From positions 1-36,745 of the forward strand of contig JAJEIP010000124.1 in the NCBI GenBank assembly GCA_022827885.1: a stretch of 36,745 nt of DNA, given 5' to 3'. The DNA comes from Candidatus Poribacteria bacterium (GTDB taxonomy: Bacteria > Poribacteria > WGA-4E > WGA-3G). The translations under genes and the position numbers were made by a program. This document shows, one piece after another, positions 1 to 36,745 of this stretch (within the stretch, counting starts at the first letter, position 1; each line of letters starts with the position of its first letter). The notes below the pieces were generated by a model. The model did not search any database. It was not told where the DNA came from and worked only from the letters and a program-made list of their open reading frames with translations.

Positions 1-1935
1 ATATATCCCTCCTAAGTCCGTTGCGGTAAGCCTATAAATCCCGGGTGTGGTCGGCACTGTAATCGTTTCAGCAGTGCCGGTGGTGAGGGTTGGTGATCCA
101 GTGACAGCAGTACCACTCAGCGTAACCAATCTTCCTGGGACAAGTGTCCCCGCTGCCGTGAGTGCGTCGACAAGGATCTCCCGCGTCGTGCCTGTACCAC
201 TGGGCGTAATCCGAAGTCTCGCTTCTTGCTGCGTTGGCGGTTGTGGACTTCCACCCCCACCGTTACTTGTACCCCCGATGTTGAAGATTACGTCATCAGT
301 AACATAAATCGTATCATCGGTACGATCATTAGGTGTAGGGGAGGCGTTCTCATCAACATAGCGCAAAAGATGTGCAGTAACTCTCGGAGAACTTGAACTG
401 TCGTTCGGATCGAAAAAGACAAAGGCTACACCATTCCCATCCGTCATAACTTCTAGAAGCCCTAGAGTAGTTGGGGTAGCCGCCGTGGATGGATCGTCCA
501 ATGTCCCTTCGCTTGTTCTGAATTGAACAGTTTCTCCAGATAACGCAGTTCCGTCTTCATCCACTGCTTTCACACGCAGTTCGTATTCTCCAGCGTGACC
601 GCTAGCTTGACTACTTAGGCTCTTAGGCTCAACCAATTGATTTCCGGAACCAGCAGTGCCGGTATACGCACTAACGACTTTACTTTGCCCCACAGCACTA
701 ATCGTAACATCCTGTTTTCTGTCAGTCCCAAGCTGGAAGTCAACGGTGGCTCGACCATTTTCATCGGTCCGTACATAGAGTATCTTATCTGTGGCTGTTG
801 TTAGTTGAGCACCATTAGCGTTAAGTCTCTCCCTATAAGCAGAGGTAACTAAGGTGCCAGAATTTACAGTACGACCACCGACAGTACCAACGGAATCAAA
901 TACCAAATAGCCTCCAGCAGTGCCGCTACCTTTGACTTGAAACTTGACTACAACCCCAGGGGCAGAGTTAGTAGTACCGCTTGATGCCTCGACTGATGCA
1001 GTGGTGTTCTGGTCTGTTACCCTAGCTACAAAGGCATTGTTAAGCGTATCATTAATCAGCCCGGGATCTGTCTTAGCTCCAGAGTTGTCAGCAATAGTAC
1101 CAGTCCCAATACCATTAGGATCATCAGGGTAACCTACTGTAAGTTTGGGAGCTCCAATAATATAAGCACCCGTCGTGGTTACCTCAGAATCTGTAACTCT
1201 TGCAGTTACCTGATAGGATCGACTCATTGTTAGCCACACATCAAAGACACTTGATCCATTAGTTGCAGTTGCCAGAGTGCCTGCCGGAGTTTCTATCTGA
1301 AGAGCACCACCGCTGGGGACGGTACTGTAGTCAACGTTATAGTGACCACTATCTCCGTTATGAACTTTTATCTCAGCACCCGAAAAAATCCCCTTTTTAT
1401 ATCCAGCGCTTAAACCCTGCAGGCTGACAGTGGTTGTTTTGCTACCAGACCCTTTCACGTAATAGGTGGTCGTCGTGGACCAGGCTCCGAAAAAATCGGC
1501 AGTATCGTCAGGATCGTTATAATCTGTACCACTTATTTTAACCCATTGCTTGCCTTTAGCTGTGAATCTTATAACGACAGTGGCGGGGGCTGCAAAGGTC
1601 CTGCCCTCTCTCGTATAGGTAAGGGCGCTAGAGTCATCATTCTCTGTCAGGGTCACACTGGATAATCCGCCAAAATTTGTTATGGCAATGCCTGGACTTT
1701 TAGTAATTCTAACAGTCTCTTTTCTACCGGGATCATCGAACGTAGTGGGAATAGCAGGGGCAGTACCAGGAGTTCCATCAACATTGTATACGGTACTATC
1801 ATCCGTATTCAAATGAGCTACAGTCTGAGTACCAGGCCTTGATACAGCCTCAGCAATCCCCTGCACACCAAACGCCAGCACAAGAGACATCAGTAAAGCG
1901 AAGCATGGGTTCTGTGTAAAAAGTTTGGTTTTCAA
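1..1935 (-). CDS. Large secreted surface protein with Ig-like (Big-1/invasin-type) domain, 3' end outside window
   Basis: An uninterrupted reading frame of 645 codons runs from a TTG at 1935-1933 to the left edge with no stop, so the protein is C-terminally incomplete here. The TTG is chosen because AAGGAG lies 9 nt upstream (1950-1945). It is followed by a Sec signal peptide: MKTKLFTQ, a hydrophobic stretch ALLMSLVLAFGV, and an AEA cleavage site near residue 30. The mature part is Thr/Ser/Gly/Asp-rich and beta-structured. Residues about 440-530 (EYELRVKAVDEDG ... GETVQFRTSEGTL ... VMTDGNGVAFVFF) have the layout of a bacterial Ig-like Big-1 domain, and a similar module seems to start near residue 565 after a Gly-rich linker. 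It probably acts as an extracellular or outer-surface adhesin-like protein; the ligand is unknown. It lies downstream of, and in the same direction as, the lamin-tail protein gene, but a terminator separates them. Confidence 0.8.
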   Translation of the reverse strand, partial: MKTKLFTQNPCFALLMSLVLAFGVQGIAEAVSRPGTQTVAHLNTDDSTVYNVDGTPGTAPAIPTTFDDPGRKETVRITKSPGIAITNFGGLSSVTLTENDDSSALTYTREGRTFAAPATVVIRFTAKGKQWVKISGTDYNDPDDTADFFGAWSTTTTYYVKGSGSKTTTVSLQGLSAGYKKGIFSGAEIKVHNGDSGHYNVDYSTVPSGGALQIETPAGTLATATNGSSVFDVWLTMSRSYQVTARVTDSEVTTTGAYIIGAPKLTVGYPDDPNGIGTGTIADNSGAKTDPGLINDTLNNAFVARVTDQNTTASVEASSGTTNSAPGVVVKFQVKGSGTAGGYLVFDSVGTVGGRTVNSGTLVTSAYRERLNANGAQLTTATDKILYVRTDENGRATVDFQLGTDRKQDVTISAVGQSKVVSAYTGTAGSGNQLVEPKSLSSQASGHAGEYELRVKAVDEDGTALSGETVQFRTSEGTLDDPSTAATPTTLGLLEVMTDGNGVAFVFFDPNDSSSSPRVTAHLLRYVDENASPTPNDRTDDTIYVTDDVIFNIGGTSNGGGGSPQPPTQQEARLRITPSGTGTTREILVDALTAAGTLVPGRLVTLSGTAVTGSPTLTTGTAETITVPTTPGIYRLTATDLGGIY

Positions 1936-2017
1936 GGTAAATATCTCCTTATGAGGTTTTGTCTGTTCTAAGATTTCACTTGGCAAAACAAACTTGGCAT
2001 AACCTGTCTCAAAGGTT

Positions 2018-2061
2018 GGATAGGACTCGGGGTGCATCACCCCGAGTTGAGACCCCTATCC
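2018..2061. repeat. Long palindromic hairpin, REP-like
   Basis: A 10-bp perfect stem (ACTCGGGGTG at 2025-2034 with CACCCCGAGT at 2038-2047, loop CAT) is nested in an outer 7-bp stem (GGATAGG 2018-2024 with CCTATCC 2055-2061). The 'gggg ... cccc' palindrome next to a TAGG/CCTA edge resembles other short hairpins in this window (5049, 8622, 36555). It lies between two minus-strand surface-protein genes. Confidence 0.7.
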
Positions 2062-2074
2062 GCCAAGTAATATG

Positions 2075-2116
2075 AAAAACGAAAGCCGAGGCATCAGAGA
2101 CACCCCGGCTTCGTTT
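2075..2116 (-). terminator. Rho-independent terminator of the lamin-tail protein gene
   Basis: Read on the minus strand, an imperfect GC-rich stem (AACGAAGCCGGGG pairing with CCTCGGCTTTCGTT, one bulge) is followed by a T-rich tail (GTTTTTC). It lies about 55 nt after the stop of the upstream minus-strand gene. Confidence 0.65.
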
Positions 2117-2169
2117 GGTTAAGGTTAGTTCAAACAAATTTTATCCCTGAAATAACCTCTTTGTTGCTA

Positions 2170-5007
2170 CTACTCATTGGACGACTTCAATTCACCCCAC
2201 GTGGAGGTAAGTTTGCCGGCGGCGCCGATATGCCCTTTCAGGCGGATACCGCGGGTCAGCGTCTGACGTTGCCCATCGAGGGAGACGTCTTCAATTTGGT
2301 AGTAGTATACGATGTTGGGTTGAGCAGTCGTATCCGTGTAGGTATAGAACTGCTTCTCACTGGTCGTGCCAGCACCGGGGACCATTGTGGCGTTGATGAC
2401 TTGGAACTCACCGTTGCGTTGGTTACTCCGCTTGATGAAGAATCCAGCGTTGTTGAGTTCGGACTGTGTTGCCCACGTAATCACGACTGCGCCGGTTGCT
2501 TTATCGCGTGCCGGACGGAAGTGTGAGAGTTCAACGGGCAGGGGACCACCCGCGTCATAGCCAGGTGTTCCAGCATCTTCATCGCTGCCATACCACGTTG
2601 TCGGTCCAGAGACCAGTGGTGTAGCGGAAGCGAGAATCCACCCATTTGCGTCTGTGCCTTTGGTCATCATACCAGCATCCATTTCACGACGGATCAGCGA
2701 ACTCCGACCCGAATCGGACATCGGGATATCCCATGCCTCAGCAGCGTCGAGGTTGCCTGCCATGTCGCCATACTCCACAATGCCAGTGGTTTGCCGGGGC
2801 AGGAGTGTGATCATGAAACCCATCGGGCTGAGGAGGGTATACCGCCCCTTCTGCTCGACCTCGGCTGAAATATCAACGACGCGATCACTTCCGGCTAAGT
2901 TGCTGGAGCTGCGAGCCATGCCAGCGACGAGCAGGAGGGATTTCCCCTTCGTGCCACCCGCACCTTCGCCACCACCAATACCGAGCGTGCCGCTCAGGTC
3001 GATGCTGATCGAAGTGCCAATAACATCGGCATCTGCTGCGGAGTTCTCAATCTCAAGAGACCATCCAGCGAGACTGACTTCTTTGCCAGCGACGTTGGTA
3101 AGTTCGATCCACTGTGGGAGTCGACCACTACCCGTGTCAACCATGATTTCGGTGATCATAATATCGGAAGCCATCGCAGCGTCAACTGTCACCGGTGGAT
3201 CTTCGGGTGGGGGTGGTGCCGGATAGTTAATCGGCATCGCACCGGGTGAACCCACGCGTCCTAAGGCATCTGCCTTGAAGTTCACGCTGGGTCTCTCAGA
3301 GGACGCCCAGCTGCTTGCCATCGTGCCATCTTTAGCCATACCAGCGGCATCAATAGAGCGCTGCATCGAAACAATGTCAGTCGTACCAGCGAATTGTACC
3401 TGATCTCCACCGGTAGCTGCCATGGATCTACCGCTCTGTCCTGTCCCTGCGATGTTCCAGTTCCGAGTGCTCAACCGGTCTGCGATCTTACTATCCGCAG
3501 CAGTCATATCCGGCAATGCCTCATTGGCTTCATAGAACATCAACTTATAATCTTTGGTCTTGATCTGGGCACCGGAGGTATTGCGAATCTCAATCCATTG
3601 GTTGTGCTCAGGATTCGCTAAGGACGCATCTGTCCCCCACATAACTTCACTGATGACCGCACCTGTGCCGTCTGTGGTAATCAGGTCAATCGTGCCATCA
3701 TTGATGAGGAAGGTTTCCAAATCCCGAAGACCGCCGATAACAACGTTGTATAACTGTGCGCGTGCGCTTCGACCACTGCCTGCGAGATTCGCGTCTTTCG
3801 CATCACCAGGATGCATGATTCCCGTCTCGCTTGACTTTTCTGCGTCGTTGGCACCGTCTCCATCATCACTGGCGACGACTAAGTAGCCACCCATCGGGAT
3901 GATCGTGTCGTTAGCGATACCGACTGAGGTACCTGCTGCGGCTGTCGGCTTATCAACACCTGTCAGATCTGCTTTAATAACCGCTGTTTTCTCTTTATTC
4001 TCGGCGAGATCATCAGGCACCGTTCGGGTAGCACCGGCAGACGTACGGGCGACTTCATACTTCTTTGCAGCAAGCGCACGGTCTTCAAAGTCCGTGACCC
4101 AGACAATCACGTCCTCGCCCTTGAAATTTGGGGTGATCGTCGCTTTGTACTGATAGAACTCGCGAACATTACCAGTTGCCATTGGCATGAGAGGGTCAGT
4201 GTCAGTAGCAGCTCCGTCAGTGTCTATCGCATTGTCAGCGGTATTGTAAAGAGCAGCAGTTCCATCAATATCTCCATTGAGATAATCTGCTCGACTTACG
4301 GCTCCGCCATCAATAACGGCTGTGACAGATCCATTTTTGGCTTTGACATTCGCTTTTGTGAACGCTTTCGGCTTTTCACTCAGCACGATCTTAACGTCAA
4401 AGGGGCCGGTGACTTTCGCTGATGTGAAATCAGATTCAGGTATAAGCCGCACCATCCGAACTGGGTAGGGATCTCCAGCATCTGCAGCGACTATAGAAAA
4501 CTCGTAAGCACCGGAGGCTTGGTTGCCTTTGCCTTGGGTCGAACCGGTAACAGCTGTAGCCACATCTGCGGGGACATACACAATCACCTTTGTGATAGCA
4601 GTACCAGGGGCAAACACCGCTTCGTATTTTTTACCGTTTATTTGATCCCAAGTGATAGTAGTAGGTGCCGTTTGTTCCACACCGTCGCCGTTGGTGAATA
4701 CCCACATAACATCTGCAGTTGGTGAGAAGTTGGCACCCGTGTTAGGGGTAGCGTCAGCAACCGTTGCGTTAAAGTTTACGACATCGCTGAACTCGATTGT
4801 TACCTTAACAGCATCAGCAACCTCTGAATCACCAGGGGGAGTGATTGCCGCTAGGACGACCTGCTTCCCATCGTCAAAATGGTGGTCTGCGGTCGAGATT
4901 GTCACCGTCGGCCCACCATCCGCAGCCATCGCAGTAGACGCCACAAAAGCAAGCGCAAATATTGTTATTAAACTCGTTAACGAAAATGCCATTTTCTTTG
5001 ACAACAT
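2170..5007 (-). CDS. Secreted lamin-tail-domain protein with C-terminal WG tag
   Basis: Predicted 945 aa. The start ATG (5007-5005) has AAGGAG 10-11 nt upstream and opens a Sec signal peptide (MLSKKMAFSLTSLITIFALAFVASTAMAA, cleavage after AMA/A near residue 29); a more upstream in-frame ATG lacks these features. Two segments look like lamin-tail (LTD) beta-sandwich domains: near residue 450 (VISEVMWGTD ... HNQWIEIRN) and near 610 (IMITEIMVD ... PQWIELTNV ... LAGWSLEIEN). The last 130 residues (PVELSHFRP ... VVITWATQSELNNAGFFIKRS ... YYYQIEDVSLDG) form an FN3-like module seen at the ends of many secreted bacterial proteins. The extreme C-terminus, GKLTSTWGELKSSNE, is the tag shared with other secreted proteins in this window. 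Probably an extracellular or cell-surface structural protein; no catalytic motif seen. Confidence 0.85.
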   Translation of the reverse strand: MLSKKMAFSLTSLITIFALAFVASTAMAADGGPTVTISTADHHFDDGKQVVLAAITPPGDSEVADAVKVTIEFSDVVNFNATVADATPNTGANFSPTADVMWVFTNGDGVEQTAPTTITWDQINGKKYEAVFAPGTAITKVIVYVPADVATAVTGSTQGKGNQASGAYEFSIVAADAGDPYPVRMVRLIPESDFTSAKVTGPFDVKIVLSEKPKAFTKANVKAKNGSVTAVIDGGAVSRADYLNGDIDGTAALYNTADNAIDTDGAATDTDPLMPMATGNVREFYQYKATITPNFKGEDVIVWVTDFEDRALAAKKYEVARTSAGATRTVPDDLAENKEKTAVIKADLTGVDKPTAAAGTSVGIANDTIIPMGGYLVVASDDGDGANDAEKSSETGIMHPGDAKDANLAGSGRSARAQLYNVVIGGLRDLETFLINDGTIDLITTDGTGAVISEVMWGTDASLANPEHNQWIEIRNTSGAQIKTKDYKLMFYEANEALPDMTAADSKIADRLSTRNWNIAGTGQSGRSMAATGGDQVQFAGTTDIVSMQRSIDAAGMAKDGTMASSWASSERPSVNFKADALGRVGSPGAMPINYPAPPPPEDPPVTVDAAMASDIMITEIMVDTGSGRLPQWIELTNVAGKEVSLAGWSLEIENSAADADVIGTSISIDLSGTLGIGGGEGAGGTKGKSLLLVAGMARSSSNLAGSDRVVDISAEVEQKGRYTLLSPMGFMITLLPRQTTGIVEYGDMAGNLDAAEAWDIPMSDSGRSSLIRREMDAGMMTKGTDANGWILASATPLVSGPTTWYGSDEDAGTPGYDAGGPLPVELSHFRPARDKATGAVVITWATQSELNNAGFFIKRSNQRNGEFQVINATMVPGAGTTSEKQFYTYTDTTAQPNIVYYYQIEDVSLDGQRQTLTRGIRLKGHIGAAGKLTSTWGELKSSNE

Positions 5008-5048
5008 TATTCGTTCTCTCCTTGTTCTTATGGAATAAAATGTTTGAC

Positions 5049-5067
5049 GGGTTGGGAGACCCAACCC
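5049..5067. repeat. Short perfect hairpin, REP-like
   Basis: GGGTTGGG (5049-5056), loop AGA, CCCAACCC (5060-5067), followed by CTA. It belongs to the window-wide class of short G-run/C-run palindromes bounded by CTA/TAG. It lies in the 5' leader of the lamin-tail protein gene, about 40 nt upstream of its start, so it may also form in the mRNA leader. Confidence 0.65.
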
Positions 5068-5181
5068 CTACTTACCTAAAACCTTTTGAAAAATAAGAAC
5101 GGATCCAGGGATTAATAAATCCATTCTCCATTTGAACCTAACCTTTTACACATAATGTTCTGTCGGGATTATGTGTTATCT

Positions 5182-5391
5182 TCAAGGGGTTGTGGATCGA
5201 TGCGCTGCTAAAAGCGACTGCTTGTGTTCGGAGATGAGTTCCTGTTCAAACTCTTGCCAAACTTCACTTTTCCGCCAACGAGACACATTGGAGACAGACG
5301 TCTCTAAGAGCCTGCTTATCTCACTATCTGTTTTCCCGTTGAAAGACATCTCACACGCAGTCAAAATCATTTTTGTGTCCAAGCGGCGCAT
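5182..5391 (-). CDS. Small helix-turn-helix protein (69 aa)
   Basis: The start ATG at 5391-5389 is preceded by GAGGA 7 nt upstream. A longer in-frame start at 5469 is excluded because it would lie within or upstream of the promoter described at 5448-5476. The protein is MRRLDTKMILTACEMSFNGK, then TDSEISRLLETSVSNVSRWR, then a charged tail. Residues about 19-44 form a helix-turn-helix like those of small phage-terminase-type or homeodomain-like regulators (EISRLL...SVSNVSRWRKS). It probably binds DNA. It is monocistronic with its own promoter, next to a repeat-rich AT-rich region; no partner gene is evident. Confidence 0.6.
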   Translation of the reverse strand: MRRLDTKMILTACEMSFNGKTDSEISRLLETSVSNVSRWRKSEVWQEFEQELISEHKQSLLAAHRSTTP

Positions 5392-5447
5392 TGTGAATTC
5401 CTCGCGTAATTGTGTAAAAATCTCGCGTTTCAACCCATTACACGTTA

Positions 5448-5476
5448 ATTCTACACTATATAACGCCATTTGTCAA
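5448..5476 (-). promoter_or_regulatory. Sigma-70-type promoter of the small HTH gene
   Basis: On the minus strand: TTGACA (5476-5471), 17-nt spacer, TAGAAT (5453-5448). This is near-consensus with ideal spacing, and predicts a transcript start about 50 nt before the ATG at 5391. Confidence 0.75.
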
Positions 5477-5498
5477 ATTAAAATTACAAAAAAATTGG

Positions 5499-5623
5499 AT
5501 ATATTTTATAAAAAACGCTAAATTCTCGTAAACATCGCATATATTTTATAAAAAACGCTAAATTCTCGTAAAATTGCGTAAAATTGTAGATATTCGCGAA
5601 AAGAACGCGATATTCGCGAAAAG
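5499..5623. repeat. Two sets of short tandem direct repeats in AT-rich DNA
   Basis: A 34-bp unit (starting ATATATTTTATAAAAAACGC) occurs at 5499-5532 and again, identically, at 5539-5572 (40-bp period). Directly after it, the 15-bp unit GATATTCGCGAAAAG occurs at 5589-5603 and 5609-5623 (20-bp period); it contains the palindrome TTCGCGAA. The arrangement lies upstream of the HTH gene promoter. Confidence 0.8.
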
Positions 5624-5901
5624 CGTCCTATATATTAAGGTATATAACCCGTTCACGAAATTTATGACTGCTGCGGGTGCCTCGAAATCCTACCGCTTTC
5701 CTTCCGAATGTAACAAAAGATATATTTTGTGCGGTTCAGGAATCCCCTCCATTTCTTGGCTGCGTAAAATTTTCGTCCTTTTCTCTGCTTGAATGGGTCT
5801 CACCCCGGTTCTCACCCAGACCTGACAGGAAATTTCCCCAAACATCTGTGTCATCCGCGACGCGACGCGGTTCAGGCGCTCGCCAAAATATTGCCGCCTG
5901 T

Positions 5902-6057
5902 ATGAAGATTAAGAATTTAATCGGGTCCTCAATTTCTGTGATGTGGCAGGATGCTGGGCAAAATTCTCTTGACAGACTTCACGGCACTCTATATAATAAT
6001 TCAAGTTGCCACTTATTTAGACATATAGCACTCCGCATGAAGATTAAGAATTTAATC
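5902..6057. repeat. 21-bp direct repeat, 135-bp period
   Basis: The 21-bp sequence that begins ATGAAGATTAAGAATTTAAT is present at 5902-5922 and 6037-6057 with no mismatch. The flanks also look alike (GGGT versus AGGT after it). The intervening DNA shows no coding signal. Confidence 0.75.
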
Positions 6058-6072
6058 AGGTAATTTCTCAAC

Positions 6073-6130
6073 GTGCGATAAATCGCACTACTACGAGCCG
6101 ACTCGTTTGTAGTAGGGCAATTCATTGCCC
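6073..6130. repeat. Row of three small hairpins, REP-like
   Basis: GTGCGAT/ATCGCAC (6073-6079, 6082-6088, 2-nt loop), an imperfect TACTACGAG...CTCGTTTGTAGTA, and GGGCAAT/ATTGCCC (6115-6121, 6124-6130). The modular hairpin arrangement bounded by GTAG/CTAC suggests a dispersed non-autonomous repeat element. Confidence 0.6.
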
Positions 6131-6391
6131 GTCAATTACCCAATTTATTTATTAAACCTCATCTGGAGCAAGGATCAGAGATTCAGACAAAAAAATGAAA
6201 AATGTTACACTTTTCGCCAAATTATTTTTTTTTCAACAGAGAATTGCAACGGAGAAATACCCGATAAACCCACGCCATCCGTGGATTCCCAGCCGAAACA
6301 CGCACAGAAATGCCAATTTAAAAATGTTATAAAAACGTAACATTTTGGAATATTATTCCGAACGCCACTATGAATACCGCTGGATAAAAAT

Positions 6392-6421
6392 TTGCTTCGC
6401 ATTGCGAATGTATGGTATAAT
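6392..6421 (+). promoter_or_regulatory. Candidate sigma-70-type promoter of the Rpn-type gene
   Basis: TTGCTT (6392-6397), 18-nt spacer, TATAAT (6416-6421). The -10 is perfect and the -35 moderate; it lies 25 nt upstream of the start codon at 6447. Confidence 0.5.
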
Positions 6422-6446
6422 TGGCTGAACTCGGAAAGGGAACAGA

Positions 6447-7376
6447 ATGGCGATTTTTGATACTGTTAGCAAAACACAAGCACAAACGCACCCCATGGAC
6501 TTCGTCAATCATTGCCTAAACTTTGAGCGAGGCGATGTTACTTTCGTTGAATTGATCGTTCCCCAACAGCCTACGGTTGAAATGCACGAAGCAGATATCG
6601 TTATCAAAGTGGAACTCAACGGTGAAGAGGTCCTGGTCCATTTGGAATTTCAGACCACGGACAGTTATGATCCTGAGATGTCACTTCGAATGGCAGGCTA
6701 TATCATTCGGTTGATGGAGACCTATCGATTGCCGGTGTATTCAAGTGTCATTTATCTCCGTCCGAATGCGGGACGGCGGGATCGTGGCGTTTACGAACAA
6801 AATATAACTGGGCATCAGGTCTTCATTGAATATCAAGTCCTGCGGCTGATTGAAATGGAAGGTGAGCCAATTCTTGATAATAAACCAACAGGTTTGCTTC
6901 CATTTACACCCCTCATGAAACGTCCTACGGATATGGACGCTGAAGAATGGCTGCGTCGCTGTGTCCAAACCGCAGATAGTGTTGATGTTCCGAATAAGCC
7001 AGCATATCTCGGGAGCCTCGCGGTTTTAGGGAATTTAGTTTATGAATCGGAACTGATTTCAAATATCATTCTGGAGGAAACCATGCAGCAATCTAATATT
7101 ATCGAATACTGGACGGAGAAAGCAACAGCCGAAGCACACCAACAAGGACTTGAACAGGGACGTGAACAAGGACTTGAACAGGGCATGAAAGAACGCGCCC
7201 GTGAGGATATCCTTGAAGCATTGGAACTTCTATTACAGCCTGATGTGGCACGCACTTTCAAGCCGGTATTAGAAACAATTGAGAACCCTCAACGCCTTAA
7301 GCAGCTGCTTCGCGCCGCAATCTTAGCGAAAAGTCCAGAGGATTTCCGACGGGCTTTAGAATCAAACGGAGAATAA
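6447..7376 (+). CDS. Rpn-type PD-(D/E)XK nuclease-family protein (putative transposase/recombination-promoting)
   Basis: 309 aa. The start ATG follows GGAAAGGGAAC. The N-terminal half carries a PD-(D/E)XK-like core: EADIVIKVELNG (Asp50) then EVLVHLEFQT (Glu67-x-Gln69), followed by a long helix EMSLRMAGYIIRLM. This is the arrangement of the Rpn/YhgA-like family of recombination-promoting nucleases, often labelled 'transposase'. The C-terminal part has a repetitive helical linker (QQGLEQGREQGLEQG, about residues 224-240) typical of this family, then a short helical tail. Its cellular role is probably DNA cleavage linked to recombination; this is known only for a few relatives. No inverted repeats or target-site duplications were seen around it, so I do not call a mobile element. 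It ends 35 nt before the Tm-1-like gene. Confidence 0.8.
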   Translation: MAIFDTVSKTQAQTHPMDFVNHCLNFERGDVTFVELIVPQQPTVEMHEADIVIKVELNGEEVLVHLEFQTTDSYDPEMSLRMAGYIIRLMETYRLPVYSSVIYLRPNAGRRDRGVYEQNITGHQVFIEYQVLRLIEMEGEPILDNKPTGLLPFTPLMKRPTDMDAEEWLRRCVQTADSVDVPNKPAYLGSLAVLGNLVYESELISNIILEETMQQSNIIEYWTEKATAEAHQQGLEQGREQGLEQGMKERAREDILEALELLLQPDVARTFKPVLETIENPQRLKQLLRAAILAKSPEDFRRALESNGE

Positions 7377-7411
7377 ATCTGAAATCTATGGAGAAGTGGA
7401 GGAATTCGGGC

Positions 7412-8620
7412 ATGGCAAAGACGGTTTGCATTGTCGGCACAATGGACACGAAAGGTCTGGAATTCGCGTTTATCAAAGCACAGATAGAATCCACTGGAAC
7501 TTCAACGTGTGTTATCAATACGGGTATATTGGGAGACCCTCAATTAACACCAGATGTTTCCGCGGATGAAGTCGCACAAGCAGGAGGTTCATCCCTTCAG
7601 GCATTGAGGGATGAAGGCGACCGAGGGAACAGTGTCGCTATAATGGCACAAGGTGCCGCTACGCTTGTTGCTGAAAAGCAGGCGGCAGGCGAAGTCGATG
7701 GGATCATCTCACTCGGTGGCTCCGCAGGCACTACCATCGGCACGACAGCGATGCAGGCGGTCCCAGTGGGTGTCCCCAAAATTATGGTGTCAACGTTGGC
7801 ATCGGGGGACACGAGTCCGTATGTCCAATCTAAAGACATAACGATGATGTATTCTGTTGTAGACATCGCCGGTATTAACCGGTTGTCTCGGCAGATCCTC
7901 GCCAACGCCGCTGGTGCGATCGTTGGAATGGTCAACGCGGAGATGCCGGAGGCAACAGCAGACAAACCTCTCATCGCGGCGACGATGTTCGGTGTGACAA
8001 CCCCATGCGTTACAAAAGCGATGGAAATCCTTGAAGCCGCGGGTTATGAAGTCCTCGTCTTTCACGCAACCGGTACCGGTGGACAAGCGATGGAGGATCT
8101 CGTCAAAGGCGGTTTCCTCACTGGCGTGTTAGATGTAACAACGACCGAACTTGCTGACGAATTGGTCGGTGGGGTCCTCAGTGCCGGTCCCGATCGGTTG
8201 GAAGCCGCGGGAGACTCTGGACTGCCGCAGGTTGTCGCGCCAGGGGCATTGGATATGGTGAATTTCGGTCCTCCCGACACAGTGCCAGAGCAGTTCAGCG
8301 ATAGGTTGTTCTACCAGCACAATCCGACTGTGACACTGATGCGGACAACCGCTGAAGAGACGGCTGAACTCGGACGCATCATGGCACGTAAACTCAGTGA
8401 GGCACAGGGACCTACAACAGTTATTATTCCGGCGCAGGGCGTGTCAGCGATTGACAAAACGGGACAACCCTTTGATTCTCCCGAAGCGCGCACCGCATGG
8501 AGCGAGAACCTGAAGGCACACATCGGTGACAATGTAACCGTTATTGAGATGGACGCTCACATCAACGACGACGCATTCGCAACAAAACTCGTAGAAACAT
8601 TGTTAGAAAGCATCAAGTAA
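7412..8620 (+). CDS. Tm-1-like ATP-binding domain protein (UPF0261 family)
   Basis: 402 aa. The start at 7412 (MAKTVCIVGTMDTKG) is preferred to an ATG 24 nt upstream because GGAGG lies 8-9 nt before it and family members begin with this strand. The sequence is collinear with UPF0261 / Tm-1-like proteins: N-terminal TMDTKG, a Gly-rich GGSAGTTIGT nucleotide-binding-type loop, MVSTLASGDTSPYV, a second half starting ATMFGVTTPCV, and VFHATGTGGQAME. Length is normal for the family. The plant homologue Tm-1 binds ATP and a viral replicase; the bacterial role is not established, though genes of this family often sit in catabolic operons. Here it may be cotranscribed with the preceding Rpn-type gene (35 nt gap), without an obvious functional link. 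Confidence 0.9.
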   Translation: MAKTVCIVGTMDTKGLEFAFIKAQIESTGTSTCVINTGILGDPQLTPDVSADEVAQAGGSSLQALRDEGDRGNSVAIMAQGAATLVAEKQAAGEVDGIISLGGSAGTTIGTTAMQAVPVGVPKIMVSTLASGDTSPYVQSKDITMMYSVVDIAGINRLSRQILANAAGAIVGMVNAEMPEATADKPLIAATMFGVTTPCVTKAMEILEAAGYEVLVFHATGTGGQAMEDLVKGGFLTGVLDVTTTELADELVGGVLSAGPDRLEAAGDSGLPQVVAPGALDMVNFGPPDTVPEQFSDRLFYQHNPTVTLMRTTAEETAELGRIMARKLSEAQGPTTVIIPAQGVSAIDKTGQPFDSPEARTAWSENLKAHIGDNVTVIEMDAHINDDAFATKLVETLLESIK

Positions 8621-8621
8621 C

Positions 8622-8928
8622 GTGGGAGGGCTTTGTAAGCCCGATTTTCTCTGAAGACTTTGAAGATTATTTCAGGTCTAATCTCTTGTGGGAGGGCTTT
8701 GTAAGCCCGATTTTCTCTGAAGGCTTTGAAGATTATTTTAGGTCTAATCTCTTGTGGGAGGGCTTTGTAAGCCCGATTTTCTCTGAAGGCTTTGAAGATT
8801 ATTTCAGGTCTAATCTCTTGTAGGAGGGCTTTGTAAGCGATTTTCTGTGAAGACTTTGAAGATTATTTCAGGTCTAATCTCTTGTGGGAGGGCTTTGTAA
8901 GCCCGATTTTCTCTGAAGGCTTTGAAAA
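8622..8928 (+). repeat. 66-bp tandem repeat array (four full units plus partial)
   Basis: Units begin with GTGGGAGGGCTTTGTAAGCC at 8622, 8688, 8754, 8820 and 8884. Unit length is 66 bp, except the fourth, which lost two C bases (64 bp). Copies differ at only a few positions, e.g. GAAGACTTT versus GAAGGCTTT. The fifth copy breaks off near 8928. Each unit contains the hairpin GGGCTT-TGT-AAGCCC. Adjacent copies lack the diverse spacers of a CRISPR. The array lies immediately after the Tm-1-like gene, so it would be in its 3' transcript. Confidence 0.9.
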
Positions 8929-8964
8929 TGCATTATAGCAAAAAGAAAGGTTATCGATGGAGGT

Positions 8965-9059
8965 ATCGGGGTTAGAAACCCCTCCCACAAAGATTCAAGA
9001 CTGAGACCTTTCCTACAAGAAGTTGAGAGGGGTATCGGGGTTGGAAATCCCTCCCACAA
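8965..9059 (-). repeat. Two inverted relatives of the 66-bp repeat head
   Basis: At 8965-8990 and 9034-9059, ATCGGGGTTRGAAAYCCCTC followed by CCACAA is the reverse-complement form of the GTGGGAGGG...CCCGAT head of the array. The stem sequence is slightly different (GGGGTT/AACCCC instead of GGGCTT/AAGCCC). A third decayed copy (TTCCTACAAGA) lies near 9010. With the array they form a large inverted arrangement. The rest of the 556-nt gap (8621-9176) shows no coding sequence. Confidence 0.75.
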
Positions 9060-9176
9060 GAGAGATTTCGGACAATTGAATGGCCCTGTCTTTGTAGCAT
9101 AGGCTGTTGGTCTCCTGTGCCTCTCCCTTTTGGTCTTAACTAAAACCGTTCAAACTTTAGTACAAGGAACCTGTAA

Positions 9177-10085
9177 ATGGCAAGAACCTATAGGACACTT
9201 ACCCAAGAAGATATTAACCACTTCATCGAGAAGGGACATGTTATCCTGAAAGACTGCTTTCCGCGCGAACTGGCAGAAGAATGGCAAGATTTCGCTTTCA
9301 AGCGACTCGGTTATGATCCAAACGATCCGACGACGTGGGAAGAACCCCGAGTCCATCTGCCCTCTATGAACAGGGTTCTCATTGAGGACGTTGCACCGAG
9401 GGCATGGGATGCCATCTGTGATCTGCTCGGCGGCGAAGACAGGATTGTCAATTTTTGGGGCGACACAAAACCGGGATGGGGCGACGGTTTCATTATTAAT
9501 TTTGGGTTAGGCGCCGACACACCTTGGCAACCGCCCTCACCAGAAGTCGGTGGGTGGCACAAAGATGGCGATTTCTTCCGTCATTTCTTAGATAGTCCGG
9601 AGCAGGGCTTGCTCACAATCGTCGTCTGGTCGGATATCTATCCAAAAAGTGGCGGCACGTTTGTGGCATGCGATTCAGTCCAACACGTCGCACAGCGGTT
9701 GTATGAACACCCAGAGGGATTGTTGCCGAGTGGATTTGGGCAACTCATTGACAAATGCCAAGATTTCGTAGAAATCACAGGGAACGCAGGCGATGTCGTC
9801 CTGTTGCATCCGTTCATCTTGCACGCTGCTTCACAGAACCCATCGGGACGCGCCCGTTTCATCACGAATCCACCAGTTTCCCTCAAGGAACCGATGAATT
9901 TCAACCGTGAAAATCCAGACGATTTCTCACCGGTGGAGTTAGCCGTGCTGCACGGATTAGGGAAAGAGAGATTGGACTTTAAACCGACAGCACAGCGGGA
10001 ACGTTTAGTCCCAGAACGCGTCAAGCGTCAGCAGAAGATGCTCGAAGAGCAGAAAAAGCGGCTCGAAGCCGATTCCAATAGTTGA
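9177..10085 (+). CDS. Phytanoyl-CoA dioxygenase (PhyH) family protein
   Basis: 302 aa; ATG preceded by AAGGA 9 nt upstream. Member of the Fe(II)/2-oxoglutarate-dependent PhyH oxygenases. The double-stranded beta-helix metal ligands are visible as WHKDGD (His128, Asp130) and the distal His216 in LHPFILHAAS; Arg225 in NPSGRARF is the likely 2-oxoglutarate carboxylate anchor. The N-terminus FIEKGHVILKDCFP is the usual PhyH opening. A charged helix (KRQQKMLEEQKKRLE) closes the protein. Such enzymes hydroxylate small molecules or lipids in the cytosol; the substrate cannot be told from sequence. Convergent with the second PhyH gene; no shared operon. Confidence 0.9.
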   Translation: MARTYRTLTQEDINHFIEKGHVILKDCFPRELAEEWQDFAFKRLGYDPNDPTTWEEPRVHLPSMNRVLIEDVAPRAWDAICDLLGGEDRIVNFWGDTKPGWGDGFIINFGLGADTPWQPPSPEVGGWHKDGDFFRHFLDSPEQGLLTIVVWSDIYPKSGGTFVACDSVQHVAQRLYEHPEGLLPSGFGQLIDKCQDFVEITGNAGDVVLLHPFILHAASQNPSGRARFITNPPVSLKEPMNFNRENPDDFSPVELAVLHGLGKERLDFKPTAQRERLVPERVKRQQKMLEEQKKRLEADSNS

Positions 10086-10146
10086 TGAGAAGACAGCCCA
10101 TGATGCCGTATATGGTGAATTTTTCCTAAACCGGATGCGATGAAAT

Positions 10147-11355
10147 CTACTCAAACTGGTGTCGGCTTTGACGGCACGCCTTCCCTTTGCCCCGGAGGAT
10201 ATCCGCCTGCTGCCATGTATTAACAGCACCACAAATAGCATCACTTTCGCCGAGTCGTTGTTTTAACTCAGATTTTGTGAACCATTCACAACCGTTATTG
10301 GCGAGTGCATCGATGTCTAAGTTTTCATCAGAAAAGCCGTAGATCCGACAGATACCATCTCCCTCTTCAACATCCTCAATATAAGACATCCAAGGCACCT
10401 CTAAACCGAATCGGGTTTGGGTGAGCTCCTGCAGCGAACCGATCCGCGCACCGACATCCCAACCGACACCTTTCTCTTCCTCCCACCCTTCGCCGCCGGG
10501 CAACGCCCAAGAATTCGTTTCAACATCGCGGTGGAGCAGGAATTTCGATTCCTGACTCGATGAATCCTCAATAAGCAGGCGTGTCGTTGCAATCGGCTTG
10601 TCAAAACAGACGGGAATGAGACGCTTCCCATCGTCGCTCAATGCGTCCAACGCGGCGGGATTGTAAGGGTAATACCCCGCGGCAGGGGGTGCGTCAATAG
10701 CACAATATTTATTGAAAATCCCGCACCGATCTTCGGTTGTGGTGCCAGGGGGTGCCTCGTGCCAGACGTGCTCGTTGACGACCAGCAAGTCCCCCGCTTT
10801 GAGTTCAGGATCAATGAAATCGGGTAACTGCTCCGGATCAGGACGTGTGAGATCTAAGATGTGTGCGTCCGAATTAATTACCTGCGTCAACTTGTGGGAT
10901 TTGGGTGATACGAGAAAGGGACCGTACTCTGTATCAAAATCGGTCAGTGGGATGATGGCGAATACCCAGTTCATCGATGACCCAACAGGTCGCCAGCGTT
11001 TGTAATCGCAATGCGCCCCACCCCCTTTATCGCCGGGTGTCCGCAAATACGCGACATAAGCCGTGAGATGCGCGGGTTGACCGAGCGCGGATTCTACGGC
11101 ACCGACAACCCTCGGATGTTCGGCTATTGCAGTGAGTCCAGGGTCGGCAAGACGATTGCCACTCACCGTATATTTCGCTGGCTCAGGATATTTGAGCGTC
11201 GATGGATAGGCATCGCGTTTTACCTGTTCCTGGACAACGCGCCGGAGTTCATCTGCCTCTTTCGCGGATAAGAGATTTCGCAGAATTACATAGCCGTCCT
11301 CATGGTAGTCAGCGATCTGCTGCGCGCTGAGCATTGGCGTAACTGTCCCGCTCAT
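10147..11355 (-). CDS. PhyH-family dioxygenase fused to a degenerate Nudix-like domain
   Basis: 402 aa. The start ATG has AAGGAGG 7 nt upstream. Residues 1 to about 235 are a PhyH domain: YHEDGYVILRNLLS opening, His115-x-Asp117 in GAHCDYKRW, distal His199 in EHVWHEAPPG, Arg210. Residues about 255-370 resemble a Nudix fold (TTRLLIEDSSSQESKFLLHRD, then SWALPGGEGWEEE, then CRIYGFSDENLD...CEWFTKSEL). The Nudix box is degenerate: the region matching R-E-U-x-E-E-x-G-U reads QELTQTRFGL, so the metal-binding Glu pair is missing. The Nudix-like part may therefore bind rather than hydrolyse a nucleotide-like ligand. It is downstream of the GNAT gene (33 nt gap), likely one operon. Confidence 0.8.
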   Translation of the reverse strand: MSGTVTPMLSAQQIADYHEDGYVILRNLLSAKEADELRRVVQEQVKRDAYPSTLKYPEPAKYTVSGNRLADPGLTAIAEHPRVVGAVESALGQPAHLTAYVAYLRTPGDKGGGAHCDYKRWRPVGSSMNWVFAIIPLTDFDTEYGPFLVSPKSHKLTQVINSDAHILDLTRPDPEQLPDFIDPELKAGDLLVVNEHVWHEAPPGTTTEDRCGIFNKYCAIDAPPAAGYYPYNPAALDALSDDGKRLIPVCFDKPIATTRLLIEDSSSQESKFLLHRDVETNSWALPGGEGWEEEKGVGWDVGARIGSLQELTQTRFGLEVPWMSYIEDVEEGDGICRIYGFSDENLDIDALANNGCEWFTKSELKQRLGESDAICGAVNTWQQADILRGKGKACRQSRHQFE

Positions 11356-11388
11356 AATTCAACCTCCTTCACTTTTTACAAGTAAGTT

Positions 11389-11940
11389 TCAACTCATAAA
11401 CTCCCCCAAAAGGGGATGCTCCAAAACGGATGCGACTTCTGTCCAAGCCTCTTTGCTATTCTCATGTGAAAGGTCGGGCATGAAACCAAAGTCAAGATAA
11501 ACTTTGATCGCTGCCAGACGCCCGGTTGACGTGCCGAGAAAACAGCGCTCGTGGGATTGTTTCAGGCGTTCCATCGCCACAGTCATCATCGGTTTGGACA
11601 GCCCGTTTCCTTGATAGTCGGGATGAATCACTACCCAGTGGATCTGTCCCCACGCCTCTCCACCTATATTTTGCCACCATGCCGTGATTGTGCCGATTTC
11701 CTCGCCTGTGTCCGTCGTTAGGTAAAAACTTCTATCCTCCATCACTGAGAGATGCCGTTTAAACTCGCGATCAAAAAGCCCATCGTCAATTCTCATGTAG
11801 GGTTCGCCTGCTTTGAGAATCCGTGTCCAGATGTGTCCCTCCTTCCGGCGATAATTCCGGATGGCATACCCATCTGGAATCGGGAATTGCGGGATATTCT
11901 CCATATTCTCACGAATCATTCTGACGCTATAGTTCTTCAT
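11389..11940 (-). CDS. GNAT-family N-acetyltransferase
   Basis: 183 aa from the ATG at 11940 (MKNYSVRMIRENM...); a longer in-frame start 93 nt upstream lacks a ribosome site. The GNAT signature is clear: GTITAWW (beta4), GQIHWVVIHPDYQGNGLSKPMM with the acetyl-CoA pyrophosphate loop Q-G-N-G-L, then GTSTGRLAAIKVYLDFGF near the C-terminus. It acetylates a primary amine of unknown identity using acetyl-CoA. It heads a likely two-gene operon with the PhyH-Nudix fusion. Ribosome binding at this start is weak, so the exact N-terminus is uncertain (alternative Met codons at residues 8 and 13). Confidence 0.8.
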   Translation of the reverse strand: MKNYSVRMIRENMENIPQFPIPDGYAIRNYRRKEGHIWTRILKAGEPYMRIDDGLFDREFKRHLSVMEDRSFYLTTDTGEEIGTITAWWQNIGGEAWGQIHWVVIHPDYQGNGLSKPMMTVAMERLKQSHERCFLGTSTGRLAAIKVYLDFGFMPDLSHENSKEAWTEVASVLEHPLLGEFMS

Positions 11941-11941
11941 T

Positions 11942-12100
11942 TTTTTAATTATACCTTGCGGAAGAACACCGCAGGTTTGAGCCAAAGATATGCTTTCCTG
12001 AGTATTCGCTCTCCAAATGTAAAGCAAAGACAAATTATGCCATTTAAGGAACCTAATTTCATTACGAGCTACAGATCCGATTTTTAATTATACCTTGCGG
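11942..12100. repeat. 20-bp direct repeat with a TATAAT-like core, 139-bp period
   Basis: TTTTTAATTATACCTTGCGG occurs at 11942-11961 and 12081-12100; the following bases are also alike (AAGAACACCG versus GAGAATAACGG). On the minus strand each copy reads GCAAGGTATAATTA, a -10-like element. The rest of the 398-nt gap 11941-12338 holds only a weak TATACT at 12201-12206 ahead of the antitoxin gene. Confidence 0.7.
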
Positions 12101-12338
12101 GAGAATAACGGAGCAACTTAGATTAATATAGCATAATTCCTAAAAATTCTGCAAAAAAGTGGAAATAAAGAATAAATTCGCATCGCATCTAAAAATGTGG
12201 TATACTAACATACAGCATGCCTGACAACTCCGCAGGCGTTCGGGGATTTGTCTGTTGTGCGTAGACACGAGAATCGTAGACAAGTTGTAGAAGACATGTA
12301 GATATGTTGAGAGGCACCGTCCCAGGAGGAACACAGAT

Positions 12339-12704
12339 ATGGGAGCTATTGTCATCCCGAAGATCCCCGCTATAGGAGTACCAGCACAACAGGTTCAACA
12401 AAGAGACCCGCGGCCCATCCAGCTGAACGACCCTCGTTTTGAGGAAACTTATACGGCTTCTGTAAAAAGAACATCTACTGGATGGAGTGGACGGATTCCT
12501 GATGTGCCTGAAGTAAAGACGTGTCAAGGCGTTACCCAACAAGCCCTTTTGGAAGCTTTAGCAGACAGTCTTCATGAAATCCTAAAGGCCCGTTCGGAGG
12601 CATGGGACAGACAAATTGACGAAGATATAAAAGCAGGCAGACTGGACCCGCTGCGCGATGAAATACTTGAAGATATTCAGGAGGGGAGGCTAACCGATCT
12701 ATAA
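12339..12704 (+). CDS. HicB-like antitoxin-type protein
   Basis: 121 aa; ATG preceded by AGGAGG 9 nt upstream. After a Pro-rich N-terminus of about 30 residues, the sequence YTASVKRTSTGWSGRIPDVPEVKTCQGVTQQALLEALADSLHEIL has the partial RNase H-like fold and helix of HicB-family antitoxins, which normally neutralise a small RNase toxin. The charged tail (DEDIKAGRLDPLRDEILEDI) could be the toxin-binding part. Its last 8 nt overlap the following RelE-like frame (12697-12963), the usual antitoxin-toxin arrangement, although the order and partner family (RelE-like rather than HicA) are mixed. Confidence 0.65.
   Translation: MGAIVIPKIPAIGVPAQQVQQRDPRPIQLNDPRFEETYTASVKRTSTGWSGRIPDVPEVKTCQGVTQQALLEALADSLHEILKARSEAWDRQIDEDIKAGRLDPLRDEILEDIQEGRLTDL
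12679..12689 (+). promoter_or_regulatory. Strong Shine-Dalgarno serving the RelE-like frame
   Basis: AGGAGGGGAGG lies inside the antitoxin 3' end and is spaced 7 nt from the ATC at 12697, exactly where a start codon is expected. It decides the proposed N-terminus of the toxin even though the codon there is not a canonical start. Confidence 0.6.
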
Positions 12705-12963
12705 AGCCAAACCTGAGTTTTGGGAGCGTTACCACAGACTGCCACCCACTATCCAAAAACTCGCAGACAGAAAATTTGAGTTGCTCAAAGAAAATCCAAG
12801 ACATCCTTCCCTTGAACTCCAGAAGGTTGGCGAGTGGTGGCGTGCCAAAGTTGGCGATAATTATCGCGCGTTGGCATTTGAACACGAGGAAGGCTTGATT
12901 TGGTTTTGGATCGGGGACCATGATGCGTACATGTCGCTGATAAGGAGTCAAAGAAGAAGATGA
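12697..12963 (+). CDS. RelE/HigB-like toxin with non-canonical ATC start (or start-codon-null)
   Basis: 88 codons from ATC 12697 to the stop. The frame reads IYKAKPEFWERYHRLPPTIQ..., ...ADRKFELLKENPRHPSLELQ, KVGEWWRAKVGDNYRALAFE, GLIWFWIGDHDAYMSLIRSQ. It matches the small RelE/ParE-superfamily toxin layout, with a first strand-helix, an R-A-L core strand and a terminal W-F-W-I-G-x-H strand. The first canonical start in frame is TTG at 12781, which would delete the first 28 residues, including the opening strand and helix. A strong ribosome site 7 nt before ATC suggests the ancestral start was ATG. Known relatives are mRNA interferases; activity here depends on AUC initiation. Confidence 0.6.
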   Translation: MYKAKPEFWERYHRLPPTIQKLADRKFELLKENPRHPSLELQKVGEWWRAKVGDNYRALAFEHEEGLIWFWIGDHDAYMSLIRSQRRR

Positions 12964-12985
12964 ATGAGTAACCCATAAATTTATC

Positions 12986-13540
12986 ATGGAAAGACCACCC
13001 ACCCCCATTCCAATCTATACCATAGGCTACGGAAGCCGTTCCATTGCGGAACTCATCGAAGTGCTACACCAGCATGAGATCGCCTACCTCATTGATGTCC
13101 GCTCCGCCCCCTACTCGCGCTACAAGCCCGAATTCTCCAAAGCCGCGTTAGCAAAGGAACTTGAACAACACAACATCTATTATGTATTCATGGGAGACAC
13201 ACTCGGTGGTAGACCCGACGATGAAACCTGTTACGTCAACGGGAAACTTGACTACGAAAAGGTCAAGGAAAGGGAATACTATCAACGCGGCATTGAACGT
13301 CTGCACACCGCTTTCTTGCAACAACACTCTGTGGTCCTGATGTGCAGTGAGGGGAAACCAGAGGAGTGCCACCGATGCAAACTGATCGGTGCGACCCTCA
13401 CAACGCAGGACATCCCCATCATTCACATCGACGAAAATGGCGAGCAAGTGACACAGGAGCAAGCCGTCGAACGCCTGACAGGTGGACAATTGTCGATATT
13501 CGGAGACGAGACGTTTCATTCTCGGAAAAAATACACTTAA
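12986..13540 (+). CDS. DUF488 family protein (first copy)
   Basis: 184 aa. Contains the DUF488 hallmarks: YTIGYGSRSIAELIEVL at the start, LIDVRSAPYSRY, the YYVFMGDTLGGRP strand-loop, and the C-terminal CSEGKPEECHRCKLIG motif (Cys-x7-CHR). The biochemical function of DUF488 is not established; the conserved Cys/His/Arg cluster suggests a catalytic or metal site. Ribosome site weak. It is followed after 11 nt by a second DUF488 gene and then a RecQ gene, so the three probably form one operon involved in nucleic-acid maintenance. Confidence 0.85.
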   Translation: MERPPTPIPIYTIGYGSRSIAELIEVLHQHEIAYLIDVRSAPYSRYKPEFSKAALAKELEQHNIYYVFMGDTLGGRPDDETCYVNGKLDYEKVKEREYYQRGIERLHTAFLQQHSVVLMCSEGKPEECHRCKLIGATLTTQDIPIIHIDENGEQVTQEQAVERLTGGQLSIFGDETFHSRKKYT

Positions 13541-13551
13541 TTCTACCTATT

Positions 13552-14040
13552 ATGAAAATTAAAATTGTCACCATCGGCGTATACGGCTTTGACGAATCCG
13601 GTTTTTTTGACGCACTCTGCCAGGCAGAAGTTGATACATTCTGCGATATCCGGAGTCGGCGCGGTCTCCGCGGTTCGACGTATGCATTCGCCAACAGTGT
13701 ACGACTGCAAGCGCGTCTGTCAGAACTCGGCATCCGATATATCCATCGAAAAGACCTCGGTCCAACGAAAACCGTCCGAGACAAACAGGCAGCGGCAGAT
13801 AAAGCCAGCAAAACCGCTAAACGCAAACGCACCGTATTGGGGGAAGCATTTATTGAAGCCTACCATACCGAATGCCTTGCCGAATTTGAACCCCAAACGC
13901 TGCTGAATGAACTGGAATCGGATGCCAAAGTCGTTGCCCTCTTTTGCGTAGAAACCGCACCAGAGGCATGTCACCGCTCTTTGGTCGCGGATAAATTAGC
14001 AAAAACCCTCGATTTGGAGGTCGAAGACATCTTACCGTGA
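13552..14040 (+). CDS. DUF488 family protein (second, diverged copy)
   Basis: 162 aa from ATG 13552 (MKIKIVTIGVYGFDESGFFD). Shares the DUF488 plan with its neighbour: TIGVYGF, FCDIRSRRGLRGS, LGIRYIHRKDLGPT, and CVETAPEACHRSLVAD near the C-terminus (C-x7-CHR again). It is clearly a different subfamily from the first copy (a Lys/Arg-rich insert DKASKTAKRKR replaces the GGRPDD loop). Its stop codon overlaps the GTG of the RecQ gene (GTGA), indicating translational coupling with the helicase. Tandem unequal DUF488 copies may form a heteromer; this is inference. Confidence 0.85.
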   Translation: MKIKIVTIGVYGFDESGFFDALCQAEVDTFCDIRSRRGLRGSTYAFANSVRLQARLSELGIRYIHRKDLGPTKTVRDKQAAADKASKTAKRKRTVLGEAFIEAYHTECLAEFEPQTLLNELESDAKVVALFCVETAPEACHRSLVADKLAKTLDLEVEDILP

Positions 14041-16595
14041 GAGTACTCATTGTTGCGAAAACCCGCATGGGAAGCGGCGCGTGTATCGGCGCGATTACAG
14101 AAACAGGGGAAAGCGTCCGGCTCGTTCCGTTTAACGCGGATCCGCATGACGGCGCGAATCGGGAATATGAGGTTGGTGACATTTGGGAGATTACGGGAGA
14201 ACCCGAAACGTCGTTGATTCCACCGCACAATGAAAACTTTGTCGTGCATAAGAAATCGCGTCTTCACACGACAGAAGACATGAAAGACCTGGTGAGCGCG
14301 ATTGAACTCTTAATGCCGCCGAAAACTGGGCATCCACGCGTCCTCTATGAAGGTTTATTGCAAAACACTGAAAGTGGCAGACTTCACATTAGCAAACAGA
14401 ACGGCATTCCACCCTACAGTACTATATTTTGGCGAACCGACCAGCCCCTCGCTCGCGATACGGAAGGGCGGAAGGTCCGGTATCGCTACCCCACCGAAAA
14501 CGGCGGTTGCACATTTACTTTTGCTGGTTTTCAAAAACCACCTGAGGTACTTCCTACGGGAACGCTCCTGCGTGTGTCTTTGGCACATTGGTGGAAACCA
14601 AAAGATATACCAGAAGTAGACGAGCGTTGCTACGCCCAAATTTCGGGTTGGTTTCTCGAAGCGGTAAAAGAGAAAGAACAGAAACCCATCGGTGAAGAGA
14701 AACCGTCGCTCCCTCAAAATTTGACACGATCCCCTTTAGAGATTCTCGAGAATATTTTCAAGCATACGGAATTCCGCCCATTTCAGGAAGAGATTATTAA
14801 TCACATCCTCAAGAAACAAGATGCGCTGATCGTTTTACCAACCGGTGGTGGGAAGTCGCTTTGTTATCAATTGCCGGCACTCATTTTTGAGGGTGTGACC
14901 GTAGTCGTCTCTCCACTCGTTTCGCTCATGCAGGACCAGGTGATGCAACTGACAAACCTCGGTATTCGTGCTGTTTTTCTTAACCATACTATCGAATATA
15001 CTGAATACGTTGCCACAATGCAGGCGGTCAGACAGGGTGAAATCAAATTGCTTTATCTCGCACCTGAAACGCTCATGAAGTCTGAAATACTCATAATGCT
15101 TGATGAAGCAGATGTCGCCTGTCTTGCGATTGATGAAGCCCACTGCATTTCACAGTGGGGCCACGATTTTCGTCCGGATTATCGAGGGTTGGTTTCTATT
15201 CGCGAGCGATTCCAAAGTGCTGTTTGGGTTACTCTAACTGCCACTGCAACACCGCGAGTTCAAACGGATATTAAAGAATTACTTAAGTTCGACGAAGGAC
15301 ATGAGTTCATAGGGAGTTTTAATCGAGAAAACCTCTTTATCGCTGTTGAGCCGAAGGTTGAATTGTTTGATCAGGCACTCGCGTTTCTCCAAAAACACCA
15401 GCAAGAATCCGGTATTATCTATTGTCAAACGATCAAACAAGTTGAATCATTATGCCGCGATCTAACCGCCAGACGGATTTCTGTCCTTCCTTATCACGCA
15501 AATTTAGATGACGAAACCCGTAAACAGAATCAGGACGCTTTCATTAAGGGTGATGTTCGGGTGATAGTCGCCACGATCGCCTTCGGTATGGGTATTGATA
15601 AAGCAGATGTCCGTTTTGTGCTACATGCGGGTTTGCCGAAGGAGCCGGAATCTTACTATCAAGAAATTGGACGCAGTGGACGCGATGGACTTCCAGCAGA
15701 CTGTCTCTTGTTATTCAGTTACGGGGACGTGGACACTATCGACCACTTCATCAATCAAGGGGCATCATCTGAAAGACAGGGACGACAGGAACGATTGCAG
15801 ACGCTTGTTTCGTGGGCAACATCAATAGCGTGTCGCCGAAAAGTGTTGTTAGCCTATTTCGGGGAGGAATACGAAAATCAGAATTGTGGGATGTGTGATA
15901 ACTGCCGCAACTCGGAAATGGAACGGATTGATTTGACGACTTCGGCGCAAAAATTTCTTTCCTGCGTTCTGCGGACAGGACAGTTGTTTGGAGAAGCGTA
16001 TATTATTGATGTATTGCGGGGTTCGCAACAAAAAAAAATCCTGAATAACAGGCACGATCGACTCTCCACGCATGGAATTGGCACAGATTACAGTAAAACA
16101 CAATGGCGATATTTGTCCCTCCAATTTCTCCAACATAAACTTCTTGCGCGAGATGCCCGACACGGCAGCCTCCGCGTGACACAGAAGGGGTGGGGTGTCC
16201 TCAACAGAGGCGATCAGTTTTGCGGATTACCGGTGGACACAATAGACCGTGCTACAGCAGATTCAGTAAAGCACGGAACTGAAACACCAAACACATCTGA
16301 GGCAGCATCTGAAGAACCGAACGCATACGCTCCGGAACTTTTTGAGCAACTTCGAGAGAAGCGCAAAATGATTGCTGATGCAGAAGACGTTCCGGCGTTC
16401 GTTGTCTTTAGCGATCGAACGTTGCGAGAGATAGCCTTTCATTTTCCGAAAACCGAAGCAGAATTTATGCAGATTCACGGGGTTGGGCCCGCGAAAGTTG
16501 AGAAATACGCCGAGTTTTTTTTACCAATCATCCGTGATTATTGCAAAGAACAGGGAATTACAGAGCAGTCTAATGAATCGTCCTTACCTAATTAA
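14037..16595 (+). CDS. RecQ-family ATP-dependent DNA helicase with N-terminal dual-OB-like domain
   Basis: 852 aa; starts at GTG 14037, overlapping the DUF488 stop. Residues 1 to about 215 (RVLIVAKTRMGSGACIGAIT, VRLVPFN, WEITGEP ... WWKPKD) look like a dual OB-fold module, uncommon in RecQ. The helicase core follows: FRPFQEEII (Q-motif), Walker A LPTGGGKS (about 267-274), DEAH in AIDEAHCISQWGHDFRPDY (about 365), TLTATATP, and motif VI QEIGRSGRDG (about 541-550). A zinc site follows (C598...CGMCDNC about 616-622), then an RQC-like winged helix. An HRDC domain lies near 780-840 (VVFSDRTLREIA ... IHGVGPAKVEKY). It unwinds 3'-tailed DNA in the family. Fusion to OB folds and coupling to DUF488 suggest a specialised repair or defence helicase. 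Confidence 0.9.
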   Translation: MRVLIVAKTRMGSGACIGAITETGESVRLVPFNADPHDGANREYEVGDIWEITGEPETSLIPPHNENFVVHKKSRLHTTEDMKDLVSAIELLMPPKTGHPRVLYEGLLQNTESGRLHISKQNGIPPYSTIFWRTDQPLARDTEGRKVRYRYPTENGGCTFTFAGFQKPPEVLPTGTLLRVSLAHWWKPKDIPEVDERCYAQISGWFLEAVKEKEQKPIGEEKPSLPQNLTRSPLEILENIFKHTEFRPFQEEIINHILKKQDALIVLPTGGGKSLCYQLPALIFEGVTVVVSPLVSLMQDQVMQLTNLGIRAVFLNHTIEYTEYVATMQAVRQGEIKLLYLAPETLMKSEILIMLDEADVACLAIDEAHCISQWGHDFRPDYRGLVSIRERFQSAVWVTLTATATPRVQTDIKELLKFDEGHEFIGSFNRENLFIAVEPKVELFDQALAFLQKHQQESGIIYCQTIKQVESLCRDLTARRISVLPYHANLDDETRKQNQDAFIKGDVRVIVATIAFGMGIDKADVRFVLHAGLPKEPESYYQEIGRSGRDGLPADCLLLFSYGDVDTIDHFINQGASSERQGRQERLQTLVSWATSIACRRKVLLAYFGEEYENQNCGMCDNCRNSEMERIDLTTSAQKFLSCVLRTGQLFGEAYIIDVLRGSQQKKILNNRHDRLSTHGIGTDYSKTQWRYLSLQFLQHKLLARDARHGSLRVTQKGWGVLNRGDQFCGLPVDTIDRATADSVKHGTETPNTSEAASEEPNAYAPELFEQLREKRKMIADAEDVPAFVVFSDRTLREIAFHFPKTEAEFMQIHGVGPAKVEKYAEFFLPIIRDYCKEQGITEQSNESSLPN

Positions 16596-18238
16596 CGTCT
16601 GCTGTGGGGATCTGGAATGTTTGAAGGCGGTTCTTGCATCACAGGAATGATGTAACTCCGAACCGTCAAACCTTCTACCGTTTCCGTCTCTACTCGCGGT
16701 TCCGGGTCCTGTCGATGGTCAAAGACAACGTAGTATCCTTCTGTTACTCCTTCAGAGCTGAGATAGGCTGCGAGTTGCTTTTTGCCTGCCTGATAACGAT
16801 TGTCGCCTCTCCAAATTTTCGTTTCTACGATATATTTCTGCCGGTTATGGATGATAATGATGTCCATCCGACCGCGGCCGGTTGGCACCTCAATGTGCAT
16901 GAAACCATCGATAAGTTTAACAAACTGGTCAAGATAGGCGAGCAGCAGATGTCTACCAACCGATTCTTGGGGTGTATCGGGGACTTGTAAAATTTGGAAC
17001 CCGACACGGACAATGAAATCTCGAAAGTTGTCAAGCAACGCTGCCATATCAAGCTGTCCGGTCGGGGTAATATACTTGAGAAAGTCTTCACTACTCCCAC
17101 CGGAAAGGTACTCATGCTCCAACCCATTCACTGTCGGTTTAAAGGTTCTCATGATACGATACAGATAGATCGGGTTGAGAATTTCACACATACCATCAGT
17201 AGCTCTCCTGATGACCCCATACATGGCGAGTTCACTGATAATGTCATCGTCCATATTGAAGTCCACACCTTCATCACGTGCCATAATGCGCATCAGAACG
17301 CTTTCAAAGCGTGGGTTTCTGCGGATATTAGTGGTTAGATGCTCAATGTTAGTATTCTGCCCATGAAGGAGCTCCGTGTGTGCCTCTGAAAAGTGTGCCA
17401 TGGTAATCGGCTCGGTTTTTGGAACTTCCAATTCTTCTGTGAGAATCTGTGCGAATCGGTTGACAAGCACAGGTTGCCCGGCAGTCTGTTTATGAATAGA
17501 TACGATAACTTCAGGAACAAAAGGTTGTCCGACCTCTTCAGTATATTGCCCAAGCAGTTCCTGCACCTGTTCAAGGGTGAAGTTGGGTAGCTGAAACTCA
17601 TCTTGGATATTGAACGGAGAGATAGACCGGTCATAGTTGAGCTGCGCAATACTTTTAACTCCGATGATACCGACGCTGTGCGGACACCGGGGCTTCCCAG
17701 CAATGTAGATGTGACGGAGGGTATGAAGAAAATCGCTCAGAGCAGCGGGGGGGATGCCATCAAACTCGTCAATGACTAAGACGAATTTCTGAGGCGTTAG
17801 AAAACGCGCGAGGTTTCTAAAAAACCGCCGCATTGCGTGATGGTCGGTTAGTTTTGTGTCCGCTAAAAATTGGATTAAAGCTTCAGATGGGGAGCCGCCG
17901 CGTCGCTGAAACAAACTCTCAATTTCTTCGCATATATCTTGGTAAAGGTTGGCATAAAAATCAGCAACAGCGGTGTTTTTGTACACATCAAAATTCAGTT
18001 GAATAGGGAAGTAGGTGAACTTTGAAGCGGATTCGGCTTGAGCGGTAGCAGCGTTACCGACCGCGAGCGTTTCCAACGCAGCCTGAAAGAAGGTAGTTTT
18101 GCCTGTTTGGCGCGGTGCAAACAAGACAACATATTTACCTTCTTCAACGCGTTCGATGAAATCGGCGATCTCCTCGGTCCGCGCAACAATGTAATGCTCT
18201 TGAGGATTGACGGGACCTTGTGTTCCAAAACGTCTCAT
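16592..18238 (-). CDS. AAA-like ATPase with C-terminal PD-(D/E)XK nuclease-like domain
   Basis: 548 aa; ATG with AAGGAGAG 4-5 nt upstream. N-terminal ATPase of the AAA-like type used by many bacterial 'ATP-binding proteins': Walker A APRQTGKTT (41-49), Walker B KFVLVIDEFDGIP (about 151-163), followed by a winged-helix-like segment with predicted HFSEAHTELL. The C-terminus (GRGRMDIIIIHNRQKYIVET then KIW) matches a PD-(D/E)XK core: Asp in RMDIII, Glu-x-Lys in VETKIW. The last residues QEPPSNIPDPHSRR are unstructured. It overlaps the RecQ gene tail to tail by 4 nt, so the two transcripts are convergent and may interfere. Likely role: nucleic-acid-directed NTPase-nuclease; the target is unknown. 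Confidence 0.8.
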   Translation of the reverse strand: MRRFGTQGPVNPQEHYIVARTEEIADFIERVEEGKYVVLFAPRQTGKTTFFQAALETLAVGNAATAQAESASKFTYFPIQLNFDVYKNTAVADFYANLYQDICEEIESLFQRRGGSPSEALIQFLADTKLTDHHAMRRFFRNLARFLTPQKFVLVIDEFDGIPPAALSDFLHTLRHIYIAGKPRCPHSVGIIGVKSIAQLNYDRSISPFNIQDEFQLPNFTLEQVQELLGQYTEEVGQPFVPEVIVSIHKQTAGQPVLVNRFAQILTEELEVPKTEPITMAHFSEAHTELLHGQNTNIEHLTTNIRRNPRFESVLMRIMARDEGVDFNMDDDIISELAMYGVIRRATDGMCEILNPIYLYRIMRTFKPTVNGLEHEYLSGGSSEDFLKYITPTGQLDMAALLDNFRDFIVRVGFQILQVPDTPQESVGRHLLLAYLDQFVKLIDGFMHIEVPTGRGRMDIIIIHNRQKYIVETKIWRGDNRYQAGKKQLAAYLSSEGVTEGYYVVFDHRQDPEPRVETETVEGLTVRSYIIPVMQEPPSNIPDPHSRR

Positions 18239-18354
18239 TTTCTCTCCTTTTCGCTAAATCCCTGGTACTTGATTGTATCACATCAGGTCGATGCGGTCAA
18301 CGCTAAATATCCACAATTCAATAAATAGGCGGATTCTTCTATGTTGCAAAATTA

Positions 18355-18382
18355 TGCACCCTATTCAGCCGAAAATTGTGTC
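18355..18382 (+). promoter_or_regulatory. ECF-type promoter motif, copy A
   Basis: TGCACC (18355-18360), 17 nt, GTGTC (18378-18382), then TTTAA; preceded by AAATTA. It lies 72 nt upstream of the first PD40 gene. One of six copies in the window with the same spacing. Confidence 0.7.
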
Positions 18383-18454
18383 TTTAACTTATGAGAGGTC
18401 TTACGTATTACGTTTATTGTTCAAATTATAAGATGATCTTAGGAGAGAAGCCTT

Positions 18455-19474
18455 ATGAGAACGATGAGATTGTTAGTCTTTTTCCTACTTAAGGTGTTGT
18501 TGGTCCTGAATACAAATGTTTATTCAGTTTTCGCAAAAGCACCAACAACCCCTAAAATCCTGTTTACCTCTACACGCGACGGAAACAGAGAAATATACAC
18601 CATGAACCCTGATGGCAGCGAACAGGTGAGACTCACACAACATCCTGGAAATGATCTGCAAGCCGTCTGGTCACCTACAGGCGAAAAGATTCTTCTCATC
18701 TCCGATCGCGGGGGCGAGCGAGACCTTTACCTGATGGACCCAGATGGAAAAAACGTTCGACGCGTCTTCAAGAGAAAAACGAAAATTTATAGAACCAACC
18801 CAACATGGTCGCCAGATGGCAAACACATCGCTTATGTGAACGCGAAGGTGGGTAATCTTAATGCTGATATACACATTGCGCGCCTTGGGGAACAAGAGGA
18901 TGAACATATTGCGGAAGGCTGGTATCCCGCATGGTCGCCCGATGGCACTGAAATTGCCTACTCTGTAGACCAGCCATTCGCGTCTCAACTAACATTTATC
19001 AACGTCCAGACACGAGCGCAGGCACAACCGCTACCCATAAAAGCACTGATTTGGCAATACTATCCTTCTTGGTCTGCTGTGGGAGATAGACTTGCCTTTA
19101 CTGGGAACAAGCATCCGCTACCCCCCATCTTGGATGCGGATCTTCATAACGCATGGAAGAAGAAACAGACGATCTACATCGTCAATCGAGACGGCTCCGG
19201 TCTCAAACAACTCGTTAAAGAAGCAGGTCCCTATGCCCAGTATCCAGCGTTATCGCCGGATGGAGAAGATGTCCTTTATACACAGGAAATTAAGGGGCGG
19301 CTCCAAATCTTCAAACTTAATCTAAACAGCGGGATTCGGACGCAGCTGACGCATCTTGGGGGTATCCGTCAAGCGAATGCTGGCGGGGATTGGTTTGATC
19401 CCGAGTATGCGTTGCCAGTCTCACCACAACCCCAGTTGCTCACAACAACATGGGGGGAAGTGAAAAAGAAATAA
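18455..19474 (+). CDS. TolB-like PD40 beta-propeller secreted protein with C-terminal WG tag
   Basis: 339 aa; start has GGAGAG 9-10 nt upstream. An N-terminal signal sequence (LLVFFLLKVLLVLNTNVYSV, cleavage near VFA/KA) precedes PD40/WD40-like blades: STRDGNREIYTMNPDGS, WSPTGEKILLISDRGG, LYLMDPDG, WSPDGKHIAYVN, WSPDGTEIAYS, LSPDGEDVLYT. The W-S-P-D-G repeats are those of the TolB propeller family, which bind peptides or envelope partners in the periplasm. It ends QPQLLTTTWGEVKKK, the shared tag. An ECF-type promoter motif lies 72 nt upstream. Paralogue of the next gene (same N-terminal and C-terminal design). Confidence 0.85.
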   Translation: MRTMRLLVFFLLKVLLVLNTNVYSVFAKAPTTPKILFTSTRDGNREIYTMNPDGSEQVRLTQHPGNDLQAVWSPTGEKILLISDRGGERDLYLMDPDGKNVRRVFKRKTKIYRTNPTWSPDGKHIAYVNAKVGNLNADIHIARLGEQEDEHIAEGWYPAWSPDGTEIAYSVDQPFASQLTFINVQTRAQAQPLPIKALIWQYYPSWSAVGDRLAFTGNKHPLPPILDADLHNAWKKKQTIYIVNRDGSGLKQLVKEAGPYAQYPALSPDGEDVLYTQEIKGRLQIFKLNLNSGIRTQLTHLGGIRQANAGGDWFDPEYALPVSPQPQLLTTTWGEVKKK

Positions 19475-19650
19475 CGTTTCAGATTTAATCACCTTGAAAG
19501 TACTTTAGCAGTGATGTTATTCCAATATTCTATTTCTGCTGAAGTTATATTTGTTTTCTCGTATTCCAACGGAATGAAGTGCGTAGTTCTAATGTATTCA
19601 TAATCTACTATAGTTTTTAAGTGAATATTTCTAATTTTGAGGAAATTCTC

Positions 19651-20616
19651 ATGGCTTTTCGGCTACTACTTTTTACTTGCAGTTTGGTGTTGTGCTGGCT
19701 TTGCCCTGTTTGGGCAGAAGCCCCGAAAACCGCTAAAATCGCGTTTTGGGCAGACCGTGAAGGGACTCGTGATATTTATCTCATGAATCCAGATGGGAGT
19801 CAACAGACGAAAATAACACATCACCGTGCACAGAACATCACGCCTATTTGGTTCCCAACAGGTGAACAGATCCTCTTCACCTCTGATCGAGATGGCGTTT
19901 GGGATCTATACCTCATGGATCCAGATGGAACAAATGTGCAACGCGTCTTTGAGAAAGAAGCACCCAGAGCGGAACCCGCATTGTCTCCCGATGGTAAACA
20001 GATCGCTTACTCGCGCATCATAAACGATGAACGAGTCCTCCACATTGCCACACTCGGTGAAGAGGATGAGGAACGCCTCGCAATAGGGGGACCTCCGACG
20101 TGGTCGCCAGACGGAACGGAAATCGCATTCGTTACTGGCTGGGAAACGGAAAAGATGCAGATAAGTATCTTCAACCTACGTACTGGCAAACAGAAGACCC
20201 TGTTTCCACCCAAGGCAACACCCTCATGGCTACCTACCGTGAAATGGTCCCCAAGAGGAGACAAGATCGCTTTTTCTTGGCTTAACCAAGTTCCCCTTAA
20301 GGATTTCATTGAGAGAGAGACAATTTATACAGTAAAACGCGATGGAACAGGCATCACCCAGATTATTGATGAAGCGGGTCCAAAAGCAACCTCGGTGGCT
20401 TGGTCTCCCAGTGGCGACGCACTGCTCTATAGACAGGCTGATGAAAACAAGAATTTTCAAATTTTCAAAGTCAATTTAAGGGATGGGCAGTCCGAACAAC
20501 TAACGCATGTTGGATGGAATCATCTTGGGGATTGGTTTGATCCGGCGTATGCGTTGCCCGTTTCACCACAACCCCAGTTGCTCACGACAATATGGGGAAA
20601 ACTGAAACGAGAATAG
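19651..20616 (+). CDS. TolB-like PD40 beta-propeller secreted protein, paralogue
   Basis: 321 aa from ATG 19651, chosen over an in-frame GTG 30 nt upstream because GAGG lies 8 nt before it and the signal peptide starts there (MAFRLLLFTCSLVLCWLCPV, cleavage at WAEA). PD40 blades: ADREGTRDIYLMNPDGS, TSDRDGVWDLYLMDPDG, LSPDGKQIAYS, WSPDGTEIAFV, WSPRGDKIAFS, WSPSGDALLYR. It ends SPQPQLLTTIWGKLKRE, the shared C-terminal tag. Followed after 26 nt by a MacB-type permease gene, which suggests cotranscription. The upstream 176-nt gap has no copy of the ECF-type motif, so this gene may depend on readthrough or its own promoter. Confidence 0.85.
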   Translation: MAFRLLLFTCSLVLCWLCPVWAEAPKTAKIAFWADREGTRDIYLMNPDGSQQTKITHHRAQNITPIWFPTGEQILFTSDRDGVWDLYLMDPDGTNVQRVFEKEAPRAEPALSPDGKQIAYSRIINDERVLHIATLGEEDEERLAIGGPPTWSPDGTEIAFVTGWETEKMQISIFNLRTGKQKTLFPPKATPSWLPTVKWSPRGDKIAFSWLNQVPLKDFIERETIYTVKRDGTGITQIIDEAGPKATSVAWSPSGDALLYRQADENKNFQIFKVNLRDGQSEQLTHVGWNHLGDWFDPAYALPVSPQPQLLTTIWGKLKRE

Positions 20617-20642
20617 GTTTTCATATAATATGGAGGAGTGAA

Positions 20643-21943
20643 ATGCGCACAGTTGAGGCGATATCAATTAGTATTGCTGCACTTCGTTCAAATAAACTGC
20701 GCTCTCTGCTGACGATGTTGGGGATTATTATCGGTGTTGCTTCAGTACTGGCGATGATAGCGATTGGTGATGGTGCCAAGGAGATAGTCCAGCAAGATAT
20801 ACAGAAACTCGGCGGTGCGAATCAGTTTACTATGTATCGGTTGCGGTTCAAACGTATAAATAACCGCTGGGTCCGTAACCGCAGCAGCGAATACCTGAAA
20901 TATGAAGACGTGTTGGCAATGGAAGCGGAATGTCCTTCCCTCAAGGCGGTCGCGCCGCAACTCTGGAACTGGTCAGGGGTACTCATCCAGGCAGGGGCGG
21001 CGCTGAAACCCGTGCGGGTTGGAACGGCGTAGACGCTCACTATAAAACTGCAATGGAGTGGAACCTTAAAGAGGGACGTTTTATCACAGATGAAGATGTA
21101 GAGAATGGAGCGAAAATCTGCGTATTGGGAAATGAGATTGCTACTGCCTTATTCGGTAATAAATCGCCCTTGGGACAAGAAATTAAAATCGCACGACACA
21201 GTGAGTATTACAATTGGAAACACCGAAAAAAAGGAGTGCGATTCACAGAACGATTTAAAGTCGTCGGGGTCCTCATGCCGAGAGGTAGAAGTCTTCGATT
21301 CGGTTGGAGTTTCGACAACCTGGCCTTTATTCCTATATCAACCGTTCAAGAACGCTTCACCGGCAATAACCATATTGAGTATATCTCGGTCCATACGCAT
21401 ACCATCGAGGATATTCCTCAGGCAATTGAAGAGGTGAAAACAGTCATTAGAAAGAGACACAAAAACCAAGACGATTTCATCGCGTTTTTTGAGATGCGAA
21501 AAGGTATGGCACAGTTAGAGAAAATTAGTAAAGTCATAAAGATAACCTTAGGCAGCATTGCTGGATTCTCGCTACTTGTCGGTGGCATCGGGATTATGAA
21601 CATGATGCTTGTTGCTGCCAACGAGCGCACCCGTGAAATCGGATTACGAAAAGCACTCGGTGCTAAACCTCTTGATATCCTACTCCAGTTTTTAATAGAA
21701 GCGGTGATAATATGTAGCGTAGGCGGCGGAATCGGTATTGGATTAGGCATCTTTGCCGGTGAAAGCATGGCAATACTTGCCGTCAAAATTGTCAAAATTG
21801 TCCCTGAATGGCCCGCCGTTATATCCTTACAATGGGTGCTGATTTCAGTATCATTCTCAGTGGTAATCGGTATTTCGTTTGGGCTGTATCCCGCGATAAA
21901 AGCATCATCGCTCCCCCCTATTGAAGCACTCCGCGCAGAATAG
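20643..21943 (+). pseudogene. MacB-type ABC transporter permease, frameshifted
   Basis: Start ATG 20643 with GGAGGAG 4-5 nt upstream. The first part (MRTVEAISISIAALRSNKLR, SLLTMLGIIIGVASVLAMIA) is the N-terminal membrane helix plus start of the periplasmic domain of MacB/FtsX-type permeases. It stops at TAG 21030-21032. The next frame carries the rest: DAHYKTAMEWNLKEGRF, periplasmic core, then three membrane helices ending with GIGIMNMMLVAANERTREIG, LRKALGA and LYPAIKASSLPPIEALRAE. Restoring one base near 21025-21030 gives a normal-length protein of about 433 aa. No MacB ATPase gene is next to it. Either a real one-base deletion or a sequence error. Confidence 0.75.
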
Positions 21944-22008
21944 TCGGATCTACAGACATCTTCGTCTACCCTCCATGCCTTTTATTTCAACCTAAATGAG
22001 GTGGGTTT

Positions 22009-22236
22009 TCACGGCATAAACGCCGTAAGCTCTCCAGATTCGTTTGAGTTTAGGTCCATCCCTTTTAACAAGTAATACCATTCTCGTTTATTTGGATTCC
22101 ATTGAAAGCCTAACAACTTCAATTTGCCTCTCACATAATACGTGTTCCCTTTTACGCTAAGGTATTCATCTGTTCTCTCAACGCGAATGTTATTGTTGAG
22201 ACTTTCGACCTGTTTAATCAGTGAATCAATACTCAT
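22009..22236 (-). CDS. Small hypothetical protein (75 aa)
   Basis: Start ATG 22236 with GGGAGG 7-8 nt upstream; a longer in-frame start has no support. The sequence MSIDSLIKQVESLNNNIRVE... ends with KLKLLGFQWNPNKREWYYLL, a strand-turn-strand pattern (GF-x-WN...K-x-WY) found in many small uncharacterised or phage-type proteins that bind nucleic acid or act as accessory domains. No function assigned. An ECF-type promoter motif on the same strand lies 185 nt upstream. Confidence 0.6.
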   Translation of the reverse strand: MSIDSLIKQVESLNNNIRVERTDEYLSVKGNTYYVRGKLKLLGFQWNPNKREWYYLLKGMDLNSNESGELTAFMP

Positions 22237-22420
22237 CGCTACTGCCTCCCTTCTGAGTCGTAACCCTGTTCGTGTTTTCTCTGAATATAGAACGAACTTA
22301 CCCGTTACCTTCCATAGACAGCAGTGATACATCTTACTCACATTGACGCATCGGACATAGTGCCCGTCTGCTCACGCTGTTCTATTTCTTATGTCAGATT
22401 GCGTCCCTTTATTATTTAAG

Positions 22421-22448
22421 GACACAATTTTGGGTTACTGAAGGTGCA
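22421..22448 (-). promoter_or_regulatory. ECF-type promoter motif, copy B
   Basis: Minus strand: TGCACC (22448-22443), 17 nt, GTGTC (22425-22421), then CTTAAATAA. It points toward the 75-aa gene. Distance to its start is about 185 nt, longer than for the other copies, so the target is less certain. Confidence 0.5.
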
Positions 22449-22516
22449 GTTTGATACTTTAATTTTTATCTGCACTTCTAAAGTAGAACCTTTGCCTTCC
22501 AGTAAAGATCAATTCG

Positions 22517-22692
22517 GCGTGTTACGTTCGCATATTTTCGCCAAATTATGTCCATTTTTTTCAGCAGGTTATGCCTTTTTTACCAACAAATTATGCATTG
22601 CACCTTGATAACCTGTGGCTTTCATACCGAAATATGTGCGGGCTTGGTGTGATTTTATGCGTGTTATGTTCGCATATTTTTTTCAAATTATG
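22517..22692. repeat. Near-identical 34-bp direct repeat, 142-bp period
   Basis: GCGTGTTACGTTCGCATATT... at 22517-22550 and the same with ATG for ACG at 22659-22692. Both end CAAATTATG, and the second runs directly into ECF-type motif C. Between them are further AAATTATG / GGTTATG half-sites (22565, 22583). This looks like a duplicated promoter-proximal region. The 426-nt gap 22342-22767 contains no gene besides these elements. Confidence 0.7.
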
Positions 22693-22718
22693 CACCCTCT
22701 GCTACAAAATGTGGTGTC
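22691..22718 (+). promoter_or_regulatory. ECF-type promoter motif, copy C
   Basis: TGCACC (22691-22696), 17 nt, GTGTC (22714-22718), then CTTAATTTT; preceded by CAAATTA. It is 49 nt upstream of the GTG at 22768 and rules out any further-upstream start for the glycosyltransferase. Confidence 0.75.
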
Positions 22719-22767
22719 CTTAATTTTGAGAGCTCAATTACAAACAACGAAAAGATTGGAGAAAAAA

Positions 22768-24513
22768 GTGTTTGATTTCCCAAGAATTTTACACCCGCTT
22801 TACCTCTTTGAAAAGGATGCTGTATTTTATGCTGCAGACCTTGAAAAAGCGAGTATTATCGAACTCTCCGCTGTAATGTTCGACATCTTGAAATTGGCGG
22901 AGGAGCAGACAAATGAAGAAATTGTCCAAGTCCTGAAAACCACTTATGCAGAGGACGAGATTTATGAGGCGTTTGAGAGATTCGCGGAATTTGAAAGGGA
23001 AGGATTACTATTCAATCGCGGTGAAAATCTCAGAGAAACTTTCGCTGTAGAAAGTAAACGGCGGAAGTTGCTTGTTGCAATACCGGGTATCAATGTTGAC
23101 TCGTATTTTGATATCGAAACGTTGTATGCGGGAACGAACATGGCACTGTCTTACATGTTTGAACATCTCACCAAATACGTAGATCTTCACTTTGCAGGCA
23201 ACCAGAATCGGAAGTTAGCAGATAACGTATATGAAGTTGATATCAGTGTGTCTGACTTCGGGAGACGCAGCCGAAGAATCAACGAAACCTATTTCGGTAT
23301 TCTAACCTTACATCGCGACCAGGAAACGTGGCTGCTACCACTTTACGAGCATATAGAACTCCCACCGATCTTAGTTCAGTGTCACGCCCCCCGTGGACAT
23401 GGTGGAAAAGCGATAAACTCTATATTGCGGCATTACGCAGCGATGCGAGATTTTGATGCTTTCACGGCTCCCTCGGATTATGTCCGGGAGTTCTATTCGG
23501 ATTATGTATGGGACTCGAGTTTCTTTAATACACTCCCTAACGGTGTAGATTCGGCGTTGTTCCGCCCGATGGATAAACAAAAAGCCAAGCAAGAGTTGGC
23601 TGAACAGGTTGGAGACGAACGTATTGTAACAACTCCAACTGTTGGCTACCTTTCACGGGTGCAGTCAGAAAAAGGAGCATCTATCTACTTAAAACTCGCT
23701 GAACTGAATCCGCATTTGTTGTTTTTGATTGCCGGTCCGAACCTCGGAAGGTATCAATCGAGGGAACTTCCTAATAATCTCGTCTATGCCGGATTCCATC
23801 CTCGTGAGAAGTTGCCACTGGTCTACAATGCGTTTGATGTCTACTGTTTCCTTTCAATGTCAGGTGAGGAAACCTTTGGATTGACGGTTCTCGAAGCGAT
23901 GGCGTGTGGTATTCCACCTATTGTTCCTAATTTTGATGGTGTGCCATCGGTTGTTGGAAATACCGGTCTGATTGCTGATGCCGAGAATTTTGAAGAAGAT
24001 ATAGCGACGGTTGTGAGTTACCCTTCACCCTTGGATTTCTCGGAGAAGATTAATGTGCTGCTGAATGATGACGAAATGCGACAGGAACTTTCTCGGAGGG
24101 CAAGGGAACGAGCAGTGTCGTTCACTTGGGACAAAACGGCGCGACGGATTATAAAGTGCTTTGAGAGACTCCACGAAAAGAGACGGCTCGTCAGTCCAAA
24201 TAGACTTTTAAATATGTTTGTACCGATACCGTCAGAAGCATCTCACGGTTTAGAGAGGGAAGGCTTAACACATCAAGACAGTGAGTGGTTGAAATACAAA
24301 TCGATTGTATTGGGGATGGATCAACATTATGAGCGTTGTCTAATAAGGGATGCAGCGTATTCCATGCACCTTGAGGATGGTCTTGCGCTAAGCATTTTGA
24401 AGAATCATACCGTGAGGGAAGCTGAGGCAGTCCTTGCTGCGGTGGTTGAGGATGAGGAACGAGCAAAGGCAACACTTAAAAGGGTTCACGGCTTAATACA
24501 GGCGACTGCCTAA
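22768..24513 (+). CDS. Glycosyltransferase family 4 with N-terminal PqqD-like (RRE-like) domain
   Basis: 581 aa from GTG 22768 (TTGGAG 6-7 nt upstream); longer open frames overlap promoter motif C. Residues 1 to about 85 (FDFPRILHPLYLFEKDAVFY, IIELSAVMFDILKLAEEQTN, EEIVQVLKTTYAEDEIYEAF, then REGLLF) have the winged-helix pattern of PqqD-like RiPP recognition elements, which bind leader peptides. Then a GT-B fold: PTVGYLSRVQSEKGASIYLK donor-domain start, LLFLIAGPNLG, and the E-x7-E signature EETFGLTVLEAMACG (about 366-378), giving a retaining GT4-type enzyme. A helical C-terminal region of about 100 aa follows. Probably cytosolic; transfers a sugar from a nucleotide donor to a peptide bound through the RRE (inference). 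First gene of an operon. Confidence 0.8.
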   Translation: MFDFPRILHPLYLFEKDAVFYAADLEKASIIELSAVMFDILKLAEEQTNEEIVQVLKTTYAEDEIYEAFERFAEFEREGLLFNRGENLRETFAVESKRRKLLVAIPGINVDSYFDIETLYAGTNMALSYMFEHLTKYVDLHFAGNQNRKLADNVYEVDISVSDFGRRSRRINETYFGILTLHRDQETWLLPLYEHIELPPILVQCHAPRGHGGKAINSILRHYAAMRDFDAFTAPSDYVREFYSDYVWDSSFFNTLPNGVDSALFRPMDKQKAKQELAEQVGDERIVTTPTVGYLSRVQSEKGASIYLKLAELNPHLLFLIAGPNLGRYQSRELPNNLVYAGFHPREKLPLVYNAFDVYCFLSMSGEETFGLTVLEAMACGIPPIVPNFDGVPSVVGNTGLIADAENFEEDIATVVSYPSPLDFSEKINVLLNDDEMRQELSRRARERAVSFTWDKTARRIIKCFERLHEKRRLVSPNRLLNMFVPIPSEASHGLEREGLTHQDSEWLKYKSIVLGMDQHYERCLIRDAAYSMHLEDGLALSILKNHTVREAEAVLAAVVEDEERAKATLKRVHGLIQATA

Positions 24514-24536
24514 CATAAAAGGAGGATAAAGAATCA

Positions 24537-26219
24537 ATGACCCATAACCCAAGTTATCGCTTAAAACCGCATCATAAATTTGAACAAGAGGGTCGCAAAT
24601 ATGTGGCTGACCTTGAAACCAACGACATCATTGAAATCAACGATGTAGAATCGGATATTCTGAGTCGCTATGGGACTCAGACGGAGTATCAAATTGTTGA
24701 ATCTTTGAAAAAAAAGTATAAGGTGTCATCTGTTTTTGAAGGTATTAAACGATTGGAGTGGTTTGGTAAGCGAGGACAACTTTTAGCACAGATTCCTGAG
24801 TCATCTGGTGAGTTTAACGCCTCTCAACCTGTATGTGGGGAACTCAGGTTATTGGTTCCATTCGGTTTTAGAGAAGAAGAATCATCAATTGATTACATTA
24901 CGACTATGAATCGGTATCAACTTTTATCTTCACTTACGCGTAAAGCATCGTTAGAGACGCTGGCTTTTTCACAAGTGAAGGATGGCGGTATGCGCCCCGG
25001 TACCAAGAGAGATTTGGGGAAGATTCGTATTCGACAGATAACAAATGATGCGGACGATACCTTTGCGCCTGTATGGCACGCTAGAGAAGGATACGATGGT
25101 ATTTTACTGCTTTCTCAATTAATGGAAAATGACCTGTTATACTATCAGGTTCCAGATATTCCAATTGTTCACTGTATAGAAAACAGCCAGAAACTACAAA
25201 GTTCGCTGCTTGAATCAATCTTGGCTCTCTATGTAGCCCAGAAAACGAATGATAGTTTGGTTGTCAAAGCATCATGGATGAAGGAATGGCTGAGTGAGTG
25301 TGGTATTCCGGGAAGGCATATCCACGTGATTCCGGACGGTATCAACGTTGTTGAACCGATTGATAAGGGGTTAGCAAAGCAACACACCGCTGTTATTTTT
25401 GATAGACCGATGTTTGCCGAGCACCCGGTTGTTGGATTGGTTTCTGGATTTGAGCCGCATCTTGGTGCACAGTGGATTTCTGCGTTTGCGAGAGCCAACC
25501 GACATCTCTCGATTTTTGTTTATGATCACGTATTGGCAAAGCACTATAAGAATCTGCCGGAGAATGTAGTAATTTTCAGGGCAGATGATGAGGATATGGC
25601 TGCAATTCTGCCCGTTTTCTTTCAGGCACTGGATCTGGTCTGTTTTCCTGCGATGCCGGGAACACCGCTTTCAGTGGTTTTGGAGGCAATGGCTTATGGA
25701 ACGCCGTGTATTGCCATGACGAAATACGGTCTCCCCCCAGAAGTAAAAGGAGCAGGGGTGAGTATCGGATTGGAATGGGATAATTTTGGAGATTTTCATG
25801 TATCCATGGACCAACTTTCGGTGGCGATTAATCAAGGGTTGGAGCCATCCAGTATGCGTGCTGAATATGAAAGAGTTGCGAAAGGTTTTACTCGGAAATA
25901 CATTTGGCAGAAGACAGCACACAATATTATCCGATTGTTTGAGGAGAATCATCCGTCAGTGACAAGAGGTTATCAAACGGATGAAAATTTGTTCCGTCCT
26001 ATTTTCTGTCGTCGGTATAGTTCTGAGACACGTAAAATAACATCCAATGTGTATAGATTGGGAATTAACAGATATGAACATCTTGAAAAAGCTTTGGCAG
26101 AGACACTTATGGAACAGCACAAATCAACTGAAGTCGCGTCTGTTTTCAAGCATTTCAAGATGGAAAGATCTATTCAACGACGAGGCGACTTTGTCTCTGG
26201 AAGAGGGACGAAATTTTGA
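24537..26219 (+). CDS. Second RRE-like-domain glycosyltransferase, active-site variant
   Basis: 560 aa; start preceded by AAAGGAGGA, 23 nt after the previous gene. The N-terminus (YRLKPHHKFEQEGRKYVADL, IIEINDVESDILSRYGTQTE, YQIVESLKKKYKVSSVFEGI) is again PqqD-like. The body is GT-B-like: VVKASWMKEWLSECGIPGRHIHVIPDGI, PVVGLVSGFEPHLGAQWISA, and ALDLVCFPAMPGTPLSVVLEAMAYGTP. In the E-x7-E motif the first Glu is replaced by Gly (MPG-TPLSVVLE), so donor-sugar handling may be altered, or the protein may act as a non-catalytic partner. A basic C-terminal extension (FKHFKMERSIQRRGD) is unique. Cotranscribed with the first enzyme; likely works with it on the peptide encoded next. Confidence 0.75.
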   Translation: MTHNPSYRLKPHHKFEQEGRKYVADLETNDIIEINDVESDILSRYGTQTEYQIVESLKKKYKVSSVFEGIKRLEWFGKRGQLLAQIPESSGEFNASQPVCGELRLLVPFGFREEESSIDYITTMNRYQLLSSLTRKASLETLAFSQVKDGGMRPGTKRDLGKIRIRQITNDADDTFAPVWHAREGYDGILLLSQLMENDLLYYQVPDIPIVHCIENSQKLQSSLLESILALYVAQKTNDSLVVKASWMKEWLSECGIPGRHIHVIPDGINVVEPIDKGLAKQHTAVIFDRPMFAEHPVVGLVSGFEPHLGAQWISAFARANRHLSIFVYDHVLAKHYKNLPENVVIFRADDEDMAAILPVFFQALDLVCFPAMPGTPLSVVLEAMAYGTPCIAMTKYGLPPEVKGAGVSIGLEWDNFGDFHVSMDQLSVAINQGLEPSSMRAEYERVAKGFTRKYIWQKTAHNIIRLFEENHPSVTRGYQTDENLFRPIFCRRYSSETRKITSNVYRLGINRYEHLEKALAETLMEQHKSTEVASVFKHFKMERSIQRRGDFVSGRGTKF

Positions 26220-26282
26220 CCTGCTTTAGCGGAGATTGACCCTAAAGTACAAGCCTACTGAATTGAGAATGTAAAGTTAAGA

Positions 26283-26305
26283 CAAATTGTGCTCTGCACA
26301 ATTTG
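26283..26305 (+). promoter_or_regulatory. Hairpin between glycosyltransferase and peptide genes
   Basis: Perfect 10-bp stem CAAATTGTGC (26283-26292), loop TCT, GCACAATTTG (26296-26305), followed by GTTTT. It is too AT-rich, and its T-run too short, for a confident terminator. It could attenuate readthrough or mark an mRNA processing site that sets different levels for enzymes and peptide. Confidence 0.5.
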
Positions 26306-26441
26306 GTTTTCAAGTATTTCCAGCAGAAGACCTCTACGCCTGATTTTCACGTAAGTCTTTGATGCTGGAATAGGTTTGCTAACTGCGTTTGGAAAATTAA
26401 TTTGGTTGGATGTAAATCCAGCAGAAAGGAGGAAAATCCAA

Positions 26442-26699
26442 GTGAAAAAAGAGACACGCGATAGAGCAAAGCGGTTTCTTACATCTGAGAGTGGACGGGT
26501 CGGTATACGGGCACCGTTAACTTTGGGTGTAGCCAGCGGGGTCCTTTTGTTATCGCAGGCGATGTATGCTCCATCCGCAGAAGCATCATGTGATAGTGAT
26601 GATGATTGCGGAACGGGGGGCTGGTGTTCCCAGACATGTATATTTTACGAGAAAGGAACTTGTGAGGCATGGGAATCTGTATGTGATTACGATAGTTAA
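26442..26699 (+). CDS. Small Cys-rich exported peptide, candidate RiPP precursor 1
   Basis: 85 aa. The GTG at 26442 is chosen because AAAGGAGG lies 9 nt upstream; the open frame further upstream has none. A charged N-terminus (KKETRDRAKRFLTSESGRVG) leads into a hydrophobic stretch (APLTLGVASGVLLLSQAM) and an A-E-A cleavage-type site, then a 37-residue acidic segment with six Cys (CDSDDDCGTGGWCSQTCIFY, CEAWESVC). The leader matches that of the second small peptide in spacing (F..E.G.V...(P/A)L..G). The peptide follows two RRE-like glycosyltransferases and is closed by a strong terminator. I infer a leader-guided, glycosylated or disulfide-rich secreted peptide; alternatively a plain secreted Cys-rich protein with an extended signal peptide. 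Confidence 0.65.
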   Translation: MKKETRDRAKRFLTSESGRVGIRAPLTLGVASGVLLLSQAMYAPSAEASCDSDDDCGTGGWCSQTCIFYEKGTCEAWESVCDYDS

Positions 26700-26750
26700 C
26701 CCGTATTTGCGTTTCTGCTGTTTTCCACTGTAGGAACGCCGTATAATTTC

Positions 26751-26796
26751 AGGCGAATTTGCAATTTCTATTGCAAATTCGCCTTTTATTTTTTAT
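26751..26796 (+). terminator. Strong rho-independent terminator after peptide 1
   Basis: Perfect 15-bp stem AGGCGAATTTGCAAT / ATTGCAAATTCGCCT (26751-26765 and 26770-26784), 4-nt loop, followed by TTTATTTTTT. It ends the glycosyltransferase-peptide operon just before ECF-type motif D. Confidence 0.9.
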
Positions 26797-26798
26797 AA

Positions 26799-26825
26799 TG
26801 CACCCTTCCATAGAAAAACTGTGTC
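26799..26825 (+). promoter_or_regulatory. ECF-type promoter motif, copy D (sigma-factor gene)
   Basis: TGCACC (26799-26804), 16 nt, GTGTC (26821-26825), then TTTAATATTT. It lies 100 nt upstream of the sigma-factor gene and so suggests autoregulation. Confidence 0.65.
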
Positions 26826-26925
26826 TTTAATATTTAAAAGGGATATTGTAAAGCATTTTTTTATATTTAGCAGCTTTAGAAACTGAAATAATATAACATA
26901 TTTTTATTCGTTTTGGAGGTTACGG

Positions 26926-29823
26926 ATGTTAGAAGATGATGTTAAATTAATACGCAGGATATTATCAGGTGATGATTCGGCATTCAGTACTTTAGTCGAG
27001 AAGCATCAAAAAGGGGTTCACGCGCTTATATGGCGGAAGATTGGTGATTTTCACTATGCCGAGGAACTGACGCAAGATGTTTTTTTCCAAGTATACAGAA
27101 AGCTTGGGACACTGAAAGATCCTCAGTGTTTTGCCGGATGGCTGTATGTTATTGCAAATCGGCTTACCCTTAATTGGATTCAGAGGCATAAACCGGCGAT
27201 GCAGTCGCTGGAAGATACACCCTTGGAAGAGATAGATGAATCCTCTTATACACATTACGTAACGCTGGAACGCGAGGCAGACGCGGCTGAGCAGAACTCT
27301 GAGATTGTCAAAAAACTTTTAGAAAGCTTGCCGGAGAGTGAGCGGACAGTCGTGACACTCTACTATCTTGGCGAAATGACAGTCAAGGAGATAGGCAACT
27401 TCTTAGGTGTGTCGGTAAACACAATAAAAAGTCGGCTTCGCCGAGGACGAGAGCGTTTACAAGCGTCAGAATCCTTGGTAAGCGAAGTGCTCGGGAGCGT
27501 GCAGTTACCTGCCGATTTAACGGCGCGGATTATGCGGCAAGTCGCCGATATTAACCCGACCGTTCCACCGACTGGCAAACCGTTAGTGCCGTGGGTATCT
27601 TTCGGCGTGGCAACAATTTTGGTTATGTTCCTGCTGGGTGCAAGTCATCAATATCTTGCTCGATTTCAAAAGCCGTATAGTTTCGAGGCGAGATCGGAAC
27701 CTATTATTGAAATCATTGAGGCACCTATCGTTCTTGATGTTATATCAAAACCGTCTATACAGAACCGGTTTGGTCGAGCTATTCTACCAGGGAAAAGCAT
27801 AGGTGCTGGCACGCAGTTTTCAGAGGCAACGCTAAGAACCCACTCCCAAGAAGATTTACGCACGTTTTCTACTCCGCAGTGGGGACAAACAGGCAGCCCT
27901 CCCGGTGGCCATGTACACGATATCTACACTGTTTCTGACGGAACTACCTTTGCTATTTCAAGAAGAGGTATGTACAAATTAGAAGCGGATGCGAGCACGT
28001 GGAGGCATCTGAATACAGGTGTTCCGATAGATGAATCTCTGATGCCGGTGGCGGAGAATCGCGGAACCCTCTATATTGTTTCTACAGATGAGATATTTGC
28101 GTCAGTGGATAAAGGTGAGACATGGCGTGCGTTTTGTGTCCGACCAAAGGGCGATACTGTTGGATTCATCATCATTGATGCGATAGAAGATCCGAACATA
28201 GAATCGGATATTATAATGTATCTTGCGCTTAGAGATGAGGGAATTTTCCGATCTATAGACAGCGGAATTGAATGGGAGCCACTTAACAATGGATTAACAG
28301 GCGAAAGGATTTCCGCAGTCGCTGCTATTGGAGGAACAGTGTTTACCGGCACAAACCAAGGTCTTTATCGTATGGATTCAGGTATTTGGAAAAAGTTGTC
28401 GGTGGGCACATCAAAAACCGTCTATTCCTTGTCAGTGCTTGAAAGTAATCTCTACGTTGGGATGGGACCCGATCTGGTTGGATTAACGACAATGGATGCG
28501 AGATCAATAGTCCTCAGCGACGAGCCGAATTCTGGCAGGATTTATCGATCAATTGACCTGGGAGCATCGTGGACTGAAATAACACCAACAGATCAATCTC
28601 GTCCTGCATCACTTCCATCGGGTGTGAAACTTTTATCCACCGATGGGACACTCTTAGCAATCGGTGCCAACACTTTTCGTTCAAAAGATGGTGGGGACAC
28701 TTGGACAGATCTTGGAATTTACAGCCATTCATATATGCTCAATAGTTTACCCGCTGCGGCGGTGAACGATGGGATGTTTTACAAAGTTGGCACCTTCGGT
28801 ATTCATCGCACCACGGATGGCGGTGAATCGTGGCATATATTTATGGACGGAGTGTTAGGCACAAGGATAAATGATTTGGTTGTGTTCAACAATAGATTAT
28901 ACACGCATACCGGTTATGAAGTTTATCAGTCAAATAATGAAGGTATGACTTGGAAAAGGATCCGTATAAGTCGTGAAGAAGTATCACATAAACCAGTAGA
29001 AGATAATCGGTCTCGTATTAATGCCGATTATCGAGCAAAATTTGTGATTGATAGTGGGATTCTCTATTTTATTTCTTTTGGAAAAAATCATTTGCGCATT
29101 TTCCGTTTATCTGGAGAAGGTAACACGCTGATTCCAGTTCAAGGGGTCTCTATTTTAAAGAGAGAGGATCGCTTGACAGAAACTATATTGCCTCTCGTTA
29201 AAGGATTGGTGACGGTCAAGGCGTTTGCAATTAGTCGGGACACGTTCTACGCTGAATACAAACGTAGACTTTTTAAATGGAAACTTGGTGATTCAGTATG
29301 GAAAGACACAGGATTGGTAGACTTGGGCGAGCAGTCTGATGCTGATTTCGATGAGGGATTTAAGCTAGCGGTTTCGGGAAAGACCCTCTACGTCGGAAAA
29401 CGAGACGGTAAGCTGCTCCAATCACTCGACGCAGGAAGTAATTGGAGAGATGTTACACCCAATCTACCACTTCACTTTACAGCGTTCAAAGAGATCGTCT
29501 TTGTGGGCTTATCGGTTTACGTCGCGACGGATGCAGGCGTCTTAGTCTCGGAAACTGGGGAACACTGGCGTGTAATAATGGATAGATCAGGGACACCTAT
29601 CGTCATAAACCACTTTGCTATGAACCATTTCGCTGTGACGGGTCCCAGAGTTTACGGTGCTGGAGATATGGGGATTTACGGCATGGATACTGATGGGTAC
29701 TGGAAACAATTTGCTTCAGAAGTGCCAGGTAAAGTTGCCTCTCTTGGTATAATTAATAACAAACTCTATGGTGCCACTAAAGATCGTGGAATATTTCAGA
29801 TATCGCTTGCGGAGGAATGGTAG
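26926..29823 (+). CDS. ECF sigma factor fused via one membrane helix to a BNR-type beta-propeller
   Basis: 965 aa; ATG preceded by TTGGAGG 8 nt upstream. Sigma region 2 spans about 13-85 (FSTLVEKHQKGVHALIWRKI, YAEELTQDVFFQVYRKLGTL, FAGWLYVIANRLTLNWIQRH). Region 4 spans about 128-180 (LLESLPESERTVVTLYYLGE, MTVKEIGNFLGVSVNTIKSR, LRRGRERL). A linker leads to a transmembrane helix at about 222-239 (PWVSFGVATILVMFLLGAS). From about 310 to the end lie repeated Asp-box/BNR blades (S-x-D-x-G-x-x-W): SVDKGETWRAF, SIDSGIEWEPL, SIDLGASWTEI, SKDGGDTWTDL, TTDGGESWHIF, SNNEGMTWKRI, SLDAGSNWRDV. The topology puts the sigma part in the cytoplasm and the propeller outside. It likely senses an envelope ligand and drives promoters such as motif D. 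Confidence 0.9.
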   Translation: MLEDDVKLIRRILSGDDSAFSTLVEKHQKGVHALIWRKIGDFHYAEELTQDVFFQVYRKLGTLKDPQCFAGWLYVIANRLTLNWIQRHKPAMQSLEDTPLEEIDESSYTHYVTLEREADAAEQNSEIVKKLLESLPESERTVVTLYYLGEMTVKEIGNFLGVSVNTIKSRLRRGRERLQASESLVSEVLGSVQLPADLTARIMRQVADINPTVPPTGKPLVPWVSFGVATILVMFLLGASHQYLARFQKPYSFEARSEPIIEIIEAPIVLDVISKPSIQNRFGRAILPGKSIGAGTQFSEATLRTHSQEDLRTFSTPQWGQTGSPPGGHVHDIYTVSDGTTFAISRRGMYKLEADASTWRHLNTGVPIDESLMPVAENRGTLYIVSTDEIFASVDKGETWRAFCVRPKGDTVGFIIIDAIEDPNIESDIIMYLALRDEGIFRSIDSGIEWEPLNNGLTGERISAVAAIGGTVFTGTNQGLYRMDSGIWKKLSVGTSKTVYSLSVLESNLYVGMGPDLVGLTTMDARSIVLSDEPNSGRIYRSIDLGASWTEITPTDQSRPASLPSGVKLLSTDGTLLAIGANTFRSKDGGDTWTDLGIYSHSYMLNSLPAAAVNDGMFYKVGTFGIHRTTDGGESWHIFMDGVLGTRINDLVVFNNRLYTHTGYEVYQSNNEGMTWKRIRISREEVSHKPVEDNRSRINADYRAKFVIDSGILYFISFGKNHLRIFRLSGEGNTLIPVQGVSILKREDRLTETILPLVKGLVTVKAFAISRDTFYAEYKRRLFKWKLGDSVWKDTGLVDLGEQSDADFDEGFKLAVSGKTLYVGKRDGKLLQSLDAGSNWRDVTPNLPLHFTAFKEIVFVGLSVYVATDAGVLVSETGEHWRVIMDRSGTPIVINHFAMNHFAVTGPRVYGAGDMGIYGMDTDGYWKQFASEVPGKVASLGIINNKLYGATKDRGIFQISLAEEW

Positions 29824-29873
29824 GTAGTGGTTATGGATTTATCGAGAAGAATGTTAAGGCATGAAGCCTCTGA

Positions 29874-29890
29874 GTATGCTAATAGCATAC
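29874..29890. other. Small perfect hairpin between sigma gene and ParB-like gene
   Basis: GTATGCT / AGCATAC, 3-nt loop, in the 143-nt gap. No T-run, so not a terminator; it may be an operator-like dyad or an mRNA structure. The two genes could still be cotranscribed. Confidence 0.4.
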
Positions 29891-29966
29891 AATTTCGGCT
29901 GAATTATGTAACCATTTATCGTAATCGTCAAAGGAAGTTAGACAATGATCTGAGGAGGCGATTGAG

Positions 29967-30578
29967 ATGGAAATGGATATAGAAACTGCGAGAAAGATTG
30001 TAGGTGCCCACGATCAGAAGAAACCCTCTGAGGTCGCGAAAGCGGTAGATGTTTTATATCAGGCATTGGGAACTTATCAAGCCATCACACGAGAAATGGG
30101 TAAATCGGATAAGTTTTGGATCGTCCGCCATCGTATCTCCCAACTTCCGATAGGCATTCTGTGGAAAATTGATGAGGGACATATCGGAATTGAGCAAGCC
30201 TATCAAATCACTCGACTCAAGCAGGAAGAAGATCAATGGATATTGGCTATAGCGATTGTTGAGGTGAAAGGTCTGACGGCTAAAGAGTGTAGAAAAGTTG
30301 TTAACGTTGTGCTTAACGAGGGTAAATCCATTATGGATTCCCTTAGCATTTTAGTGGATATCCATTTTGACAAAATTCAACCCCTTTCGCTTCCTCTTGG
30401 ATCTGATATTTGGACCGAAATCTGTAAGATTGCCTGGACACAACGCCAAAGGTGGGAGGACCTGTGTTATCAATTAGTGCGTCAAGGTGTAGACGTTAAC
30501 ATTCAGGAAGTGGCATCTCAACTTGAGGGACTCGTCCTGGATTTACGCCAAGCGAGAAGAAATGAACGAGAAAAATAA
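29967..30578 (+). CDS. ParB/KorB-like HTH domain protein without CTPase domain
   Basis: 203 aa; AGGAGG 10 nt upstream of ATG. The central part (WIVRHRISQLPIGILWKIDE, GHIGIEQAYQITRLKQEEDQ, ILAIAIVEVKGLTAKECRKV) follows the ParB/KorB helix-turn-helix pattern: R-x-x-I-x-x-L-P-x-x-x-L, G-x-I-x-x-x-x-A, then a lost-time helix with L-T-x-x-E. The N-terminal ParB CTP-binding motif (GERR-type) is absent, so it is not a full ParB. The C-terminus is helical with an Arg/Glu tail. Likely a DNA-binding regulator. It follows the sigma-propeller gene and may be controlled with it. Confidence 0.6.
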   Translation: MEMDIETARKIVGAHDQKKPSEVAKAVDVLYQALGTYQAITREMGKSDKFWIVRHRISQLPIGILWKIDEGHIGIEQAYQITRLKQEEDQWILAIAIVEVKGLTAKECRKVVNVVLNEGKSIMDSLSILVDIHFDKIQPLSLPLGSDIWTEICKIAWTQRQRWEDLCYQLVRQGVDVNIQEVASQLEGLVLDLRQARRNEREK

Positions 30579-30622
30579 TAAATTAGAAGCAAAGGAAGTA
30601 ATCATATCTTAAATATGAAAAA

Positions 30623-30641
30623 GGCGAACCTAAGGTTCGCC
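30623..30641 (-). terminator. Terminator of the LamG gene (possibly bidirectional)
   Basis: Stem GGCGAACC / GGTTCGCC with 3-nt loop. On the minus strand it is followed at once by TTTTTC, fitting termination of the LamG gene; on the plus strand a T-run (ATTTTT) comes 5 nt later, which could serve the ParB-like gene. Confidence 0.75.
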
Positions 30642-30752
30642 CTGCAATTTTTAAATAATTGACAACTAATACTACTCATCGGGGTTCGGAGAGCCATCCT
30701 ACAAATGAACCCTGAGTGAGGACAACTGCTAATAGAAGTCCTTTTGGAGGCT

Positions 30753-31637
30753 TCATTGGTTAAGGATTAAGCTGTGCCCATGTGGGTGTGAGTTTTCCTT
30801 GTGTTTTGACTGTAGGGGGATGTTGATTTGTGCCCCATTTTTCCCCACCAGATGATATTCATTACCTGATGTATCTGAGAATTCTCGTGTTCCATCGGGT
30901 TCATCAAAATGCCACAACGCAACTGTCTTTACATCATTTTCAAACTTGCCGCGCGGTGTAAAACCTTGTTTCTTGACATCGTAACGAGCAACCGTTGAGA
31001 TGCGGACCTCATCAATATATCCTGCAAAAGCACCCCAAAAATGATCATGACCGCTGGAACCAATTTTCTTTCCAAAACCTCCAAGCGTAAAATCCTTTGG
31101 ACGCTCGATGCTTGAAAGATCGTGTGCAAGCATTGTATTTTGGGGTAAGATGTATACGTAATCATTAATGATTGTTGTTGTCTGATGCCCATTTGACTGA
31201 AAAGCGATGTGATGCCATTGGTTCGGCGAAAGTGCCTTCGGGTGGTAGGGTGTCGTAACGACTTTTTCCCCCACCATAAAATGTGCTCGAATTCTTAGGA
31301 ACACATCTCCCTTCTGCCAATCAATATCATTCCTTATGTCCTCCCACCCATCGTGAACATCGTTTACAACATCCATTCGCACCTGTTGGCTGAGAATCAT
31401 CGCGTGTATATCATCGGCAGGCGGTGTGGTTGGATATATCCATGCTTCTATAGTGAATTCATCCGTGCCTTCGGGTAAAAGCGTACCGAAGGTTTTAAAA
31501 TCTAAAACGGCGTAGTCATCGACCCCGTCGAGAGCTAAATAGTTTCCACCTGCGGGTGAAGGTGGTGGGAGTGCTTTGGCATTCAACGGAATTAATGCGA
31601 TCAAAAAGAAATATGTAAGGATTTGCCGGTAAATCAT
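30753..31637 (-). CDS. LamG-domain secreted protein, C-terminal tag lost by frameshift
   Basis: 294 aa as read; AAGGAG 8 nt upstream of ATG. Signal peptide MIYRQILTYFFLIALIPLNA with AKA cleavage site, then a concanavalin-like LamG fold: NYLALDGVDDYAVLDF, DEFTIEAWIYPTTPP, NQWHHIAFQSNGHQTTTIIN, FTLGGFGKK, WGAFAGYIDEVRISTVARYD, TVALWHFDEPDGTREFSDTS. Probably a secreted carbohydrate- or surface-binding protein. It is a paralogue of the gene at 33353. After INIP the frame diverges: adding one C to the C-run (G-run 30815-30819 on the plus strand) gives PTVKTQGKLTPTWAQLNP, ending at TAA 30762-30760 and matching the family tag. ECF-type motif E lies 85 nt upstream. Confidence 0.85.
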   Translation of the reverse strand: MIYRQILTYFFLIALIPLNAKALPPPSPAGGNYLALDGVDDYAVLDFKTFGTLLPEGTDEFTIEAWIYPTTPPADDIHAMILSQQVRMDVVNDVHDGWEDIRNDIDWQKGDVFLRIRAHFMVGEKVVTTPYHPKALSPNQWHHIAFQSNGHQTTTIINDYVYILPQNTMLAHDLSSIERPKDFTLGGFGKKIGSSGHDHFWGAFAGYIDEVRISTVARYDVKKQGFTPRGKFENDVKTVALWHFDEPDGTREFSDTSGNEYHLVGKNGAQINIPLQSKHKENSHPHGHSLILNQ

Positions 31638-31722
31638 TTGTTATCTCCTTTTTTGTCTAAAATCTAAAAATTGTGCGTTCAACATAAGAACGTTCAGAAA
31701 AAGAACCTTGTCTATAATTAAG

Positions 31723-31750
31723 GACACATTTTTACGGTGGAAGGTGTGCA
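31723..31750 (-). promoter_or_regulatory. ECF-type promoter motif, copy E
   Basis: Minus strand: TGCACA (31750-31745, one mismatch), 17 nt, GTGTC (31727-31723), then CTTAATTATA; preceded by GAATTA. It lies 86 nt from the LamG start and back to back with copy F. Confidence 0.65.
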
Positions 31751-31781
31751 TAATTCAAAAATTGGTATTATTCATTGTTTA

Positions 31782-31809
31782 TGCACCCCTATTCCTCCAA
31801 AATAGTGTC
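31782..31809 (+). promoter_or_regulatory. ECF-type promoter motif, copy F
   Basis: TGCACC (31782-31787), 17 nt, GTGTC (31805-31809), then CTTAATTTT; 100 nt upstream of the second peptide gene. With copy E it makes a divergent promoter pair. Confidence 0.7.
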
Positions 31810-31909
31810 CTTAATTTTAAATGGTAGTGTTTCCTACGCTTGAGATTTTTTGAACACCTATGGTTAAAATATTACCGTTTTTAATAAAAAGGAGAGGAGG
31901 TGAAATTGA

Positions 31910-32149
31910 ATGCAGACGCATGTAACGCAACTAACGAAGCAGCGTCTCAGCGATTTCTTCGTCAAAGAAGATGGACATGTTGCTCATAAGAACGCGTTAG
32001 TCGCTGGAACTGTTGCAACAGGCGCAATTCTCGCATCGCTAATGCTCACACCCGATTCAGATGGGTGTCCTAGAAGCGTTCAACTTTGCTTCACAAAACA
32101 CAAGATGATTGGCAGCAGGTTTCATCTGCTGGGCAAGAGAGAGCCATAG
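31910..32149 (+). CDS. Small peptide with shared leader, candidate RiPP precursor 2
   Basis: 79 aa; GGAGGTGAAATTGA before the ATG. The N-terminal 45 residues (KQRLSDFFVKEDGHVAHKNA, LVAGTVATGAILASLMLTP) align without gaps to the leader of peptide 1 over 32 positions with 8 identities: F, E, G, V, L, G, L, M. The remainder, DSDGCPRSVQLCF then a basic tail, has two Cys. It lacks an A-x-A site, unlike peptide 1. Its last 64 nt overlap the frame of the following kinase, so the true C-terminus or kinase start may differ from that given. Own ECF-type promoter 100 nt upstream. Role inferred as substrate for the leader-binding glycosyltransferases. Confidence 0.5.
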   Translation: MQTHVTQLTKQRLSDFFVKEDGHVAHKNALVAGTVATGAILASLMLTPDSDGCPRSVQLCFTKHKMIGSRFHLLGKREP

Positions 32150-33165
32150 CAAGCCTATTGCATCGCGCGCCTCTCTATGCGCGCGCACCGACGCGGATTG
32201 ATTTTGCTGGCGGGTGGACAGATTTGATTCCGTTCGCAATGGAAAATGAAGGATTGGTGGTGAATGCGGCGATCGATTTACATGTCTACGCGTCTCTCAC
32301 ACCTGTCCGTGACGCATGTGTAAGTCTCCATGCTGTGGATCTCAAAGAGTTCTTTTATCCGGTGGACGTATTAACATGCCTGCGCGGGCTGAATCTGCCG
32401 CAAGCGATTTTGTCCCGCTTTCGTCCTAATAAGGGCTGCCATCTCGCGACTTGGAGCGAAGTTCCAAAAGGAAGCGGATTAGGGGCTTCTGGCACGCTTG
32501 GCGTTGGACTTGTAGGGCTACTCTCGGCTTTTGTCGAAAAGAAATTAACACTATGCCAAATTGTTGACATCGCGGCGGGTGTTAAACAGGAAACCGGAAT
32601 TCCATGTGGGAAACAAGATCACTACGCCGGTCTACTCAGTGGGATAAACCTCTTACGCTGTAGGGGCAAATCTGTTAAGTCCATCCCACTCCGACTGACC
32701 GAAGACGTTCTTGAAGAACTTCATCATTCTCTGCTTCTTGTCTATACAGGAGAGTCACATTTCTCAGGTGGCATTCTTCAGAATGTTATTGACGCATACA
32801 AAATGGGAAACCGAAGGACGCACGATGCCTTGAAGGCACTTCGCAGAATTGCTGATGAGATGAAGCAGATATTTGAGACCACCAATTTCTCTGACTTAGG
32901 TCAATTATTTGATGAGAATTGGCACTTTCAAAAACAGTTACATCCTTCTGTAAATACGGAACGGATTGATGAATTGGTTGATATTGGAAAAAAGAGTGGT
33001 TGTAACGGAGGAAAAGTCTGTGGTGCGGGGGGTGGCGGGTGTTTGGTGTTTCATTGTAATACGGATCATATAGATTCTGCAAGAAAAGCATTTAAAGCAG
33101 TGGGTGCGCGCGTCATTCCTTTTCGCTTTGATTTTGAAGGTCTTCGGATATGGTCTCCTGAATAG
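32086..33165 (+). CDS. GHMP-family sugar kinase (heptose-7-phosphate kinase-like)
   Basis: 359 aa if begun at TTG 32086; a TTG at 32158 would give 335 aa, closer to the HddA-type family length, and neither has a good ribosome site. GHMP motifs: RAPTRIDFAGGWTDLIPF (motif 1), WSEVPKGSGLGASGTLGVGL (ATP-binding motif 2, about 121-140), CGKQDHYAGLLSGINLL, and the C-terminal VCGAGGGGCLVF (motif 3). Closest in layout to D-glycero-D-manno-heptose-7-phosphate kinase and fucokinase-type enzymes, which phosphorylate sugars on the way to NDP-sugars. Placed just after peptide 2, it may supply a donor sugar for the nearby glycosyltransferases (inference). Confidence 0.8.
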   Translation: MLHKTQDDWQQVSSAGQERAIASLLHRAPLYARAPTRIDFAGGWTDLIPFAMENEGLVVNAAIDLHVYASLTPVRDACVSLHAVDLKEFFYPVDVLTCLRGLNLPQAILSRFRPNKGCHLATWSEVPKGSGLGASGTLGVGLVGLLSAFVEKKLTLCQIVDIAAGVKQETGIPCGKQDHYAGLLSGINLLRCRGKSVKSIPLRLTEDVLEELHHSLLLVYTGESHFSGGILQNVIDAYKMGNRRTHDALKALRRIADEMKQIFETTNFSDLGQLFDENWHFQKQLHPSVNTERIDELVDIGKKSGCNGGKVCGAGGGGCLVFHCNTDHIDSARKAFKAVGARVIPFRFDFEGLRIWSPE

Positions 33166-33352
33166 CAGTATCATAGAAAATCCATAAACTCCTAATATGA
33201 AGGTTGAAAATAGGGATAAAAAAGATGTCCCTAAAACAGTTACGGTTTCACTCTTTTGCGTATGCAAATGGAATCTTTACTGGTAGAAATTGGGAATTGA
33301 AGTTTATGACGAAATTCACAGGTTTTTCTTTTTCACGAAAAGGAGAGAAAAA

Positions 33353-34189
33353 ATGATTTACCGACAAATCCTTACATGTCTCATTTTGCTCGCTTTAATT
33401 CCGCTGAGTGCTAAAGCATTCCCACCCGCTTCGCCCGCAGGTGGAAACTATTTAGTCCTTGACGGGGTGGACGACTACGCTGTTTTGGATTTTAAAACCC
33501 ATGGTGTACTCTTCCCAAAAGATACGGACGAGTTTACCGTCGAAATGTGGGTATATCCAACCACACCGCCCGACACTAATACATTCACAACGATTCTCAG
33601 CCAACAGGTGCATATATGTATCGAGGAGGATACTCAGGAGGAAGATTTAATCTTCATGATTCAAGCGCATCTTCCTATTGCGAAAGGGCAAGCTACGACT
33701 CCCTACGCACCGATACCTTTTACTCTGAATCAATGGTATCACATCGCTTATCAGGCAAAAGGGATACAAACAATAACCATCGTTAATGATTTCGTAGATA
33801 TCTTCGCACAAGGAACAACACTCGCACACGATATCTCAGGTTTCAAGCGTCCAAAGGATTTTACACTCGGAGGATTTGGAAAGAAAGTTGAGTTTCATCC
33901 CGATTACTTTTGGGGCCCCTTTGCAGGATATATTGATGAGGTCCGCATCTCGACGGTTGCTCGTTACGATGTGAATAAACGAGGTTTTACACCGCGCGGC
34001 AAGTTCAAAAAAGATCGGCAGACACTCGCGTTGTGGCATTTTGATGAACCGGGTGGAAGACAGATATTCTCAGATGTATCAGGCAATGCCTATCATCTGG
34101 TAAGTGAAGGTGGAGCGAGGACCGGCATCCCACTCGCAGTTGAAGCAAAAGGCAAACTCACAACGACATGGGGACGGCTTAAACAATAA
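33353..34189 (+). CDS. LamG-domain secreted protein with C-terminal WG tag
   Basis: 278 aa from ATG 33353 (AAGGAGAG 7 nt upstream). Signal peptide MIYRQILTCLILLALIPLSA with AKA site; LamG fold with NYLVLDGVDDYAVLDF, DEFTVEMWVYPTTPP, NQWYHIAYQAKGIQTITIVN, FTLGGFGKK, WGPFAGYIDEVRISTVARYD, ALWHFDEPGGRQIFSDVS. It ends KGKLTTTWGRLKQ, the intact tag. It is a close paralogue of the minus-strand LamG gene at 30753; the two flank the peptide-2/kinase unit and point away from, and along with, it respectively. No copy of the ECF-type motif was found upstream; transcription may come from the kinase. Confidence 0.85.
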   Translation: MIYRQILTCLILLALIPLSAKAFPPASPAGGNYLVLDGVDDYAVLDFKTHGVLFPKDTDEFTVEMWVYPTTPPDTNTFTTILSQQVHICIEEDTQEEDLIFMIQAHLPIAKGQATTPYAPIPFTLNQWYHIAYQAKGIQTITIVNDFVDIFAQGTTLAHDISGFKRPKDFTLGGFGKKVEFHPDYFWGPFAGYIDEVRISTVARYDVNKRGFTPRGKFKKDRQTLALWHFDEPGGRQIFSDVSGNAYHLVSEGGARTGIPLAVEAKGKLTTTWGRLKQ

Positions 34190-34208
34190 GAGGAGGGATA
34201 AAGAACAA

Positions 34209-35123
34209 TTATAAAACTTTCCCTAAAATATTCCCAACGATATCCGATGTTGACTCCCGATCCAGCCATTCAATACGGGTGTCTTTTCGGAACCACGTCA
34301 ACTGTCGTTTGGCGAACCGACGGGTGTTCTGCTTCAATTGCGAGATCGCTTCCAGATATGTGCAGTCCCCATCCAGATATGCAATCAACTCCCGATAACC
34401 GAAACTTTGGAGCGCGACCGAATCACGGGCATATCCCGCCGCTAACAACGATTCAACCTCCGCTATCAATCCGTTCGCAAGCATCACGTCCACGCGCTGT
34501 TCGATACGACAGTATAGCAGCGCACGCGGCATCGCGAGTCCGAAGGCGATGAACGGATATCGCTGTTTTTCGGGATGCCACTGCTGTTGGAGTTCAGACA
34601 TCGGCGTGCCTGTCAATTCATAGACCTCTAAAGCACGGATGACGCGGACGAGGTTGTTCGGATGGATCCGATCGGCAGATTCTGGATCGCAGGTTTGGAG
34701 TCGCTTGTGGAGGGTATCAACCCCATTTTGCGCCGCTTCTGCTTCAAGTCGTTTTCGGAGTGCGGGATTCGCGCCCGGTCCCTCAAACAACCCATCAACA
34801 ATCGCTCGGAAGTAGAGTCCCGCACCGCCAACAAGCAACACCCGCTTGCCTCTGTTTCGGATGTCGGCGATCGCTGCATCTGCAAGGGATTGATAGTCAG
34901 CGACAGAAAAGGGTTGGGAAATGTCGACGCAGTCTATGAGGTGATGCCGTGCTGCTCGCTGTTCTTCGAGGGTGGGTTTGGCGGTGCCGATGTCCATCTG
35001 TCGATAGATTTGGCGGGAATCGACGGAGACAATCTCGGCATTGAGACGTTGTGCGAGTTGAATGGCTATCTCTGTTTTACCGACTGCTGTGGGACCGAGA
35101 AGGCAGAGGAGTCTTGATTTCAT
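34209..35123 (-). CDS. miaA: tRNA dimethylallyltransferase
   Basis: 304 aa. Adds a dimethylallyl group from DMAPP to N6 of A37 in tRNAs reading UNN codons. Visible motifs: P-loop GPTAVGKTE (9-17), VSVDSRQIYRQMDIGTAKP with the catalytic Asp, HHLIDCVD, LVGGAGLYFRAIVDGL, and the C-terminal RFAKRQLTWFRKD. Full length for the family. The ATG has no clear ribosome site; it follows one base after the stop of a 27-codon frame (TGA-A-ATG), so translation is probably coupled. Downstream of mnmA in the same direction: a tRNA-modification operon. Confidence 0.95.
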   Translation of the reverse strand: MKSRLLCLLGPTAVGKTEIAIQLAQRLNAEIVSVDSRQIYRQMDIGTAKPTLEEQRAARHHLIDCVDISQPFSVADYQSLADAAIADIRNRGKRVLLVGGAGLYFRAIVDGLFEGPGANPALRKRLEAEAAQNGVDTLHKRLQTCDPESADRIHPNNLVRVIRALEVYELTGTPMSELQQQWHPEKQRYPFIAFGLAMPRALLYCRIEQRVDVMLANGLIAEVESLLAAGYARDSVALQSFGYRELIAYLDGDCTYLEAISQLKQNTRRFAKRQLTWFRKDTRIEWLDRESTSDIVGNILGKVL

Positions 35124-35124
35124 T

Positions 35125-35208
35125 TCAGGCGGTCACTGCTCTCAACTTGGGAAACCAGCGCGTTTTGAAGGTTTTTTTAAAGTCTTCAGGAGTGGTCGTA
35201 ACTTGCAT
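35125..35208 (-). CDS. Possible 27-aa leader peptide of miaA
   Basis: ATG 35208-35206 with AAGGAT 6 nt upstream; reads MQVTTTPEDFKKTFKTRWFP then KLRAVTA and stops at TGA 35127-35125, one base before the miaA ATG. It has a better ribosome site than miaA, so it may deliver ribosomes to miaA. No relative recognised; could be the remnant of a longer gene. The 75 nt between it and mnmA contain a small GGGTAACGAACCC palindrome of the dispersed repeat class. Confidence 0.4.
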   Translation of the reverse strand: MQVTTTPEDFKKTFKTRWFPKLRAVTA

Positions 35209-35283
35209 TTGGATATCCTTATTAGAGAAAGGTGGGGTTCGTTACCCTCAATTTGACCGGAATATCGCAAGCACAGCTCGCTC

Positions 35284-36384
35284 CTACAATGAAGGCACGG
35301 CTTCATGGGCATCGACAATCCAACCGCCGCCGAGGACGTATTCTCCATCGTAAAAGACGGTGGCTTGTCCGGGTGTAATGGCACGGCGCGGTTCATCGAA
35401 CTTCACGACTGCTTCGGTGTCGCTGGTAGGTGTGATTGTCGCGGGACCGCCATCATCACGGGATCGGATTTTGACGTGCGCGCGGATCGGCACCGTCAAC
35501 TTCTCAATGGCGATGAGGTTGATGCGTTCAACGTGCATCGTGTCCTCTAAAAGGGCATCGGACTCACCGACGACAACGGTCTTCTCTGCGGCGTTAAGCT
35601 GCGTCACATAGAGCGGTTTCCCGACTGCAATACCTAACCCGCGCCGCTGTCCGACGGTATAAAACGGGACACCGTCATGCTTACCGAGGACATTGCCCGC
35701 TTCATCTACAATATCGCCGCCCTGAATCTTTTCAGGGACCCTGTCTTGGAGGAAACGTCTATAGTTGGTGTCGGCAACGAAACAGAGTTCTTGACTCTCA
35801 ATCTTCTCAGCGGTTCGCAATTGATACTTTCGGGCGAGATCACGGACTTCGGCTTTCGTGTATTCACCGAGCGGCATCATCGCGCAGCGTAATTGCTCCT
35901 GTGTGAGTGCGGCGAGGAAATAGGACTGGTCTTTGCTGACATCCCGTGCTGTACGTAAGAGATAGCGTCCCGTTTCTGGATGTTGTTCAATACGGGCATA
36001 GTGTCCCGTGGCAATAGCATCACACTCTAAGGTCTTGGCGAGATCAAGAAGTCTCCCAAACTTCAGTTCCCGATTACATACCATACACGGACTGGGTGTC
36101 CTGCCGACAAGGTACTCCTCCACGAAATAATCGATAATCTGCTCGCGGAAAGCGTCCTCGTAGTTCACGCCGTAGAACGGAATGCCGAGTTGCGTGGCGA
36201 CGCGGCGCGCATCCTCGATACCCTCAAGCGAGCAGCAGTTGGGACGCTCCGGTTCCACCTCAATTGTATCGGGCGCGCCGAGGCGCATCGTGATGCCGGT
36301 GACATCATACCCTGCGTCTACCATCATGGCAGCGGTGACGGAACTGTCTACGCCACCGCTCATTGCGACAAGAATTTTCCTCAT
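35284..36384 (-). CDS. mnmA: tRNA-specific 2-thiouridylase
   Basis: 366 aa. Adds sulfur to C2 of U34 in tRNA-Lys, -Glu and -Gln in an ATP-dependent reaction. Motifs: N-terminal PP-loop AMSGGVDSSVTAAMM, catalytic Cys in TPSPCMVCNRELKF, second Cys in ESQELCFVAD, plus DQSYFLAAL and YTVGQRRGLGI. The C-terminal beta-barrel ends with RAITPGQATVFYDGEYVLGGGWI. Normal length. Ribosome site weak (GGTAAAGAAA). Strong sigma-70 promoter at 36457-36485, about 70 nt upstream. First gene of the mnmA-miaA unit. Confidence 0.95.
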   Translation of the reverse strand: MRKILVAMSGGVDSSVTAAMMVDAGYDVTGITMRLGAPDTIEVEPERPNCCSLEGIEDARRVATQLGIPFYGVNYEDAFREQIIDYFVEEYLVGRTPSPCMVCNRELKFGRLLDLAKTLECDAIATGHYARIEQHPETGRYLLRTARDVSKDQSYFLAALTQEQLRCAMMPLGEYTKAEVRDLARKYQLRTAEKIESQELCFVADTNYRRFLQDRVPEKIQGGDIVDEAGNVLGKHDGVPFYTVGQRRGLGIAVGKPLYVTQLNAAEKTVVVGESDALLEDTMHVERINLIAIEKLTVPIRAHVKIRSRDDGGPATITPTSDTEAVVKFDEPRRAITPGQATVFYDGEYVLGGGWIVDAHEAVPSL

Positions 36385-36456
36385 TTTCTTTACCGATTGC
36401 CCTTCAATTTACCGCTCAACCCAACCTACGCTACTGAAGCCGAATTCATGTGAATA

Positions 36457-36485
36457 ATTATACCACATAAAAGTGGATTTGTCAG
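36457..36485 (-). promoter_or_regulatory. Sigma-70-type promoter of mnmA
   Basis: Minus strand: CTGACA (36485-36480), 17-nt spacer, TATAAT (36462-36457). Near-consensus with ideal spacing; predicted transcript start near 36450, giving a leader of about 65 nt. Confidence 0.8.
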
Positions 36486-36554
36486 GGAAAAGTGGTAGAG
36501 GACAGGCATAGCACACTTTTGGTGTTTTAAGAAAGGGACCTTGAACGGAGGACC

Positions 36555-36576
36555 GGCGAGGTTAGGAAACCTCGCC
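36555..36576. repeat. Short perfect hairpin, REP-like
   Basis: GGCGAGGTT (36555-36563), 4-nt loop, AACCTCGCC (36568-36576), then TACC. Same class as the palindromes at 2018, 5049 and 8622. It abuts the stop codon of the broken frame to its right. Confidence 0.65.
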
Positions 36577-36745
36577 TACCGAGGAGATTCGTCGGGGACG
36601 GCAAAGCGTTCAGGCGAGAGGTAGAGACGGGTTGCTTTTAGGCATCGAATGCCTTTATACGCGTCCCGTTTATGGAGGAACTGGGCATTATCTTCAGTAA
36701 AGAATTAGCCGATCTGCCAATCCTCGTTTCCGGCGTAGCGATCAT
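36576..36745 (-). pseudogene. 3' end of an unknown gene with an internal stop, cut by window edge
   Basis: On the minus strand one frame enters from the right edge as DRYAGNEDWQIG, meets TAA at 36707-36705, then continues FFTEDNAQFLHKRDAYKGIR, CLKATRLYLSPERFAVPDES, PR to TAG 36578-36576. The residues after the stop look protein-like (charged/aromatic, no further stops), so this may be a decayed gene or one with a sequence error. Family not recognised; the small sample makes this tentative. The rest of 36385-36575 holds only the mnmA promoter and a repeat hairpin. Confidence 0.3.

Follow-up and report, generated by a model that had tools for sequence, protein, structure and literature searches.

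An ECF sigma factor fused to a predicted membrane helix and tandem β-propeller, and its expanded family, in Candidatus Poribacteria

Described systems and organization of the fusion protein

In canonical ECF signalling, the sensor is a separate anti-sigma factor. ECF sigma factors with C-terminal regulatory extensions constitute a known class (PMC8999054, PMC8103513). The ECF52 protein SCO4117 of Streptomyces is apparently autoregulated, and ECF52 combines a sigma domain, a membrane helix and an outer carbohydrate-binding domain in one protein; a zf-HC2 domain lies between sigma and helix, and the group, of which S. coelicolor has a single member, is reported from Actinobacteria alone (PMC5826349). 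IutY (ECF243) of Pseudomonas putida is a fused sigma factor released by Prc and RseP, its fused part being an anti-sigma factor of the iron cell-surface-signalling type (PMC8999054). In ECF57 and the planctomycete WD40 ECF sigma factors, the sigma domain is followed by β-propeller-type repeats; ECF57 is distinguished by two cysteines that join sigma2 to sigma4, and its extension has been proposed to mediate protein interactions (PMC8999054, PMC8567305). The RsgI sensors of Clostridium thermocellum have CBM or GH-like ectodomains and sense polysaccharides; RseP cleaves RsgI within its helix, SigI6 reads its own promoter, and the GH10 fold of RsgI6 still binds but shows very little activity (PMC12203970, PMC4711584). 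Our literature search found no paper reporting sigma fusions in Poribacteria.

Poribacteria are best known from marine sponges. The window analyzed here is a whole contig of 36,745 nucleotides (C75) from a 5.13 Mb Candidatus Poribacteria metagenome-assembled genome (MAG) of 148 contigs. One of its genes encodes a 965-residue protein composed of a complete ECF sigma factor, a linker of ~40 residues, one helix, an outer segment of ~50 residues and a 650-residue propeller part, for which the features are as follows:

26915–26919, + strand: Shine–Dalgarno sequence GGAGG of the sigma-propeller gene (sequence)
26926–29823, + strand: sigma-propeller gene (ECF sigma, transmembrane helix, tandem β-propeller), single ATG open reading frame (ORF), 965 aa
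26947–27201, + strand: sigma region 2, residues 8–92 (Pfam Sigma70_r2; alignment with SigW, 5wuq)
27301–27465, + strand: sigma region 4, residues 126–180, helix-turn-helix for promoter −35 recognition (Pfam Sigma70_r4_2)
27466–27582, + strand: predicted cytoplasmic linker, residues 181–219, with a short helix at 198–207 (sequence and AF2 model)
27583–27645, + strand: predicted single membrane helix, residues about 220–240 (hydropathy 220–238; AF2 helix 224–246)
27646–27795, + strand: conserved, predicted outer juxtamembrane segment, RFQxPYSFEAxSEPTIEIIDAPIVLDIxxKPxVRNQxGR (alignment A2)
27871–29820, + strand: predicted ectodomain, residues 316–965, two tandem propellers of GH74-like fold with 7 Asp boxes (AF2, Foldseek, VIA-align)

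The first-pass annotation had read regions 2 and 4 of an ECF sigma factor in the N-terminal part, and Pfam places Sigma70_r2 at residues 23–89 and Sigma70_r4_2 at 126–178, both above their cut-offs. The match to TIGR02937 also exceeds its cut-off, and region 3 is absent, as expected of an ECF sigma factor. The closest solved relative is SigW of B. subtilis, aligned over residues 8–181 (E 1.3e-32); modelled from residue 1 to 306, with good confidence across most of sigma2 and sigma4, the protein matches it structurally with Z 14.6 over 156 residues and an rmsd of 5.0. The relative placement of sigma2 and sigma4 in this model is closer to anti-sigma-bound SigW and CnrH than to polymerase-bound ECF sigma factors, which may reflect a preference of the modelling and was given no weight. 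Relative to its counterpart at L081, the nearest named relative, the whole ORF is under purifying selection (dN/dS < 1; 0.26 in the propeller region), strongest in sigma2, where amino acid identity is 91%, dN is 0.04, dS is 0.56 and dN/dS is about 0.07.

A zinc-type anti-sigma domain would not fit into a linker of this length. The membrane helix had been placed at about residues 222–239, within the range given by hydropathy and the AF2 model; it is identical to that of L081 at 21 of 21 positions and only moderately conserved among paralogues (mean identity 41%). Averaged over 85 family members, the inside flank carries 2.7 K/R and 1.0 D/E and the outside flank 2.0 K/R and 2.1 D/E, a charge bias that fits an N-in/C-out topology. 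A second hydropathy peak, at 857–875, coincides with predicted propeller strands.

In the C-terminal part, Pfam reports Sortilin/DUF6242/BNR-type propeller matches. The pattern [ST]x[DNE]xGxxW occurs seven times, at 393, 443, 542, 586, 629, 669 and 833, and the strict form SxDxGxxW five times; shuffled ectodomains contain 0.04 on average and at most 2. The at least seven Asp-box blades proposed from the sequence are thus present, but taken as a single seven-bladed unit they undercount the domain, which AF2 models as ~14 blades in two tandem propellers. GH74 xyloglucanases are themselves tandem seven-bladed propellers, and they are the best solved matches of the ectodomain model (Foldseek 2cn3, E 1.4e-25; VIA-align Z 25.1, range 24–25, 567 aligned residues, rmsd 6.0). 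The modelled ectodomain therefore appears to have the GH74 tandem-propeller fold, although it is joined to a sigma factor and sequence identity is about 16–18%; phmmer with the ectodomain alone returned weak Asp-box matches only. The ligand of the outer propeller would most likely be a glycan or glycoprotein.

Set against the described systems, the family appears from its sequence to be a variant within the known class of extended ECF sigma factors, with the extension in the same ORF and no cognate anti-sigma factor adjoining, and to join none of ECF52, IutY and ECF57. It resembles ECF52 in combining sigma domain, membrane helix and outer domain in one protein and in its apparent autoregulation, but a Pfam search of the whole protein for a zf-HC2 zinc finger gave no match, the outer part is a tandem propeller, there are many copies per genome, and the relatives are Candidatus Poribacteria rather than actinobacterial. 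With IutY it shares a sigma domain and a membrane-anchored regulatory part in one protein; a search of the window protein for a FecR-type domain (Pfam, E ≤ 0.01) found none. ECF57 is alike in the succession of sigma domain and propeller-type repeats, whereas the family here has Asp-box instead of WD40 blades, a membrane helix between the two parts and no cysteine pair: the sigma domain of the window protein contains no cysteine, and across the family a single cysteine is near-invariant in sigma2 (position 81), with none in sigma4. By analogy, SigI/RsgI would be a functional parallel, with paralogous receptor sets, autoregulated sigma promoters and RseP in the pathway; there, however, the sensor and SigI, a non-ECF sigma factor, are two distinct proteins, whereas here an ECF sigma factor and its putative sensor form one polypeptide, with neither a SigI-type sigma nor a separate RsgI.

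A family of sigma fusions in Poribacteria

The genome contains 53 matches to sigma region 2, about 30 of them within long ORFs. The order of sigma domain, membrane helix and Asp-box propeller is found in 14 proteins, and about 10 more carry the same sigma and transmembrane chassis with other outer domains, namely LRR (three proteins, two of which also match GHL15), Kelch, AhpC/TSA (thioredoxin-like) or domains that are unassigned. In one paralogue, L040, the helix and the outer segment between sigma and propeller are missing, which would leave the propeller in the cytoplasm. Alignment A2, which covers the helix and its flanks, has 24 full or nearly full copies in the genome. Across 24 paralogues the recognition helix of region 4 is nearly identical, and mean identity among paralogues is 73% in sigma4 and 42% in the ectodomain, so that conservation is higher on the output side than on the sensor side. 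In a sibling sigma-membrane gene, L041 (G000:C148, about 15904–16592), the frame changes within the membrane module, and two intact siblings adjoin it.

Across the phylum, the A2 module is present in 68 of 85 genomes, always in the order seen in the window protein and with up to 56 listed matches per genome, and the helix is retained in 85 of 86 family members. Related genes were found in all 30 poribacterial relatives first searched, some distant ones matching at the level of the sigma part only, and full-length, stop-free matches in 17 of 17 genomes of the same genus. All 77 named relative loci, among the matches listed in a single contig scan that thus does not represent other phyla, belong to Candidatus Poribacteria, and all named relatives are MAGs. 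L081 shares 77% protein identity, and 88% DNA identity over 8.6 kb of common gene order.

Conventional arrangements also occur. At five loci elsewhere in the genome a zf-HC2 anti-sigma gene adjoins a stand-alone ECF sigma gene, and none of the six zf-HC2 matches in the genome lies inside a sigma-membrane fusion. The first-pass annotation had seen no anti-sigma factor next to the window gene, and by Pfam both neighbouring genes are indeed of other kinds. Three fusions (L036, L061 and L064) adjoin a free protein resembling their own C-terminal domain, at 38–63% identity: Kelch at 38%, an unnamed domain at 63% over 364 residues, and another unnamed domain at about 50%. In the 63% pair the promoter-like motif described below lies upstream of both genes, and the free Kelch protein has an apparent signal peptide. 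This adjacency suggests that sensors may have been recruited from neighbouring, often exported, proteins. A comparison of neighbours found no free Asp-box propeller beside the window gene.

Other sigma fusions were seen in the same genome. An ECF sigma domain and FtsZ share one ORF at L049:3792–5459 (+ strand; TIGR00065 above cut-off) and at L048:3906–5126 (+ strand). The L049-type fusion is present in nine of nine other genomes of the genus searched, most of which also have a separate FtsZ, and its ORF reaches 1350–1760 aa in most of these genomes; the FtsZ part begins near a linker Met, so an internal start is possible. Likewise, an ECF sigma domain precedes a DNA polymerase III β clamp at L019:1432–3162 (+ strand; TIGR00663 above cut-off), and this fusion also recurs in all nine further genomes searched within the genus, alongside DnaN copies that stand alone; here, too, an internal start is possible because a native-looking DnaN start Met stays in the linker. 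Fusions that lack a helix directly after sigma include an M61 peptidase with PDZ (L052:4198–7200), an AhpC/TSA protein (L054:4052–5959) and a tandem pair with ArsR-like HTH (L062:5972–7561 and 7929–9101).

A promoter-like motif and a candidate regulon

The upstream regions of the fusions have in common a bipartite motif, ATGCAMCCTTT-N~17-GTCwyTAA, that resembles an ECF promoter. With a matrix built from 47 sites, five sites are found in the window, scoring 19 to 35 as against at most 13.5 in shuffled windows; two of the five (26795 and 18351) were in the training set. All five point toward a gene. The sites and the genes around them are:

18351–18388, + strand: motif before a PD40/TolB-like and MacB-type group (18455–21943), score 35.4, also a pattern match
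22615–26219, + strand: glycosyltransferase gene pair, candidate members of the regulon (gene order relative to the sigma gene shared with L081 and in part with L082)
22687–22724, + strand: motif before the glycosyltransferase pair, score 26.9, outside the training set, also in L081
26376–26699, + strand: small Cys-rich ORF, 107 aa, adjoining the sigma gene, partly kept in L082
26795–26831, + strand: motif before the sigma-propeller gene, score 34.5, predicted promoter
29967–30578: ParB-HTH/DUF7119-like gene, the other neighbour of the sigma gene (Pfam)
31717–31754, − strand: motif before a LamG-domain exported protein (30753–31637), score 22.9, outside the training set
31778–31815, + strand: divergent motif before a small ORF (31910), score 19.1, outside the training set; L081 counterpart 24.4

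The real start of the glycosyltransferase pair is probably GTG 22768. The small ORF at 31910–32149 is homologous to a Cys-rich peptide of L081, and the small ORFs at 26376–26699 and L081:9001–9279 each have a hydrophobic stretch and a Cys-rich tail. The glycosyltransferases beside small ORFs have N-termini that look PqqD-like by eye, and together these genes possibly form a modified-peptide cluster, unconfirmed by family search. The MacB-type permease at 20592–21943 runs over two overlapping frames, indicating a frameshift in the gene or the assembly.

Upstream of sigma genes, the motif is present in 54 of 108 regions, compared with 1 of 108 after shuffling, and in 17 of the 37 long upstream regions from this genome, a set in which three sigma genes are of housekeeping type and one entry is a duplicate. 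No site lies upstream in any of 12 stand-alone sigma loci. Scanned over the whole genome with a strict pattern rather than the matrix, the motif gives 18 matches, versus 2 for a reversed-pattern control. Sigma fusions lie downstream of 8 of the 18 (P about 2e-13, for plausible gene numbers), and the other 10 precede PD40, LamG, MacB, ABC transporter, M16 peptidase, FG-GAP-like and binding-protein genes, names that were partly assigned by eye where there was no family search. The loci examined in this genome hold 36 sites scoring at least 16, and 848 kb of relatives' loci hold 96 scoring at least 18, with none in shuffled sequence in either case; the relatives' sites precede sigma fusions and LamG, PD40, WD40, ABC and glycosyltransferase genes. 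It is on the sites before genes other than sigma that a wider candidate regulon rests.

Over 85 genomes, the number of motifs follows the number of modules (rho 0.87; within the genus 0.77; control −0.003). The correlation is partly built in, as many motifs sit before sigma genes, and the genomes are not independent; it therefore shows only that motif and family travel together. In the 30 genomes with 0–3 modules the motif is near the control level, although related sigma domains occur in several of the genomes sampled from this group. From this co-occurrence we infer that the fused sigma factors read the motif.

Proposed signalling and alternative explanations

We consider it reasonably probable that the sigma-propeller protein is a one-polypeptide transmembrane signal transducer whose freed sigma factor serves promoters of the ATGCAMCCTTT-N~17-GTCwyTAA type. 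Placed across the membrane, the conserved domain that reads DNA would face inward and the diverging lectin- or enzyme-like fold outward, an arrangement best understood as a receptor with transcription as its output. In the proposed scheme, the sigma domain would be cytoplasmic and tethered to the membrane through one helix, and the GH74-like tandem propeller outside would bind an extracytoplasmic ligand. A signal would free the sigma factor, most likely through two cuts, one outside and then one by RseP within the helix, and the freed sigma would load RNA polymerase at the motif promoters, driving its own gene and neighbouring genes for exported repeat or lectin proteins, ABC transport and glycosyltransferases. 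Paralogues with differing outer domains and a near-identical DNA-recognition helix would feed one promoter class. The support comes from the single ORF, the domain order, conservation, and the motif and its placement; from these follow, conditionally, the topology, the reading of the motif by these sigma factors, the ligand class and proteolytic release. An RseP-like protease had been named at the outset as something to look for, and the genome encodes a homologue, an M50 protease that adjoins dxr and has both HELGH and PDZ domains; with the precedent of IutY, it makes proteolytic release plausible. Some observations count against the scheme: between sigma4 and the helix there is no anti-sigma-like domain that would explain how the sigma factor is held off, about half of the fusion genes have no motif within 400 bp, and L040 lacks the helix.

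The main rival is that the sigma factor acts while bound to the membrane, its ligand altering shape or clustering without proteolysis. CadC/ToxR-type regulators act in this way, and the missing zf-HC2 match, the mere ~40 residues from sigma4 to the helix and the moderate conservation of the helix among paralogues are all in its favour. Yet among the described fused membrane ECF sigma factors, IutY is cut and ECF52 has been proposed to be (PMC8999054), and the RseP homologue is at hand; we regard action at the membrane as unlikely, though deserving of weight. We think it improbable that the propeller is instead a cytoplasmic protein-binding platform, comparable to the WD40 extensions of ECF57, with a helix that does not export it. 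L040 and the fusions to the cytoplasmic proteins DnaN and FtsZ point that way, but the near-universal helix and its N-in/C-out charge bias do not, nor do the chassis members with LRR and Kelch domains, one of which, the Kelch fusion, adjoins the Kelch protein with the apparent signal peptide.

The motif might also belong to a different ECF sigma factor, of which the fused ones would be clients or to which they would be unrelated. About 20 other sigma genes in the genome and the fusions without a motif leave room for this; however, motif number tracks module number even inside the genus, falls to near control level in the genomes with few or no modules, and no stand-alone sigma gene bears the motif, making this a distinctly unlikely account. 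Least credible, to the point of being very improbable, is that the ORF yields two proteins or that the fusion is an assembly artefact or a decaying gene, as the frame change in the sibling L041 (about 15.9–16.6 kb) might suggest. The first-pass annotation held that an internal start before the helix would undo its reading, and asked whether relatives keep the fusion. An uninterrupted ORF of more than 850 aa is present in 71 of the 74 relative loci examined, besides the full-length matches across the genus, and dN/dS stays below 1 along the ORF. Of the 86 family members, 85 have a Shine–Dalgarno-like sequence ahead of the sigma start; ahead of Met203, which is not invariant, such a sequence occurs in only 9 of the 68 members with this residue, close to the background of 8.5%; an internal start was rejected on these grounds. 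An overlapping element near codons 181–240, considered because of a low synonymous rate relative to L081, was also rejected, the signal disappearing over 86 members, and synonymous constraint around Met203 is absent across the family. The original reading, a sigma factor tethered to an extracytoplasmic propeller in one polypeptide, withstands all the computational tests run.

What is new here is the motif, before about half of the fusions and before recurrent neighbours, and the large, expanded family. With GH74 reported to be abundant in poribacterial genomes (PMC6081418), some of the proteins so counted may be sensors rather than enzymes, a suggestion that comes from the present family and not from a comparison with those counts. 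More tentatively, and with considerable doubt, Poribacteria might largely have swapped sigma/anti-sigma pairs for dozens of membrane sigma-receptors with diverging ectodomains and one promoter class, perhaps active at the membrane. In the family described here, the putative sensor and the sigma factor reside in one protein present in dozens of copies, for which the promoter motif gives a testable regulon. Such a design would show how a bacterium can place many receptors in control of a single transcriptional output.
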